Positions 1 through 64,000 of a DNA stretch of 64,000 nt are shown piece by piece. Source of the stretch: Terriglobales bacterium (lineage in GTDB: Bacteria > Acidobacteriota > Terriglobia > Terriglobales > Acidobacteriaceae); assembly GCA_025934735.1 (NCBI GenBank), contig JAICWP010000008.1, forward strand, positions 186,001-250,000, read 5' to 3'. How positions within the stretch are numbered: the first letter of the stretch is position 1; the number at the start of each line of letters is the position of its first letter. Made by a program: the position numbers and the translations under genes. Under the pieces are notes generated by a model, which was not told where the DNA came from, ran no database searches, and saw only the letters and a program-made list of their open reading frames with translations.

Positions 1-84
1 TGCGCCGGCCACTACCACCAAGAGTTGCAAGAGCAGCAGAACTGTGGCGAGGCTCGCGAACCGCTTTAGAAGATTTCGATTCAT
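1..84 (-). CDS. Exported or membrane protein, N-terminal fragment (cut by window start)
   Basis: An ATG at 84 opens a frame that runs off the window edge. Its 28 visible residues start MNRNLLKRF and continue with a hydrophobic run rich in Leu and Val, ending VVVAGA. This is a signal peptide or first membrane helix. AAGG lies six bases before the ATG. The gene starts 25 bases after the stop of the FAD reductase on the same strand, so it is probably the last visible gene of the type III PKS operon. Nothing can be said of its function. Confidence 0.55.
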   Translation of the reverse strand, partial: MNRNLLKRFASLATVLLLLQLLVVVAGA

Positions 85-109
85 GTTCAGCCTTGCCGTG
101 GTCAACCTC

Positions 110-1222
110 TCATGCCGTTAAGAGTCGCCATCCCACGTTAAGGATTCCACTAATTCCGAAGTCTCGCAGCGGCAGTTCGCCCACATGCACCGAGAGGAGG
201 CGGGCAAACAAACCAGGCCTTTGGGCGAAGGCTCCCAGGGCGCGGCGGCGGACCCAGGAGTGCTTATCCATCAACAGCATGGAGCGGCCCAGAAAGTGGG
301 GCAAAGCGGTGATTTGCTGATGGGCGGCAGCATAGAGCGAGAGATCGTTGGCGGCCAAAGCCCGGCCCAAGGCGCTGGCTTGGCGAAAGGAGACGGCCAG
401 GCCTTCGCCGGTAATGGCGTCCGTCGAACCGGAGGCTTCGCCGATCAGGACGAATGGGCCGCGCACCACCGATTTGAGGCGGCGGGTCACGGTCATCGCG
501 CCCTTGACGGGCGTACTGGGTGGAGCGGAGCGCAGACGCTCGCAGAGCTGGGGAAAGTGCTCCAGGGCGAGATCGAACGAGGCGCGGCGCTGACGCGAGA
601 TGAGAGCGACGCAGATTTCCTGCGAGCCAATGGGTGTGATATAAGCCTGGCGATCCTCACCCCAGTATATTTCCACGAATTCCGACCAGGGCCGGATATG
701 GAAGTGGCGGCGCAGGCCGATGCGGCGCTCGTAATCGCGGCCTGAGGCCAGGCCTGCCCAGCTGCGCACGCGCGAGTTCTGGCCGTCCGCACCGATAATC
801 CAGCGGGAACGCAGGCGATCGCCGTTCACCTCCACCTCGCCATTTTTCACATTCGAAACGCGAGCGCCCCAGAGCAGCCGAATGCCGAGCGCGGCGGCTC
901 GTTCGGCCATCAGGCCGTGCAGAACGGTGCGGCGAATTCCCAGGCCGGTGCCTCGGGGGAAGTCTGCTTCCACCGCACCCTCGCGCCCCAGAAAGCGGAT
1001 GCCGCGGAACACTCCGGTGTCGCAGCCCTCCAGGGAGACGCCCAATTTCGCCAGGGCTTCCAGGGAGTCGGGCATCAGTCCTTCGCCGCATGCCTTATCA
1101 ATGGGCGGGCGGGCGCAGTCGGCTAGCGCAACCCGCAATCCTTGCTGCGCGGCAGAAATAGCTGCGGCCAGTCCCGCCGGGCCGCCGCCAATTACGAATA
1201 CATCCAGGCCCGTATTCATCAT
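110..1222 (-). CDS. FAD-dependent oxidoreductase, geranylgeranyl-reductase/hydroxylase-like
   Basis: A flavoprotein of about 370 residues. The N-terminal dinucleotide-binding motif GGGPAGLAAA follows the first strand. A KACGEGLMP segment comes soon after, as in the geranylgeranyl reductase-like and aromatic-ring hydroxylase families, and a GADGQNSRVR motif follows. The start region reads GTG GAG ATG ATG. I chose the first ATG because GGTGGAG lies just before it; the GTG at 1228 is also possible. It overlaps the stop of the type III PKS gene, so the two are translationally coupled. In known alkylresorcinol/alkylpyrone clusters an FAD oxidoreductase acts on the type III PKS product, and the same role is inferred here. 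Confidence 0.85.
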   Translation of the reverse strand: MMNTGLDVFVIGGGPAGLAAAISAAQQGLRVALADCARPPIDKACGEGLMPDSLEALAKLGVSLEGCDTGVFRGIRFLGREGAVEADFPRGTGLGIRRTVLHGLMAERAAALGIRLLWGARVSNVKNGEVEVNGDRLRSRWIIGADGQNSRVRSWAGLASGRDYERRIGLRRHFHIRPWSEFVEIYWGEDRQAYITPIGSQEICVALISRQRRASFDLALEHFPQLCERLRSAPPSTPVKGAMTVTRRLKSVVRGPFVLIGEASGSTDAITGEGLAVSFRQASALGRALAANDLSLYAAAHQQITALPHFLGRSMLLMDKHSWVRRRALGAFAQRPGLFARLLSVHVGELPLRDFGISGILNVGWRLLTA

Positions 1223-2271
1223 CTCCACCGTAACAGAACCAGCTCGGAGCAGAAGCCAGGCCCCATGGACGCCATCAGGCTATAGGTGCCAGGTGCTCCG
1301 CGCCGGCGGGAAAGAAAGTCCTGCAAGACCAGCAGGACAGACGCGGAGGACAGGTTGCCAACGCGCCGCAGGCACTCCCAGGAGGCGTCCAGGGCGCCCT
1401 CGGGCAGTTCCAGAGTGCGAGCTACGGCTTCCAGCACGTTGGGACCGCCGGTGTGGATGATCCAGCTGGCAATGTGGTGCCGTCCCAGGCCCTGTTCGGC
1501 CAAAAATGCATCCACGTCGGCGCGCAAATGCCGCTCCACCATGACCGGGACGTCGCGCGAGAGCACAATGCGGAAGCCATGCTCGGAGATATCCCAGCCC
1601 ATCACATCTTCGGTGTTGGGATAAAAAACGGAACGGGTGGCGACCACCTCCGGTCCGGGAAATTCAGTTTCAGCGCCGCCGACGACCACCGCGGCCGCGC
1701 CATCGCCAAACAGGCCGGTGGCGATCAGGTTGGCGGTGGAAACATCCTCGCGCTGCCAGGTGAGCGAGCACAACTCGACCGCCAGCACCACCGCGACCTG
1801 GCTGGGGAAGGCGCGAACATAATCGGCAGCTCTGGCAATTCCAGCGGCGCCGGCAACGCAGCCCAGCCCAAATAGCGGCATGCGCTTAAGATTTGGCGAG
1901 AGCCCAATGCGGTTGATCAGCTTGGCGTCAATCGAAGGACTGGAAATTCCAGTCACCGAGGTGAAGAAAAGGGCCCCGACGTCGCGCGGGCGCAGGCCCA
2001 GGGGAGTAATGGCCCGGCAAATGGCGGCCGCGCCCAGCCGCTCCGCCTCCTCAATCCAACGCGAGTTGGCCTTTCCCCAGGTATCAATTTCTGCATACGA
2101 CTCCAGAGGGAGAGCCAGGTGGCGCCACTCAACACCGGTGCGGGAATGCAGGCGCTGCAACAAGCGCGGCTGTTGCAGGCGCTCGCCCCAGAACTTCTCC
2201 AGCGTGGTGGTGATGGCCTGCTGATCGTAAACGTGGTTGGGAAAGGCGCTGGCTGCGTTGGCTATTCTCAT
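1219..2271 (-). CDS. Type III polyketide synthase (chalcone synthase-like)
   Basis: 350 residues, the usual size for the family. The catalytic triad is visible: Cys138 in FGLGCVAGAAG, His273 in IIHTGGPNV and Asn306 in RRVGNLSSAS. The enzyme would extend an acyl-CoA starter with malonyl-CoA and cyclise it to a resorcinol or pyrone. Bacterial members with this motif usually take long fatty acyl starters, but the sequence alone does not fix the starter. AGGAG lies five bases before the ATG. It is followed by an overlapping FAD reductase. Upstream, 120 bases away on the same strand, lies a small gene preceded by a BlaI-type promoter, and I see no strong terminator between them. Confidence 0.92.
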   Translation of the reverse strand: MRIANAASAFPNHVYDQQAITTTLEKFWGERLQQPRLLQRLHSRTGVEWRHLALPLESYAEIDTWGKANSRWIEEAERLGAAAICRAITPLGLRPRDVGALFFTSVTGISSPSIDAKLINRIGLSPNLKRMPLFGLGCVAGAAGIARAADYVRAFPSQVAVVLAVELCSLTWQREDVSTANLIATGLFGDGAAAVVVGGAETEFPGPEVVATRSVFYPNTEDVMGWDISEHGFRIVLSRDVPVMVERHLRADVDAFLAEQGLGRHHIASWIIHTGGPNVLEAVARTLELPEGALDASWECLRRVGNLSSASVLLVLQDFLSRRRGAPGTYSLMASMGPGFCSELVLLRWR

Positions 2272-2390
2272 GAACTCCTGTTGGACCCGCCCGGGAGAGG
2301 GCTGCGGTGAGATATTGTTGAATTAGTAAACCCGCGCCTAAGGCGGAAGTTTCTCGCCTGCTGAGGACACGGCCGACGAGAATGTCGGCG

Positions 2391-2624
2391 TCATCGGCCG
2401 GGCACGGGCAATTCGCGCTTGCACACGTTGACGATGGACTGAATGGCCGAGAGTTTGGCCGGATCGCTCAAGGGGCTGTCCAGGACATCCTGGAGGTCCT
2501 CCATCCAGCCGCCCAGGGCCGCATCAATTCCTGCCGCCAACTCTTGCGCGACAATTTCGACCAATTCTTTTTCCGTAGCCAGCATGCCAGCCACCTCGGA
2601 AGGCAAAATTATTGGTGCTGCCAT
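2391..2624 (-). CDS. Small acidic protein of unknown function, 77 aa
   Basis: The frame is open from 2705, but the start at 2624 is preferred because GAGGTG stands six to seven bases before its ATG. The product begins MAAPIILPSEVAG. It is predicted helical and acidic in the middle (EKELVEIVAQE, WMEDLQDVLDS) and has no signal peptide. I do not recognise the family. A BlaI-type operator/promoter at 2760-2809 points towards it, which suggests membership of the BlaI regulon. It may share a transcript with the type III PKS gene that follows. Confidence 0.6.
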   Translation of the reverse strand: MAAPIILPSEVAGMLATEKELVEIVAQELAAGIDAALGGWMEDLQDVLDSPLSDPAKLSAIQSIVNVCKRELPVPGR

Positions 2625-2674
2625 CAACGCCACCTCACAGCGAGTGTTGCAATGTCGCCCCACAGGGTGAGTGC

Positions 2675-2726
2675 AAAAGGGGCTTGCGGCTGGTCTCTCC
2701 CTCAACCCTGCGGCCGCAAGCCCTTT
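2675..2726 (-). terminator. Strong hairpin in the leader of the small gene: terminator or attenuator
   Basis: Arms at 2680-2690 (GGGCTTGCGGC) and 2713-2723 pair perfectly. The stem extends outward through a G-U and A-U pairs to about 14 bp, around a 22-base loop. Read on the minus strand, the stem is followed by TTTT, a short terminator-like U tract. It lies between the BlaI-type promoter (start near 2753) and the start codon at 2624. It could end the blaR1-side transcript, attenuate the small gene, or release a short RNA. Confidence 0.55.
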
Positions 2727-2756
2727 GGGGCATCGCTATCCCATTCGGGGTTGGAC

Positions 2757-2809
2757 TTAGTCTTAAACACTTAAGAGTTGAAGTCAAGCGAAATCTTAAA
2801 TGATTAAGA
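2757..2809 (-). promoter_or_regulatory. BlaI-type double operator over a minus-strand promoter
   Basis: Two palindromes, TCTTAAACACTTAAGA at 2761-2776 and TCTTAAATGATTAAGA at 2794-2809, stand exactly 33 bp apart. Between them, on the minus strand, is TTGACT (2787-2782). After 16 bases TAAGAC follows (2765-2760), a plausible -35/-10 pair whose -10 overlaps one operator. The same module precedes blaI at 4757-4806. The site begins 57 bases after the M56 gene stop and points to the small gene at 2391-2624. Confidence 0.75.
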
Positions 2810-2866
2810 CTTCCGTTGTAGCCGTGGGAGAGTTGGGTTCGGCAAACGGACTGGACGAAGGGAAAC

Positions 2867-4264
2867 CTACCAGCGGCCGTTGCGGTCGTGGCCTTCGCGG
2901 CCCATTTCCTGGCGGCCGATCTGAGCCAAACCAGTAGCGACTCGCTGCACCACATTGGCCACGGAAACATGAGAACGCGGCAGGGGCAAAGTTTCAGTCC
3001 AGGTAGGATCGCCGTTGTCGCTGATGGGGCGTTCCTCAGGTTGAGAAAGTTCGTCCGACTGGGATCCGAGTTGTGAACTGGACTCCAGAGTAGCGGTTGG
3101 GCTGGGCTGGGTTGGGAGTGGAGGCATCATCACCGTGTACGTGGGTCGTGACGCGACTTGCCGTGGCGTCACCGCTCGCCGTTTTGCGGAAACACGCATA
3201 TGCCTTACCGGAGGAGCAGGAGCGACCGCGGGCGGAACTGGTTCCGTGAGCCGGACGACCTGTGGCGCAAATTCGGCGGCAATACCGAATACCGGCCACA
3301 GCAATCCGAAAGATACGACCAGCGCGAGACTAAGAGCCGAGCGCAAGCCCGCGCGCCACCACGACGTCCGGTGTTGTTGGCTGAGGACGGCGCGCACGCG
3401 CATCCCCAGGATGGATGCAGAGGCGGCAAAATCAATGCCCATGGACTTGCCCGGCTGCAGCATGCGCAATCGGGCGAAGCGGGTGAGGGACTGGGCGTAG
3501 TCGGCGCGATGTTCGGGGCGGCTGCTGACCACGGCTACGTCGCAGGCCAGTTCGCGCTGCACGCGCATTTGCTGGCGCGCCCGCCACACCGCCGGATGGA
3601 AGAAAAGCACGCAGCGGACCAGATCACTGACCTCAGACCACAAGTAGTCCCGGCGGGCCACATGCACCAGTTCGTGATAAAGCACGTCTGCGAGTTCCGA
3701 GCTGTCGCTGAACTGTTCGCAAAGCTCCGGCAGCAGAATGCGGGGCCGCAACCAACCTGCTGTGGCCGGGGAACTCAACTGGGGGAGAATTTGCACCTCG
3801 CAGCGGTGCAGGCCAAAGCCGCGGCGCATGGGTTCAAAAAGAGAAATCAGTTCCGGCGAAGGCTCCACCGCATGGCGCAGGGCGCGGCGCAGGCTCAGGT
3901 GCTGCCACACCATGCCGCCTAAAAACAGAAGCACCCCGATGACGTAGGCTGCCGCCATAATGGAGCCGATGAGGGCCAGAGCCGGCGCCCAGGTGGCTGG
4001 CAAGAGCAGATTGTGTCCGGCTAGCCGGGCAGGGTGTACCGGCAGACTTTGCAAGGCCGCGCCGGCAGACACCTGGACAGGCGCGGGAAAAAGGGTGAAA
4101 ACCCAGTAGGTGGCCGAGCCGAGAAGGAAAAATAGCCACACCATGAACCGGCGGCGCGGGCTGGGAGAAAGGCGGCTCAGCATCCAGCACACCGCGTAGG
4201 CAGCCATTACGCGCAAGAAGTAGCTGGCCAGCACACCGGCGAAATAGGAAAAAGAGTCAGACAT
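2867..4264 (-). CDS. M56 family membrane metallopeptidase (BlaR1/MecR1-like)
   Basis: About 465 residues. There are several N-terminal membrane helices, then a zinc-protease domain with HELVH (His197-His201) followed by ARRDYLW. A second conserved block, RELACD, also fits the family. In BlaR1 this domain transmits the signal that inactivates BlaI. Here the part after the last helix (about residues 330-465) is rich in Pro, Ser and Arg and shows no penicillin-binding sensor domain, so the stimulus is probably not a beta-lactam. The start at 4264 is chosen because GGAG lies six bases upstream; a TTG at 4279 is also in frame. The gene begins 27 bases after the blaI stop. Confidence 0.88.
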   Translation of the reverse strand: MSDSFSYFAGVLASYFLRVMAAYAVCWMLSRLSPSPRRRFMVWLFFLLGSATYWVFTLFPAPVQVSAGAALQSLPVHPARLAGHNLLLPATWAPALALIGSIMAAAYVIGVLLFLGGMVWQHLSLRRALRHAVEPSPELISLFEPMRRGFGLHRCEVQILPQLSSPATAGWLRPRILLPELCEQFSDSSELADVLYHELVHVARRDYLWSEVSDLVRCVLFFHPAVWRARQQMRVQRELACDVAVVSSRPEHRADYAQSLTRFARLRMLQPGKSMGIDFAASASILGMRVRAVLSQQHRTSWWRAGLRSALSLALVVSFGLLWPVFGIAAEFAPQVVRLTEPVPPAVAPAPPVRHMRVSAKRRAVTPRQVASRPTYTVMMPPLPTQPSPTATLESSSQLGSQSDELSQPEERPISDNGDPTWTETLPLPRSHVSVANVVQRVATGLAQIGRQEMGREGHDRNGRW

Positions 4265-4291
4265 TGCGAACTCCGGCAACGGAGGTTCTGT

Positions 4292-4696
4292 CTAGCTGGA
4301 GGACTCCCGCTTTTGCGAGCGATAGGCCCGGATGAGTGTTTCCAATTCGTCCAATTCGGATTCTTCCACCGGTCCTGCCTCCAGCAGGTTCACCAGCAAC
4401 TCGGCGGGCGAGCCGCCGAAGTTTTGCTCCAGCAAGGTGCGCACCGAGAGCCGGCCCACCTCTTCGCGGGTTACTCGTGGTTCGAAGACGAAAACCCGGC
4501 CGCGGCTGGCATGCCGCACCAGTCGCTTCTGCTCCATGATGCGCAGCAGCGTCTGCACCGTCTTGTAGTTGGGCTTGGGCGAGGAATGGGAATGAGTGAC
4601 CACTTCCTCCACCGTGGCCTGTCCCAGCTGCCACAGCACGTGCAGAATGCGCAATTCCGCGCGCGTGGGCAAAGTAGTGGCGTGCCTGGCGGTCAT
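4292..4696 (-). CDS. blaI: BlaI/MecI/CopY family transcriptional repressor
   Basis: 134 residues, the usual length. The N-terminal winged helix includes LRILHVLWQLGQATVEEV and NYKTVQTLLRIMEQKRLV. A C-terminal helical dimerisation part (LLEQNFGGSPAELLV) follows. BlaI proteins bind palindromic operators as dimers and are cleaved or released when the partner M56 protease is activated. The gene lies directly upstream of that protease. It is preceded by a double palindrome overlapping its likely promoter, so autoregulation is expected. The start has no strong ribosome site. Confidence 0.93.
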   Translation of the reverse strand: MTARHATTLPTRAELRILHVLWQLGQATVEEVVTHSHSSPKPNYKTVQTLLRIMEQKRLVRHASRGRVFVFEPRVTREEVGRLSVRTLLEQNFGGSPAELLVNLLEAGPVEESELDELETLIRAYRSQKRESSS

Positions 4697-4756
4697 AAGT
4701 CAGCAACCATGTTGAAGCGTCCGCGGCTGCAACCTTGGAAAAGCAGCTGGTTTTAT

Positions 4757-4806
4757 ATCTTAAAGGGTTAAGACTCGAAGTCAACCTAAATCTTAGCGGA
4801 TTAAGA
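4757..4806 (-). promoter_or_regulatory. blaI promoter with double BlaI-type operator
   Basis: Palindromes TCTTAAAGGGTTAAGA at 4758-4773 and TCTTAGCGGATTAAGA at 4791-4806 are 33 bp apart, the same phasing as at 2761/2794. On the minus strand TTGACT (4784-4779) and TAAGAT (4762-4757) are 16 bases apart and form a good promoter, with the -10 inside the first palindrome. The spacer GAAGTCAA is also shared with the other site. A dimer on each palindrome would block RNA polymerase. Confidence 0.8.
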
Positions 4807-4888
4807 CTGCGGGCCAAGGGGTGCGCGGGAACAGCTACGGATTGGGCTCGCCAGATCATCTGCCTAAGTTTTCGCTGCGCAAGAAGCC

Positions 4889-5743
4889 TCACTGTGGTTT
4901 CTCGAGTTGCGCCAGTTCCTGCGTGTACAGGTGGTTCCTGGGGAACTCCTGGGCCAGTCCTTCGAGCAGGATGCGAGCCTCATTGCGATTGTTGTCCCGC
5001 AGGGCGGCCACCGCGAGTAGCAGGCGGGCGTAGGGAAGCAGGTAATGACCCTTCTGCGCCACAACTTGCAGTTTTTGCAGGCCAGCCGTCTTATCGGTTT
5101 CGGCTCCGTCGAGCCGCAGCAGCCAGCGGACCGGCGCCGGTTTCAGGCTGAGCAGGTAGTTTTCGATGCCTACGGCGAGGTAAGCGTCGTAGTAACTGGG
5201 ATCCTGGGTCAACAGGTGCTCGGCGATTACGCGCCCCTGTTTCATATAGCCTAGGCCGGCAAGATAGCGCTTCTCAATCAGAGCGGTGTAGTCGCCGCGC
5301 AGGCCCAGGCGCAGCGCCTTAGCGAATTGCGCATCGGGGTCATTCGGGTTGCGCTGCAGGGCGGCGTCCGCAAGTTGCTCCGTTTTGGCCAACTGGTCCT
5401 CGAAAGCCTGCCGCACTTTGGGGTCGGGAGGCAGCTTAGGCTGATTTGCCAGCCGGTGATCGTCGGTGAACAATTCGAATTCCAGCACGTGCAAGCGGTT
5501 GAATTCGGAGAACAGGTAGGCGGCGGCGTCGGAAGCTGGTCCCATTGGGTCCAGAGGATGCTGGTGTTCCCAATCCGCAAATGCCTGGTGAGCCTCGTCG
5601 AACTGCAGGTTGTACATGTGGCGATAGCCGGTGTCGAGCAGGGAAAGCGAATTCAGGCCGGCAGCCCGGGCATGGCTGGCGGTCAAGAGAAATACCAGCC
5701 CAGCTAACGTGACCACGGCCGGAATGTAGCGTCGCATCGGCAT
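4889..5743 (-). CDS. Secreted TPR-like protein of unknown function
   Basis: 284 residues. A signal peptide (MRRYIPAVVTLAGLVFLL, cleavage likely after SHARA) is followed by helical repeats of TPR type, for example DTGYRHMYNLQFDEAHQAF and DAYLAVGIENYLLSLKPAP. The protein is probably periplasmic or outer-membrane associated. Its ATG overlaps the stop of the aminotransferase gene (TAATG), so translation is coupled. The substrate or partner is not evident. Confidence 0.75.
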   Translation of the reverse strand: MPMRRYIPAVVTLAGLVFLLTASHARAAGLNSLSLLDTGYRHMYNLQFDEAHQAFADWEHQHPLDPMGPASDAAAYLFSEFNRLHVLEFELFTDDHRLANQPKLPPDPKVRQAFEDQLAKTEQLADAALQRNPNDPDAQFAKALRLGLRGDYTALIEKRYLAGLGYMKQGRVIAEHLLTQDPSYYDAYLAVGIENYLLSLKPAPVRWLLRLDGAETDKTAGLQKLQVVAQKGHYLLPYARLLLAVAALRDNNRNEARILLEGLAQEFPRNHLYTQELAQLEKPQ

Positions 5744-7143
5744 TAGATTCCCACGGCGCGGCGGGCAAGACCTAGCGCGTCCGACCAGAAGGTGTTCGAG
5801 GAGTGCACCGTTTCCACGACGGCTCGAACCGCGTTCACGAACTCGTCAACCTGGGCTTCGCTGACCACCAGGGGCGGCGCCGCTTTTAGCACCATGAAAT
5901 TGTTGCCGCAGATTTGCGTAAGTACGTGTTGGTCATTGAACAGCCGCATAACCAGCATCTGCCCGAAAAGCCCGCGGTGAATCCTGCGGAACGCCTCAAA
6001 GGCGGCGCGCAAGCGCAGTCCTCTGGGGGGTTTGAATTCGATGCCCGAAAGCAGCCCTTGGCCACGTATTTCTTTCACCATTTCGTAGCCGGCCAGGCTT
6101 TCGCGCAGGCGGCCGCGGAGGTAGTGGCCCATCTCCAGGGCGCGGAGGCCAAGTTGCTCGCGGTCGAGCACTTGCAGCGTGGCCAGCCCGGCCCGCATGG
6201 CGAGCGCGTTTTCGCTGAAGGTGGAGGTATGTACGATGGCGCGCTGCAGGGAATCGTAAACCGAGGCATAAATGGAGTCGGTCATGAGCACGGCGGCGCT
6301 GGGCACCAGGCCGCCGCTAAGCGCCTTGGCCAGAACCACCACGTCAGGCTGCACGCCAAAATGATGGGCGGCCAGAAATTTGCCGGTGCGGGCAAGCCCC
6401 GTCTGCACCTCGTCGAGAACGAAGACCGTTCCATGCTTGCGGCACAGCGCCTGGCACGAGGCCAGGTACTCGCGAGTGGGAATACGGATGCCGGCTTCCG
6501 CCTGGATGGGTTCCAGGATAAGCAAGGCGAAACGGCGGCTGGCCAGCGTTTCCTGTAATGCAGGCAAGTCGCCGAAGGGAATCTCCTCGGTCCCGGGCAG
6601 CAGCGGGCCGAAGCCGTCGCGCCAGGAGGGATCGCCCATCAGAGAAAGAGCGCCGCAAGTCAGCCCGTGGAAAGCGCCGCTGGCATAGAGCAGGCCGGAG
6701 CGACCGGTGTGCGCACGGGAAAACTTGATGGCCGTTTCCACCCCTTCGCTGCCGGAACTGCAGAAGAAAGCCTTGCGTAGCTGCTCGCCCGCGCGGGTGC
6801 ATAGCTCTTCCGCCAGTTGGCCCGCGAGGTCAGGGACGTGGCTTTGCAACATTCCGGGACCGCTGCGCTCCAGTTCCGCCCGCAGCGCCGCCACAATATC
6901 AGGATGGTTGTGGCCGGTATTGTGCACGCAGTAGCCGGAAAGAAAATCGAGAATGCGCCGGCCGTCGGCCGTAAACAGTTCGGCGCCCCTGCAATGCGTG
7001 TACTGCTGGTTCATGCGCAGCACGTTCAACAGCTTCACCCACTGCGGATTCACATAGGAACTGTAGAGCGCGGACGACGGTTCTGCCACAGCTTCGCCCC
7101 GCACGCCGACGGGAGCTTCGGATAATACTGGGTTCATTGCCAT
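5743..7143 (-). CDS. Class III PLP-dependent aminotransferase (ornithine/putrescine type)
   Basis: 466 residues. Family signatures include SGSEGVETAIKFSRA, the conserved aspartate in FVLDEVQTGLARTG, and the PLP lysine in VVVLAKALSGGLVP. These enzymes transfer an omega-amino group from ornithine, acetylornithine, putrescine or similar to 2-oxoglutarate. The exact donor cannot be read from the motifs. The gene overlaps the downstream TPR gene by one base and is divergent from the TonB receptor gene. It is not in an arginine operon, so a catabolic or specialised role is more likely than arginine synthesis. Confidence 0.85.
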   Translation of the reverse strand: MAMNPVLSEAPVGVRGEAVAEPSSALYSSYVNPQWVKLLNVLRMNQQYTHCRGAELFTADGRRILDFLSGYCVHNTGHNHPDIVAALRAELERSGPGMLQSHVPDLAGQLAEELCTRAGEQLRKAFFCSSGSEGVETAIKFSRAHTGRSGLLYASGAFHGLTCGALSLMGDPSWRDGFGPLLPGTEEIPFGDLPALQETLASRRFALLILEPIQAEAGIRIPTREYLASCQALCRKHGTVFVLDEVQTGLARTGKFLAAHHFGVQPDVVVLAKALSGGLVPSAAVLMTDSIYASVYDSLQRAIVHTSTFSENALAMRAGLATLQVLDREQLGLRALEMGHYLRGRLRESLAGYEMVKEIRGQGLLSGIEFKPPRGLRLRAAFEAFRRIHRGLFGQMLVMRLFNDQHVLTQICGNNFMVLKAAPPLVVSEAQVDEFVNAVRAVVETVHSSNTFWSDALGLARRAVGI

Positions 7144-7300
7144 CTGATCTATTCAAACACGGATCGCTAAAACAAGTTGGGGCGGGCCCGAAGCGGCGCG
7201 GGACGGGCATTTCGGGGGCATGCCCACTGCTTACCCGAACACTCATTCAGTTTTACAACATCCGGGAGAGGCGGTGGTGTAAAGAATTGTTGGCCGCGAT

Positions 7301-7335
7301 TTACAAAACTTTACGTTCGCTTACCTACTTTTTAC
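7301..7335. promoter_or_regulatory. Helically phased TTAC direct repeats between divergent genes
   Basis: TTAC occurs at 7301, 7311, 7321 and 7332, i.e. every 10-11 bp, in an AT-rich part of the 272-base region between the aminotransferase and TonB receptor genes. Two further copies lie at 7231 and 7253. Direct repeats on one helix face are typical of OmpR/PhoB-type response regulators. No such regulator is in the window. The assignment is tentative. Confidence 0.3.
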
Positions 7336-7415
7336 GAGTACCAGGCTGGTTCCGTGGTAGATGATAAAAGACACACTTAGCCCCGGCCAACAACGTTCAG
7401 GAGCTTCAGATTTCA

Positions 7416-10400
7416 GTGTCTGAGATGGACTCAGCGACAACAATTTTGTGTCTCGACGGTGGGCCCAGCCGACGCGTCAGTAGATCCTCGCGCGTGCTCC
7501 TGACCTTGCTCGCGACGTTGCTTGCTGCGGGGATGGGGAGTTCCGCCCAAATCCCGCCGAAGCCTGCGTCCGGGGAAATTTTCGGAACGGTGAGATCGGG
7601 GAACATGGCGGTGCCAGGGACGACAGTGACGGCGACCGACAGCGATAACGGCACCCACGTTTCCACTACCAGCAATCTGGACGGCCACTACGTGCTGGCG
7701 GTTCCTGCGGGCGACTATAGCGTGGAGGCGGAAATGACCGCCTTTGCCACCGCCTCACGTGAAATCGTAATTACCAATTCGCTGCTGAGGGTGCAGGCGG
7801 ATTTTGACCTGGTACTGCAGTCACGCGTTAACCAGCGGCCCGGCGGAGCTGTGGCGGGCATGGGCCGTGAGGGCGGAAGAGGCGCGGGCCTGCAGGCGAT
7901 GCTCGCGGCCAATGGCGATGAGGGTGGGGGTTCGCAGGCGGACCAAGTGGCGCCGACGGGCATGCCGGTGCCGGGCCTGTCGCCTAATGCAGCTACCGAA
8001 TCGGTGGCAGTTTCCGGCAATACGGTGAACAGCCAATTTGCCGGACTTAGTACCGCGGAGATGGAGCAGCGCACGCGGGAATGGCGCGAGCAACGCGCCG
8101 ACGCTAACGGTTACCGGCAAGCTCCCGGAGGCGCCGCCGCCCCGGGCGGGCGCGGTGCCGAGGGCGGGCCTCCTCACGGCGGCAGTGGCGGCGGGCCTAT
8201 GATGATCTTTGGCGGGCGTGGCCGCTTCAACATCAACCGTCCCCATGGCACGCTGTTTTACGACCTGGGCGATGCCGCACTGGACGCAGCGCCTTACTCG
8301 CTGACCGGCGCTCCTGTGTCAAAGCCGGGGTACGTGCAACATAAGTTTGGGGGCGGCTTGGGCGGGCCCTTAAACATCCCTAAGCTCTATAACGGCGGAG
8401 ACAAGACTTTCTTTTTTATTTCTTATAACGGTTTGCGCTCCACAGATCCTTACGACTCATTCTCCACCGTACCCACGCCAGCAGAGCGCAGCGGAAACTT
8501 TTCCAACACGCTGGTGCGTTCGGGGCCGAATGCCGGGTCGCCCGTTAGCATTATTGATCCCCAAAGCGGCCAGCCATTCGGGGGCGGCGTGATTCCGCAG
8601 GCGCAGATCAACCCAGCGGCCCGCGGCCTTCTGCAATTTATTCCTCTGCCCAACCTGCCCGGGAGCGTGGACAATTTTCATTTTGTGACCTCGGCCACCG
8701 ACAACGAGAACAACCTGAATGTCCACCTGGTGCATTCGTTTGGTGGGGGGACAGTAGGGCCATGGCGGCGCGGAGGCAAGCGCAACAACCTGAACGGCGG
8801 ATTCCATTATCACAGTTCAGAGACGGGCCTAACCAATCCCTATCCCACGGTGGGCGGCAGCACCTCCGAACACGGCTTTGACGTGCCGCTCGGCTACGTG
8901 CGCAGTTTTGGAAAAATCACCAACATCGCGCGCATGGATTACAACCGCGAGTCAATTTCCACGCGGAACCTGTACGCCTTTGTACAGAACATTACAGGCG
9001 GGCTGGGCATCACCGGAGTGTCGCAGAATCCGTTTGACTGGGGGCTGCCAAATCTTTCGTTTACCAATTTCGGTTCCATCAACGACACCAACCCGCTGCT
9101 GCGGCGCGACCAGACCCTGAGCTTCTCCGACTTTATGGTGTGGCGCCAGGGACGGCACACTCTGCGTTGGGGCGGCGATTTCCGCCGCATTCAGCTCAAT
9201 ACTCACTCCGACAATAATGCGCGCGGCAGTTTCACCTTTACCGGGGTGAACACGGCGGAGATGGTGAATGGCCGTGCGCTGCCCGGCACAGGAGATGATT
9301 TCGCCGATTTCCTGCTGGGGCTGCCGCAACTCACCTCGGTGCAGTTCGGCGACAACAACTACCATTTCCGCGGCAACTCCTGGGACTTGTTCGTGCAGGA
9401 CGACTGGCGGATGCGCGGCAACCTGACGTTGAATTTCGGCCTGCGCTACGAATATTTTTCGCCGTTCACGGAAACCAATAACCAGATTGCAAACCTCGAC
9501 CTGGCGCCCAACCTGCTGGCCTGCGCCGCCCTGCAAGCCAATTGCGTGGCGCGCGTGCTGCCGGGCCAGAGCGGCCCATTTGGGGGTGTATTTCCAGCAA
9601 CGCTGCTGCATCCCGACCGTAATAACTTTGCGCCGCGCCTGGGCATAGCATGGAAGGCCCTGGCCAATACCGTGGTGCGCGCCGGCTACGGCATCAACTA
9701 CAACACCAGCGCCTATTCCGATATCGCCCAGCAGTTGGCGTTTCAGCCGCCGTTCTCGCTATCCTCTACCAACATTGCTTCACCTTTGTTGCCGTTAACG
9801 CTGCAGAATGGCTTCCCGGCGCCTCCGCCACAGACGATTACCAACACCTATGCCGTGGACCCGAATTATCGCCTCGGTTACGTGCAAATCTGGAATCTCG
9901 ACGTGCAGCAGGAGTTGACGCCCACAGTCGTGATGAACGTGGACTACACGGGGACCAAGGGCACACGCTTGGACATTCTGGAGGCACCCAACCGCACCGC
10001 CACAGGCGTGCTGCTGGCCGGGGTGCAACCGTTCTTGTGGGAGACTTCGGCGGGAGGTTCCGTGGCCCACGCCGGCAGCCTGCGATTGAGGAAACGGCTG
10101 CAGCAGGGAATTTCGTTTGGCGGCACGTACACCTTTTCCAAGTCTCTGGATAACGCCTCCACCCTGGGCAGCGGCGCAAGCATCGTGGCGCAGAACGCGT
10201 TCGACCTGACGGCCGAGCGCGGTCTTTCCAGCTTCGACCAGCGGCACCGCTTTACTGCCGACTACCTTTGGGAATTACCCTTCGGGCGCGACAAGCGCTG
10301 GCTGGTTCAGCGCGGAGTGCTACGCGAGTTGTTCGGCGATTGGCAATGGAGCGGCGACTGGAGCATCGAGTCGGGATTGCCGTTTACCGCGCGCGTGCTC

Positions 10401-10781
10401 GGCTCCTTCACCGACGTGAACCGCGGCACCAATGGCACACTGCGCGCCGATTTAACTGGCCAACCCGTTAGCGTGGCCACTCCCACCGTGGGCGAATGGT
10501 TCAACACCGCGGCCTTTGTGGCGCCACCACCCGGGCAGTTTGGCAATGCCGGTAAGAACACCATTACCGGGCCGCCCACAATTCTGTTTGATATGGCCAT
10601 GACCAAGATCATTCCCATGGGCGAGGCGCGCATGCTGGAAGTGCAGGCGCAGGCCAGCAACGTTTTCAACACGCCGCAGTTCACGGTCATAGATACCACT
10701 GTGAATTCGCCCTCATTCGGACGGGTGACGTCGGCGGGAAGCATGCGCCAGATGCAGTTGGCGCTTCGCTATCGTTTCTAA
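7416..10781 (+). CDS. TonB-dependent receptor, Oar-like, with carboxypeptidase-regulatory domain
   Basis: 1121 residues from a GTG start 12 bases after AGGAG; an ATG nine bases further in is possible. A signal peptide (LLTLLATLLAAG) is followed by a carboxypeptidase-D regulatory-like beta-sandwich (about residues 50-135, GEIFGTVRSG and LDGHYVLAVPAGDYSVEA). A Gly-rich low-complexity linker comes next (about 230-275). The rest is an outer-membrane barrel with many aromatic and Asn-rich strands, ending RYRF as outer-membrane proteins do. Such receptors are greatly expanded in Acidobacteria and import large substrates or act as adhesins. The substrate is unknown. Confidence 0.9.
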   Translation: MSEMDSATTILCLDGGPSRRVSRSSRVLLTLLATLLAAGMGSSAQIPPKPASGEIFGTVRSGNMAVPGTTVTATDSDNGTHVSTTSNLDGHYVLAVPAGDYSVEAEMTAFATASREIVITNSLLRVQADFDLVLQSRVNQRPGGAVAGMGREGGRGAGLQAMLAANGDEGGGSQADQVAPTGMPVPGLSPNAATESVAVSGNTVNSQFAGLSTAEMEQRTREWREQRADANGYRQAPGGAAAPGGRGAEGGPPHGGSGGGPMMIFGGRGRFNINRPHGTLFYDLGDAALDAAPYSLTGAPVSKPGYVQHKFGGGLGGPLNIPKLYNGGDKTFFFISYNGLRSTDPYDSFSTVPTPAERSGNFSNTLVRSGPNAGSPVSIIDPQSGQPFGGGVIPQAQINPAARGLLQFIPLPNLPGSVDNFHFVTSATDNENNLNVHLVHSFGGGTVGPWRRGGKRNNLNGGFHYHSSETGLTNPYPTVGGSTSEHGFDVPLGYVRSFGKITNIARMDYNRESISTRNLYAFVQNITGGLGITGVSQNPFDWGLPNLSFTNFGSINDTNPLLRRDQTLSFSDFMVWRQGRHTLRWGGDFRRIQLNTHSDNNARGSFTFTGVNTAEMVNGRALPGTGDDFADFLLGLPQLTSVQFGDNNYHFRGNSWDLFVQDDWRMRGNLTLNFGLRYEYFSPFTETNNQIANLDLAPNLLACAALQANCVARVLPGQSGPFGGVFPATLLHPDRNNFAPRLGIAWKALANTVVRAGYGINYNTSAYSDIAQQLAFQPPFSLSSTNIASPLLPLTLQNGFPAPPPQTITNTYAVDPNYRLGYVQIWNLDVQQELTPTVVMNVDYTGTKGTRLDILEAPNRTATGVLLAGVQPFLWETSAGGSVAHAGSLRLRKRLQQGISFGGTYTFSKSLDNASTLGSGASIVAQNAFDLTAERGLSSFDQRHRFTADYLWELPFGRDKRWLVQRGVLRELFGDWQWSGDWSIESGLPFTARVLGSFTDVNRGTNGTLRADLTGQPVSVATPTVGEWFNTAAFVAPPPGQFGNAGKNTITGPPTILFDMAMTKIIPMGEARMLEVQAQASNVFNTPQFTVIDTTVNSPSFGRVTSAGSMRQMQLALRYRF

Positions 10782-10787
10782 AGCAAC

Positions 10788-12956
10788 ATGAGAGTGTTCC
10801 GGCCAAATCGGAGGTGGTGGGCGGCGCAGGCCCTAGCCATCGGTTTGTGCGCGGCCCTGCTCGCGGGGCAAGTACCGGCGCAAACGCCGCGCCAGTACAC
10901 TTTCCGCGCCCTAAGCGAACTGGTGCTGGTCAATGTGACCGTGCGCGACCGCAAGGGCAACCTGGTGCGCGGCTTAACCGCCAATGATTTCACCCTCCTG
11001 GAGGACGGCAAGCCGCAGCGCATTTCCTCTTTCGATGTGGAGAACACAGAAATGGCGCTGCCCACGACGGTGCAGCAGGCCAAAGTGCTCACCGCCGAAA
11101 GCGCGCCCGGCACACTGGTTCCGCAGGTGGATAAGAGCGCCGTGAAGGACCGCCGCCTGGTGGTGCTGTTCTTTGACCTCAGCTCCATGCAGCCGGAGGA
11201 AGTGGACCGCGCGGTGAAAGCTGCGGAAGATTACATCAACAAGCAAATGGCTGCAGCTGACCTGGTGGCGGTGGCTTCGCTCGACTCCTCGCTTCTCGTG
11301 AACCAGGATTTCACCACCGATCATGCGCTCTTGTTGAAGGCGGTGGATAGTTTCAGCTCCAGCAGCGGCCAAGGCTTCGAAGCAGGCTCGACGGGCACGG
11401 CCGAGGGCACGCCGGATACATCGCAGCCCTTCGCTCCGGATGACACTGAATACAACATTTTTAACACCGACCGGCGGTTGGAGGCGCTGCGAGCGCTGGC
11501 CGAATCCATGGCGCAAGTGGAGCAGAAAAAATCCATCGTTTATTTCGCCAGCGGCATGGACCGTACGGGAGTGGAGAACCAGTCCGAGTTGCGGGCCACC
11601 ATCAACTCGGCGGTGCGCTCGAACGTTTCCATTTACACCCTGGACACACGCGGTCTGGAAGCAATGGTGCCGGGCGGGGAGGCGCAGCAGGCCAGCCTGC
11701 GCGGCACCGCGCCCTATTCGGGCAAGTCAACCCTCAACCAGTACAACTCCAATTTCTCCACCCAGGAAACGCTGGTCACTCTGGCAGGCGATACCGGCGG
11801 GCGCGCCTTCCTCGACAGCAACGACTTCAGCCAAGTCTTCCGCCGGGTGCAGGAGGATACTTCCAGCTACTACCTGCTTGGCTACCGCAGCAGCAATCCC
11901 GTGCGCGACGGCCGTTTCCGGCGCATCACGGTACGATTGAACCGGCCGGATCTGAAGCTGGTTTACCGGCGCGGCTATTACGCCCCAGCTGATTTCCAGC
12001 ACACCAACCGTGAGGACCGCGAGAACGAACTGGAGCAGGAACTGGCTTCCGACCTGCCCAGCACCGATCTGCCGGTTTTTCTGTCGGCGGGATACTTCCG
12101 CATGGGCCGCAATAGGTTTTTTGTGCCGGTTTCCGTCGCGGTGCCGGGGTCGGAGATTCCTTTCATCCGCAGCAAGCAGCAAGACCGCGCCACCATTGAC
12201 GTGCTGGGAGTTGTGCTCGACCCGGCCAAGCGTCCCATGGCTCGCGTGCGGGATACGGTAAAGCTGGCGGTACGCGGGTCGCTCGAAGTGCAGCGCAAGA
12301 ATGTGCAGTACGACACAGGCGTGTTGCTGCCGCCGGGCAAGTTCCACCTGAAGTTCATCGTACGCGAGAACCAGACGGGCAGAACGGGGTCTTTTGAAAC
12401 CGACCTGGTTATTCCCGACATGAAGAACGCGCCGCTGAAGATGAGCACGGTAGTGCTGGCCAGCCAACGGCAGCCTGTTAAGGGGCATGAAGAGAATCCG
12501 CTAGTGCGCAGCGGGTGGGAGTTGGTGCCCAGCGTGACCCACGTGTTCTCGTCCAACCAGCAGCTTTATCTTTATTACGAGGTGTATGACCCGGCGCGGG
12601 AGGCCGCTAATGGAGCTCCCGGTTCGCGGCGGACAAGCACAGGTTCCGGGATTCACGTGCTGACCAGCGTGGCATTCTTCCAGGGCAGCAGGAAGACGTA
12701 CGAAACGCCGCTCGTGACCGCACGACAGCTCAACACCTCGGACCGGCACGCCGCCGCCTTCCAGGTGGAGGTTCCACTGAGGGATCTGAAACCCGGTTTC
12801 TACACTTGCCAGATCAACGTAATTGATGACGCAGCGGGAACTTTCCTGTTTCCGCGCCTGGCGTTGCTGGTGCGGCAGCCGGGCGAAGCCACTAAGGCCG
12901 CCTCCGAGGAGGCAAAACCGCTGCCGTCCTTACCTCCGCAGACGCCCCAGCGTTAG
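10788..12956 (+). CDS. Secreted VWFA-related protein (acidobacterial family)
   Basis: 722 residues. A signal peptide (ALAIGLCAALLAGQVPAQ) precedes a beta-rich N domain (LVLVNVTVRDRKGNLVRGL, TLLEDGKPQ). A von Willebrand A-like domain starts with RRLVVLFFDLSSM (near residue 121). The order is that of the VWFA-related domain family common in Acidobacteria. The gene starts six bases after the receptor stop and is surely co-transcribed with it. The C-terminal 300 residues are beta-rich without recognised motifs. A role at the cell surface, perhaps in binding, is inferred. Confidence 0.85.
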   Translation: MRVFRPNRRWWAAQALAIGLCAALLAGQVPAQTPRQYTFRALSELVLVNVTVRDRKGNLVRGLTANDFTLLEDGKPQRISSFDVENTEMALPTTVQQAKVLTAESAPGTLVPQVDKSAVKDRRLVVLFFDLSSMQPEEVDRAVKAAEDYINKQMAAADLVAVASLDSSLLVNQDFTTDHALLLKAVDSFSSSSGQGFEAGSTGTAEGTPDTSQPFAPDDTEYNIFNTDRRLEALRALAESMAQVEQKKSIVYFASGMDRTGVENQSELRATINSAVRSNVSIYTLDTRGLEAMVPGGEAQQASLRGTAPYSGKSTLNQYNSNFSTQETLVTLAGDTGGRAFLDSNDFSQVFRRVQEDTSSYYLLGYRSSNPVRDGRFRRITVRLNRPDLKLVYRRGYYAPADFQHTNREDRENELEQELASDLPSTDLPVFLSAGYFRMGRNRFFVPVSVAVPGSEIPFIRSKQQDRATIDVLGVVLDPAKRPMARVRDTVKLAVRGSLEVQRKNVQYDTGVLLPPGKFHLKFIVRENQTGRTGSFETDLVIPDMKNAPLKMSTVVLASQRQPVKGHEENPLVRSGWELVPSVTHVFSSNQQLYLYYEVYDPAREAANGAPGSRRTSTGSGIHVLTSVAFFQGSRKTYETPLVTARQLNTSDRHAAAFQVEVPLRDLKPGFYTCQINVIDDAAGTFLFPRLALLVRQPGEATKAASEEAKPLPSLPPQTPQR

Positions 12957-13318
12957 CATTTACGAAGCGGTCTCATTGCAGACGGGCTTCGATACGCTCT
13001 CCGCGCCGCCGGTAGGGCAATCCGGGTCACGCAACCCTGTTTTTACCGCTTTTTACCGCCATATTGGGCTGCTAAATCGAGATTCCGTCTGCCGGCTCAA
13101 AGAGCATGGTGATATCAGCAGGGTACCCTTTGATACAACTCCACAACAAATCGGCAACATCCTTCGTTATGTATATGTACAATGTGGCTCATTGTCATCG
13201 GGTGACGCCTTCCGATGGCTCCAGTCAGGGTCATTAATTGCGGCACCCCGGTCCGGGAAGTTTGTTCCGGAAATGCCTGTGCCTGCCCCAGCATGCAGTC
13301 AGAGAGGCTCAACCGCGC
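12957..13318. other. Intergenic region without a recognised gene
   Basis: 362 bases between the VWFA gene and the radical SAM gene. I see no convincing coding frame or terminator with a U tract. A GGGTCACGCAACCC stretch resembles part of a c-di-GMP riboswitch, but the rest of the fold is missing. Confidence 0.4.
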
Positions 13319-14914
13319 ATGAAGGTGCATCTTGTAAATCCAAGCCACGTCTCCTTCGGTACTGCCGTTATCACCCCCCGCTGGCTGTATGTGCTGGCTG
13401 AGGCCACGCCGCGCGAGTACGGCGATCCTGTGCTGGTGGACGAGACCCTGGAATCCCTCGACTTTGAAACGGTGCAGCCGGGCGATGTGCTAGGAATTGG
13501 GATTCACACCGCCAACGCGCTGCGCGGGTACGAGATTGGGCGCCAGGCGCGTGCCCGCGGAGCGCACGTAATCTTTGGCGGCATACATGCCACCCTGTAT
13601 CCGGAAGAGGCGGCGGAGTTGGGAGGGGCGCATGCCGTCGTGACAGGTGACGGCGATCTCGCCTGGCCTCTGGCATTGCGGGACTGCCGCAACGGCACGC
13701 TTAAGCCCCTATACCACGGCGGCCGCATTGAAGGCGGCAGCTTCCTGCCGGCGCGCTGGGATCTGATTCCGCGCAGCCGCTATATGTGGGCCTCGGTGCA
13801 GACGGTGCGCGGTTGTCCCAAGCATTGTTCCTTCTGTTCGGTGTGGCGTACGGACGGGCAACGCCCGCGACAGCGCTCTTCCGACGCCGTTATCGGGGAA
13901 ATCGTGCAACTGCGGCGACTCGGATTTCGCTTCATCGCCTTGGCCGACGACAACTTCTATCCCGTGACCTTGACCGACTTGCGCCTGGCAGCTGAGCAAG
14001 GCAACACTGCCCGGCTGCAGGAACTGCGGGATCTGCGCGAGGAACGCTTCGAATTGATGGCGCGGCTGGCCCAGCTTCCTGCGGACATGATTTTCTTTAC
14101 GCAGATCACGATGGAGGCGGCGGAAGACCCGGATTTCCTGGACGCGATGCGGGCGGCGCGCATAAAAGGCGCGCTGGTGGGTGTGGAATCGGTTACTCCA
14201 GAAGGCCTGAAGAATGTTTACAAGGATTTCAACGCCGCCGGGGAAAACCTGGTCGAGCGCCTGCAGACTTTCCGCCGTCACGGCGTGCACGTACTCGGAT
14301 CCTTCATTTTCGGCCTGCCCAGTGATCGCCCGGAAACTTTCACTGCAACCGCCGAGATCGCGCAACGTGCCGAGGTGACTTTTGCCCAGTTCATAATGCT
14401 GACGCCTTATCCGGGCACAGTGGACTTCCAGCGCTGGGAAAAGAATCTGGGCCCTAATCCGCCGCAGGTCGCGGGTATACCAATTACGCGACGCTGGCTC
14501 ATCCCGCAGGAACATCGTCCCAAGTTGTACTGGGACCATCCGGTGATGCCGGCGGAAGAAGTGCGGGCGCGCACGCAGCAAGTCTGGGACAAGTTCTACA
14601 GCCTGAAATCCATTTGGGAACGAGCTCACTTTCTGCAGTCGTACCGCAGCCAGCTGGCTTTCCTCCTCATCTCTAAGATCTACCGCCAGATGTATGCGGA
14701 TACGGGAATTGCAACCGATAGCGCGCGCGTGGCCTGGTCGGCGCGCTGGGCCCGCTGGCTGGCCAAGCCCTGCCGGCGCCTGTTCGCCGCCCGGCCCATG
14801 CCGGAGCTCGAGGTTCCGGAGGTGAATGGAGCAGTGTTCGGCTCCCGGCTGGCGGCAGAAGTTATGGGACTCAACGGGCTCGGGGATGCGCCTCAATCCA
14901 CCTGCGCTGGCTAG
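13319..14914 (+). CDS. B12-binding-type radical SAM protein
   Basis: 531 residues from an ATG preceded by AGAGAGG; the frame is open further upstream but without family similarity. The N-terminal part (VHLVNPSH, GIGIHTANALRG, VIFGGIHATL) has the Rossmann-like fold of cobalamin-binding domains, but I do not see the DxHxxG motif. The radical SAM cluster motif CPKHCSFC is at Cys166, Cys170 and Cys173. The C-terminal third resembles the DUF4070 part of hopanoid-type enzymes. It would use SAM and a 4Fe-4S cluster for a methylation or rearrangement. The substrate is unknown and the gene stands alone. Confidence 0.85.
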   Translation: MKVHLVNPSHVSFGTAVITPRWLYVLAEATPREYGDPVLVDETLESLDFETVQPGDVLGIGIHTANALRGYEIGRQARARGAHVIFGGIHATLYPEEAAELGGAHAVVTGDGDLAWPLALRDCRNGTLKPLYHGGRIEGGSFLPARWDLIPRSRYMWASVQTVRGCPKHCSFCSVWRTDGQRPRQRSSDAVIGEIVQLRRLGFRFIALADDNFYPVTLTDLRLAAEQGNTARLQELRDLREERFELMARLAQLPADMIFFTQITMEAAEDPDFLDAMRAARIKGALVGVESVTPEGLKNVYKDFNAAGENLVERLQTFRRHGVHVLGSFIFGLPSDRPETFTATAEIAQRAEVTFAQFIMLTPYPGTVDFQRWEKNLGPNPPQVAGIPITRRWLIPQEHRPKLYWDHPVMPAEEVRARTQQVWDKFYSLKSIWERAHFLQSYRSQLAFLLISKIYRQMYADTGIATDSARVAWSARWARWLAKPCRRLFAARPMPELEVPEVNGAVFGSRLAAEVMGLNGLGDAPQSTCAG

Positions 14915-14923
14915 ACACCGGTT

Positions 14924-15796
14924 TTACTGCGGTGTGTCCAGCGGGTGCGTGCTCTTCTGATAGAACTCGTTCTGCAGTTGCAGGCTCACGCTGTCCGCCT
15001 TGACCGTGCGGATGGCCTGCACCAGGTTGTTGATTTGGGCGTTCATGCGGTACTCGCCCAATTCCTTGGTGGCTGCCGAGCCATCTCCCGCATAGTGATT
15101 GGGAAATTTGGCGTACCACCAAATGCCGGTGTAAAGATTGGGGGGAAGGTGCTGGCGGTTGAGGTCGGCGCCGGACTGCTGTTTGGCGCGATCCTGGTGG
15201 ACCAGGTCGGGGCGGGAGATCATGGTATCGGAAGTTTCGGACTCTCCCGCGTGCTCATCCACGGTAGTTTTCTTGGGCGGTCCACCGGGCGGCACCTCGC
15301 CGTGGGCATAAATGTAAACCACGTAATCGTGCGGCTTATAGAGCTGTGACTGGGCGAAGAACGGCAGCAAGTATTCGTTGCCGCCATGCCCGTTCACGAT
15401 GATGATCTTCTTACAGCCATTGCGCGCCATCTCGTCCGTGGTTTCCTGCAGCAGGTCCATCTGCAGTTGCGGGCTGTAGGCGATGGTTCCGGGCTGGTGT
15501 TTGGCCTCAAAAATCTGGCCGAAGTAATACTCGGGAAAGACCACCGCATATTCCTGCTCGGCGGCGTGCAGGGCGATATAGCGGGCATTGATCAGGTCGT
15601 TGCCCAGGGGCAGGTGGGGGCCGTGTTTTTCCAGAATGCCAAAAGGCAGCAGACACGTGCCCTGCGCCTGGTGTATGCCACGGACAAAGTCGGGCGCCGT
15701 GAGCTCTTCCCAGTGAACTGAAAGCTTGCTTTGGGGCCAAGCGAGCACGCTATATATCGGGATGACAATTAAAAGGACTAAGCATTTGCGCAGCAT
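14924..15796 (-). CDS. Creatininase-family amidohydrolase, exported
   Basis: 290 residues. A signal-like N terminus (LVLLIVIPIYSVLA) is followed by creatininase-family motifs: LPFGILEKHGPHLPLGND, IIIVNGHGGNEYLL and VDEHAGESETS, which supply metal ligands (Glu, His, Asp). The family hydrolyses cyclic or linear amides. Secreted forms are common in Acidobacteria, with unknown substrates. It is convergent with the radical SAM gene, ten bases apart. Confidence 0.88.
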   Translation of the reverse strand: MLRKCLVLLIVIPIYSVLAWPQSKLSVHWEELTAPDFVRGIHQAQGTCLLPFGILEKHGPHLPLGNDLINARYIALHAAEQEYAVVFPEYYFGQIFEAKHQPGTIAYSPQLQMDLLQETTDEMARNGCKKIIIVNGHGGNEYLLPFFAQSQLYKPHDYVVYIYAHGEVPPGGPPKKTTVDEHAGESETSDTMISRPDLVHQDRAKQQSGADLNRQHLPPNLYTGIWWYAKFPNHYAGDGSAATKELGEYRMNAQINNLVQAIRTVKADSVSLQLQNEFYQKSTHPLDTPQ

Positions 15797-15946
15797 GAAA
15801 CGCGTCTCCTTAAGGAACCGTGCATTTTAGCACCGTGCTGGGGCCGTCCTGGGCCCGCGATCCTGTCCGACATCACCCTCCGCAATCATCGGGACCGGGA
15901 ATTTCCGGCATCGCAGGAGGTATGATAGAGGGCAAGGGCATATGCC

Positions 15947-16876
15947 GTGAAGAAGCTGAACTTCTTAGTTTCGCTGACCACGAACGACAACGATTATCAG
16001 ATCGAGCAGGCCAACTCCGCCAAAGACGCGGCCCGCCGTCTGAACGTGGACGTGCAAATCATCCACGCCGATAACGACGCCATCACCCAAAGCCAGCAAC
16101 TGCTTAAGGTAATTCAGTCAGGAGCGGCACCTCGGCCGGATGCTATCGTCTTTGAACCTGCCGGCGGCACGGGGTTCCCTCAGGTTGCCCGGGCGGCCAC
16201 GGCGGCCGGCATCGGTTGGGTCGTGCTCAACCGCGAAGTGGATTACATTCCCGAACTGCGTAAGGGCTGCAAGGCTCCCGTTTTCTCCATTACTTCCAAT
16301 CACGAGGAAATTGGCAGGATCCAAGGGCGGCAATTCGCGGCGCTGTTGCCCAAGGGCGGCTTTGTGCTGTACATCCAGGGTCCCTCGGGTAGCCCAGCCG
16401 CGCAGCAGCGCAGCACCGGCATGTATGAAACCAAACCCGTGAATGTGCAAGTGCGCATGCTGAAAGGCAAGTGGACAGAGGTAAGTTCCTATCAGGCGGT
16501 TTCTTCCTGGCTCCGTTTGTGCACCTCGCATGAAATCCACATTGACTTGGTTTCAGGCCAGGATGATTCCATGGCCATGGGGGCGCGCAAAGCTTTTCAG
16601 GAGCAAACCAGCGTCACCGAACGTGAGCGCTGGCTGAGCCTACCCTACACTGGTTGTGACGGCCTGCCCCAGACGGGCCAAGCCTGGGTCAGCAGCGGGC
16701 TGCTGGCCGCTACCGTGGTGGTGCCGGCCAACACTGGCATGGCCATGGAAATGGTGGCGCAGGCGGTGAGCACCGGGACACAACCGCCGGAGCGAACCTT
16801 TACCGTGCCCGAATCGTTCCCGTCGGTGGAAGAACTCGCCCGTGGCCGGACCAAGTCACAAGGCATCCCCGGCTGA
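15947..16876 (+). CDS. Sugar-binding-protein-like (type I periplasmic-binding fold) without signal peptide
   Basis: 309 residues from a GTG; an in-frame TAG 18 bases upstream limits the start. The fold is that of ribose/LacI-type binding proteins: NFLVSLTTNDNDYQIEQA, PDAIVFEPAGG, SGQDDSMAMGARKAF. No signal peptide or lipobox precedes the first strand, and no DNA-binding domain is fused. No ABC transporter genes are nearby. It may be a cytoplasmic ligand sensor, or its export signal may have been lost. Confidence 0.75.
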   Translation: MKKLNFLVSLTTNDNDYQIEQANSAKDAARRLNVDVQIIHADNDAITQSQQLLKVIQSGAAPRPDAIVFEPAGGTGFPQVARAATAAGIGWVVLNREVDYIPELRKGCKAPVFSITSNHEEIGRIQGRQFAALLPKGGFVLYIQGPSGSPAAQQRSTGMYETKPVNVQVRMLKGKWTEVSSYQAVSSWLRLCTSHEIHIDLVSGQDDSMAMGARKAFQEQTSVTERERWLSLPYTGCDGLPQTGQAWVSSGLLAATVVVPANTGMAMEMVAQAVSTGTQPPERTFTVPESFPSVEELARGRTKSQGIPG

Positions 16877-17040
16877 TCTGTTTCAAAGCAGGGTTCAGGG
16901 TGTCCTGTCCGTCAGGGCAAGGAGAAGCCTGGAACGGGGCTGGGCAAACTTGTAGGGGAATTTTCTGTCCTCTGCGTTCAAGAAGAAGCACACGCCACGG
17001 TGATCAAGAACCGTCCGCCTTAGCTAATCAGGGGACTCAA

Positions 17041-17250
17041 TTAGCTCTTGGTGACCTGCTCGCTGGTTTTGTCGCTGGCGCTGGCGGTCGTGACAGTCGC
17101 CTTGGATTCGTCGCGCAGACCTTCCTTAAGCGCCTTGATGCCTTCACCGATGCCCTTGCCCAATTCGGGCAGCTTCTTGGGACCGAAGACAAAGAGGGCG
17201 ATCATGAAGATCACCAGCAGGTGCATGGGTTGGAAAAGACCATCAAACAT
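17041..17250 (-). CDS. tatA: Twin-arginine translocase subunit TatA/TatE
   Basis: 69 residues from the ATG at 17250, which has GGAGG eight bases upstream; the longer frame to 17403 lacks support. One N-terminal membrane helix (HLLVIFMIALFVFGP) leads into the amphipathic helix KKLPELGKGIGEGIKAL, which contains the FGPKKLPELG signature, then a short polar tail. TatA forms the pore for folded proteins. No tatB or tatC is adjacent, as is usual where tatA is unlinked. Confidence 0.92.
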   Translation of the reverse strand: MFDGLFQPMHLLVIFMIALFVFGPKKLPELGKGIGEGIKALKEGLRDESKATVTTASASDKTSEQVTKS

Positions 17251-17423
17251 CCAAAACCTCCGGGAACTTGGAACCGGGTAGAAACCTGCGTACACGTTAC
17301 AAGAGGCCGTTGCGGTAGTCAAATGATGGGCCGCAGGCATTTTTTGCTCAGCGCCAACATTGCTGGAATTGGGCGGAACAACACGCAGAAGGCGAGGAAC
17401 CAAAGCGTTTCCCGGCCCGCCAG

Positions 17424-17450
17424 AAAAAAAAGGCGCGCGGCGCGCGCCTT
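17424..17450 (-). terminator. Rho-independent terminator of the small secreted protein gene
   Basis: Arms AAGGCGCGC (17430-17438) and GCGCGCCTT (17442-17450) pair around GGC. On the minus strand the stem is followed by a run of seven or more T (17430-17424). It stands 22 bases after the stop of the gene at 17473-17937. Confidence 0.85.
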
Positions 17451-17472
17451 CTTTGAGCGGTTTGGACTCTGG

Positions 17473-17937
17473 TCAAGCCTTATCATAGACGGCGATGTTC
17501 TTCACCTTTTTCCCCTGGGCGTTCTTTGTGGTCGAGGTCACTGTACGAGCTTTGCCATCTCGAGATAGCTCAATCGTGCCGCTAGTTGTGACCTTGTGGT
17601 CCTTCTTAACAGTGAACCCTAGATGATGGGCGCTTCTAAATTCCACGGAGCGTGTGTCTGAACCGGGATCGCCGGTGACTGGATAGTCTTTGCCGTCAAA
17701 CTTTCCTGTCCACTCATTATGGGTCGGACTCCCCGACGCGTCCGTCCCATCTATGCTGACCTTCACGTTATCACCAGAAGGCTCGTAAACGACCGTGCTG
17801 TTCTTCGGCGCCCCGGCGGGAATCTTTGACTTCGCCTCATTCAGCTTCCATGTCCCCATGAAGCCTTGCTGGGCGAAGCACGTAACTGCTGCAACGAAGC
17901 ACACGCCAAGGGTGAGTACGATGGTTCTTGGCTTCAT
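17473..17937 (-). CDS. Small secreted protein of unknown function
   Basis: 154 residues from the ATG at 17937, which has AGGAGAGG just upstream. A signal peptide (IVLTLGVCFVAAVTCFA) precedes a beta-rich domain starting GFMGTWKLNEAKSKI, a lipocalin-like or 'GTWKLN' module frequent in Acidobacteria. Motifs such as VEFRSAHHLGFTVKK follow. It is probably periplasmic. The gene is monocistronic, with its own terminator. Confidence 0.8.
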   Translation of the reverse strand: MKPRTIVLTLGVCFVAAVTCFAQQGFMGTWKLNEAKSKIPAGAPKNSTVVYEPSGDNVKVSIDGTDASGSPTHNEWTGKFDGKDYPVTGDPGSDTRSVEFRSAHHLGFTVKKDHKVTTSGTIELSRDGKARTVTSTTKNAQGKKVKNIAVYDKA

Positions 17938-18248
17938 ATCCTCTCCTGATTGCAAAGCAGATTTGTAGCCCGGTGGTCCGAGTCAATTCTAGTGCGGCAA
18001 TAGGAATTGCACCATTGCCTTCGAAGGCCGGGAAGCTACGCGAACGGTTTTTTTGCTGCCTGAGACTGAATCTCAAACTGAGATAGAAAGGCCGGCACAA
18101 GGTCCAGCTAAGTGATTTGTTTTCAGCGGCTCTGTTTGGCATAGGAAGTGCCATTTCTTGCGCGTGTTCGCGCGGTCGAACCTGGCCGCCGGGCACACAC
18201 CACCTTGCACGGCCGGAAGCATGGGCCGGGCAGCGCAGGAGAGGCAGC
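17938..18248. other. Intergenic region with clustered GAGA/TCTC inverted repeats
   Basis: 311 bases between divergent genes. At 18062-18083 GAGA, TCTC and GAGA stand nine bases apart, forming two overlapping small palindromes that could be an operator. No other feature is evident. Confidence 0.3.
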
Positions 18249-18968
18249 ATGGATCCCAACCGGTCGGCATGGAATGGGGAGAGCGAACCGAGCGCACAGG
18301 TACCGCGCCGCGCTACTACCCCAGTAACGGACCCGCATCGCAACGAACACCACAGCCCGAGCGGAGAGCGGGAGGAGCGTACCCGGCGGCGTATTGGGTA
18401 CGGACTGCCCTGTGCCAACTGCCGGACTTACTATGCCGCTGACCTGCAAGTCTGCCCTTATTGCGGATGTCCGGAGCGGCTTGCGCCCAGCGCGGCGCCC
18501 ACACCGGCTACCGACCTGAAACAGGAATTGGAGAACCTACGCGCGGAGATCGCGCAAGCAATAGGAGAGGCCGTGCCCGAAAATGAGGATGCGACTCAGA
18601 CTCCTGAACAGCGCGAGCACTCGCTGAAGGAATACAAGTCGCAGCTTTACGCCAGCCACACCCAAATCAATCCCGCCACGGCATTCCGCTGCACTCTGGA
18701 ACGGAACCATCGCCAGGGCTACGAACCGGCCGCCATCTGCAAAACCTGCTACAACCAGGCCGCCGAACGGATGGAGCAACTGGAAGCCGCACTATGCATA
18801 GATGTGCGGGAGGCCGCACAGCTTATCTATGAAGCGGTGTGGTCCGACCCTTCGCCTTCGGACCCCAGCCGCACTTATCAGAACGCCGCTGAGGCCGTGC
18901 TTGGCGAATTGCGCCGGCGCGCCGGTATGAGCATTCTGTTCGGTGCCATTCCACCTTACACGCACTGA
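18249..18968 (+). CDS. Zinc-ribbon protein of unknown function
   Basis: 239 residues from an ATG with AGGAGAGG upstream. A CANC...CPYC pair (about residues 55-75) forms a zinc ribbon. It is preceded by a charged, disordered N terminus and followed by helical, partly coiled-coil regions (LKQELENLRAEIAQ). A further Cys pair, CKTC, lies near the middle. There is no signal peptide. The function is unknown. It ends six bases before the convergent CehA-type gene. Confidence 0.75.
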   Translation: MDPNRSAWNGESEPSAQVPRRATTPVTDPHRNEHHSPSGEREERTRRRIGYGLPCANCRTYYAADLQVCPYCGCPERLAPSAAPTPATDLKQELENLRAEIAQAIGEAVPENEDATQTPEQREHSLKEYKSQLYASHTQINPATAFRCTLERNHRQGYEPAAICKTCYNQAAERMEQLEAALCIDVREAAQLIYEAVWSDPSPSDPSRTYQNAAEAVLGELRRRAGMSILFGAIPPYTH

Positions 18969-18974
18969 GGAACT

Positions 18975-21545
18975 CTACTTCGTCTGCTGGGCGTAGATGG
19001 CGCGGGAGTCCGAAAGCAGCTTCAGGACGTGCTGTTTCTCCGCCGCCGATCTCCAGCCGGGATAGCTGTTTACCCCCTGCGACAAGCGATCAATCCAAGC
19101 CACAAAGTAGGCGGCATCTTTGGCCGAGCGCACCGGTTCGCCGCCCAGGCTGATGTAAATCGGGCTGGTGGTTGCATAGGGATACAGATCGAGGACGGGC
19201 AGTTCCGCCTTCTCATTCCACGCCCGCAAGATGCACCAGCCGCTTTGCGAAATGGGCAGGGTTCCCTGCGCATCCGCCGCTTCCCGCTTTCCGGAGAGCG
19301 GGATTTCGCGTGCTACTTTGCCGTTGCACAACACCTGCAGATGATCCACCGGGACAATAGATCGCAGCGCGGCGGTGAAATGCACCTGGCTGGTTCCCGC
19401 GGCTAGCTTCAGCTCGCCGCCGAGCGACTGATCACCCAAAGAGAAACGCAGCAGCGGACCGTTGGTGGCGAAGGTGTGGCCGTGGCGCAGGGAACTCAGG
19501 AAACGATGAATGTCAGTCGGTCCTGGCGGCACTTGCGCGTACACGCGGTTCAGTCCGACTGGCCCCCTAAGGGAAGCGAAGTTGGCCATGGCGTCGGTGC
19601 CAGCGCCGGTAGGGATATGGAAGCCGCAGTTGAGCAGCTTGTACCACACCTCCGCGGTGGACTTGTGATCGCTGAAGCCGAGGATTTCCATGTAATCCAC
19701 TTTTCCCAGCGCCACGTCCACCGGGAGTTCATCGGTGAGCGGCGCCGGATCGGCAGGATCGGGAAAGGTATCGAAGGGGTGCACGTAGCCCACCAGCGCG
19801 CCCTGCGCGTGTGCCAGGTCGGCAATGTCGGCGTTGGCTGGGTAGAGGCTGGCGGCCGCGGTGTTGGGATAGGCCGCATAACCCGGAATCAGGAAATTGC
19901 GCGTGAGGTTGAGCAGCCCCAGGTGGCCCCAGTAGCTGGTATGAAATTCCTGGCTCTGCATCAGCAGCATGTCCGGTTTGGAAGCGGGATCAGGCCCAAT
20001 ACGGAAATAGGCGATATCAGGGATACGAACTTCCTTGTTAACCACCAGGTCTTCGATGATGTCAAGGTTCTCGGCTTCGCCCTGCTGTACCAGGTGCTGG
20101 GGAGTGTTGCGATAGAGGCCTGCGTAATTCATGTGCACGTGCAAGTCGGCGCTGATCCAGTGTGAATTGTTGGTAGATTGGCTGCGCGCAACCCCGCTTT
20201 TCGTAGGCGTATTTCCCGTTGTGTCCGTCCACTTGATGGCGTGCAGGTGAACGGTCATGCCGCCCTGACCGTTGGGTGCCATGGTTACATCCTGTTTTTC
20301 CACCCGGTACTCGAATCCCTTCATAACCTCCACCGAAACGGAGCCCGCGGGAACGGTTACATCGCTGTGTCCCAAAGTATGAAAGTAATGGGCTTCAAAT
20401 GCCTGCTTCGCAGGATCCAGACTGTCGTCGGCGTGCATCCAGGCGTTGTCGGGAGAATAGGCACGCTGGTCGGAGCCAAGCACGAAAACGCGCGCGGCGG
20501 TGGGCTTGCCGGATTCGTTCAGCACGGTGATGCTCAAGCGGCCCATGGGCTTTAAATAGCGGCGCTGCTTGCTTGCCAGCTGCCGTTGCGCGCCGCCCGG
20601 CATATCCTGAATCCAAAGCGAAGTATTGCCGCCGCGGTTGGAGATAAATGCAATGTGGCGGCCGTCGGGGGACCAGCGCGGAGCGGTGTTATCGTATTCG
20701 CCATAGGTCAGGGGAAAGGCGTCACCGCCAGCGGCGGGAATGACCCAGAGCTGGTTCCACTGGCGGCCTAGATAGGAGCTGTAAACCAGGCGCGTGCCGT
20801 CGGGCGACCAGTCCGGGCGCGCTTTCCAGGTGGTTTCCTCGTAGTAGATTTCATGCGCCTCGGCACCTGGCTGCGCCTTCATGCGCCAGAAGCCGCCGGA
20901 GCCGTAGATGTGTCCGCGATTGCAGATGAACGCCAGTTCGCTTCCGTCGGGCGACCAGGTGGGGCTGATTTCGGTATCAAACTGGCTGTAGTAATAACGA
21001 GGCAAGGAACTGCGGGTTTCGCCGGTCAGGCGCTGCACGTTGCTAAGGGTTCCATCGCTGAAATCGCCAGCAAAGATATGGAAACGGCCGTTATGGGCGG
21101 TGCTGACGAAAGCAATGCGCTTGCCGTCGGGCGAGAAGCGCGGCTCCACGTTGACATTGCCGCCGGAGGTCAGTTGCTTCGATTGCCCGTTCTGCAAATC
21201 GAGAGCATGCAGCTCGATTGCATTCTTGTAATAGGTTACGTAAACAATCCAGCGGCCATCGCGCGACCAGTCGGGCTGGTAATCGTAGCCGGGTCCGGCG
21301 GTGAGTTGCACTGCCGTGCTCGAGTCCAGCCGCTGACGCCACAGGGAGCCGGCCATGGAAAAGACGACCTCCTTCGAATCCGGCGACCAGGCCACCGCAC
21401 TGGGCCCGGTGGTAAGCTGCGGCAGATACATCTCGCGATAGTAGTAAGGGTGCGGCAGGGCGATCTGCTTCAACACCGGCTGGCGATCAGCAAACGCGGT
21501 GCTGGTCAGCGCCAGCATGAATATGATCAGAGTGCGAATTCGCAA
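18975..21545 (-). CDS. Secreted TolB-like beta-propeller fused to a CehA/McbA-type metallohydrolase
   Basis: 856 residues. A signal peptide (LIIFMLALTSTAFA) is followed by WD40-like PD40 repeats (about 45-330: AWSPDSKEVVF, DWSRDGRWIVY, RFSPDGKRIAF, TWSPDGSELAF, DWSPDGTRLVY, RWSPDGRHIAF). The second half carries DLHVHMNYAG, a PHP/CehA-type metal site, and further conserved His residues such as GYVHPFDTFPDP. Such proteins may hydrolyse amide, carbamate or phosphoester bonds outside the cytoplasm. It is followed upstream by a CocE-type hydrolase gene on the same strand, 31 bases away. Confidence 0.85.
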   Translation of the reverse strand: MRIRTLIIFMLALTSTAFADRQPVLKQIALPHPYYYREMYLPQLTTGPSAVAWSPDSKEVVFSMAGSLWRQRLDSSTAVQLTAGPGYDYQPDWSRDGRWIVYVTYYKNAIELHALDLQNGQSKQLTSGGNVNVEPRFSPDGKRIAFVSTAHNGRFHIFAGDFSDGTLSNVQRLTGETRSSLPRYYYSQFDTEISPTWSPDGSELAFICNRGHIYGSGGFWRMKAQPGAEAHEIYYEETTWKARPDWSPDGTRLVYSSYLGRQWNQLWVIPAAGGDAFPLTYGEYDNTAPRWSPDGRHIAFISNRGGNTSLWIQDMPGGAQRQLASKQRRYLKPMGRLSITVLNESGKPTAARVFVLGSDQRAYSPDNAWMHADDSLDPAKQAFEAHYFHTLGHSDVTVPAGSVSVEVMKGFEYRVEKQDVTMAPNGQGGMTVHLHAIKWTDTTGNTPTKSGVARSQSTNNSHWISADLHVHMNYAGLYRNTPQHLVQQGEAENLDIIEDLVVNKEVRIPDIAYFRIGPDPASKPDMLLMQSQEFHTSYWGHLGLLNLTRNFLIPGYAAYPNTAAASLYPANADIADLAHAQGALVGYVHPFDTFPDPADPAPLTDELPVDVALGKVDYMEILGFSDHKSTAEVWYKLLNCGFHIPTGAGTDAMANFASLRGPVGLNRVYAQVPPGPTDIHRFLSSLRHGHTFATNGPLLRFSLGDQSLGGELKLAAGTSQVHFTAALRSIVPVDHLQVLCNGKVAREIPLSGKREAADAQGTLPISQSGWCILRAWNEKAELPVLDLYPYATTSPIYISLGGEPVRSAKDAAYFVAWIDRLSQGVNSYPGWRSAAEKQHVLKLLSDSRAIYAQQTK

Positions 21546-21576
21546 GTTAACTCCTGAAGAGCTCGTTATTCCGCAT

Positions 21577-23331
21577 TCATGGCGCTACAACCGGCAGCAC
21601 AATGCGGGACGGGTGCTCGCGGTCGTGATAGACGCGAATCTCCGCCTTGCGCATGTGCGCTGAGGTTGTCTCCAGTTCGCCGGTCTGCAGGTTGCGGGAA
21701 AAATCGGGGAAGAACGATCCCGAAATCTGCACCCGGATGCGGTGTGCCGCGGCAAATACATTGCCTGTGCGCAGGTTGGGCAAAGTCAGCTTGTAGAACT
21801 GCCCGGGAGTGAGCAACTGCCTTCCGCGCTGCGGCTCGCGGTAGCTGGCGCGCAGCACGTCATTGCCGGGGCTCATCAGATTGAAGGCGGTACCGTCGGG
21901 AGCAACGTCCAGCAGGCGCGCCCAGAGATCAAAGTCGGGGCAGTCGCAGGAAACGTAAATCTCAACCGTAATCGGTCCCATCACGGCGACATCCTTGGCG
22001 AGGGGCTCGGAGTCGAATATCAGCACGTCCGGCCGTTTGGCCAAGTCGCGGAAATCATGAGCGCCCAGCTTTCCTGCGTAAGGGTCCAACACGGGGTGCG
22101 CCGGATCGGAGGTGAAAACACTGAATTGCTCTTCCGAAGGCGCTACCCGAGCCAGCGTGCCGCCCTTTTTTTCCGGGCCCGCGCCAGACAGATAGAGTGA
22201 GGTCGGGCTAGCCTCTGGCGGCCAGGTATCTTCCTCATGCCAGCGATTCTCGCCCATGAGGAAGAGGCGCACTGGCTTTTCCCGCTCCACTCCATTGTTG
22301 ATGCCGCGCAGGTAGTGGTCCATCCAGCGCAGCACCACCTGGTCGTAATCAATGGCAGCCGCAGGACCGAACCCGCGCTCACCGGCGTTGGTTTTGCCGG
22401 TTTCCTGCACGCCGTGAATCCACGGCCCAATCAGCAGGTGGGTGCGCGGGTCGCCGTGGCCGTTGCGGGTGGCGAGCAGGCCGAGAAAATTCGTGGTTGC
22501 ACCCTCGGGCCCATAAGCTTCGTCATACCAACCCGAAAGGTTGAGCACGGCGGCGTGCACCCGGGAGTATTTGTCCCGCAGCTCAGCCCAGTTCCACCAC
22601 GAATCGTCCGGCGCGTGGTGCAACCATTCGTAGTAGAAGGGCGCAACGCCGCGCAGTTCGGTGAGCGAATCCAAAGGAAGGGTCCACAGCAGCTTGTCTT
22701 TGAGCTTGGGCCACTCGGCTTCTGCTTCTTTGTAGGTTGACGGTCCGGGCAGGTGGTTCTTTACCCGCAGGTCGGGTGCGATGTCGTCCCAGATCCACGC
22801 AATCCAAGACATATCGAAGGTGCCGCTGGAGTAGAAAAAATTGCGCGGAGTAGAAAAGGTCATGGCCGGCACCATGGCCTTCAGGCGAGGCGGGCTCTCG
22901 ACCGCGGCCAGCCACTGCACGGCCCCAGGATAGGAGAGCCCGAATGTGCCCACGTTGCCGTCCGACCATGGCTGGCGCGCTGCCCATTCGATGGTGTCAT
23001 AGCCATCGCGGCCTTCATTCTGGTAGGCGGCAAAGTTGCCGCCAGACGCATAGCGTCCGCGCACGTCTTCCACCACCACGGCGTAACCACGCTCCACCGC
23101 GTGGCGAAACGTGGTGTAGGTCTTCAGCGCATCTTCCTTGTCGTAGGGAGTGCGATAGACCAGGGTGGGGAAGCGGCCTTTGGGGCGAGGGAGCAGGATA
23201 TCGGCGCGCAGCACGATCCCGTCGCGCATAGGAACAGCCACGTTTTGTTGCAGCACCAAGTCAGCCGGTGCGGCAGCGGCAAGCTCAGTCGCGAAGAACA
23301 GCAGGAGCAAAGTCCCGCGAAGCCGTTTCAT
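21577..23331 (-). CDS. CocE/NonD-type alpha/beta hydrolase (S15 peptidase/esterase)
   Basis: 584 residues from an ATG; a GTG at 23352 is the other option and neither has a good ribosome site. A signal peptide (GTLLLLFFATELAAAAPA) leads into the X-Pro dipeptidyl-peptidase/CocE fold. Visible are YRTPYDKEDAL, VVEDVRGRYASGG and the nucleophile Ser in GLSYPGAVQWLA. A C-terminal jelly-roll domain starts near PITVEIYVSCDCPD. It would hydrolyse acyl esters or Xaa-Pro peptides in the periplasm. It lies 31 bases upstream of the propeller/metallohydrolase gene, with an amino acid permease next, consistent with peptide or amino-ester use. Confidence 0.88.
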   Translation of the reverse strand: MKRLRGTLLLLFFATELAAAAPADLVLQQNVAVPMRDGIVLRADILLPRPKGRFPTLVYRTPYDKEDALKTYTTFRHAVERGYAVVVEDVRGRYASGGNFAAYQNEGRDGYDTIEWAARQPWSDGNVGTFGLSYPGAVQWLAAVESPPRLKAMVPAMTFSTPRNFFYSSGTFDMSWIAWIWDDIAPDLRVKNHLPGPSTYKEAEAEWPKLKDKLLWTLPLDSLTELRGVAPFYYEWLHHAPDDSWWNWAELRDKYSRVHAAVLNLSGWYDEAYGPEGATTNFLGLLATRNGHGDPRTHLLIGPWIHGVQETGKTNAGERGFGPAAAIDYDQVVLRWMDHYLRGINNGVEREKPVRLFLMGENRWHEEDTWPPEASPTSLYLSGAGPEKKGGTLARVAPSEEQFSVFTSDPAHPVLDPYAGKLGAHDFRDLAKRPDVLIFDSEPLAKDVAVMGPITVEIYVSCDCPDFDLWARLLDVAPDGTAFNLMSPGNDVLRASYREPQRGRQLLTPGQFYKLTLPNLRTGNVFAAAHRIRVQISGSFFPDFSRNLQTGELETTSAHMRKAEIRVYHDREHPSRIVLPVVAP

Positions 23332-23380
23332 GGGAAACGCGTAGCGTAACACCGGCTCGCAAGCGCGGACAACACCTGCT

Positions 23381-24691
23381 TCAGTGGCCGCTCGCGTGCG
23401 CCCTGCGGCTTGCCCAGACCCAGTTCAGGAAGGCGACCAGTGCCACCACGATGAGGACGTAGAACGAACCGCGCTGCATAGCGGTCAGAAACACCATACA
23501 GACGCCGATGCCAACCACCGCCAACACCGGTCCGGCGGGAAGGCGGAAGCGGGCCTCTGCGGGAGCGCGGCGGCGCAGCACGAGCAGGGCGGCGCACACG
23601 ATTCCGTAATAGAAGAGTCGGGCAACGGCTGAAAGCACTACATTCCACTGGAAGCTGCCGGTGAACGCCAACACCCAGAGCAGGGCCGCAAATACCACGA
23701 TGGACACGTAGGGTGTGCGGAAGCGGGGATGGACGGCGGCGAACACCTGTGGGAAATCGCCCTGTTCCGCGAGAGCGAAGGTCAGCCGGGGAGTATTCAG
23801 AATCATTGAGGAAAGATAGCCAACGATGGAAAGCAATGCGCCCACTGCAATAAAGGCGGTACCCACGTTGCCCAGGAAGATATGTGCCGCGGCGGCCAGA
23901 GGGCGGTCACTGGCGGAAGAGTTCGCCAGCACTCCCAACACAACCACCTGCACCAGCGTGTAAACCACGGCACAAGTGGCTAGGGCCGCAATCAGGGCAA
24001 ATGGTGCATCGCGGCGCGGGTCCTTGGCTTCACCCATGGGCAGCAGCGCGCCTTCGAACCCGCCATAGGCAAAGACCATCAGGACCATGGCATCCAGCCA
24101 CGAACCGCTCCCGGTATTGGAAAGCCCGATGTGGAGAGGCTGGTGGCGAGCAAAAACATAAATCCCGCCCAGAGCGATGAAGAGCAGCAAGGGCAGCAAT
24201 TTGGCGACGGTAAATACGTTGCTGAGCTGCGTACCGGCATTCACACCCGCGTAATTGATTGCGGCTAATATGCCGATGAGCGCGGTCAATACAATCACCC
24301 GCGGGAGGGGTGCCTGGGCGTGCAGCCAGAATTCCGCCAAGTAAATGACAAAGAGGTTGGCATTGGCGGCCGCGGAAGCAAGCCGGACCAGCCAGGTAAG
24401 CCAGCCCATCAGGATACCGGTGAAGCGCCCGAAGGCAACGCGGGCGTAGAGATAGGGCCCGCCGGTCTCAGTAAAGCGCGAGGCCACCTCCGCGAAACAC
24501 CCCATGATGATGCCGCTGAAAGCGGCGGCGGCCACCCAGGCCACTGGTCCGGCAGAGCCCAATTGGCGCGTAATCAGTGACGGCAGGCCGAAGATGCCGC
24601 TGCCAATGATGGAGTTGATCATGAGCGCGGCCAGACTCCAGCGCCCGATGCTCCGGACCAGTCCTCCGCGTGAGGCCTTGGCGCTCTGCAC
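23381..24691 (-). CDS. APC-superfamily amino acid permease
   Basis: 436 residues with about 12 hydrophobic segments. The start is typical of the superfamily (SLAALMINSIIGSGIFGLPS, where GSGIF is the substrate-binding unwound helix). Conserved stretches such as AYGGFEGALLPMGEAKDPRRD and NTPRLTFALAEQGDFP follow. It is an amino acid importer or exchanger with unknown specificity. It is transcribed towards the CocE-type gene, 49 bases away. Confidence 0.9.
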   Translation of the reverse strand: MQSAKASRGGLVRSIGRWSLAALMINSIIGSGIFGLPSLITRQLGSAGPVAWVAAAAFSGIIMGCFAEVASRFTETGGPYLYARVAFGRFTGILMGWLTWLVRLASAAANANLFVIYLAEFWLHAQAPLPRVIVLTALIGILAAINYAGVNAGTQLSNVFTVAKLLPLLLFIALGGIYVFARHQPLHIGLSNTGSGSWLDAMVLMVFAYGGFEGALLPMGEAKDPRRDAPFALIAALATCAVVYTLVQVVVLGVLANSSASDRPLAAAAHIFLGNVGTAFIAVGALLSIVGYLSSMILNTPRLTFALAEQGDFPQVFAAVHPRFRTPYVSIVVFAALLWVLAFTGSFQWNVVLSAVARLFYYGIVCAALLVLRRRAPAEARFRLPAGPVLAVVGIGVCMVFLTAMQRGSFYVLIVVALVAFLNWVWASRRAHASGH

Positions 24692-24849
24692 AGCAAGGGT
24701 TGTAACACAATTAACTTCAAGGGCTTACACAAAGCTCCGGGGCTGATGAGGGCCGCCTCGCGCCGGATCAGGGTGCAACCTGCACTCTAAACGCGTCCTT
24801 CTAAGCCTTCATATGGCTTCCGAACAAGGAAGCTAAAGGAGGCTTATCC

Positions 24850-25011
24850 ATGGGAATTTTCCTGTGGTTGTTTTTTGTACTGCTGGTGCTTTGGCTGATC
24901 TTCTGGCTGGCGGTACACGTTACTTCCGGGCTCATTCACCTGCTGCTGGTGGTGGCGGTGATCTCGCTGATTGTGCACTTTGTGCGCGGGCCGCGCCGTT
25001 CAACGGTTTAA
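24850..25011 (+). CDS. Lmo0937-type small membrane protein, 53 aa
   Basis: This gene is too short for most gene finders. AAAGGAGG stands seven bases before the ATG. The product begins MGIFLWLFFVLLVLWLIFW, has a second helix (HLLLVVAVISLIVHFV) and ends with RGPRRSTV. The pattern of two helices, VTSG.IH between them and a basic tail matches the short lmo0937/DUF5670 membrane protein family. That family is often linked to stress and its function is unknown. Confidence 0.8.
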   Translation: MGIFLWLFFVLLVLWLIFWLAVHVTSGLIHLLLVVAVISLIVHFVRGPRRSTV

Positions 25012-25218
25012 CGCCTCAGCGGGCATAGAGGTAAGCCGGTTACTTTGGGTGCCGGGTTACAGCCGGAAATGCCCGCTGGGAGCGGTTCCCACCGGAAGTA
25101 ACATTCCGTTACCAAGGCTCATGGACACAGGACATCTGGCTGCTGCAACCTACGGATGAGAACGTAGGCTTGTCTTCTTGCACCATGAGCGGCAGGTGCG
25201 GGAGAAGGGAACAGGGCC

Positions 25219-25563
25219 ATGGACGAAGTGACAGCTCGCATTGAGCGTGTAGCGGAAGACCTGCGGATGATCCAGCAGGAACTCAATCTAGCCGCCATGC
25301 AGACGCCCGCCGATCCGGAGGAGGAGCCGGTGAGCGTGGATGCGCTTGAAACCCTGAAGTCGGCCCTGGACCAGATGCGCCATTTCCTGTGGTTTTACTG
25401 CCAGGTGGTGAACCAGGAATCGGACCTGCGCGACAAGCTGCGGCAGGCCTTGCGCCAAGGCGGCGAAGAAGAAGGTGAAGCCGCTTCCGTTGTGGATCCC
25501 CTGTCGCAGGCCGCCACCCGCGCTTTTTCCCGCTATCGCCTGAACGGCAAAAAACCCAACTGA
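25219..25563 (+). CDS. Small hydrophilic protein of unknown function
   Basis: 114 residues. It is acidic and helical (ARIERVAEDLRMIQQEL), contains a long helix with WFYCQVVNQESDLRDKL, and has no signal peptide. The amphipathic pattern suggests a coiled coil. GGGAGAAGGG precedes the ATG. It is convergent with the gene at 25664. I do not recognise it. Confidence 0.65.
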   Translation: MDEVTARIERVAEDLRMIQQELNLAAMQTPADPEEEPVSVDALETLKSALDQMRHFLWFYCQVVNQESDLRDKLRQALRQGGEEEGEAASVVDPLSQAATRAFSRYRLNGKKPN

Positions 25564-25663
25564 AAATTGCGTAATCGGGTAATTGAATGCGGCCGCACCA
25601 GCTCTCAGCAGCCTGCGACACCCTGCCTGACCAATACGCTGTAGCTATCAACGGTGACTGAAG

Positions 25664-26011
25664 TCAAGCGTCAGTGCCGCTTGTTGTCATCGTGACGGCG
25701 GTTCGAGTGGCGTTCTCGCGACGCCCTTCTGCCCTCCGTCTGGCTTTGGCGCTTTCGCGTTTTGAACGATCGGCATGGGCGCGAAGATTGTCGGATTCGC
25801 GCTGGTGTTTGTGGGCGGACTCAGAGGCAGCCTCGGCGAACTCTTTCATTCGGGCGGCGCCTTCTTCTGCACTGCACATGGCATGGGCTTGGAGCAAAGC
25901 TAGCTGGCTCTTCGTGACAACAACCAGCTTGTGACTTGTCTGACGTTCGTTCTCGCCTACAACTGGTGTGTCACTAATATCGCCATTCAATATGAAAAAC
26001 GGGTCGCTCAA
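25664..26011 (-). CDS. Small charged helical protein of unknown function
   Basis: 115 residues from a TTG whose last two bases are part of the preceding gene's TGA (TTGA overlap). The N-terminal 40 residues are ordered; the rest is a highly charged helix (HQRESDNLRAHADRSKRES) with an Arg-rich end. It is probably made by coupled translation with the ribbon-helix-helix gene. It could be a toxin or a partner protein, but no family is recognised. Confidence 0.5.
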   Translation of the reverse strand: MSDPFFILNGDISDTPVVGENERQTSHKLVVVTKSQLALLQAHAMCSAEEGAARMKEFAEAASESAHKHQRESDNLRAHADRSKRESAKARRRAEGRRENATRTAVTMTTSGTDA

Positions 26012-26220
26012 GCTGCCTTCCCCGTGGCGTTCGCGTTGAAACGGGAAGCGAGATGCTGGCGCACTTTCTCCCGGTTTCCTATGCGGCTCATAATTGCGTT
26101 CACAACATACGCGCTGAGGGTACGGCGTTCGCCGTGAGCGCTATCACGGATTTGTGCAGCTTGCTCAGCCGTGCAGCGTATCAACAAGGCGGTCCGGTTG
26201 ACGTTACCGTTGTTTTTCAT
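26008..26220 (-). CDS. Ribbon-helix-helix-like DNA-binding protein
   Basis: 70 residues from the ATG at 26220, with AGGAG five bases upstream. The sequence NRTALLIRCTAEQAAQIRDSA followed by TLSAYVVNAIMSRI has the strand-helix-helix pattern of Arc/MetJ-type or mobilisation-protein regulators. It overlaps the next gene. Base composition is lower in GC than the flanks, so the pair may have been acquired. Confidence 0.6.
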   Translation of the reverse strand: MKNNGNVNRTALLIRCTAEQAAQIRDSAHGERRTLSAYVVNAIMSRIGNREKVRQHLASRFNANATGKAA

Positions 26221-26505
26221 TTTCACTCCTGTACTGGCTTCATCGCAACGTCCAAATCCGATTTGCGTACGAAGAAAACATGACCCGCAATCGCACAGAT
26301 GAACCCAGCGAGGCCGAACACGTCGTGAGTATCACCGTTTACCCGGACTGAGGATTTGACACCCTTCTAACAGTGGCGTGACGCTTAGAGAGGTGCACAT
26401 TGGGCAGCTTTGGGGAATCATTATGGGACCTATGATTAAAGGCTACGCGCAGGGCGGGGCACTGTCTGTCGGCTTCCCGACCCATCGAAAGAAAGGGATT
26501 TGAGA
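26221..26505. other. Intergenic region, no gene recognised
   Basis: 285 bases between the two small minus-strand genes and the Crp/Fnr gene. It is less GC-rich than its surroundings. I see no credible frame, hairpin with U tract, or repeat. Confidence 0.35.
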
Positions 26506-27237
26506 CTAGGTTTCCAGGATTGAGAACTGCGCCTTCATGATCCGGTAGCATTCGCAGGACAGCTCTTCCAACTTCTTGCGATCAGCTATGCGAATCTGCC
26601 CGCGATTGACCTCCAACACGCCGTTTAAGGCGAGGCGATGTACCAGAGCAGTGACTCCGGTGCGTTGTACACCGAGAAGCTGCGAGAGAAAATCGTGCGT
26701 GATGGCGAAGCGATCATGGCCCGTCCGGTCGGAAGTCAGGAGCATCCAGCGTGCGCACCTTTGCTCCAATGTGTGCAGGCCATTACAGGCGGTCGAACGG
26801 AGCGTCTGGATCAGCAGCACGTGCGAGTAGTGCGAGAGCGTATTGTGAAATGCGCCGTTCTCGCGAATCTCACGCTCCACCACTTCTGCGGGCACTTTGT
26901 AGGCCTGGCCCGGAATAGCAACCATCGTCTGGCAGGGCATGGTCGGAGATTTGAAACTCGCTGAAATCCATGAAGCGCCCTCACGTCCTACCGTGGCGGA
27001 CTCGATAGTCGCGCCATTTTCCATGACGGTGAGCATGGCAATAACGCTGTCCTCGGGAAAGAAAATATCGCTGATCCGCTGGTCGGGATGATAGAGGACC
27101 TGCTTTGTTTCTAATTCGACGCGGCGCAAATTAGGAAAAAAACGCTCTCGCCCGGCGTTGTTAAGCGAGGAAAGCAAGTAGTTGAGGAACGACGTAGGGC
27201 CGCTTTTTAGGTTTTGGGGGCCAATCGTCCCATTCAT
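26506..27237 (-). CDS. Crp/Fnr family transcriptional regulator
   Basis: 243 residues from the ATG at 27237, with GGAGG five bases upstream. The cyclic-nucleotide-binding-like barrel is at about residues 30-150 (DQRISDIFFPEDSVIAML). It is followed by the dimer helix and a winged helix (THDFLSQLLGVQRTGVTALVHRL). There is no N-terminal Cys cluster as in FNR, so a 4Fe-4S sensor is unlikely. The recognition helix lacks the R-E-x-x-x-R of CRP, so its site is probably not GTGA. The gene is monocistronic. Confidence 0.87.
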   Translation of the reverse strand: MNGTIGPQNLKSGPTSFLNYLLSSLNNAGRERFFPNLRRVELETKQVLYHPDQRISDIFFPEDSVIAMLTVMENGATIESATVGREGASWISASFKSPTMPCQTMVAIPGQAYKVPAEVVEREIRENGAFHNTLSHYSHVLLIQTLRSTACNGLHTLEQRCARWMLLTSDRTGHDRFAITHDFLSQLLGVQRTGVTALVHRLALNGVLEVNRGQIRIADRKKLEELSCECYRIMKAQFSILET

Positions 27238-27415
27238 AAAGCCTCCGGCTCGAGAAGTTCGTTGGGTGTAATCTCTCAACAATTATGCACCCGTCGAACC
27301 AGACTGTTGATAACAGCCCTAGCGTAAGTATGGGCTATTCCTTCGCCCATTGCGTCAGTCTGGAAGTGATGACGGACGTAAACCAATGGGCCGCAGCGCA
27401 TTTATGACGTAGCTT

Positions 27416-28444
27416 CTAGGCGCCCACGCTCTGCAACTGTGCCACGCCCGGCAGGAAGCGCATGGGAATATCGCGCGAAGTGAGCAGGCCAGGCTTGGCC
27501 TCCAACAGCGCAGGGATGCAATTCACGGCGATGGCGGCGGTGGCCAGGTCGCCGTGGATGCCACCGGGAATGGCCAGCTTGAGGTCGGGCACGCCGCTAA
27601 GCTCGATGGTATCCACCGGTTCGGGCGCCCCCAGGTACATTTCCAATTCCAGACGCACGTTTTCCTGGCCGCCGCCCAGGCCGCGGGCCACTTGGCGCAC
27701 CCCTTTAACCCGGCCGGGAGCGACCTCCAGGAACTCGCTGCGAACGGTCTCCTGGGCCACGACCGGCTCGATGGTTTCTTCGATCGTGTCCACACGCAGG
27801 CCAAGCGAATCGGCGATCATACCCGCCGATTCCGGCAGCCCATGGTGCTTGATGACGCCGGCCTGTACCTGCGCTTGGAACTCCTCCACGCTCATGCCGG
27901 CGCCCACTTTTTTTTGCAGAGGAAGGCGGCGGCGGGACGCATCCACCACGCGGCGCACCTTCACCCGGCGCACTTCCTGGCAGGCAGTGGAGAGTGTGAG
28001 CACCAGTTTGTCCATTGCGAATCCGGGGTTGACCCCGGTGCCCAGCAGCGCCACCCGGTGTTCGCGCGCGGCACGATCCAATTTTTGAGACAGCTCGCCA
28101 TGCTTGCGGAAGGGATAAGCCAGTTCTTCGCAGGTGGAGACCACGTGGCTGCCCGCCTGCAAACAGGCGACGAGTTGGTCAGTAACCTGAGTCAGATAGG
28201 AGGAGGTGGTGTGGACGACCACGTGAGCGCCGGCGCGCAAAACGTCTCTGGCTTCTCCCGCGATGATAACGCCTAAGTCGCGCTCGGCACCTACAATTCG
28301 TCCCAGATCTTTGCCGGCCTTCTGGGGGTCCGAATCAATAGCTCCCACGATCTGAATCTCGGGCTTTTGCAGCATCAGGCGCACAATTCCCGCGCCAATG
28401 GGCCCCACTCCGTACTGGATCACGCGAATTTTATGAGTGGTCAG
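27416..28444 (-). CDS. 2,4-diaminopentanoate dehydrogenase-like / DapB-like oxidoreductase (CTG start)
   Basis: 342 residues from CTG at 28444. The first ATG/GTG-type start, GTG at 28423, would begin at IQYGVGPIGAG and remove the first Rossmann strand. The CTG gives MTTHKIRVIQYGVGPIG, and GGAGG lies five bases before it. The NAD(P)-binding motif GVGPIGAG is followed by VGAIDSDPQKAG. The middle and C-terminal parts resemble the 2,4-diaminopentanoate dehydrogenases of ornithine fermentation, often annotated as dihydrodipicolinate reductase. The substrate is unproven. Confidence 0.75.
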   Translation of the reverse strand: MTTHKIRVIQYGVGPIGAGIVRLMLQKPEIQIVGAIDSDPQKAGKDLGRIVGAERDLGVIIAGEARDVLRAGAHVVVHTTSSYLTQVTDQLVACLQAGSHVVSTCEELAYPFRKHGELSQKLDRAAREHRVALLGTGVNPGFAMDKLVLTLSTACQEVRRVKVRRVVDASRRRLPLQKKVGAGMSVEEFQAQVQAGVIKHHGLPESAGMIADSLGLRVDTIEETIEPVVAQETVRSEFLEVAPGRVKGVRQVARGLGGGQENVRLELEMYLGAPEPVDTIELSGVPDLKLAIPGGIHGDLATAAIAVNCIPALLEAKPGLLTSRDIPMRFLPGVAQLQSVGA

Positions 28445-28580
28445 AAAGGCCTCCAGCCCCGGGCCAGAGAGCCCGGCAAAAAGCCCATATTACATGATGG
28501 CTGGAGGCGGTTCAGTGACGAGAGACCCAGTTTCGAAGTTTCGCCGGAGAGCCGGCAGGTCTTAGTTGCTGCCCCATCCG

Positions 28581-29591
<1,011 letters not shown>

Positions 29592-29670
29592 TGCGATCCT
29601 CCCTGTAAGTTTCTGATGTCCTGCAGATTGCGGCGTTGCAACATTCCCGCAAGCGCGGACAGAGGCGGCC

Positions 29671-30822
29671 CTATTCGCTGACTGTGCCGCCGAGAATGGT
29701 TTTCTGCACCTCGCCACGCGGGCTGAGGACCACGAGGTCGGCATCCGCGCCGGCCGCAATAACGCCCTTGCTCTTTTCTCCAATCACGGCTGCGGGATTG
29801 GCGCTGGCCAGTTGAACGGTTTGCTGCAGTGTCCAGCCGGCAAATTGCATAACGTTGCGCACGGCCTGGTCGAGTCGCAGGACGCTGCCCGCCAGCTTGC
29901 CGTCGGAGGTGCACTCATTACCCCGCACCTCGACCTCAAACGATCCGAGACGGTAGCGGCCTTCGGGCATGCCAGTTGCGCTGATGGCATCGGTAATCAG
30001 GACGGCTGCTTTCGTTCCCTTGGCTCTTAAGAACAGTTGGACGACAGAGGGGTCGAGGTGGATGCCATCGGCGATGATATCAGCGGTAACGCGCCCATCG
30101 GTGAGTATGGCGCCCAGCAGGCCCGGTTGGCGGTGATCCAGCGGGCGCATGGCGTTGAAAGTGTGGGTGGCATGGTGCGCGCCCGCAGCTATGGCAGCGC
30201 GCGCCGTCGACAGGTCGGAATCAGAGTGGCCCAGGCTGCAGCAAACTCCGCGCCGCGAGGCCTCCGCGATCACCTCCAGCGCTCCGTCCACTTCAGGCGC
30301 TATAGTCATTATTCTTATGTGACCCTGGGCCGCCTGCCAGTAGCGCTCAAAGCGGGCTAGCGTGGGTGCAACCAGGTTCTCTGGAGGATGGACACCGCGG
30401 CGGGTATGGCTGAGGAATGGTCCCTCCAAATGGATACCTAGAGGACGCGCTCGGGCAGTGGCGGCGGTATCCTCGATCCGCTTCGCCAGCCACTCCAAAG
30501 CCCGGAGAATATGATCCTCAGGCGCGGTCACTGTGGTTGGCAGGTAGGCGGCTACCCCGTGCTGCGCGAGAAAGCCTTCGAAGCGGGAGAGCCCGTCCTC
30601 GCTGGGTTCCATCACGTCGTGGCCTGCTCCCCCATGAATGTGAATGTCCAGGTAAGCGGGGGCGAGCACCGCGCCGGGAAAATTGAACGTGCGGCAGCCC
30701 GTTGGTATTTCCCGAGCGGCGCTGGAGGTAACCTCCGCAACCTTCCCGCCTTCCAGCAGCAGCAGCGGTTGCTCAATTTGTTGTTGAGGTGTGAGCAGGG
30801 CGGCAGCGGTCAGGGCAATCAT
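29671..30822 (-). CDS. nagA: N-acetylglucosamine-6-phosphate deacetylase
   Basis: 383 residues of the amidohydrolase fold. The metal and substrate motifs are visible: [35 protein letters not shown], the metal-binding Glu in [27 protein letters not shown] and [10 protein letters not shown] (catalytic Asp). It removes the acetyl group from GlcNAc-6-phosphate in amino sugar catabolism. nagB and the transporter are not adjacent. The start codon has no strong ribosome site. Confidence 0.93.
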
Positions 30823-30887
30823 GCAGTTAGCCGCTCATTGTAATGGAAGGAGTCAGGACTCAGGAGTCGATTGGGCTGACCTCACGT

Positions 30888-32462
30888 TTAATGGGCTGCG
30901 ACGGCCGCGCCTTTGTGCTTGGGCTTGCGCATGAGCAGGATCATTGGGGTAACCACCAGGAACAGGACGCCCAAGAGGAAAAATGCCGCATTGAAGGAAA
31001 TCATGGAGGACTGGCGCGCAATCATGCCAAATACCGCGGCATACGCCTGATGGGTGGCAGTGGTGAAGTCCATGCCACGGGCCATAAAGCCGGAGCGGGC
31101 CGCATTAATCATCTGCCGGGTGGCCATGTCGTAGCCGGTTACATGGGTACCCAGGACATTGATATGAGTCTGGGTGTCGCGCGCCACAATGGTAGTGGCA
31201 CCGGCAATGCCGACGCTGCCACCAATGTTGCGCATGACATTGAAGATGCTGGTTGCGTTGCCCATCTGCTCCTTGGCGATGGGATCGTGCGTGGCCGTGG
31301 TCAAGGGCACAAAAATAAATCCTAGGGCAAATCCTTGGATGAACTGCGGCCAGGCGATGTCCCAATAGCCGGCGTTCAAGTTGAGATGGGAAAGGGCGTA
31401 CATGCTGAAAGCCGCGACCAGCAAGCCGCCGGTCAGCAGCTTGCGGGCCTCAAACTTCGACAGCAACGCACCCACGATGGGCATAGCAATGAAAGAGCCC
31501 AGGCCGCGCGGCAGCATGGCCAGTCCGGCATTCATAGCGGGATAACCCAGCAAGGTCTGCAGCAGAATGGGAATCAGAACCATGCTGCCATACAGGCCAA
31601 AGCCGAGCGTGGTCATTAGAAAGACACCTGTGGAGTAGGTGCGAACGCGGAATACACGGAGGTTGACCACGGGGTGCCGGTCCAGTAGCTCGTGAATTAG
31701 AAACGCAGTCAGCCCGACGGCCGCAACAATCGCCAAAATCAGGATGAAATGCGAGGTGAACCAGTCGTCCTCCTGGCCTTTATCAAGCATGACTTGCAGC
31801 GCGCCGATCCCCACCGCCAATAAGCCAATGCCCCAGTAGTCCACGCCGCCGGCCTGCCGCTTGATGTAAGGCGGATCAAAGATGAACAGCTTGGACATGA
31901 TGAGCCCGGCCGCTCCCACCGGCAGGTTGATGTAAAAGATCCAACGCCAGCTGTAGCTGTCGGTGATCCAGCCACCCATTACGGGCCCCAGCATGGGCGC
32001 GACCACAATTCCCAGGCCCCAGAAGGCCATCGCCTTGCCGCGTTCTTCGGGCGGAAACGCCTCCAGCATGATGGCCTGGGACAAGGGCTGCAGGCCGCCG
32101 CCGCACGCCCCCTGCACTACCCGAAAGATAATCAGGAAGGGCAGGCTGGGCGCCATGCCGCACAGAACGGAGGCGATGGTGAAGCCGGTTATGGAAGTCA
32201 TCAGCACGCGCTTGCGGCCGAAATGGTTGGAGAGCCAGCCGGTCAGCGGCAGCACAATTGCGTTGGCCACCAGGTAGGAGGTCAAAACCCACGTGGCCTC
32301 GTCTACCGTAGCCGACAGGTTGCCGGCGATGTGCGGCAGCGACACGTTCACCACCGTCGTGTCCAGCACCTCCATGAAGGTGCCCAGCATCACGGCGACA
32401 GAGATCAGCCAGGGATTGACGAAAGTCTGCGCGCGGGAAGTTTCGCTGCTGTCGTTGGCCAT
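30888..32462 (-). CDS. DHA2-family MFS efflux transporter (EmrB-like)
   Basis: 524 residues with about 14 hydrophobic segments. The DHA2 motif C (GVIAPMLGP-like, here IVVAPMLGPVMGGW) and motif A (GWLSNHFGRKRVL) are clear. It is the inner-membrane proton-driven pump of a tripartite system. It starts three bases after the HlyD gene stop, and the order TolC, HlyD, MFS gives a complete export complex. Confidence 0.92.
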   Translation of the reverse strand: MANDSSETSRAQTFVNPWLISVAVMLGTFMEVLDTTVVNVSLPHIAGNLSATVDEATWVLTSYLVANAIVLPLTGWLSNHFGRKRVLMTSITGFTIASVLCGMAPSLPFLIIFRVVQGACGGGLQPLSQAIMLEAFPPEERGKAMAFWGLGIVVAPMLGPVMGGWITDSYSWRWIFYINLPVGAAGLIMSKLFIFDPPYIKRQAGGVDYWGIGLLAVGIGALQVMLDKGQEDDWFTSHFILILAIVAAVGLTAFLIHELLDRHPVVNLRVFRVRTYSTGVFLMTTLGFGLYGSMVLIPILLQTLLGYPAMNAGLAMLPRGLGSFIAMPIVGALLSKFEARKLLTGGLLVAAFSMYALSHLNLNAGYWDIAWPQFIQGFALGFIFVPLTTATHDPIAKEQMGNATSIFNVMRNIGGSVGIAGATTIVARDTQTHINVLGTHVTGYDMATRQMINAARSGFMARGMDFTTATHQAYAAVFGMIARQSSMISFNAAFFLLGVLFLVVTPMILLMRKPKHKGAAVAAH

Positions 32463-32465
32463 GCG

Positions 32466-33701
32466 CTACTTGATGAATACAGTGGGAACCACAGACATTC
32501 CCGGCCGCAACAGGTGCTGAGGGTCCTGGCCTTTCTCGAATACGATCTTGACGGGCACGCGCTGCACCACCTTGACGTAATTTCCGGTGGCGTTTTCTGG
32601 CGGGAGCAGGCTGAAACGGGCTCCGGTAGCCCCGCCGATACTGTCCACATGCCCTTTGTAAGTTCGCCCGTAGGCATCCACCTCAATCTCGGCGGGCTGG
32701 CCGGGACGCATGTTCTTTAGTTGCGTTTCTTTGAAATTGGCGGTAACCCACACGTCTTCCAGATTGACGAGCGCCAGCACCGGCTGGCCGGGCTGGATGA
32801 CCTCTCCCGGCTCCACCGTTTTCTTGCTGACGATACCGGTGTTGGGAGCGCGAATCACGGTGTACTGCAGGTGAAGTTCGGCTTGCTGCAGGGTGGCCTG
32901 CAGGCGGGCCACGTTGGCTTCGGCGGAACCCGCCTTAGCGCGAGTGATGGCCAGCTGCTGGGGCACGGTCTGGGCGCCCTGCACCATGGCTTCAGCCTGG
33001 GCGACGTGGCTCTGCGCGTTGGCTACGGCGGCGCGAGCCGCGTCAACACTGGCGGCTGCCTGTTGTTCCGTGGTGACTGCCGTGTCATAACGCTGCTGCG
33101 GAATTTCGTCCTTTTTGATCAACTGAGCAAGGCGGCGTACGTCATCGGCAGCCAACTTGTACTGTGCCTCGGCTTCCCGCAGTCGAGCCTGGCTGGCGGT
33201 CACTTCCTGCTGCGCTGCTCGCAGGCTGGCCTGGGCGTTGCTCAAGGTGCTCGAAGTAGTGGTGTGCGCAAGTGGCACCCCGGTGCGTGCCGCCTGCAGG
33301 CTCGCCATCGCATCCTGCAACTCCGCTCGGGCGCGGTCTACCGTTACCTGATAGTCAGTGGGGTCAAGCTGCACCAGGACTGTACCCGCCTCCACATACT
33401 GGTTGTCATCCACATTAACCTTCTCCACGGTTCCGCCGACGCGGGCGCTGATAGGAACAATATGGCCATCAATTTGGGCGTCGTCCGTGGATTCTCGTGA
33501 AGCGTAATAGCTCCAGACCGCGTACCCCACCCCCACAAAAATAATGATGATGGCGAGCACGCCCCACTTGGCTCGGGGGTGGGCGCGAAAATAGCCTTGC
33601 GCACGCCCGCCGCGCGCCGGCGGCCCTGTTTCTTCCGGCCAAGGCTCGCGTGCGGAGGGTTCCGTTTGCGGCGGCCTGGTTGTGGTTTGCTGATCGGCCA
33701 C
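32466..33701 (-). CDS. HlyD-family membrane fusion protein (EmrA-like)
   Basis: 411 residues. One N-terminal membrane helix (WGVLAIIIIFVGVGYAVW) is followed by a lipoyl-like half domain (RVGGTVEKVNVDDNQYVEAG). A long coiled-coil hairpin (about 120-255) comes next, then the second lipoyl half and beta-barrel (IRAPNTGIVSKKTVEPG). It would bridge the MFS pump and the outer-membrane channel. It begins with GTG directly after the TolC stop (TAAGTG) and is clearly in the same operon. Confidence 0.92.
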   Translation of the reverse strand: MADQQTTTRPPQTEPSAREPWPEETGPPARGGRAQGYFRAHPRAKWGVLAIIIIFVGVGYAVWSYYASRESTDDAQIDGHIVPISARVGGTVEKVNVDDNQYVEAGTVLVQLDPTDYQVTVDRARAELQDAMASLQAARTGVPLAHTTTSSTLSNAQASLRAAQQEVTASQARLREAEAQYKLAADDVRRLAQLIKKDEIPQQRYDTAVTTEQQAAASVDAARAAVANAQSHVAQAEAMVQGAQTVPQQLAITRAKAGSAEANVARLQATLQQAELHLQYTVIRAPNTGIVSKKTVEPGEVIQPGQPVLALVNLEDVWVTANFKETQLKNMRPGQPAEIEVDAYGRTYKGHVDSIGGATGARFSLLPPENATGNYVKVVQRVPVKIVFEKGQDPQHLLRPGMSVVPTVFIK

Positions 33702-35249
33702 TTACTTTCCTCCCAGAAACTTCTTGGATGCTTCCTCAGCAATGCCCAGAGCGCGGGCCAGCGAGAGCTTGGCCATATTGTGCGCGAACAGAGCGGAAAT
33801 ATAGTTCTCGTTGGCGGCCGCCAGGGCTTCCTGCGCCTGTGTCACCTCGATGGTGTCGGTTACGCCGGCCGCGAAGCGGTCGCGCGCCTGCGCCAGCTGC
33901 TGCGATGCCAAGTCCACCGAACTCCTGGCGACGTTCACTTGGTCGGCTGCAGTTTTCAAATCCAGAAAAGCTGTGCGAACCTCGTACTCGATGCGTCCCC
34001 GCATGTCCTCCACTTGAGAACGCCGCTGCTGCAATTGGGCATCCGCCTGCAGCACATCTGCCCGCACTTTGCCGCCCTGGAAAATCGGAACTTTGAGCGC
34101 CGCCGCGGCGGTGAAGGTGCCGTGTGAACTGGCCGGACGATTGCCGATATCGCCGTAGTCTCCATTGAAGCTCAGGGTCGGCAGGCGCTCATCGCTAGCC
34201 GCCTTTTTTGCCATTTCCGCGGCATGCAAGAGGCTTTGCGCGCTCTGGTAATCGGCGCGAGAGCGGTATGCCTGCTCGATGGCCTGCTGCAGTGTGAGCC
34301 TCGGCGCGGGCGTAAAGGGCATGGAGTCGGTGAGGGTGAATGCCTGTTCGCCGGGCAAGCCAATGGTACGGGCTAGCGTGAGCTTCTGCTTTTCGAAATC
34401 ATTTTGGACCGCCAGCAATCGTTGCTGCTGCGCTTGCATCTCCACCTGGCTGCGTAATACGTCAATGGCCGCGGTGAGGCCGGCGTTCTTCATGTCCACG
34501 GATTGCTGGTATACGGCGGTCGCGGTTTGCAGTTGCGCGCGCACAGCGTCAATGCGGGCGCTGCTAGCCACCGCCTGCATGTAGGTGCCGCCCACGACCA
34601 GAACCACTGTATCCCGCGCGTCCTGGTAGCTGTACTGCGCCGCTTTCAGCGCGTCGGAGCGGGCGTGCAGGCTGTTCCAGGAAGAAAAGTCCAGGATCCG
34701 CTGCGAGACCAAGCCGCGCGCGTCGAACACCTCGAAGGGGCCCACTACCGGCGGTATGCCGGGGAACGGCGGCAGGCCGAAGGTCGCCAAATTGACCTGT
34801 TCAGCCATGTAGCTGGCGCGGGCGGTGAGGTCGGGTAACAAGCGGCTGCGCGCCGCCAGACGCGCACCCACAGCCTGCCGCTGGCCCTGGTTCGAGAGCA
34901 TCAGTCCCAGGTTGTAGCGCAACCCGCGCTGGATTGCATCCTGCAACGAAAGCGACAGAACCCCGGGTATGGCCTTTTGCGGCGTACTGCCCAGAAACGG
35001 ATTTTGTGCGCTGCTGCCGGTGAGCGCCGGTGGAAGCTGCACTGTGTTGATGGCCGGTTGCGAGAAGGTTGCCGGCAGCACTGCGTTACTTGCGCCGCCC
35101 ATGGTTTGCGCCGGCAGTTGCCCGCAAAACAAAAGCCCGGCGAACACCGCGAGCATAGGCGGGAATCGAGCAACGCATCTGGCCCTGCTGGCGATATTCA
35201 CTGCGCGTTTAGCAAGAAATACTCCCTTCCCATTTAATTCAACCTTCAC
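33702..35249 (-). CDS. TolC-family outer-membrane efflux protein
   Basis: 515 residues from GTG. A signal peptide (PMLAVFAGLLFCGQLPAQ) lies unusually far in, at residues 31-48, so the true start may be a GTG further downstream. Two similar halves each contain long helices with the TolC-type repeat (LTLQQAIEQAYRSRADYQSAQ; LSLQDAIQRGLRYNLGLMLS). It forms the outer-membrane channel for the HlyD/MFS pair that follows. The exported compound is unknown; no regulator gene lies directly beside it. Confidence 0.9.
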   Translation of the reverse strand: MKVELNGKGVFLAKRAVNIASRARCVARFPPMLAVFAGLLFCGQLPAQTMGGASNAVLPATFSQPAINTVQLPPALTGSSAQNPFLGSTPQKAIPGVLSLSLQDAIQRGLRYNLGLMLSNQGQRQAVGARLAARSRLLPDLTARASYMAEQVNLATFGLPPFPGIPPVVGPFEVFDARGLVSQRILDFSSWNSLHARSDALKAAQYSYQDARDTVVLVVGGTYMQAVASSARIDAVRAQLQTATAVYQQSVDMKNAGLTAAIDVLRSQVEMQAQQQRLLAVQNDFEKQKLTLARTIGLPGEQAFTLTDSMPFTPAPRLTLQQAIEQAYRSRADYQSAQSLLHAAEMAKKAASDERLPTLSFNGDYGDIGNRPASSHGTFTAAAALKVPIFQGGKVRADVLQADAQLQQRRSQVEDMRGRIEYEVRTAFLDLKTAADQVNVARSSVDLASQQLAQARDRFAAGVTDTIEVTQAQEALAAANENYISALFAHNMAKLSLARALGIAEEASKKFLGGK

Positions 35250-35806
35250 TCTTGTTCGCCTCGTCCGTAACAGTGTAGGCCTGTCCGGTTAGTTTCTGGA
35301 ATGCTTCCCCTGTAACCGGGCACCGGATCAACAGACAATGTGCCTTTCAGGTTTAAGCCATGCAGAAAATGCGGATTTCAAATCTCCGGCCGTGCGGTGT
35401 GCTCCAGAGCCGCCCGCGCCAGTAAAGAACCTTATTCGATGAGCAGATGCCCGGGGAAGTCGCACAGATGTATGACTGAACCGGGAATCGCTTTTCACCA
35501 CCGGTCTTGTGCAACTGGGTTTTGGCGCGAGGCCCTGGGCTCGCAATGTGGCGCACCGGTTAGGCGTAGCGGTTGGTCACTGTGCAGACGTGTTGCCGGG
35601 AGGGAAGCCGAGCCCATTTGTTGTGCCGAGTGGTCAGTATCAAAATCAAAAAATCGATGATTCGAATCAGATACACGCCATAGTGTGCAATCTGCAGCTT
35701 TGGATTCAGATATTTACAGTTGATTAGTTCTTTTGATTCCAGCGATAAATTATCTTGATTTCCATTTCTTGGACGGTTTCGGTATGAGTAACCTTCGGGG
35801 TGAAAA
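35250..35806. other. Intergenic region upstream of the efflux operon
   Basis: 557 bases, noticeably AT-rich from about 35640 to 35780. Short frames exist on both strands but none has a ribosome site plus protein-like composition. The efflux operon promoter must lie here on the minus strand; I could not fix it. Confidence 0.35.
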
Positions 35807-36016
35807 ATGAGACCGCAGAGTGGAAAGCGTAAGTTGCGCAATGGAGTCCTCGATAAGAGAGATTCCCGCAATGCGCTCGACTCTTTTCTGGCGCTGGATC
35901 GCGCGCTGGTGGAGCTTTTCATGCATTTCTACGATGTGCCGGGTCGCGAAAGATCGGTCCTGCGGGTGCAGAATCGCCGCCTCCATCGCGCGGTTAGGCG
36001 AGCGAACGTCACTTAG
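35807..36016 (+). CDS. Possible small basic protein, 69 aa
   Basis: The ATG overlaps the TGA of an upstream eight-codon frame (35784-35810). The product is helical and basic (LDSFLALDRALVELFMHF), with an Arg-rich tail. GGGGTG lies five bases upstream. No family is recognised and the frame could be fortuitous. Confidence 0.3.
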   Translation: MRPQSGKRKLRNGVLDKRDSRNALDSFLALDRALVELFMHFYDVPGRERSVLRVQNRRLHRAVRRANVT

Positions 36017-36085
36017 AACCGGCAGGGCAATGCCGGGACATGCTGAAGTCCGCCAAAAGATCACCGGTGAAGCGCGGGTGGCAAG

Positions 36086-37732
36086 CTAAGCTGCAGCGTC
36101 GTTCCATGCCGTCCAGGAGGCTGGGGGTACGAAACTCATGGCTCGCTCCGCAAGCGCAGTGATGGTAAGGCTGGGATTGACGCCGAGGTTGGCCGCAACG
36201 ACGGATCCATCACAGATGTACATATTCTTGTAGCCGAAGACTCGGTGCCGGGAATCGACGACGCCGTGCTCGGAACAGTCAGCGATCACGCAACCCCCGA
36301 TGCAGTGTGCCGTGCCTGGAATATCGAAAATGATTTCCGGAAGCATGCTCATGGCGCGTCCGCCGGCAATCTGAGCGAACTTTTTTGCAAACTCGTTCGC
36401 CAGCGGAATGTAAGTAGGGACCTTTTCGCCTCGACTCACCAGAGCCTTGTGAAACGGCCAGAACCAAGGGCGTTGCCAGCGCATTTCGATGTGGCCATCG
36501 AGTGCCTGCATGCAAAGCAGGACCACAGATTCCCGTGCCCAGCCCAAAGGTTGAGCCCAGCGCAGGGTCCTGATGGGGTGGCGCAGCAAAGCGCTGCCGA
36601 CATTCTTCAGCCAAAGCGCGATTCTCCACGGCCCCGGGCGGCCGTCGGTCAGAAGAGTGGTGAGAAAACTCATGGCATCGGAGCCACGGGGATAGCGGAC
36701 CGCTTCGATGTGGGTGTTCTCGTCAATATAGATGCCGGATCCAATGGCGATGCCTTGCGAAAAATCCTCGCGGCTGCCGGTCATGCGCGCGCCGATCAGC
36801 GACTCGGAATTAGTACGGACATGCTTGCCGAGCTGAAGGCTGATAGCCGGCAAGGATTTCTTTTCCCGCAATCGGAAGAGCAACTCCATCGTGCCCAAGG
36901 AGGATGCGGAGAACACCACCGCGCGGCAGGTGAAGCGGTGCGGCTGATGACGAATCCATGCCGTGGATTTGATCGTATGCACCTCGTAGCCGGCGCTGCC
37001 ATCGCTGGCTCCATGGAGCGGCATCACATCCACAACTCTCGTTTCCGGGAGGATCCGAGCGCCGTGTTTTTCCGCCAGATACAAATAGCTGAGGTCGAGG
37101 GTGTTCTTTGCGCCGAAGCGGCAGCCCATGATGCACCCACCGCAGGCCACGCAGGCACTTCGCTCCGGGCCTTCTCCTCCGAAGAATGGGTCGGAATAAG
37201 TGCGGCCCGGCTCTGTGCCCGGGGTCTGGAAGATGCCGACTTTCGTAGCATAAAAAGTGTGTCCACAGCCGGTTGCCTCTGCAGTTCTTTTCAGCAGATG
37301 GTCGGCAGGTCCGAGAATCGTGTTTTCCGTTACCCCCAACATGCGCGCGGCGGTTGCGTAATGTTGAGGCATCTCGGCCTTCCAGTCGGATAAATTGTTC
37401 CAGGAACCTAAGTCCCACACCTTCTCCGGCGGCGCCAGCAAGGTTGCGGCATACGTAATGGACCCCCCGCCCACCGCACACCCATGAAAGATGGTGGCGT
37501 GCCGGAACAATCGCATATTGAAAAAACCGCGCAGGCCAAGACTGGGACGCCAGAACCAGCGATGAATGGACCAACTGGTGCGCGGCAGGGTCTGTGCTGT
37601 CCAACGCCGGCCCATTTCGATAACGGCAACTCTGTAGCCCTTTTCCGTAAGGCGGTGAGCTGCCACGCTGCCGCCAAAGCCGGAGCCGATCACGATAAAG
37701 TCGAAGTCGAATTGCTGGTTGCCGGGCGTCAT
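36086..37732 (-). CDS. GMC-type FAD oxidoreductase (cholesterol oxidase-like)
   Basis: 548 residues from the ATG at 37732, which has GGGAG four bases upstream; GTG at 37783 gives 17 more residues. The FAD site VIGSGFGGSVAAHRL starts near residue 13. A C-x2-C-x2-C-x3-C cluster (CVACGGCIMGC) precedes RFGAKNTLDLSYLYLAEK. This cluster is typical of ChoD-like GMC enzymes and could hold an Fe-S centre. The C-terminal part has GTAHCIGGCVI and NLGVNPSLTITALAERA. It oxidises an alcohol group, perhaps on a sterol or long-chain alcohol; the substrate is not known. Confidence 0.88.
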   Translation of the reverse strand: MTPGNQQFDFDFIVIGSGFGGSVAAHRLTEKGYRVAVIEMGRRWTAQTLPRTSWSIHRWFWRPSLGLRGFFNMRLFRHATIFHGCAVGGGSITYAATLLAPPEKVWDLGSWNNLSDWKAEMPQHYATAARMLGVTENTILGPADHLLKRTAEATGCGHTFYATKVGIFQTPGTEPGRTYSDPFFGGEGPERSACVACGGCIMGCRFGAKNTLDLSYLYLAEKHGARILPETRVVDVMPLHGASDGSAGYEVHTIKSTAWIRHQPHRFTCRAVVFSASSLGTMELLFRLREKKSLPAISLQLGKHVRTNSESLIGARMTGSREDFSQGIAIGSGIYIDENTHIEAVRYPRGSDAMSFLTTLLTDGRPGPWRIALWLKNVGSALLRHPIRTLRWAQPLGWARESVVLLCMQALDGHIEMRWQRPWFWPFHKALVSRGEKVPTYIPLANEFAKKFAQIAGGRAMSMLPEIIFDIPGTAHCIGGCVIADCSEHGVVDSRHRVFGYKNMYICDGSVVAANLGVNPSLTITALAERAMSFVPPASWTAWNDAAA

Positions 37733-37831
37733 ACCACTCCCGTTCACCGGGTTCATCGGAGACTTGGAAGCACCGCTCGCCACTGGCAGATCTCGGGGGG
37801 GAGTGCACGGGCCGGTGTTACTAAATTTCGC

Positions 37832-38218
37832 TCAGGCGTAATCGATCGGGTTTCTCTCCAGCCAGTGCTCATCGCGCACTCTGGCCAGTTTCTGCCAGGC
37901 CCCTGAAGCGGCACTGGCGGTCAAACGCCGGCTTTGCCAGGCCAGACCCACACCGAATCCGATTGCGCCAACGACTACACCGTACTCTAGTGCTCTTCCC
38001 AGAGACCTGTTCCGGTTTCTCGAATAAACGCCTAACACGCCGATGCAGGCTGCGAGGACGGCGGGTTTCAAGGCGTGCCAGGCAGATTCATCAACAAAGA
38101 GGTGAAGGGATTTTCCGTGAAGAAATCCTTCTTCTCCGGAACGCGCCCCCTGCAAGGCAGAACGAAAAAGCTTTCGGCCGTACACAACATTGGGGGTCAA
38201 CCAATTGGCGACACTCAT
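37832..38218 (-). CDS. Membrane protein of unknown function
   Basis: 128 residues. Two hydrophobic segments (KPAVLAACIGVLGVY and YGVVVGAIGFGVGLAW) are flanked by soluble ends. GAGGTG lies upstream of the ATG. It is followed by the GMC oxidoreductase gene on the same strand, about 100 bases on, and may be co-transcribed. A palindrome of CRP type stands 107 bases upstream of its start. Confidence 0.65.
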   Translation of the reverse strand: MSVANWLTPNVVYGRKLFRSALQGARSGEEGFLHGKSLHLFVDESAWHALKPAVLAACIGVLGVYSRNRNRSLGRALEYGVVVGAIGFGVGLAWQSRRLTASAASGAWQKLARVRDEHWLERNPIDYA

Positions 38219-38324
38219 AGCGACACCTCACTTCCTCCATGGCGATTCTGCCGCCCTTGCCAGGAATCACCTTACATCAGAGGTGATGACTCAAGGACAG
38301 ACTACCTCTGCGCCGCGAAAAAGA

Positions 38325-38340
38325 TGTGATGTTGGTCACG
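38325..38340. promoter_or_regulatory. CRP/FNR-type palindrome
   Basis: TGTGATGTTGGTCACG is TGTGA-N6-TCACG, a near-perfect match to the CRP half-site pair TGTGA-N6-TCACA. It lies between the WS/DGAT gene (whose stop is at 38422) and the membrane protein gene (start 38218). It is one of four related sites in 38.3-43.4 kb. Confidence 0.6.
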
Positions 38341-38421
38341 CGGATTGGTCCACTCGCAATGCGAAGGAAGTGAAATGGGAGAGTACTCCTTCCGCACCTC
38401 GAAAACGCAACCATCTTCTGA

Positions 38422-40011
38422 TTATGCGGCATTGCCAACCGACCTGTGGACAACCGTAGCCTTAGCCGGAAGCTCCTCCCCTTTGGGAGTGCGCTGTATC
38501 CCAGGCGTGGGTGCCGTTGCCGGCGCCGGGGCTGAAATGGAAGAATGTGCGGTAAATTGTGGAGGTGCGGGCATCGTTTCCGCTCTCATGACTTTCTTGC
38601 CGTGAGGCGAACCGGTACCGGCCGCTCGCTGCAGTTCCAGGAAGCTCTGGCGAAGCAACCGTTCGAGCCGGGCCAGATCCGGTGCGGCGTGTACGTCCCC
38701 GCTAAATCCGAAATAAGTAATGCCGTTATAACTGAGGACGGCACAATTGACCGTCATTTCCCCGCCGATCGGTACATAGGGATACCAATCCAGCATCTTG
38801 TGGCCAAGCAGGTAGAGGGGAAAGTGAGGTCCCTTCACGTTCGTACACACCAGATTAAAAGGTGTAATGGGCAACAGGCTGGCGAACGGTCCGGCCAGCG
38901 CTTGCAGGGGAACGGGCGTGGTTCCCGCCAAACCGCCGGCCAGACTTACAAGATCGGCGACGTGCGCACGCTTCAAGAAGTCGGTTCTCTTCTGCACCGC
39001 CGCCAGAAGCCTTGCCGGATTGCGGATGCCCAGCGGTACAGTAACCGGAAGCAGTGAGATTCGCGTTCCCAGGTCGCCGTTGTGGTCGTTGCCGCGGACG
39101 TTTACCGGCACCATCATGCGCAGCGAGCGTCTGTTGACCTTGTCACCGTGCATCTCGGCGTAACGGCGGATGGTCGCGGTTATGAGCGCGAGTATCACAT
39201 CATTGTGTGTTCCTCCGCATTTCTCGCGGATACTCTTGATCTCGGACGTCGGAATCTGCGCCCAAGCGAACTTCTGAGGCCCTCGATAGGTGACGTTAAA
39301 GCACAAGCGTTCGGTTGGTTTGGTGATTTCCGGAAAAAACTTGCCAAATTCAGCTGGCCATCCGCCAGCGGCTACGATGCTTTCGCCGGCATTCAACAGG
39401 TCTGACTGCGTTGTTAGGGCGCGCTGGATGACATCTGAATAGGTTCGAAGGCACCCTTCGAGCAGTCGCGTCAAAGGATCGCTCTGACGCCGAGGAGGGT
39501 GCGGTCGCGTCTTTTTGGCGAGTGGGCGCGGCTCGGGACTGGCATCCAGCAAGACGTTCATTACTCCTATGCCTGCGATTCCATCGGCCAGACAATGATG
39601 TATGCGGGTAAGCAAGCCCGTGCGATGGCCTCGCAAGCCGTGCACCAGAGTAAAGTCCCAAAGCGGCCGCTGCCGGTCCATCACAGTGCTCAAAATCCTG
39701 CCTGCCATAGCCTTCAGTTCGGCATCGGTGCCGCGTTTGAGGGTTACCTCGCGGACATGATTACGAATATCGAACTCGCTGTCGTACTCCCAGGTCGGGA
39801 GTGCGATATTCAGGGGAGGGGTTACTACTCGCTGATAGTAGCGGGGAACCGACGGGAGCTTGGACTCAATGAACCTCGTGCAATCTTCCAGCGAGATCTC
39901 TCCCTCGAATACGCTTACCGAGGCGATATTCAGGGGCATGCCTTCCCGCTCGAGATACAGGAAGAGCGCGTCCCCCCAGGAAAGCCGATCATTGATTTGA
40001 CTGTCCGTCAT
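38422..40011 (-). CDS. Wax ester synthase / diacylglycerol acyltransferase (WS/DGAT)
   Basis: 529 residues; typical members have about 450-480. The catalytic HHxxxDG is visible as IHHCLADGIAG (His138, His139, Asp143, Gly144). A PLWD motif (residues 116-119) and the C-terminal NVKGP region (SNVPGP-like) are also present. The enzyme joins acyl-CoA to long-chain alcohols or diacylglycerol to make wax esters or triacylglycerol, at the inner membrane or lipid bodies. The C-terminal 60 residues are Pro/Ala-rich and look disordered. It is divergent from adhE across a 348-base region with two CRP-type palindromes. Confidence 0.92.
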   Translation of the reverse strand: MTDSQINDRLSWGDALFLYLEREGMPLNIASVSVFEGEISLEDCTRFIESKLPSVPRYYQRVVTPPLNIALPTWEYDSEFDIRNHVREVTLKRGTDAELKAMAGRILSTVMDRQRPLWDFTLVHGLRGHRTGLLTRIHHCLADGIAGIGVMNVLLDASPEPRPLAKKTRPHPPRRQSDPLTRLLEGCLRTYSDVIQRALTTQSDLLNAGESIVAAGGWPAEFGKFFPEITKPTERLCFNVTYRGPQKFAWAQIPTSEIKSIREKCGGTHNDVILALITATIRRYAEMHGDKVNRRSLRMMVPVNVRGNDHNGDLGTRISLLPVTVPLGIRNPARLLAAVQKRTDFLKRAHVADLVSLAGGLAGTTPVPLQALAGPFASLLPITPFNLVCTNVKGPHFPLYLLGHKMLDWYPYVPIGGEMTVNCAVLSYNGITYFGFSGDVHAAPDLARLERLLRQSFLELQRAAGTGSPHGKKVMRAETMPAPPQFTAHSSISAPAPATAPTPGIQRTPKGEELPAKATVVHRSVGNAA

Positions 40012-40359
40012 GGCAGGCCACCAGCGAAGTTTAGAGTTGGTGGAGAGGAAATGCGGTGACGCACGTCAACCACGTAAGTGATGTGCTCGAAGCTGCAATG
40101 CAAAGCAGGGCTCCCTGCGGAGTGCTCCGGTGGCGGTTTGGCAAACCTCACGTTTCAAAGTGATCAGGCTCACTGTCAGATCGTTCGGAGGGACGGATAC
40201 TACCTCCGGTCCTTGATTTGGCCTCGGGACCAGTGGCGGTAGGTCAAAAAGGGCAATCAGATTCTTTTGCTCCTCTTTGCCGCCGTGATGTCCATCCCTC
40301 GCGAGCGCGCCACTGTCCCATCCGGCAACCAGCAGGCCCACCGGCACGGAGGTAGCGGT
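40012..40359. promoter_or_regulatory. Divergent regulatory region between WS/DGAT and adhE
   Basis: 348 bases without a gene of its own. It contains two palindromes of CRP/FNR type: GTGACGCACGTCAA (GTGA-N6-TCAA, 40056-40069), 44 bases before the WS/DGAT start, and AGTGATCAGGCTCACT (40159-40174), a perfect palindrome 186 bases before adhE. A GGAGG ribosome site for adhE lies at its right end. Confidence 0.55.
40159..40174. promoter_or_regulatory. Perfect CRP/FNR-type palindrome
   Basis: AGTGATCAGGCTCACT reads the same on both strands in the arms (AGTGA/TCACT) with a six-base spacer. It lies in the divergent promoter region of the WS/DGAT and adhE genes. Confidence 0.65.
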
Positions 40360-42987
40360 ATGACGAAGACCCTTTCAACCCCAAAGGAAGAACGATTGAC
40401 TTACCTGGAAGGGCTGGTCGATCAGGCCAGAACCGCGGCTGCCGTTTTTACGCAATGTACGCAAGAAGAGGTTGATCGCATTGTGAAGGCCATGGTGCTG
40501 GCCGGAATCGGGCAAGCGCAGCATCTGGCACGGCTGGCCATTGATGAAACCCGGATTGGGGTTCTGGAAGACAAGATCCTCAAGAACATGGTAGCCACGG
40601 AATTTGTCTACAACTACATCAGAGACAAAGTGACCGTTGGACCCATACGCGAATTTCCAGAACGTGGCCTGGTGGAAGTTGCCGAACCGATCGGAGTCAT
40701 CTTCTCGCTGATACCGATTACCAATCCGACTTCGACAGTTCTCTTCAAATGCATTATGGCCATCAAGGCACGGAATGCGGTGATTTTCAGCCCTCACCCC
40801 AGCGCCTGGCGTTGCTCCTCGGAAGCGGTACGGATCATGTATGAATCGGCTGTGAAGCATGGCGCGCCGGAAGGAGTGTTCACTTGCCTGGATTCGCACA
40901 CACTCGAGGACAATGCCTACCTCATGCACCACAAAGATGTTGCCCTGATTGACGCCACCGGCGGCCCGAGCGCGGTTAAGGCTGCCTACAGCTCAGGCAA
41001 ACCCGCGTTAGGAGTAGGGCCGGGTAACACGCCCGTGTATCTGGAGAAGACGGCCGATCTGAACATGGCGGTGGTGGACATCATTGTTTCCAAGACCTTT
41101 GACAATGGGACGATTTGCGCTTCCGAGCAGACGGTGGTGATTGATGACGAAATTTATGATCTCGCAATGAAGAAATTCGACGACATGGGGGCGCACATCT
41201 GTACCGAGAAAGAATCGGAGCTGCTGGGACGAGCGTTAGTTGACCCCCAAACCGGATGCATGCAGCCCATCGCGGTCGGGCAGAAAGCTACTGATATCGC
41301 GCGCCTAGCGGGCGTTGCAGTGAAGCCCAACAGCAAGCTCCTGCTTGCACGTATTCACGGGGTAGGCCGAGAGCATCCCCTGTCGGTTGAGAAACTCTGC
41401 CCGGTGCTCTCAGTCTACCGGGCGAAGTCCGCTGATGAGGCGCTGCGGGTATGCGTGGACGTGAATCATGCCGGCGGACTGGGGCACACCGCGGTTATTT
41501 TTTCCCGCAACGACGAGCTCATCCGCAAATTCAGTGAGGTGATCAACGCGGGCCGAATCATCGTGAACGCGCCGGGCTCAATTGGGGCATTGGGAGGCAT
41601 TTATAACGACATGGTGCCGACCTTCTCTTTTGGATGTGGTACCGCCGGCGGTAACAGCACGACGGACAACATAAATGTCTATCACTACCTGAACATCAAA
41701 CGCCTGGCCCGAAGGACACCCGCGCATATGTGGTTCCGAGTCCCCAATCATATTTATTTCGACCTGAACGCCGTGGAGAATTTGCGTCAGTTCCCATCGC
41801 GTTCCACCGTGATCATCACCAATCCCGCCCTGGAGAGGATCGGCCATGCCGACATTGTGCGGCGCTATCTTCCGCCACAAGCTTCGGTGCACATCTCGGT
41901 GATTCCGGATGCGGAGCCGGAATTCAAGGTCATCATGCAGGGTGTGGAAGCGCTCAATGTGTATCAAGCGGACCAGATCATCGCGCTGGGGGGCGGTTCG
42001 ATGATCGACGCGGCGAAGATCATGAAAATCAAGTACGAATCACCCGAGGCTGACCTGGAAGAACTGGCAGCTCCATTTCTGGATATTCGCAAGCGGGTGG
42101 TTCAGTACCCAACGGAAAAGACAAACCGGGCGCGGTTGATTGCCATCGCGACGACCAGCGGCACGGGAAGCGAGGTTACCCCGTTTGCCGTTTTGTTTGA
42201 CAAAGAGCGAGGGCGAAAGGTAACGCTGGCCGACTATTCGCTCACTCCGGATGTGGCGATTGTCGATCCACAGTTTGTTATGTCCATGCCGAAGGGCCTA
42301 ACCGCCGATACCGGCATCGACTGCCTGACGCACGCCTTGGAAGCGGCGGTCTCGACCTACGCCTCACCGTACACCGATTGCAATGCCGTGCAGGCGATTC
42401 GACTGGTGTTCAAGTACCTGACCGTGGCTTATGAGCATCCGCATGACCAGGAAGCGCGCACCATGATGCACAATGCTGCCTGCATCGCGGCCATGGCCTT
42501 TTCCAATGCCGGAGTTGGGGTGAACCACGCGCTGGCCCATGCCTTCGGCGCGCGCTTCGGCGTGGCGCACGGCCGAGCGAACGCGCTGATGCTGCCGCAC
42601 GTGATTGCGTATAACGCGTCTATACCCACTAAATTCAGGCCGTCACCCAACCAGCGCGCTTACATCGCGCACAAGAAATACGCCACTATAGCGGAGCTGC
42701 TGGGTTTGGGCGGCCACACCATCGACGAAAAGGTGAAGAGCCTTGTCGCCAGCATTGAGCAGTTGTTGAACGAGTTGGCGATGCCGCGTTGCATTGCCGC
42801 CCTGGGAATCACGAAAGAGGCATTTGAGCAGGCCCTTCCTGACTTGGTCAGCACGGCGTTTGATGACCCTTCCTGGCTAACGAATCCTCGCATGCCACTG
42901 ATGAGCGAATTGGAAGAGCTATTCCGGAGCGCTTACCAGGGACGCGAGACCGCCAAGGGCACAGGTGCCGGGCAACAGGCGGCCTGA
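40360..42987 (+). CDS. adhE: Bifunctional acetaldehyde-CoA / alcohol dehydrogenase
   Basis: 875 residues from the ATG at 40360, with GGAGG nine bases upstream. The first half is a CoA-acylating aldehyde dehydrogenase with active Cys253 in DNGTICASEQ. The second half is an iron-type alcohol dehydrogenase, with IIALGGGSMIDAAKIM for NAD(H) and Fe ligands in DTGIDCLTHALE and NHALAHAFGARFGVAHG. It reduces acyl-CoA to alcohol, usually during fermentation. It is followed nine bases on by a STAS-domain gene. Near an acyltransferase gene it might supply alcohols for esters; this is inference. E. coli AdhE filaments are about 890 residues. Confidence 0.95.
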   Translation: MTKTLSTPKEERLTYLEGLVDQARTAAAVFTQCTQEEVDRIVKAMVLAGIGQAQHLARLAIDETRIGVLEDKILKNMVATEFVYNYIRDKVTVGPIREFPERGLVEVAEPIGVIFSLIPITNPTSTVLFKCIMAIKARNAVIFSPHPSAWRCSSEAVRIMYESAVKHGAPEGVFTCLDSHTLEDNAYLMHHKDVALIDATGGPSAVKAAYSSGKPALGVGPGNTPVYLEKTADLNMAVVDIIVSKTFDNGTICASEQTVVIDDEIYDLAMKKFDDMGAHICTEKESELLGRALVDPQTGCMQPIAVGQKATDIARLAGVAVKPNSKLLLARIHGVGREHPLSVEKLCPVLSVYRAKSADEALRVCVDVNHAGGLGHTAVIFSRNDELIRKFSEVINAGRIIVNAPGSIGALGGIYNDMVPTFSFGCGTAGGNSTTDNINVYHYLNIKRLARRTPAHMWFRVPNHIYFDLNAVENLRQFPSRSTVIITNPALERIGHADIVRRYLPPQASVHISVIPDAEPEFKVIMQGVEALNVYQADQIIALGGGSMIDAAKIMKIKYESPEADLEELAAPFLDIRKRVVQYPTEKTNRARLIAIATTSGTGSEVTPFAVLFDKERGRKVTLADYSLTPDVAIVDPQFVMSMPKGLTADTGIDCLTHALEAAVSTYASPYTDCNAVQAIRLVFKYLTVAYEHPHDQEARTMMHNAACIAAMAFSNAGVGVNHALAHAFGARFGVAHGRANALMLPHVIAYNASIPTKFRPSPNQRAYIAHKKYATIAELLGLGGHTIDEKVKSLVASIEQLLNELAMPRCIAALGITKEAFEQALPDLVSTAFDDPSWLTNPRMPLMSELEELFRSAYQGRETAKGTGAGQQAA

Positions 42988-42996
42988 GAAAGGTCA

Positions 42997-43278
42997 ATGA
43001 GGATGGCAACCATCGCGATACAGCTCAAGATTGAGGGAGAGCGGATAGTTCCGGGGTTAGCGGAAGCTGGTGAGCGGCTGGACAGTGCTGAAGGCGAAAT
43101 GATTCTGGATTTTTCTTCGGTGCGGCAACTCGATGCGAGCGCCCTGCGGGCGATGGAAAGGTTAGCCGCAGCAGCTGACGATAAGAGCATCAAGCTCGTG
43201 CTGCGAGGGACCAGCATCGACGTCTACAGAGTCCTCAAGCTGGTGAAATTGGCGCCGCGGTTCTCATTCGCGAATTGA
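42997..43278 (+). CDS. STAS-domain protein (anti-sigma-antagonist-like)
   Basis: 93 residues. It has the STAS pattern of alternating strands and helices (EMILDFSSVRQLDASALRAME, then IKLVLRGTSIDVYRVLKLV). In SpoIIAA-type proteins a phosphorylatable Ser stands before the helix, and ASALRAM is the equivalent here. It begins within nine bases of the adhE stop. AAAGG precedes two possible ATGs, at 42997 and 43003. A partner kinase or anti-sigma factor is not in the window. Confidence 0.75.
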   Translation: MRMATIAIQLKIEGERIVPGLAEAGERLDSAEGEMILDFSSVRQLDASALRAMERLAAAADDKSIKLVLRGTSIDVYRVLKLVKLAPRFSFAN

Positions 43279-43712
43279 GAATTAATGAAGGCGTGCAGCG
43301 TTGCCGCTGAAATCAAACGCTATCCTTTGTTCCGCGAGCCTGATGAACCCTGCTGCGTGATGCGCCTCACAGATGACGAAGCCTCACCTCACAGACCCAA
43401 GCATGTGGCGCCAAGATAATGGCGACAACGGCACACCCCCGATCAGGATGAATGGTCAGTTCCCAGGCTGCCGTTCCCGAGGAGCAATCGCCGTTTGCAC
43501 CTGAGAGGTGCCGACGTTAACCAGAAGCAAACTTGTGGTCGTCCGGGGCGCGCCGGTACTCCGAACCGCTCTCGAACCCGCAGGCGATTAGGCTCAGATC
43601 ACGGCGGGGAGAGTTGGTCTCGAGTGCCGCAGGGCAGTTGAGTCACTCCTTCTTGCAAAACCTTACCGCAGTCCCAGCCGGCCGCTGAAACGAAGAGATA
43701 TTGTCCATTGTG
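43279..43712. other. Intergenic region with one CRP/FNR-type palindrome
   Basis: 434 bases between the STAS and Fe-S genes, with no convincing frame. CGTGATGCGCCTCACA at 43356-43371 is GTGA-N6-TCAC, the same class as the sites before WS/DGAT and adhE. It stands 343 bases before the Fe-S gene, so other promoter elements must lie closer. Confidence 0.5.
43356..43371. promoter_or_regulatory. CRP/FNR-type palindrome upstream of the etf operon
   Basis: GTGA (43357-43360) and TCAC (43367-43370) are separated by TGCGCC. It resembles the exact sites at 38325 and 40159. Confidence 0.55.
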
Positions 43713-45794
43713 ATGGAAACCATCCAATCGCCCGCCCAAGCGACATACTGGCTGGTCCAGGGACGAGAGCTGTTCCTGAGCATCTATGTGCTGGGCAGCG
43801 CATGCTTCTTCTACATTGTCGCGAGGCGCCTGGCGCCACTTCTCCGCGGCGAACGAGATTTCCGCTTTGACCGGCCGTTGCGACGCCTGCGAAACGTGCT
43901 GCAGTTTTGGCTGGGGCAGTGGAGGCATCCACGCTACAGAGGCGCGGGAACCATACACATTCTGATTTTTGCAGGTTTCATTGTTCTGGCGACCCGTGCC
44001 TTCTGGGTTCTTGCTCTGGGGGTATCAGACGGCTTTGTGATGCCCGGCCTTTCAGGTATAGCGGGCCATGTGTACGGGATCGTTGCGGATTACGCCTCCA
44101 CGGTGGTCTTTCTCTGCATGGTGATCGCAGCCATCCGCAGGCTGGCATTCAAGCCTGCGCGATACTCGGTGCCAGCAAGATACGGCAAAGGACATCCCGC
44201 GGATGCCATCTTCCTGCTGGCATTAATCGCGATCCTGATGGCGGCAGATAGCCTGTTTCAAGGCAGCAAGGCCGCCGCTTTGTTCCAACAGGGCCGAACA
44301 GCGGAATTCCTGCCCGTTCTTTCGCTGCCATGGATCTTTAAAAATGCTCTGCTTTCAACCCCTCTAGCCATACTTCAAAATCTGCACCTTGGCGCTTATC
44401 TGGTCCACGGCCTCACCTTTTTCTTCCTGCTCTGTTACCGGCCCTTCGGGATACAGTTCCACGTCGAAACCTCATTGTTCAGCATCTTTTTTGCAAGGCT
44501 GGATCGAGGAACATTAAAGCCGGTGAGATGGGGTATTCCAGACGAGCAATTGGGCCAGGTGAAGTCGTTCGGAGTGAAGAAATTTGAAGATTTTACCTGG
44601 AAACACATGCTCGATTTCTATTCCTGCGCGGACTGCGGGCGCTGCTCGGATAACTGTCCAGCTAACACGGTGGGCAGGCCGCTATCGCCAAGGTTCATCA
44701 GCATCAAGGCAAGAGACTACGCGTTCCAGCACTATCCGATCTTCGGAACTTCGGGAAATGGCAAGGCGCTGGTCGGCGACATTTATTCAGAAGATGAAAT
44801 CTGGTCGTGCACCACCTGCCGCGCTTGTGAAGAAGAATGCCCGTTGCTGGTCGAGTATATCGACAAAATCGTGGATCTGAGGCGTGGCCTGGTTGACGCC
44901 GGCAATGTGCCCCAGTCTCTACAGAGGCCGTTAAAGGCGCTGGAGAGCCGTGGAAATCCCTACGGCAAGATGGAAAAGAAACGAGCGGACTGGGCCGCTG
45001 CTCCACAATTCCAGCAAACCTGCGCGGTGAAAGTTCTGAACGGAAAGAGGGCCGATGCTCTGTATTTTGTGGACAGCATCACTTCCTATGATGACCGCAT
45101 GCAGGCGATTGGCCGGGCTACGGCGGAGATTCTCCATCATGTAGGAGAGGATTTCGGAATTTTGGGCGCGGCCGAGAGAGACAGCGGCCACGAAGTCCGC
45201 CGCTTCGGCGAAGAGACGCTCTTCCAGGCTTTGCGGGATCACAACACGGAAGCGATCACAGCGTCCGGAGTACGCCGGATCGTTACTGCCGATCCGCATG
45301 CCTACAACGCCCTGAAGCACGACTACAAAGACGTGCCGCCTGTAGAGCACATCAGCCAAGTGATCGCCCGGGGAGTTAAAACGGGCACGATCAAGTTCCA
45401 TCCTGTAGAGAACGGAAGCGACGTATACACCTACCACGATCCCTGTTACCTGGGCAGACACAACCAGATCTACGAAGAGCCGCGCAATGTCCTCGACGCC
45501 ATTCCTGGTTTGAAGCGGGTTGAAATGAGCCGCTCGCGAGACCGTTCCTTCTGCTGCGGTGGCGGCGGGCTCATGCTCTTCTACGAACCGAAAGAAGAGC
45601 AGCGGATGGGAGTCAAGAGAGTCCAGATGGCAGCCGAGGCGGGAGCGAACGTGATAGTGACGGCATGTCCCTTCTGCATGGTGAACATGGAGGATGCGAT
45701 CAAGGTAGCGGGCTTGGAAGGGAAGATGACTGCCATTGATCTGGCGGAACTCACGCAACAGCAAATTGCGCAGAAGGATCCCAAAGCGGCATGA
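43713..45794 (+). CDS. Membrane Fe-S oxidoreductase, HdrDE-like (ETF:quinone type)
   Basis: 693 residues from the ATG at 43713; TTG 43701 and GTG 43710 are in frame upstream. The N-terminal 250 residues hold five or six membrane helices like a cytochrome b/HdrE subunit. Two ferredoxin clusters follow (CADCGRCSDNCP and CTTCRACEEECP). The C-terminal CCG domain reads DPCYLGRHNQIYEEPR and SFCCGGGGLM. Proteins of this architecture beside etf genes pass electrons between EtfAB and the membrane quinone pool. The gene is directly followed by etfB, with GAGGAGG between, and etfA. Confidence 0.88.
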   Translation: METIQSPAQATYWLVQGRELFLSIYVLGSACFFYIVARRLAPLLRGERDFRFDRPLRRLRNVLQFWLGQWRHPRYRGAGTIHILIFAGFIVLATRAFWVLALGVSDGFVMPGLSGIAGHVYGIVADYASTVVFLCMVIAAIRRLAFKPARYSVPARYGKGHPADAIFLLALIAILMAADSLFQGSKAAALFQQGRTAEFLPVLSLPWIFKNALLSTPLAILQNLHLGAYLVHGLTFFFLLCYRPFGIQFHVETSLFSIFFARLDRGTLKPVRWGIPDEQLGQVKSFGVKKFEDFTWKHMLDFYSCADCGRCSDNCPANTVGRPLSPRFISIKARDYAFQHYPIFGTSGNGKALVGDIYSEDEIWSCTTCRACEEECPLLVEYIDKIVDLRRGLVDAGNVPQSLQRPLKALESRGNPYGKMEKKRADWAAAPQFQQTCAVKVLNGKRADALYFVDSITSYDDRMQAIGRATAEILHHVGEDFGILGAAERDSGHEVRRFGEETLFQALRDHNTEAITASGVRRIVTADPHAYNALKHDYKDVPPVEHISQVIARGVKTGTIKFHPVENGSDVYTYHDPCYLGRHNQIYEEPRNVLDAIPGLKRVEMSRSRDRSFCCGGGGLMLFYEPKEEQRMGVKRVQMAAEAGANVIVTACPFCMVNMEDAIKVAGLEGKMTAIDLAELTQQQIAQKDPKAA

Positions 45795-45804
45795 GGAGGT
45801 AAGC

Positions 45805-46596
45805 ATGGAAATTCTGGTTTGCGTGAAACGAGTTCCCGGCACTTCGGAGAACGAAATCGAGTTCAACCCCGAAGGAAACGACATCGAACGCGACGAACTG
45901 CTGTATGGCGTGAATGAGCCGGACAACTATGCGGTTGAAGAAGCGCTGCAGATCACCGCGCGGGTGGGTGGCGAAGTGACGGTGGTGACGGTTGGCGGCG
46001 AGGATGATGAAGAGGTTCTGCGCCGGGAAATGGCCATGGGCGCAAGCCATGGGGTGCTGCTTACCGACCACGCCTTCAGTGGATCGGATGTGAGGGGTAT
46101 TGCGGCGATTCTTCAAGCCTTCGTGAGGAAGGGCAAGTACGACCTGGTGTTGACAGGTGTGCAGGCTGATGACGGTGGCGCCCAGGTGGGCGGCATGCTT
46201 GCGGCAATGCTCGACTATCCATTTGCTTGCTTGGTTAATTCCATCGAGGTGCTGGACGGCCGCAAGCTCAGGATCAGCCGCGAAGTTGAGGGAGGAAATC
46301 GGGAGGTCAGCGAAATCGAGCTGCCGTGCGTGCTTTCGATTCAGACCGGTATCAATGAACCGCGGTATGTCGGTATGCGAGGAATCCGCGCGGTCGGCTC
46401 CGTGCCCATCCCGACTTACGGCGCGGCGGAACTAGCGCTGGACCCAAACACAGTGGGCCATACCGCCGCGAAAGTGAAACGCATGGATTACTTCTTGCCA
46501 GCACTGGGCAAGGGAGCCGAGATGCTCCACGGCAGCCGTGAGGAAATTGTCGCGAGAGTTGCAGATCTGATTGCAGCCAAAGGAGGGCTAAGGTGA
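45805..46596 (+). CDS. etfB: Electron transfer flavoprotein subunit beta
   Basis: 263 residues from the ATG with GAGGAGG seven bases upstream. It has the EtfB start MEILVCVKRVPGT, VNEPDNYAVEEALQ, VVTVGGEDDEEVLRR (the region of the nucleotide site) and the DDGGAQVGGMLAAMLDYP signature. It pairs with EtfA to carry electrons from acyl-CoA dehydrogenase. It overlaps etfA by a TGATG junction. Confidence 0.95.
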   Translation: MEILVCVKRVPGTSENEIEFNPEGNDIERDELLYGVNEPDNYAVEEALQITARVGGEVTVVTVGGEDDEEVLRREMAMGASHGVLLTDHAFSGSDVRGIAAILQAFVRKGKYDLVLTGVQADDGGAQVGGMLAAMLDYPFACLVNSIEVLDGRKLRISREVEGGNREVSEIELPCVLSIQTGINEPRYVGMRGIRAVGSVPIPTYGAAELALDPNTVGHTAAKVKRMDYFLPALGKGAEMLHGSREEIVARVADLIAAKGGLR

Positions 46597-47579
46597 TGGC
46601 TCGCATCTTTGCTTACATCACTCACAGAGCCGGCATCATTGACGATTCGGCGGCTGAACTGCTTACCGCTGCCAACAAGATTGATCCCGCCGCGCCTCCC
46701 ACGGCAATTGTCACCGGATGCGGCGCGGAGTTGGATAGCGTATGCGCCTCCCTGTGCGCTTCCTATGCTGAGGTCTGGAAAATTTCGGATGAATCTCTGG
46801 CTTATCCCAATGCCGAATTGATCAGGAAGGCTCTGGTCGAGGTTCTACCGCCTGGCAGCATTGTGTTGGCTGCCCATGAGCATTTCGGCATTGATTTAGC
46901 ACCGGGTCTTTCCATCAAGCTGGGCGCCGTCTTTGCCTCGGACCTGCTGGAAATCGAGAGAACGGAAGGCTCGCTTCTTAAGGTGGTCCGCCAGGAATTC
47001 GGCGGTCAGGTCAGCGCCCATGTTCAATGTGATATTTCATCGGGCGCGGTTTTGACCATCCGTCCGGGCGCATTCAAGGCGCTGACAACCTCTCCTGCAA
47101 ATGGGCAAGTAGTGGACAAATCTGCTGAGGTAGGAACGCTCACGGCAGGCCGCCGCTATCTGGAGACGGTTGTCGCCGAGACGGGCGATATAGATATCAC
47201 CAAGCACAACATTCTGGTCTCCATCGGCCGCGGCATTCAGGAGAGGGACAACGTTGCTATTGCCCAGGATCTGGCGGATGCGCTCGGGGCGGCGGTTTCT
47301 TGCTCACGTCCTGTAGTTGATGCCAAGTGGCTGGAGAAATCGCGCCAGGTTGGCTCATCCGGCAAAGCGGTGAAACCGAAGGTCTACCTGGCATGCGGCA
47401 TCAGCGGCGCGTTCCAGCACTTGGCAGGTCTCAAGGGCAATCCTTTCATCATCGCCATCAACAAGAATCCCAAGGCTCCCATTTTTCAGGTCGCCGATGT
47501 CGGAATCGTTGACGATCTGCTGGAGTTGCTGCCGGAACTGACCAACAAAATCCACGAAATGCGCAAAGTAGCCGCCTAG
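46596..47579 (+). CDS. etfA: Electron transfer flavoprotein subunit alpha
   Basis: 327 residues from the ATG at 46596, with GGAGGG upstream; the GTG at 46593 is also possible. The C-terminal FAD domain has SIGRGIQERDN, GSSGKAVKPKVYLACGISGA, FQHLAGL and INKNPKAPIFQVADVGIV. It carries FAD and delivers electrons to the membrane Fe-S protein encoded upstream. The usual GQTG is GSSG here, a small change at the FAD site. The acyl-CoA dehydrogenase gene begins 12 bases later. Confidence 0.95.
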   Translation: MARIFAYITHRAGIIDDSAAELLTAANKIDPAAPPTAIVTGCGAELDSVCASLCASYAEVWKISDESLAYPNAELIRKALVEVLPPGSIVLAAHEHFGIDLAPGLSIKLGAVFASDLLEIERTEGSLLKVVRQEFGGQVSAHVQCDISSGAVLTIRPGAFKALTTSPANGQVVDKSAEVGTLTAGRRYLETVVAETGDIDITKHNILVSIGRGIQERDNVAIAQDLADALGAAVSCSRPVVDAKWLEKSRQVGSSGKAVKPKVYLACGISGAFQHLAGLKGNPFIIAINKNPKAPIFQVADVGIVDDLLELLPELTNKIHEMRKVAA

Positions 47580-47591
47580 CGAGGTCTAGCG

Positions 47592-49268
47592 ATGATTGCA
47601 CCCAAAACGCTGAAGCTGAGTTTGAAGGCGCTCCGGGAGTTCGGCAAGAAGCGCCTGCCGGATGAGACTCTCATCGAGTTGGATGAGCGCGATGAGTGCC
47701 CCCTCGACATTGTTCGACATATGTGCAACCCGGACCAGTTGGGCATTCAGCTCCTCTTCATTCCTGAAGAGTATGGCGGTCTTGGCGGCGGGGCATTCGA
47801 CGTGTACTGCATCTGCGAGGAAATGGCGCGCATTGATCTGGGCATTGCCACGGCAGTGCTGGCTACGTTTCTGGGAAGCGATCCCATTACCGTTGGCGCC
47901 ACGCCGGAACAGAAAAAACTGTGGCTCAGCCGGATCGCCAACGAAGGAATTTTGTTTGCTTACGGCGCTACAGAGCCGGACGCCGGCAGCGATCTGGGAG
48001 CTTTGAAGACCACTGCTGACCCGGTGCTTCAGGACGGCCATATTGCCGGTTACAGAATCAATGGAAACAAGCAATGGATCAGCAATGGCGGAGTGGCGGA
48101 TGCTTACACAGTGCTGGCCAATACCCCGGCTGGGCCGAGTTGGTTCGTCGTAGACAAGGAGACGAAGGGGTTCACCCACGACGAACCGGAAGACAAGCAC
48201 GGCATTCGCCTCAGCAACACGGCGGCCTTGGCATTCAACGATGTGTATGTTGATGCGGACCGCCTCCTCGGCGGCGTGGAAGGCCAGGGCCTGAACCAAG
48301 CCCAGGCGGTGTTCGGATATACGCGGCTGATGGTGGCGGCATTTGGACTGGGGGCCGGCTGGGCGGCACTGGATCGCGCCATTCCTTATTCCACCAAGCG
48401 TATCCAGGCCGGAGCGCCACTTTCGGAAAAACAGGGATACACCCACAAGCTGATTGTGCCGCACGTGGTGCGCCTGGAAGCGGCCCGCGCTTATATCGAA
48501 GAAACCGCGGAACGCATTGACGCAGGCGAGGGCAGCCTCAACACCGAAGGCGCGATCGCGAAGTATATGGCTTCCGAAGCCGGTAATTCGGCGGCTGAAG
48601 CCAGCATCCAGGCCCTGGGCGGCTATGGCTACACCCACGAATACATGGTGGAGAAGATCAGTCGCGACGTGCGCATCACCACCATTTACGAAGGCACATC
48701 CGAGATTATGGAGATGACCATCAGCCGCGACCGGTGGCAGCTTCACCTGAAGACTCGCGGACAGCACTTTCACGAACAGGCGCAACAGCTGGAAAAGCTG
48801 CATGTCCAATGTCCGAATGTGGGCGCGGATATTGCTGCGCTCGCGTTGCACGGGCTGGCTGAAGTAATGGAAAAGGCCCGTGTCGGGCGCCTGACTCGGT
48901 ATCAGCACGTCCTCTTGCGACTGGGCGAGTTGATCGCGTACGCGGAGTGTGCGGGTAGTCTTGCCCGGCGCGTTGCGCGACTGGCGGAAGGCAAGCTCAA
49001 CGAAAAGGCCAACCGGCGCTTTGACGCAAGCGCGCTCGCAGCAGTAAGCCGGGTGTTCGCGCGGGAGGCCGCACTGAAGGTTGCGGAAGAAGGTTTGCGC
49101 CTGATAGTTGGAGCCGGTGGCGTGAGCGAGACGGATATTGCTGCCTTCGAAGCAAGCATGAGGGTGCCGGCCATTCACCGGATGCAAGCTGGATTGCTTG
49201 CAGACATGGACTACACAGCAGACGCCCTATATAACCGCGCCGCAAAAAGTGCAGCTCGCGCGGCCTGA
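47592..49268 (+). CDS. Acyl-CoA dehydrogenase
   Basis: 558 residues, with a C-terminal helical extension beyond the usual 380, as in the larger acyl-CoA dehydrogenase groups. Visible are the FAD-binding [24 protein letters not shown], the C-terminal [32 protein letters not shown] and an LLR-type end region. It introduces or reduces a trans-2 double bond in an acyl-CoA, with EtfAB as electron partner. It forms one run with the Fe-S protein, etfB and etfA, and ends 67 bases before the megasynthase gene. Confidence 0.93.
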
Positions 49269-49335
49269 GATTTTCATAGGTATCAGCAGCATCCGGTTTT
49301 TACACGTCGGGTGCCATTTAAGCAGGAGCGCCATC

Positions 49336-52300
49336 ATGGAGAACACCGCATACCGAGCCATCGCAATTGTGGGGGCGGGCGCCGTTCTGCCCGATGCTCC
49401 CAACGTACCCGCGTTTTGGGAAAACGTGAAAAGCGGCCGCTACAGCATCAGCGAGGTTCAGAAGGATCGGTGGGACCCGGCGCTTTACTACGATTCCAAC
49501 CCCAGCGCGCCGGACAAGACCTATTCCAAGATCGGTGGCTGGGTGCGCGAGTACCCATGGGAACCAATTAAGTGGCATCTGGCGGTTCCACCGCGTGTAG
49601 TGGATGCCATGGATGTAGCTCAGAAATGGGCTATCGCCTCTACCCGCGAAGCGTTGGAAGACTATGGCTATCCCAAGCGGCCGTTGGATCTGGAGCGCAC
49701 CGCGGTGATCCTTGGCAATGCCATGGCTGGGGAAAGGCACTATTTCACAGCATTGCGCGTGTACTTTCCGGAATATGCCCGTGAACTGGAGGAGAGCGGC
49801 AGCTTTGCCGCGCTTCCGGAAGCGGTGCAGCACGAGATCACGCGCGAATTGCACGACCGGATGGGGAAGCACCTGCCCGAAATTACGGAAGACAGTATGC
49901 CCGGCGAGCTGGCCAACTGCATTGCTGGCCGCATCGCGAATATCTACAACTTCCATGGCCCCAACTTTGTGGTAGATGCGGCATGCGCGTCGGCAATGGC
50001 AGCCATAAATTCGTCAGTCGAGGGCCTGGTGCAAAACGACTTTGACACGGCCGTTACCGGCGGCATTGATCGCAACATGGGTGCTTCTACTTTCGTCAAA
50101 TTCTGCAAGATTGGAGCGCTCTCGGCCACGGGCACGCGTCCCTACGCGGAGGGGGCCGACGGCTTTGTCATGGGCGAGGGAGCTGCCATCTTCGTGCTCA
50201 AGCGCTTGGCGGATGCCGAACGCGATGGGGACGAAATCTATGCCGTGCTGCGTGGCATGGGAGGGTCGAGCGACGGTAAAGGAAAAGGCATCACTGCGCC
50301 CAACCCAATCGGCCAGAAGCTGGCGGTTGAGCGCGCCTGGCAAAACGCCGGCCTTTCACCCGCAACTGCCACTTACGTGGAGGGACACGGAACCTCTACC
50401 CGCGTCGGTGACGTGGTCGAAGTACAAAGCCTGTTGGACGTGCTGAGCGGCTTCCAACTTCCTTCCGCGTCCGTGGCGTTGGGCTCCGTTAAGTCCAATA
50501 TCGGGCATCTTAAAGGCGCTGCCGGGGCCGCCGGCTTCCTGAAAACGGTTCTGGCGCTCCAAGAAAAGGTGTTGCCGCCCAGCTTGAATTGCGAACGACG
50601 TAATCCGGGCATTGACTTTGCGCATTCTCCGGTCCGTGTCAACACCGAACTAACCCAATGGACGGTTCCCACCGATGCTGTGCGGCGCGCCGGTCTGAGC
50701 GCGTTCGGTTTCGGTGGCACCAACTTTCACGCTGTGCTCGAAGAGTACGTGCCCCATAGGCTAGCTGGAAACGGCAAGGGGTCGGTGGCTGTGGGCGAGA
50801 TTTCGGGGCCAGTTGTGAGCGAGCCGGCCCTCCATTCCGACAATGGCCCGCGTAGTTCTGCGTCTTTCTATAAACCGCCATTGCGGGGTGCGCTGGTGAT
50901 CGGCGCGGCTTCGGAAGCCCTGCTCGGCGAGCGTCTGCGGTCAATGAAGAAGGAAGCGGAAGCAGGCCGGGCGCCTGCGTTGGCAGCGCCGGCGGAAGCG
51001 GACCTGCGCGCGCCTGAGCGCCTGGCAATTGACTATGCCGATGCCGCTGACCTGGGAGTTAAAGCAGGCAGCGCGCTCAAGGCGCTCGCGGCGAACCAGG
51101 CGCCGGTGTGGCGGGCCCTGCGCGCCCAAGGCATCTTCCGTGGACACGGGCCGGCCCCCAAAGTCGCGTTTCTTTACACCGGCCAAGGCTCGCAGTATGT
51201 GAACATGCTGCAGCCGCTGCGCGCCATGGAACCAATCGTGGCTGAGACTTTCGCCGAGGCGGATCGAGTTATGACGCCGCTGCTGGGCAAGCCGCTCAGC
51301 AGCTTTATCTTTATTGATTCCGCCGATCCCGCCGCTGTGGCTAAGGCCGAAAATGATCTGCGACAGACCGCCATCACCCAGCCCGCGGTTCTGGCGACGG
51401 ACATGGCGCTGACCCGATTGCTCGCCGCTTACGGCGTTGAGCCTGATTTCACCATGGGACATAGCTTGGGTGAATACGGGGCCCTGATTGCCTCCGGCGC
51501 TATCCCCTTCGAAGATGCTCTGGAAGCGGTAAGCGCGCGTGGCCAGGAAATGACTCGTGTGTCACTGAGCGATAACGGGCGCATGGCGGCGGTATTCGCG
51601 CCGTTAATGGAGATTGAGCGGATTCTCAAGACGATCAATGGGTACGTGGTAGTCGCCAATATCAACAGCGACAACCAGGCTGTCGTAGGCGGCGCCAGCG
51701 AGGCGGTCGAGCAAGCTATGGAGGCCTTCCAAAAAGCCGGCTACGAAGTAGCCGCCTTGCCGGTCAGCCACGCTTTCCACACGTCTATCGTCGCCCCGGC
51801 CAGCGAACCCCTGCGACGAGTGCTGGAGCGCTTACGCCTGCAAGCGCCGCGGATTCCAATCATCGCCAACTTGGACGGAGCGTTTTATCCCACTGGCCCC
51901 GATGTTGTGCGCCAGATGTTGGACATACTCGCGCAGCAGGTGGCCTCTCCCGTGCAATTCATCAAGGGGCTGCGTACGCTCTACGACGCCGGGGCCCGCG
52001 TCTTTGTGGAGGTGGGGCCGAAAAAGGCGCTGCAGGGATTTGCGGAAGATGTGCTCGGTCGGCGTGGCGATACAGTTTCCGTTTTCACCAATCATCCTAA
52101 ATTTGGCGACATTCCATCTTTCAACCAGGCACTGTGTGCCCTTTACGCGGCGGGACTGGGCCGCGGCATTGCAGAACGGCCGGAGCACCGAGTGCCAGCC
52201 CTCTCGGTTCCCATGTCGCCAGAAAGCCCCGCACCACCACAGTCGGTAAGTTCCGTGGCAGCTACGCCCACGGACGCGACAACACCGGTCAACGGTGATC

Positions 52301-55300
52301 ATTACGCTGAACTCGGCCGCATGTTTGCCGATGTGCTGGAGCGTGGCTGGCAAATTTACCGGGGCGGTCAGCCCGCGCCGCCCGCCGTTCCGGTGGCCAT
52401 CACCGGGGCAGCACTGGGCCTGCCGGGAACTGAGCACATTTTTGATGATGACAACATCGGACGGATTCTGCGCGGCGAGCAATTCATTGACGTCGTTCCT
52501 GGGCGACTGCGCCGTGCCATGCTGGACAAACACATCACCCGCCTGGTGAAAAGCGACAATGGCGGCCCCACATTTGAGACCATTAATAATGTTGCCGATG
52601 TCATCAAATTGGCCGGCCGCGGCGGCGTCTTTGATCTAAAGAATGAATTTGGCGTCACTGCTGATCGCCTGGCTGCTCTTGACCGCGTCACCCAACTGGC
52701 TATCGCCGCCGGCATTGATGCGCTGCGGGACGCCGGCATTCCCCTGGTAATGCGCTACAAGACCACCAGCAAAGGCACGCAGTTGCCCGATCGCTGGGCC
52801 TTGCCCGACGCCTTGCGCGACGAGACGGGCGTAATCTTCGCCTCTGCTTTTCCCGGCCTCGACTCCTTTGCCGACGAGATGTCTCGGTACTACGGAGACC
52901 GGTCGCGGCGCGATCAATTGGCCGTGCTGGAAAACTTGCGTGCCCGCAGGGCAGAGACGAATGGCCATTCGCTCCTGGAACAGGAACTGGAGCGCCGCGC
53001 TGAAGAACTGCGCGACACCATCGAAAAAGAGCCTTATGTGTTTGATCGCCGTTTTCTGTTCCGCACTCTCTGCATGGGGCACTCGCAGTTGGCCGAGTTC
53101 ATCGGCGCCCGCGGTCCGAATACCGCCATCAATGCCGCGTGCGCCAGCACTACTCAGGCGGTAGGTCTGGCGGAGACTTGGATTCAGGCGGGGAAATGCC
53201 GTCGCGTCATCGTGGTCTCAGCCGACGATGTGACCTCCGACCACATGATGGAGTGGTTTGGCGCCGGATTCCTGGCCAGCGGAGCGGCAGCGACGGATGA
53301 GGTGGTCGAAGAGGCGGCGACGCCTTTCGACCGGCGCCGGCACGGCATGGTTGTGGGCATGGGTGCTGCTGCCCTGGTGGTGGAGAGCGCTGACTCCGCG
53401 CGCGAACGGGGGCTCCAGCCCATCTGCGAAGTGCTTAGCGCGGTGACCGCGAACAGCGCCTTCCATGGCACTCGACTGGATGTGCAACACATCGGCCAGG
53501 TGATGGAAGACCTGGTGTCACAGGCGGAAGCTCGCCACGGCATTCGGCGCCAGGAGATCGCGCCAGAGACGGTGTTTGTTTCTCACGAAACCTACACGCC
53601 GGCGCGCGGAGGCAGTGCCTCAGCGGAAATTTTCGCTCTGCGTCACGTTTTCGGCGAGTCTGCCGACCGCATTGTCATCGCCAATACAAAAGGCTTCACC
53701 GGCCATGCCATGGCTACGGGGATCGAAGATGTAGTGGCAGTAAAAGCTTTGGAAACCGGTTGCGTGCCGCCGGTGGCCAACTTCAAGGAAGTTGATCCGG
53801 AACTCGGTTCTTTGAACTTGTCCAAGGGAGGACTGTATCCGGTGAAATATGCGCTGCGCCTGGGAGCGGGATTTGGATCGCAAATCAGCATGACCCTGGT
53901 GCGGTGGGTGCGCACGAACGGTGGAGTTCGTCGGGCGCCCAATGCTCTGGGCTACAGTTACCGCATCAGTGATCCTGCAGCATGGGCCGGTTGGCTGGGC
54001 CGCATCGCCGGGCATTCAGCACCGGATTTGGAAGTTGCGCACCGCACGCTCCGGGTGCGGGATCAAAGGTCTGCTGCGCAAGCGGGCCAGACCGCTCAAC
54101 AGCTTCGCGCGGTAACGGTACCAAACGATGAGAAGCATGAGCCGCCAATTCCACTCAAGAAGTTGGAATCTAAACCGGCCCTTGTACCGCTGGTCGCGAC
54201 TAGTGCGGCAAAAGCAGAAGCCGCGAGAATTGAACCCGTTCCACTTCCAAAATCTGCTGGCGCGGACGACCCGGTAAAACAGCGGGTGCTCGCCTTAGTT
54301 GCCGAGAAAACCGGCTACCCGATTGACATGCTCGATATTGACCTCGACCTGGAAGCAGACTTGGGGGTTGATACCGTCAAACAGGCGGAAGTGTTCGCCG
54401 CGATCAGAGAAGCGTACGCCCTTCCTCGGGAGGATAAATTCAAGCTGCGTGATTTTCCCACCTTAGCCCACGTGATTGGTTTTGTACACGAGCGTCGGCC
54501 AGACAGTCGCGCGGAGAAGCCAGCCGTGGCGGCGGCAGAACCGAAGCAGGAATTGACAGTGCTAGAGACGGAAGGCACACCCACCGCGCCAAAGGGCATG
54601 GATGATGATGTGAAGGGACGACTTCTGGCGCTGGTGGTCGAAAAGACCGGCTATCCCAAAGATATGCTGGATCTGGACCTCGATTTGGAAGCGGACCTGG
54701 GGATTGACACGGTCAAACAAGCCGAGATGTTCGCGGCTATCCGGGAAATCTACAAGATCCCGCGCGATGAAAATCGGAAGCTGCGCGATTATCCCACCCT
54801 GGCACACGTGATCCGCTTCGTATACGACAAGCGCCCCGACCTTGCGCGAGGGGCAACGTCGGCAGCGGCCACTGTGGCGTCGCCTTCCCTCGTGCCGACT
54901 GGACAGCAAGCGACCACGGAGGATGCTATCCAGGCGAAAGTGCTCGAGATAGTGGCTGAGAAGACCGGCTATCCCAAGGACATGCTGGACTTGGACCTGG
55001 ACTTGGAAGCCGACTTAGGCATTGATACCGTCAAGCAAGCTGAAATGTTCGCGGCGGTGCGGGCGGCCTACAGCATTCCACGCGACGAGAATCTCAAACT
55101 GCGTGATTTCCCAACCCTGGCCAGCGTCATCAAGTTCGCCCGTGATCGGCAGGGCCGGCGGCAGCAAGCAGAAACTCCAGCGGCTCCGGCAAAAACAAAA
55201 CAGGAAAAGGGAATCACGCAAGAACATTCGACAGGGACAGGGGTGCCCACTGTGCGCCCGGCGCTCGCCAGCCTGGAAGCGACAAATCGCATTCCACGCC

Positions 55301-57813
55301 GCGTACCAGTGCCGGTGCTGCGCCCGCCGCTCGGCCTCTGCAAGCCTACAGGTGTCTGCCTGGATGGTATTCGCCGAGTAGTAGTCATGAGCGACTGGGG
55401 CGGAGTCGGTGCAGCGCTGGCGCAGCGCTTGCAGGGTCTTGGTGTAGAAGTCCTCCTCGTTGAAGACGCACCTCCAGCAGAAGCATTGGCCAAACGGCTA
55501 GAGGCCTGGATGGCTGCCGGTCCTATACACGGGGTGTACTGGTTGCCTGCGCTCGATGATGAAGGAGATGTTCGCAAGTTGGATATTGCCGCGTGGCATG
55601 AAGGCATCCGTATACGTGTAAAGCTGCTTTACACGACCATGCGAACGCTGTACAGGCAGATTGCGGCGCCTGGCAGATTCTTGATGTCGGCTACACGGCT
55701 AGGAGGCCAGCATGGTTATGATGAGGCAGGAGCCGTCGCCCCGCTGGGTGGCGCGGTGGTTGGCTTCACCAAAACCTACAAACGAGAGCAGCCCGAAGTT
55801 TTGGCCAAAGCCGTGGACTTCGAGCGGAGACGCAGCGCTTCAGAAATTGCCGAAATCCTCATTACCGAAACGCTGAGTGATCCTGGAGCCGTAGAGGTCG
55901 GCTACAAGCAGGATTTGCGCTGGACAGTTGGCCTGCAGGAGCAACCAGCCAACGACGGTCAACCGGGCCTGGCGCTGGACAAGGACACTGTCTTCCTGAT
56001 TACTGGCGCGGCGGGAAGCATCGTATCGGCCATAACGGCTGATTTAGCCGCTGCTTCGGGCGGCACCTTTTACCTCCTCGATTTGGCGCCCGAGCCAGAT
56101 GCAAACAATCCTGACCTCAAGCGCTATGCCAGCGACAAAGACGGCCTGAAGCGCGATCTCTTTAGCCGCATTCAGGCCCGCGGAGAGCGTGCCACTCCTG
56201 CCATGGTGGAGAAAGAGTTGGCGGCTCTGGAGCGGGCACAGGCTGCGCTGACCGCCATCAACAGCGTGCGAGCTTCCGGAGGGACGGCACATTATTTTGC
56301 CGTTGATCTTACTGATGCCGGCGCTGTGGCCCGCATCATTGATCAGGTGCGAGAGCAAAGTGGGCACATTGATGTGCTGCTGCACGCCGCCGGTTTGGAG
56401 CGCAGCCACTTCCTGCCGGATAAGGATGCCCGTGAATTCGATCTCATCTTTGATGTCAAGAGTGACGGCTGGTTCAACCTGCTGCATGCCATCGGAGAAA
56501 TGCCGCTCGGAGCGACCGTGGTGTTCAGTTCTATTGCTGGCCGCTTTGGCAACGCGGGGCAGACGGATTACAGTTCCGCCAACGACCTTTTGTGCAAGAT
56601 CACGTCGAGCTTCCGCACCACACGCCCGGCGACCCGCGCCATCGCCATTGATTGGACGGCCTGGGGCGGCATCGGTATGGCCACCCGCGGCTCTATTCCA
56701 AAAATGATGGAAGCAGCTGGGATAGACATGCTGCCGGCCGAGGCGGGCGTTCCCCTGATCCGACGCGAATTGACCTCAGGACGTACACGGGGCGAGGTCG
56801 TTATCGGCCAGCGGCTTGGAGTCCTGCTGAATGAATGGGACGCCACCGGAGGTCTGGACCTGGACAAAGCACATGCCGTCCTGGAAAAAGGTTCGCCGGC
56901 ACGGGGACCCATGATCGGCAGGCTCGCATCCATCACTTTGCAGCGGGGCCTCTCCATTGAAACCACGCTCGATCCAGCCATTCAACCCTTCTTGCGCGAT
57001 CATCAGATTGAAGGCACGCCGCTCCTGCCCGGGGTTATGGGCATTGAAGCCTTTGCCGAAGCCGCACTCTGCCTGCTTCCCAGTTGGCATATCGAGTCCA
57101 TTGAGAACGTGGACTTCCTCGCGCCAGTTAAGTTTTATCGAAACGAACCGCGCACGCTGACGATTGAGGCGCTCGTGCACCCCGGGGGGGACGTGCTGGT
57201 TGCGGATTGCCGGCTCCTGGGACATCGCAGGCTTGTCAATCAGCCGGACTTACAAGTCACTACCCACTTTACCGGCCGCGTGCGCCTGGCCAGAGAGTTG
57301 TCCGCGGCAGCCATTGCCCCAAAGCTGAGCTCACCCGCCGGAGCGCTGATCACAGCCGCCGACGTGTATCGCGTTTATTTCCACGGACCGGCCTACCAGG
57401 TGGTGGAACAGGCGTGGTGGAACGGCGCTCGTATGGTGGCGGAGCTAGCCAGGAACCTGCCTGCGAATCATCATCCACCCGAGTTGGCCAGTGCCGTTTC
57501 TCCGCGGCTGATTGAGCTTTGCTTCCAGACCGCCGGCCTTTGGGGACTGGCGGTGGAGGGCCAGCTGGGGCTGCCACAGCACGTGGATTATGTTCGGGTG
57601 CTGCGCGCGCCCGAACTGGCTGTGGGCGGCTTGTATGCCGTGGTTACACCTCAGGCCCAGCCAGCGCAATTCAATGTTGAGGTAATAGACACAGACGGAA
57701 ATCTCTATGTGCAACTCAGAGGCTATCGCACCGTCGCTCTTCCGAAAGACATCGATGCCAAGGCTCTGAAAGCACTGCAAGCCCCGGTGTCACTGCAGAC
57801 CGCCGCAGCCTGA
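49336..57813 (+). CDS. Type I PUFA-synthase-like megasynthase, KS-AT-KS-ACPx3-KR-DH
   Basis: 2825 residues from the ATG with AGGAG upstream; an upstream in-frame extension to 49198 has no support. Order: KS1 (Cys217, His351, His391); AT from about residue 609 (Ser710 in GHSLGEYG; HAFH 812-815, the malonyl-type motif); KS2 about 1020-1545 (Cys1269, His1417, His1457); three ACPs near 1680, 1792 and 1898; KR (TGAAGSI 2223-2229, Ser2399, Tyr2412); and a DH-like double hotdog (His2556 in HQIEGTPLLP, then YFHGPAYQ). The expected DH aspartate is replaced by Glu2727. The architecture resembles PfaA with a second KS inserted. Carboxylase and phosphopantetheinyl transferase genes follow directly. The product is unknown. 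Confidence 0.9.
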   Translation: MENTAYRAIAIVGAGAVLPDAPNVPAFWENVKSGRYSISEVQKDRWDPALYYDSNPSAPDKTYSKIGGWVREYPWEPIKWHLAVPPRVVDAMDVAQKWAIASTREALEDYGYPKRPLDLERTAVILGNAMAGERHYFTALRVYFPEYARELEESGSFAALPEAVQHEITRELHDRMGKHLPEITEDSMPGELANCIAGRIANIYNFHGPNFVVDAACASAMAAINSSVEGLVQNDFDTAVTGGIDRNMGASTFVKFCKIGALSATGTRPYAEGADGFVMGEGAAIFVLKRLADAERDGDEIYAVLRGMGGSSDGKGKGITAPNPIGQKLAVERAWQNAGLSPATATYVEGHGTSTRVGDVVEVQSLLDVLSGFQLPSASVALGSVKSNIGHLKGAAGAAGFLKTVLALQEKVLPPSLNCERRNPGIDFAHSPVRVNTELTQWTVPTDAVRRAGLSAFGFGGTNFHAVLEEYVPHRLAGNGKGSVAVGEISGPVVSEPALHSDNGPRSSASFYKPPLRGALVIGAASEALLGERLRSMKKEAEAGRAPALAAPAEADLRAPERLAIDYADAADLGVKAGSALKALAANQAPVWRALRAQGIFRGHGPAPKVAFLYTGQGSQYVNMLQPLRAMEPIVAETFAEADRVMTPLLGKPLSSFIFIDSADPAAVAKAENDLRQTAITQPAVLATDMALTRLLAAYGVEPDFTMGHSLGEYGALIASGAIPFEDALEAVSARGQEMTRVSLSDNGRMAAVFAPLMEIERILKTINGYVVVANINSDNQAVVGGASEAVEQAMEAFQKAGYEVAALPVSHAFHTSIVAPASEPLRRVLERLRLQAPRIPIIANLDGAFYPTGPDVVRQMLDILAQQVASPVQFIKGLRTLYDAGARVFVEVGPKKALQGFAEDVLGRRGDTVSVFTNHPKFGDIPSFNQALCALYAAGLGRGIAERPEHRVPALSVPMSPESPAPPQSVSSVAATPTDATTPVNGDHYAELGRMFADVLERGWQIYRGGQPAPPAVPVAITGAALGLPGTEHIFDDDNIGRILRGEQFIDVVPGRLRRAMLDKHITRLVKSDNGGPTFETINNVADVIKLAGRGGVFDLKNEFGVTADRLAALDRVTQLAIAAGIDALRDAGIPLVMRYKTTSKGTQLPDRWALPDALRDETGVIFASAFPGLDSFADEMSRYYGDRSRRDQLAVLENLRARRAETNGHSLLEQELERRAEELRDTIEKEPYVFDRRFLFRTLCMGHSQLAEFIGARGPNTAINAACASTTQAVGLAETWIQAGKCRRVIVVSADDVTSDHMMEWFGAGFLASGAAATDEVVEEAATPFDRRRHGMVVGMGAAALVVESADSARERGLQPICEVLSAVTANSAFHGTRLDVQHIGQVMEDLVSQAEARHGIRRQEIAPETVFVSHETYTPARGGSASAEIFALRHVFGESADRIVIANTKGFTGHAMATGIEDVVAVKALETGCVPPVANFKEVDPELGSLNLSKGGLYPVKYALRLGAGFGSQISMTLVRWVRTNGGVRRAPNALGYSYRISDPAAWAGWLGRIAGHSAPDLEVAHRTLRVRDQRSAAQAGQTAQQLRAVTVPNDEKHEPPIPLKKLESKPALVPLVATSAAKAEAARIEPVPLPKSAGADDPVKQRVLALVAEKTGYPIDMLDIDLDLEADLGVDTVKQAEVFAAIREAYALPREDKFKLRDFPTLAHVIGFVHERRPDSRAEKPAVAAAEPKQELTVLETEGTPTAPKGMDDDVKGRLLALVVEKTGYPKDMLDLDLDLEADLGIDTVKQAEMFAAIREIYKIPRDENRKLRDYPTLAHVIRFVYDKRPDLARGATSAAATVASPSLVPTGQQATTEDAIQAKVLEIVAEKTGYPKDMLDLDLDLEADLGIDTVKQAEMFAAVRAAYSIPRDENLKLRDFPTLASVIKFARDRQGRRQQAETPAAPAKTKQEKGITQEHSTGTGVPTVRPALASLEATNRIPRRVPVPVLRPPLGLCKPTGVCLDGIRRVVVMSDWGGVGAALAQRLQGLGVEVLLVEDAPPAEALAKRLEAWMAAGPIHGVYWLPALDDEGDVRKLDIAAWHEGIRIRVKLLYTTMRTLYRQIAAPGRFLMSATRLGGQHGYDEAGAVAPLGGAVVGFTKTYKREQPEVLAKAVDFERRRSASEIAEILITETLSDPGAVEVGYKQDLRWTVGLQEQPANDGQPGLALDKDTVFLITGAAGSIVSAITADLAAASGGTFYLLDLAPEPDANNPDLKRYASDKDGLKRDLFSRIQARGERATPAMVEKELAALERAQAALTAINSVRASGGTAHYFAVDLTDAGAVARIIDQVREQSGHIDVLLHAAGLERSHFLPDKDAREFDLIFDVKSDGWFNLLHAIGEMPLGATVVFSSIAGRFGNAGQTDYSSANDLLCKITSSFRTTRPATRAIAIDWTAWGGIGMATRGSIPKMMEAAGIDMLPAEAGVPLIRRELTSGRTRGEVVIGQRLGVLLNEWDATGGLDLDKAHAVLEKGSPARGPMIGRLASITLQRGLSIETTLDPAIQPFLRDHQIEGTPLLPGVMGIEAFAEAALCLLPSWHIESIENVDFLAPVKFYRNEPRTLTIEALVHPGGDVLVADCRLLGHRRLVNQPDLQVTTHFTGRVRLARELSAAAIAPKLSSPAGALITAADVYRVYFHGPAYQVVEQAWWNGARMVAELARNLPANHHPPELASAVSPRLIELCFQTAGLWGLAVEGQLGLPQHVDYVRVLRAPELAVGGLYAVVTPQAQPAQFNVEVIDTDGNLYVQLRGYRTVALPKDIDAKALKALQAPVSLQTAAA
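54262..55140 (+). other. Triple ACP block with Thr in place of the carrier Ser
   Basis: Three carrier domains, centred near residues 1680, 1792 and 1898, read DLGVDTVKQ, DLGIDTVKQ and DLGIDTVKQ. In PfaA-type carriers the matching motif is DLGIDSIKR, where Ser binds 4'-phosphopantetheine. The Thr codons are ACC, ACG and ACC, and the flanks differ synonymously, so the change is not a copied sequencing error. ACP2 and ACP3 are nearly identical in protein, a recent duplication; ACP1 is more distant. Linkers are Ala/Pro/Thr-rich. Confidence 0.85.
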
Positions 57814-57856
57814 TTGCTTGGGTTTGGCCGGGCAGAAAATCGCTCTGGGGGGCTTT

Positions 57857-60800
57857 ATGCAGACGGAGTTTCAGCGCATCGCCATCGTCAATCGCGGTGA
57901 AGCCGCCATGCGCTTCATCCATGCCGCTCGTGAGTTCAACCAGGAGTACGGGACTTCATTTCGCACCATCGCCCTCTTCACCGAACCTGAGCGACGCGCC
58001 ATGTTCGTCAGGGAGGCCGACGACGCCATCTCTCTAGGCCCGCCGCAGGCGTTGGATTCACGCACGGGAAAACTTACCAGCAGCTATGTCCATTACGACC
58101 GCCTACAGCACGCTTTGCAGACCGCGCATGCCGAAGCAGTTTGGGCAGGATGGGGGTTCGTGGCCGAGCACGCCGAATTTGCCGATCTGTGCCGCAGTAT
58201 GGGAATCGTGTTCATTGGCCCGGATGGAGATGCGATGCGGCGGCTGGGCGACAAGATATGTGCCAAGCGCCTGGCTGAACAATCGCAGGTGCCAGTTGTA
58301 CCGTGGAGCGGTGGCCCAGTCGAAACTCTCAGCGAGGCTGAGCGCTCGGGTGAACTCCTGGGTTATCCCCTGCTGATTAAGGCCACGGCGGGAGGCGGGG
58401 GTCATGGCATTCGTCGGGTAAATTCACCCGCCCAGCTTGCCGCAGCTTTCACCAGCGCTCGCTCGGATGCCTGCAAGGCCTTTGGCAACCCCACAGTCTT
58501 TCTGGAACAGGTGGTGCATGGGGCACGGCATGTAGAAGTCCAGATCATCGCCGATCACTACGGGACCACATGGGCAGTTGGGGTGCGGGACTGCACCATC
58601 CAGCGCCGCCATCAGAAAATACTGGAAGAATCGCCTTCGCCAGCTCTCTCGCCCGAAGGAGACCGGCAGCTCCGGGAGTCGGCTGTACGCTTGAGCCAGG
58701 CGGCCGCCTATCACAATGCCGGCACGGTGGAATTTCTGTATCAGCCGGAGAGCGCCCGCTTCCTCTTCATGGAGATGAATACGCGGCTGCAGGTCGAACA
58801 TCCTGTCACCGAATGCACGACACGGCTCGACCTGGTCAAATTGCAGATTCACGTAGCCCGCGGCGGGCGCCTGGAAGGAGCACCACCGCTTTGTTCTGGC
58901 CATGCTATCGAGGTGAGGCTCAACGCGGAGGACCCTGACAACAGCTTCGCTCCGGCGCCTGGCATAGTGGAGCGGTTCAGGATCCCGACTGGGCCAGGGG
59001 TGCGCATCGACACGGGCCTGGCGGAAGGCGACACCATCTCCGCGGAATTCGACTCGATGATCGCCAAGATCATCGCGCATGGTCAGACTCGCAACGAGGC
59101 GCTTGCACGACTTAAGCGGGTACTCCAGGAAGCGGTTGTTGTGGTCAGAGGCGGAACCACCAATAAGGCGTTTCTTCTCCGGTTGCTGTCACGGGACGAG
59201 GTCCAGAATGGGCGACTGGATACCGCCTGGCTCGACCGCCTGGCGGGGAACGGGGAACACCTGTCCAAATCTTATGCTGATGTAGCGCTGATACAGGCGG
59301 CCATAGAAGCCTACGACACTGAACAGGATGTGGAACTGCAGCAGTTTTATGCTTCAGCTGTCCGCGGCCGGCCCCAAGTTCGCCGCGCAATAGGCCGAAA
59401 AGTTGCATTGCGGTACCGAGGCCATTCCTACTCGCTTACCGTCTATCGCCTCGGCCCGCAACATTACCGTGTAGCCGTGGATGGATGCCGTATCGATGCT
59501 CATAGCGAACGACTTGCTGCCTTTGAATACTGGCTCACGGTTTTGGGGAGACGATTCACCGTCACCTCTGTCGCCCAGGAATTGAATTACCGGATCGAGA
59601 TAAATGGTGTGTCGCATAGGATCGACCGCGATGAAGGCGGCGTAGTGCATGCCCCGGCCCCCGCAGTAGTCGCTTCCGTTGCGGTGAAACCGGGCGATAT
59701 GGTGTCAGCCGGCGATCAAGTGGCGGTGTTGGAGGCAATGAAAATGGAGATAGAGATAGTCGCTCCATTTTCCGGGAAGATCCGCAGCGTAACCGCCATA
59801 CCCAATGTGCAGGTGGATACCGGCGCACCCCTGCTGCAGATCGAGCCCGCGACTATTCAACAAGCAATGCCGCCCGCGGAACGAGTAGCGTTTCAGACAT
59901 CGCTCCTCGCGCCGGGGAGCGGATCAGATGCTAGTCTCGAGAACCTGCAGAATGTGCGGCAATTCATTCTCGGCTTCGATGTGGATCCAGCGCAGATTGC
60001 TCGCCTGCTCCCGCAGCGTAATCGCGCTTGCGCACTGCCCGCCGATAGAGAAGAAATCACAAGATGCGAAAACGAAATCCTCCAAATATTTGTGGACATT
60101 TGCACGCTGTTCCAACGTGAACCCAAGTTGGACGGTTCCAATATTGCGGAAGTGCCTAGCGCCGAAATCCAGCTTTTCACGTATTTGCGTTCAGTGGATA
60201 CGCGTGGTGAGGGACTCCCCTCCAGCTTTGTCGCCGCGCTCCAGCGCACGCTGGCTTACTACGGAGTGCAGACACTGGATCGTTCTCCGAAGCTGGAACA
60301 GAGCCTGCTCTGGATCTACAGGTCGCATGAGCGAGCGGAGCAGCAAGCAGCGCTGATTTTGGAAGTGCTGGACCGCCGCCTCTCGCAGGTTGAGGTCTGT
60401 ACTTCCAAGGCAGACGAGTGTTTTCGCGCGCTACTGGATCAGATGATCTCTGTTACCCGCGGGAACTTGCCCGCAGTCAGCGACTTGGCCCAGGAGTTGC
60501 GCTATCGCTGTTTCGATCAACCGGTCTTTGAGAGCGCCCGCAAGCAGGTCTATGACGAAATGGAAGGTCACTTGGCGTATCTCAGCACCAGGCCAGAAGC
60601 TGACGAACGCGTCTTTCTTTCTCGCGCCCTGATCGAATGTCCACAGCCATTGATGGCCCGGTTTTCCCGCCGGTTCGCGACCGCGGATCCAGTGGCTCGG
60701 CAACTGATGCTGGAGGTGCTCACCTGGAGGTATTACCGTGTCCCCGGCCTCTCTCAATTTCGCACTCTTACCTCTAACGGGCAATGCGTTGTGTCCGCTG

Positions 60801-63430
60801 AATACGACGAGGAAGGGCGAGATGTTCATCTTTTCACCACTTGTGGGGAGTATGGGCGCTTGACCGAGGCAGCCCAGGCCATGTTCCCGATGATCCAGGA
60901 AGTCCCGACAGACCACGATGTGGCGATTGATTTCTATTTGTGGCGTTCTTCTCCTGCCGCTGATGTCGAACGTACTGAGCAGGAAGTCCGTTCGCTGTTG
61001 AATCAGGCCGGCTTTCCACGGCCTATCCAGCGCATTGTAGTCATAGCCGGGAATCCAGAGGAGGGTCAGGGAGACAATGGGGTGCAGCAGTTTACGTACC
61101 GGCACCGTGATGACACCTACAGTGAAAAAGAGCTCTACCGCGGAATCCACCCCATGATCGCGAAGCGGCTGCATCTTTGGCGACTGGAGAATTTTAAAAT
61201 CCAGCGCCTGCCCTCCACAGAGGATGTGTATCTGATTCATGGGACAGCGCGCGACAATCCCAAAGACGAGCGCCTCTTCGCAGTTGCGGAGGTGCGCGAT
61301 GTCACGCCTGTGCGGGACAAGGATGGACACGTCGTGCAGTTGCCGCATCTGGAGCGCATGTTCGCGGAGGCCCTGGCCAGCATTCGGCTGTTTCAGTCGC
61401 GCCGTCCTCTCCGGGACCGGTTGTACTGGAACCGCGTACTGCTCTATGTTTGGCCGCCACTTCACCTCCACATGGATGAGTTTCACCGCATCCTGAACAG
61501 GCTTGCACCCTCCATGGAAGGCTTGGGCCTGGAACAAGTGGTGGTATGCGCCCGCATACCCCACCCGCAGAGCGGGGAATTGCGCGACATGGTTGTACGC
61601 ATTTCCCTGCCAGGCGGCGCTGGCTTACAGGTGACGATCCGGCCTGCCACCGAAGCACAACCGCTCAAGCCGCTCAGCGAGTATGAGCAGAAGGTTGTTC
61701 GCATGCGCCGGCGGGGACTCATCTATCCGTACGAAATCATCAAAATGCTTACCCCTGACCGGGACAACACCCGAACCGCTTTCCCTCCCGGCAGTTTCGT
61801 CGAGCACGATCTCAGCCCCGAAGGCCGGCTCGTGCCGGTCAACCGGCCTTACGGCCAAAACAAGGCGAACATCATCGCCGGCGTTATGTGCAACTTCACC
61901 GCGAAGTATCCCGAGGGTATGACCCGGGTCATGCTTTTGGGAGATCCCAGCAAGGATCTGGGCGCCATTGCTGAACCTGAGTGCCGCTACATTATTGCCG
62001 CCCTGAATCTGGCCGAAAAAAAGGGGGTGCCGTTGGAATGGTTTCCCATCTCTGCCGGCGCGAAGATTTCCATGGACAGCGGAGTGGAAAACATGGATTG
62101 GATCGCTCGCGTGCTGCGCCGCCTGGTCGAGTTCACCCAGGCCGGAGGGGAAATTAACCTGGTGGTGGATGGCATCAACGTGGGGGCGCAGCCGTACTGG
62201 AACGCTGAAGCCACCATGCTCATGCATACGCGTGGAATTCTGATCATGACTCCCAATGCGGCCATGGTGCTTACCGGCAAGCGCGCTCTGGACTATTCGG
62301 GCAGTGTCTCGGCTGATGATAACCAGGGCATTGGGGGATACAGCCGCATCATGGGCGTCAATGGGCAGGCCCAGTATTGGGCGCAAGACATCCACGAGGC
62401 GTGCCATATCCTGTTGCGCCACTATGAGCACACCTACGTGATGCCGGGCGAGCGATTTCCCCGGCCCGCGCCTACTACGGATCCTGTCAATCGTGACGTG
62501 GGCGCCTATCCCCACAGCAATGACGGCGAAAATGCCTTCGCGTACGTGGGCGAGATCTTCTCCGATGGGAGCAATCGAGGACGCAAAAAAGCTTTCAATA
62601 TTCGCAGGGTCATGATGGCTGCCATTGACCAGGACCATGCTCCGCTGGAACGCTGGGCCGGCATGCAAGGCGCCGAGACGGCTGTGGTCTGGGATGCCCA
62701 TCTTGGCGGCTACCCGGTTTGCCTGATCGGCATTGAGTCCAAGCCCGTACCGCGCTTGGGATTCGTGCCCGCAGACGGGCCAGATCAATGGACCGCGGGC
62801 ACCCTTTTCCCTCTCTCCTCCAAGAAGGTGGCGCGCGCTATTAACGCAACCAGCAATAACCGCCCAGTTGTGCTCTTGGCCAATCTCTCCGGATTCGATG
62901 GGTCGCCTGAATCGATGCGCAAGCTGCAACTCGAGTATGGCGCGGAAATCGGCAGGGCGGTGGTGAATTTCAAGGGACCCATGGTTTTTTGTGTTATTTC
63001 CCGCTATCACGGCGGTGCTTACGTGGTTTTCTCCCGGGCGCTGAACGAACACCTGGAGGTGGCCGCGCTAGAGGGAACCTACGCCTCGGTGATCGGCGGT
63101 GCTCCGGCCGCCGCTGTTGTTTTTGCGAGCGAAGTGGAAGCCAGAACGCGTAAGGATTCGCGTCTTGAAGCTCTAAACCAGGACATGGCTCAGGCCGAGG
63201 GCCTGGAGAAAGGCCGCTTGCGCGCTCAGTGGAATGAATTATTCAAAATCATACATTCCGAAAAACTGGGGGAGATGGCCGGTGAGTTTGACCGGATCCA
63301 CAGCGTACAGCGCGCCCTGGCAGTGGGCGCTCTGCATCGCATAATTCCGCCGTCACATCTTCGCCCTTATCTCATCCACGCGCTGGAGCGCAGCATGGAA
63401 AAGGAAAGGAAACTGGCGCAAGTGGCTTAG
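57857..63430 (+). CDS. Single-chain acyl-CoA carboxylase, eukaryote-like BC-BCCP-central-CT
   Basis: 1857 residues from the ATG with GGGGGG upstream. Biotin carboxylase is at about 1-460 (Lys175 in KATAGGGGHG, TIQRRHQKILEESPSP, EMNTRLQVEHP). The biotinyl domain is at about 595-665 with Lys629 in LEAMKMEIE. A central region follows at about 680-1270; within it RLHLWRLENFKI and the block around LYVWPPLHLHMDEF resemble the ACC central domain of eukaryotes. Carboxyltransferase is at about 1275-1857 (SAGAKISMDSGVENMDW, NAAMVLTGKRALDYSG, DNQGIGGYSRIMG). It makes malonyl-CoA or a related carboxyl-CoA from acyl-CoA, bicarbonate and ATP. It starts 43 bases after the megasynthase stop. Confidence 0.9.
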   Translation: MQTEFQRIAIVNRGEAAMRFIHAAREFNQEYGTSFRTIALFTEPERRAMFVREADDAISLGPPQALDSRTGKLTSSYVHYDRLQHALQTAHAEAVWAGWGFVAEHAEFADLCRSMGIVFIGPDGDAMRRLGDKICAKRLAEQSQVPVVPWSGGPVETLSEAERSGELLGYPLLIKATAGGGGHGIRRVNSPAQLAAAFTSARSDACKAFGNPTVFLEQVVHGARHVEVQIIADHYGTTWAVGVRDCTIQRRHQKILEESPSPALSPEGDRQLRESAVRLSQAAAYHNAGTVEFLYQPESARFLFMEMNTRLQVEHPVTECTTRLDLVKLQIHVARGGRLEGAPPLCSGHAIEVRLNAEDPDNSFAPAPGIVERFRIPTGPGVRIDTGLAEGDTISAEFDSMIAKIIAHGQTRNEALARLKRVLQEAVVVVRGGTTNKAFLLRLLSRDEVQNGRLDTAWLDRLAGNGEHLSKSYADVALIQAAIEAYDTEQDVELQQFYASAVRGRPQVRRAIGRKVALRYRGHSYSLTVYRLGPQHYRVAVDGCRIDAHSERLAAFEYWLTVLGRRFTVTSVAQELNYRIEINGVSHRIDRDEGGVVHAPAPAVVASVAVKPGDMVSAGDQVAVLEAMKMEIEIVAPFSGKIRSVTAIPNVQVDTGAPLLQIEPATIQQAMPPAERVAFQTSLLAPGSGSDASLENLQNVRQFILGFDVDPAQIARLLPQRNRACALPADREEITRCENEILQIFVDICTLFQREPKLDGSNIAEVPSAEIQLFTYLRSVDTRGEGLPSSFVAALQRTLAYYGVQTLDRSPKLEQSLLWIYRSHERAEQQAALILEVLDRRLSQVEVCTSKADECFRALLDQMISVTRGNLPAVSDLAQELRYRCFDQPVFESARKQVYDEMEGHLAYLSTRPEADERVFLSRALIECPQPLMARFSRRFATADPVARQLMLEVLTWRYYRVPGLSQFRTLTSNGQCVVSAEYDEEGRDVHLFTTCGEYGRLTEAAQAMFPMIQEVPTDHDVAIDFYLWRSSPAADVERTEQEVRSLLNQAGFPRPIQRIVVIAGNPEEGQGDNGVQQFTYRHRDDTYSEKELYRGIHPMIAKRLHLWRLENFKIQRLPSTEDVYLIHGTARDNPKDERLFAVAEVRDVTPVRDKDGHVVQLPHLERMFAEALASIRLFQSRRPLRDRLYWNRVLLYVWPPLHLHMDEFHRILNRLAPSMEGLGLEQVVVCARIPHPQSGELRDMVVRISLPGGAGLQVTIRPATEAQPLKPLSEYEQKVVRMRRRGLIYPYEIIKMLTPDRDNTRTAFPPGSFVEHDLSPEGRLVPVNRPYGQNKANIIAGVMCNFTAKYPEGMTRVMLLGDPSKDLGAIAEPECRYIIAALNLAEKKGVPLEWFPISAGAKISMDSGVENMDWIARVLRRLVEFTQAGGEINLVVDGINVGAQPYWNAEATMLMHTRGILIMTPNAAMVLTGKRALDYSGSVSADDNQGIGGYSRIMGVNGQAQYWAQDIHEACHILLRHYEHTYVMPGERFPRPAPTTDPVNRDVGAYPHSNDGENAFAYVGEIFSDGSNRGRKKAFNIRRVMMAAIDQDHAPLERWAGMQGAETAVVWDAHLGGYPVCLIGIESKPVPRLGFVPADGPDQWTAGTLFPLSSKKVARAINATSNNRPVVLLANLSGFDGSPESMRKLQLEYGAEIGRAVVNFKGPMVFCVISRYHGGAYVVFSRALNEHLEVAALEGTYASVIGGAPAAAVVFASEVEARTRKDSRLEALNQDMAQAEGLEKGRLRAQWNELFKIIHSEKLGEMAGEFDRIHSVQRALAVGALHRIIPPSHLRPYLIHALERSMEKERKLAQVA

Positions 63431-63464
63431 GCGGAGCGCGAGAGAACCTTCCCGCCCTGGAATA

Positions 63465-64000
63465 ATGATGAATGTATTTTGGCTGCAAAAAACAGAAGCA
63501 GACGTACCAAAAGACGACGACTGGCTTTGTACAAATGAGGTGCTCCGTCTCAGGGACATGCGTTTTGCCAAGCGGCGCGCCGACTGGCGCCTGGGGCGTT
63601 GGACTGCAAAATGCGCAGTGGCCGCCTACCTGCGCCGGTCCAGCGGAGCCGATTTTCTTAGCGGCATTGAAATACGGCCGGCTCTCTCGGGTGCTCCCGA
63701 AGTCTTTCTTGCGGGCCAACCGGCCACGGTTGCAATTTCGCTGAGCCATAGCTCTGGTAAGGCGATGGCTGCGGTCGTTCCTTCGGGCATCGCACTGGGT
63801 TGTGATCTGGAAACTATTGAACCCCGCAGTGACACATTCCTTGCGGATTACTTCACCCCTGAAGAACAGTTTTTGGTGGCGTGTGCGCCCGTCCCGGACC
63901 GGCCCGCGCTTGTGGCTCTGCTCTGGAGCGCCAAGGAGAGCGCCCTCAAAGCTCTGCACCAGGGACTGCGCCTCGATACGCGGTCTGTGCTCGTCAATAG
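63465..64000 (+). CDS. Sfp-type 4'-phosphopantetheinyl transferase (partial, cut by window end)
   Basis: 178 codons are visible, with no stop before the window end. It begins MMNVFWLQKTEADV (the second ATG, at 63468, is equally possible). Family motifs are clear: SLSHSSGKAMAAVV; GCDLETIEPR, where Asp and Glu bind magnesium; and WSAKESALKALHQG (WxxKEaxxK). It moves phosphopantetheine from CoA to carrier proteins. It lies 34 bases after the carboxylase stop, so it is almost certainly the partner of the megasynthase carriers. Confidence 0.93.
   Translation, partial: MMNVFWLQKTEADVPKDDDWLCTNEVLRLRDMRFAKRRADWRLGRWTAKCAVAAYLRRSSGADFLSGIEIRPALSGAPEVFLAGQPATVAISLSHSSGKAMAAVVPSGIALGCDLETIEPRSDTFLADYFTPEEQFLVACAPVPDRPALVALLWSAKESALKALHQGLRLDTRSVLVN

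What the first reader, a model, noticed from the sequence alone, without database searches (positions are those of the whole stretch)
54262..55140. All three carrier domains have Thr where phosphopantetheine Ser is expected
Seen: DTVKQ at residues 1679-1683, 1791-1795 and 1897-1901, with independent codons (ACC, ACG, ACC), so the change is maintained. Known: ACPs use Ser in DSL/DSI; Sfp-type enzymes act on Ser, and Thr is rarely modified. Inference: these carriers are either loaded on Thr by the dedicated transferase encoded downstream, or are inactive and the chain grows by another route. I recall a similar motif in other large synthases but cannot confirm how widespread it is.
Basis: partly seen in the sequence, partly recalled or inferred. 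Interest (0 to 1): 0.85.

Follow-up and report, generated by a model that had tools for sequence, protein, structure and literature searches.

The report
Lipid synthase with threonine carrier domains
A bacterial lipid-making enzyme found in several phyla has threonine where carrier proteins normally need serine to hold their flexible arm, and it usually travels with its own arm-attaching enzyme, which suggests an unreported threonine-based way of switching carriers on.

Summary
All three carrier domains of the 2825-residue synthase (window 49336-57813) read DTVKQ, with ACC/ACG/ACC at the site. It is not a local oddity. With a profile masked at the site, 229 of 229 distinct scorable carriers of the family and 53 of 53 of a Myxococcota set have Thr; 44 of 44 distinct carriers of the related Pfa-like synthases sampled have Ser. 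All four Thr codons occur. In a quick KS tree of 60 rows Thr needs one change, SH-aLRT 99. No Ser or Cys is conserved elsewhere in the domain, and Thr starts helix II of an ACP-fold model. Catalytic motifs of the other domains are mostly intact. A phosphopantetheinyl transferase lies downstream on the same contig in 26 of 29 genomes and is fused to the synthase in both giant relatives scanned. Best reading: Thr carries phosphopantetheine, installed by that transferase; no modification was measured. The cluster fits the predicted 'Type R' secondary-lipid synthase of Shulse and Allen 2011. Ten searches of open-access papers found no report of natural Thr carriers.

The parts
49336..57813 (+). 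Type I synthase, 2825 aa: KS1-AT-KS2-ACP-ACP-ACP-KR-DH
   Evidence: Pfam: ketoacyl-synt (2 stretches), Acyl_transf_1, PP-binding, KR, PKS_DH_N/PS-DH; best NCBIfam hit TIGR02813 PfaA at 950.8 bits, below its cut-off of 1010.1
54253..54504 (+). Carrier domain 1; Thr codon ACC at 54373-54375
54589..54840 (+). Carrier domain 2; Thr codon ACG at 54709-54711
54907..55158 (+). Carrier domain 3; Thr codon ACC at 55027-55029; the model is an ACP fold with Thr at the first residue of helix II
52306..53940 (+). Second ketosynthase-like domain, called CLF in the literature for this type, but Cys and both His are invariant in the 12-row alignment
   Evidence: (C279, H427, H467 invariant in A1)
57818..63430 (+). 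Single-chain acetyl-CoA carboxylase-like protein (biotin carboxylase, biotin carrier, ACC central region, carboxyltransferase): likely malonyl-CoA supply
   Evidence: Pfam
63465..64000 (+). Sfp-type 4'-phosphopantetheinyl transferase, cut by the window end; complete ORF is L010:1465-2229 (254 aa)
   Evidence: Pfam ACPS 67.6 bits; GCDLE and WSAKESALK motifs
47592..49268 (+). Acyl-CoA dehydrogenase-like protein (558 aa), part of the conserved cassette
   Evidence: Pfam; directly upstream of the synthase in 83 of 84 family loci with enough upstream sequence
43701..47579 (+). Fe-S/CCG-domain protein and the two electron-transfer flavoprotein subunits, found in part of the family only
   Evidence: Pfam; matches in 36 to 38 of 105 loci searched, many loci being too short to show them and some matches weak

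Best explanation
This is a Pfa-like iterative lipid synthase whose tandem acyl carrier domains use threonine in place of serine as the attachment residue. The Sfp-type transferase encoded just downstream, or fused to the same chain in some giant myxobacterial relatives, transfers 4'-phosphopantetheine from CoA to the Thr hydroxyl. The malonyl-type AT then loads malonyl units, supplied by the neighbouring carboxylase, onto the arm for chain growth by KS/KR/DH. Shown: Thr is invariant in the sample, it sits at the canonical site, there is no substitute Ser, the other catalytic motifs are mostly intact, and the transferase is linked or fused. Inferred: Thr is the modified residue, the linked transferase modifies it, and the product is a fatty-acyl chain. 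Further inference: Thr makes the synthase independent of the housekeeping AcpS.
For: (1) Thr at the masked site in 229 of 229 distinct scorable carriers of the core family and 53 of 53 of a Myxococcota set; 0 Ser. (2) All four Thr codons are used (ACC 133, ACG 101, ACT 16, ACA 13 of 263 scored), so the residue and not the DNA is kept. (3) In the Myxococcota set the neighbour Gln is Thr, Leu, Met or Ser in 8 of 53 and the Lys is Arg in 2 of 53, but Thr never changes. (4) No other conserved Ser or Cys: the highest Ser column is 43 of 263, in the N-terminal linker. (5) Thr41 of the model starts helix II; the fold matches ACPs, including those in AcpS complexes. (6) A PF01648 match lies 3.7-11.3 kb downstream of the second KS domain in 25 of 29 genomes and 21 kb in one more; two giant Thr synthases scanned carry an ACPS domain in the same chain. 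(7) The window's genome has two PF01648 matches, an AcpS-like one and this one. (8) KS1, AT and KR motifs are found in 53 to 56 of 56 family ORFs. (9) A linked transferase (L100) models as an Sfp-type fold, best match Sfp-PCP 4mrt, Z 20.7.
Against: No modification was measured. In E. coli, ACP(S36T) is described as unable to be modified by 4'-PP and non-functional (PMC3340395, passages read), so Thr loading would need transferase features not identified here. The candidate marker GCD...KES is absent from some transferases of Thr synthases (L075, L078, L274, L275, L277, and in part L193), and KES is, from memory, also in Sfp, so it does not explain Thr use. In 3 of 29 genomes no transferase was placed beside the synthase (L131, L137, L144). 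Invariance alone does not say what is attached. Only the nearest 80 of at least 576 relatives in genome contigs were read.
Confidence: 0.77

Rival explanations
1. Thr is loaded with phosphopantetheine, but not by a specialised enzyme: Thr is a tolerated nucleophile in this carrier context and ordinary Sfp- or AcpS-type transferases serve it. Thr was fixed once in the ancestor and kept by dependence on surrounding residues.
For: The Thr-associated transferases share no motif of their own in all cases. A single change on the KS tree is compatible with a frozen accident.
Against: A transferase is on the synthase's contig in 26 of 29 genomes and fused in the two giant proteins scanned. E. coli S36T is described as not modified. 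Ser is one base change away (ACN to TCN), yet appears in none of the 229 and 53 distinct carriers, and neighbours change while Thr does not.
Confidence: 0.13
2. The tandem domains are not carriers any more: they are kept as structural or docking modules, and the chain grows on another Ser-type ACP in trans or on CoA.
For: Ser-type ACPs exist elsewhere in the genome. Ser-to-Thr abolishes function of E. coli ACP.
Against: A bypassed site would drift, yet Thr is invariant while flanking residues vary. The DLEADLG.DT.KQA stretch is near-invariant in the core family. A transferase is linked or fused. A genome-wide PF00550 search found no Ser carrier within the window.
Confidence: 0.06
3. Thr carries something else: phosphate, or an acyl ester directly on the hydroxyl, instead of phosphopantetheine.
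For: Thr is a common phospho-acceptor in general (recalled). Nothing computed here identifies the adduct.
Against: ACP fold and canonical site, and a linked or fused phosphopantetheinyl transferase with intact motifs. The one kinase-like ORF I saw beside the cassette looks, by eye, like a sensor histidine kinase on the other strand (L010:2938-5175), not a Thr kinase; neighbours were not scanned systematically.
Confidence: 0.04

Closest known systems
Type R secondary-lipid synthase cluster (Shulse and Allen 2011, PMC3098273; passages and sections 7-8 read)
   Same: [quoted passage not shown] in Koribacter an acetyl-CoA carboxylase gene lies between, as here.
   Different: The main text does not contain the words threonine or serine. 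Here a DH domain follows the KR, the 'CLF' keeps Cys-His-His, and an acyl-CoA dehydrogenase gene belongs to the cassette.
PfaA of omega-3 PUFA synthases (NCBIfam TIGR02813)
   Same: KS-AT-tandem ACP-KR parts, and the best NCBIfam hit (950.8 bits).
   Different: Below the curated cut-off of 1010.1. The Pfa-like synthases sampled have Ser (DSIKR or DSIKQ) in 50 of 50 carriers and lie on the other side of the KS tree.
Sfp-type phosphopantetheinyl transferases (Sfp 4mrt, human 2cg5, PptAb 6rcx)
   Same: Fold and catalytic acidic/Lys motifs.
   Different: 14-19% identity to these three in the structural alignments. Most core-family members have Cys before the first acidic residue (GCD), where the other transferases with a readable motif mostly have Val or Ile; the carriers here have Thr.
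Escherichia coli ACP S36T mutant (PMC3340395, passages read)
   Same: Same Ser-to-Thr change at the carrier site.
   Different: Artificial, described as not modified by 4'-PP and not functional; here Thr is natural and invariant in the sample.

Membership tests
Type R secondary-lipid synthase | KS-MAT-CLF-ACP(3-6)-KR in one protein | tested here: met
   Domain order, three carriers; the CLF label is doubtful since Cys/His/His are kept, and a DH domain is added
Type R secondary-lipid synthase | Downstream PPTase gene | tested here: met
Type R secondary-lipid synthase | KS placement with the named Type R genomes | tested here: inconclusive
omega-3 PfaA (TIGR02813) | Score above curated cut-off | tested here: not met
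   950.8 against 1010.1 bits
omega-3 PfaA (TIGR02813) | Ser in the carrier motif, as in the Pfa-like synthases sampled here | tested here: not met
   Thr in 3 of 3 against Ser in 50 of 50
Acyl carrier protein domain (Pfam PF00550) | Domain match over the curated cut-off | tested here: met
   28.1, 27.5 and 25.4 bits against 20.8
Acyl carrier protein domain (Pfam PF00550) | 4'-phosphopantetheine covalently attached at the start of helix II | not testable with these tools
   Needs mass spectrometry
Sfp-type PPTase | ACPS superfamily domain, two-lobed length and catalytic acidic/Lys residues | tested here: met
   P0003; relatives:

The most novel reading that the evidence does not exclude
A natural, multi-phylum family of carrier proteins is activated as O-(4'-phosphopantetheinyl)-threonine by its own Thr-accepting transferase, a carrier code orthogonal to the usual Ser code and invisible to AcpS. 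It arose once in a Pfa-like synthase and has been kept without reversal in everything sampled.
Probability: 0.66. Interest if true: 0.85.

Novelty: new variant of a known kind. Interest (0 to 1): 0.74.

Why it matters
The serine of carrier proteins is treated as a fixed point of fatty acid, polyketide and peptide biosynthesis, and Ser-to-Thr is used as a loss-of-function control in E. coli. A family that uses only Thr in several phyla would be a natural exception to that rule. It would offer an orthogonal carrier-transferase pair for engineering and warn against calling such carriers inactive from the motif alone. The question is testable with one small domain, one transferase and a mass spectrometer.

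Tried and rejected
Considered and rejected: (a) Sequencing error or local decay: Thr is in every scorable carrier of the relatives read. (b) A displaced Ser: no Ser or Cys column is conserved; other near-invariant hydroxyls exist (Thr of FPT, Tyr and Thr of TGY), but not at the carrier site. (c) A natural loss case: L131 looked like a synthase without carriers, but its frame runs into an N stretch of about 100 bases just after the second KS, so it says nothing. (d) A transferase signature for Thr: above 150 bits, 50 of 52 printed rows with a readable motif have GCD (some are one gene seen through two loci); L193 and L075 have GVD, and the lower-scoring Thr-associated L078, L274, L275, L277 have neither GCD nor KES. 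(e) A Thr carrier of known structure: four PDB sequence hits at E up to 0.01; the three whose alignments I saw have Ser at the site. (f) Papers that looked promising but were not on this point (passages only): PMC13343975 uses S36T for IscS binding; PMC11744666 concerns a Thr beside, not at, the site as I read it; PMC3908369 (swf, a different architecture, passages and outline).

Rows dropped before counts: 12 of 106 family loci gave no carrier. Of these I looked at seven (L131, L132, L133, L138, L140, L163, L164, output cut): the parts I could see end shortly after the second KS or hold an N stretch. L046, L079, L127, L141 and L154 were not inspected one by one. One hit read R beside an unread base (L091) and two were truncated; these, and rows with 12 or more gaps, were left out of the 229. 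Some contigs occur twice under two ids (53,675 and 33,996 bases), hence the use of distinct sequences. In one search, 4 of 61 hits were truncated. In one search, 22 of 349 genomes matched; I fetched 20 (not G542, G381): 18 gave Ser carriers, G377 Thr, and L203 none.

Limits: the KS tree is a quick, midpoint-rooted tree of 60 chosen rows whose Ser side is 18 loci of one phylum sample plus L080; HglE and other types were not included, so 'one change' holds for this sample. Rows L077 and L078 have long branches. The KS2 Cys pattern is loose and could match KS1; the KS2 triad rests. Many loci are metagenome-assembled genomes, whose organism names may be wrong. For helical bundles a Z near 13 is only moderately telling, by the tool's own note. 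Literature: ten searches of open-access papers, of which 7, 10, 59, 60 and 76 listed nothing; one subscription paper I asked for was not held.

Full report
WHAT IS THERE. The ORF at 49336-57813 (ATG start) encodes 2825 residues. Pfam gives two ketosynthase stretches, a malonyl/acyl transferase, a carrier match, a ketoreductase and a dehydratase. DTVKQ is at residues 1679, 1791 and 1897 with codons ACC, ACG, ACC. Upstream lie an Fe-S/CCG protein, two electron-transfer flavoprotein subunits and an acyl-CoA dehydrogenase. Downstream lie a single-chain acetyl-CoA carboxylase-like protein and an Sfp-type phosphopantetheinyl transferase cut by the window end.

OWN GENOME. The genome (4.94 Mb, 99.8% complete) has seven PP-binding matches: these three and four others. 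The four others read DSL, DSL, DSL and DSI, all Ser, and none lies in the window. It has two PF01648 matches: an AcpS-like protein elsewhere and the cluster transferase.

FAMILY-WIDE TEST. To avoid choosing relatives by their carriers, I searched with the second ketosynthase domain. In the window's own phylum, which I take to be Acidobacteriota from the named relatives, 22 of 297 genomes had a match below 1e-100 (my count from the table). In the phylum of G367, a Myxococcales assembly, 56 of 235 matched at 1e-60. In the phylum of G370, a Nonomuraea, 2 of 296 did, one being the centre genome. In genome contigs at least 576 stretches encode a relative; the best 80 became loci. Those with readable carriers include records titled Acidobacteria, Actinomycetota genera (Paractinoplanes, Planobispora, Nonomuraea, Mycobacterium, Kineosporia, Trebonia), Myxococcota, Bacteroidota, Calditrichaeota, KSB1, Krumholzibacteriia and Woeseiaceae. 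A carrier profile with the Thr/Ser column masked to X found carriers in 94 of 106 family loci: 266 Thr, no Ser, one R beside an unread base, two truncated. Distinct sequences after dropping those and gappy rows: 229 of 229 Thr. The codons are ACC 133, ACG 101, ACT 16, ACA 13 of 263 scored.

MYXOCOCCOTA SET. Thirty loci, 12 matching the query along most of its length and 18 from a giant subfamily matching only its second half, gave 57 Thr of 57 scorable carriers and 4 truncated hits; 53 of 53 distinct. The residue three after Thr is Thr, Leu, Met or Ser in place of Gln in 8 of 53, and the Lys before it is Arg in 2 of 53, but Thr never changes. In both giant proteins scanned (L274, L275) an ACPS domain is fused near the C-terminus; L277 has transferase motifs in its long ORF, and L276 has a transferase-like ORF directly after the synthase.

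CONTROL. TIGR02813 matched in 22 of 349 genomes of the phylum of G377, a Woeseiaceae assembly. I fetched 20 of the 22. Eighteen loci gave 50 carriers, all Ser; the only Thr locus is the family member G377 itself (5 of 5), and one contig held none. Carriers near other matches, mostly FAS-type, also read Ser. On a quick KS1 tree of 60 rows Thr (41) and Ser (19) are split by one branch, SH-aLRT 99.

SITE AND FOLD. In core-family carriers the stretch DLEADLG.DT.KQA is almost invariant and no Ser or Cys column is conserved. The AlphaFold2 model of carrier 3 (mean pLDDT 83.6) has Thr41 as the first residue of helix II. It aligns with solved ACPs at Z up to 13.3 (1.4 A over 78 residues, 6lvu), including ACPs in AcpS complexes (4dxe, 1f80); the tool warns that such Z is common for helical bundles, so the sequence match to PF00550 carries the assignment.

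TRANSFERASE. Of 29 genomes reached through family loci, 26 have a PF01648 match on the synthase's own contig: 25 lie 3.7-11.3 kb after the second KS and one 21 kb after it (contig identity from length or from the same hit inside the locus). L131, L137 and L144 are the exceptions; the genomes of L131 and L144 hold a GCD-type transferase elsewhere (L188, L189), and L137 stays open. Cluster transferases keep the acidic and Lys residues of the Sfp fold. The L100 model (pLDDT 86.0) matches Sfp-PCP 4mrt at Z 20.7 and human transferase-ACP 2cg5 at Z 19.0. Most core-family transferases have GCD where the others mostly have GVD or GID, but exceptions among Thr-associated ones mean this does not explain Thr use.

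INTACT SYNTHASE. In 56 long family ORFs (some from the same genome) the KS1 Cys and two His, AT GHS and HAFH, and KR Tyr motifs are found in 53 to 56, and a DH motif in 47. The second KS keeps Cys and both His in all 12 aligned rows. The acyl-CoA dehydrogenase is directly upstream in 83 of 84 loci with enough sequence, 59-89% identical; L078 is the exception.

INTERPRETATION. Shown: an invariant hydroxyl residue at the canonical site, no replacement, a machine with mostly intact motifs, and a linked or fused transferase. Inferred: Thr is phosphopantetheinylated by that transferase. E. coli ACP S36T is described as not modified by 4'-PP and non-functional (PMC3340395, passages), which makes the natural case surprising and suggests that Thr may shield the synthase from AcpS (inference). 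Dead carriers are unlikely because the site does not drift.

KNOWN OR NEW. The cluster fits the predicted Type R secondary-lipid synthase of Shulse and Allen 2011, product uncharacterised there; in Koribacter they note the carboxylase gene between synthase and transferase. That text does not contain threonine or serine. Searches for DTVKQ, for phrases on phosphopantetheinyl threonine and for related terms listed no paper that I could recognise as reporting natural Thr carriers; most listed papers were seen as titles and abstract starts only. Subscription papers and preprints were not searchable, so novelty is provisional.

Noticed in passing
window 52306-53940 and alignment A1: The domain called chain length factor in Type R clusters keeps the ketosynthase Cys (AAC) and both His (SHE, TGH) in all 12 rows of A1, so it may be a second active ketosynthase.
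   Followed up: partly
window 47592-49268: An acyl-CoA dehydrogenase-like protein is directly upstream of the synthase in 83 of 84 loci. No enoyl reductase domain of the PfaD kind was reported in the synthase by Pfam, so this flavoprotein, with the neighbouring ETF in some genomes, might reduce or oxidise carrier-bound chains.
   Followed up: partly
window 57818-63430: A single-chain acetyl-CoA carboxylase-like protein with biotin carboxylase, ACC central region and carboxyltransferase, an arrangement I recall mainly from eukaryotes, sits in this bacterial lipid cluster; matches in 50 of 105 loci searched, many of them too short to show it.
   Followed up: partly
cluster transferases, for example L010:1465-2229: Most cluster transferases have Cys before the first catalytic Asp (GCDLE), unlike the other transferases read, mostly GVD or GID.
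   Followed up: partly
L274:4187-13927, L275:5590-17655: Giant synthases of the Myxococcota set combine KS, AT, Thr carriers, KR, DH and a phosphopantetheinyl transferase in one chain; L275 also has an N-terminal NMO match, which I recall as the fold of PfaD-type enoyl reductases.
   Followed up: partly
L147, L148, L149, L155: Records titled Mycobacterium sp. carry the same acyl-CoA dehydrogenase-synthase-carboxylase-transferase cassette with Thr carriers, the transferase gene on the opposite strand.
   Followed up: no
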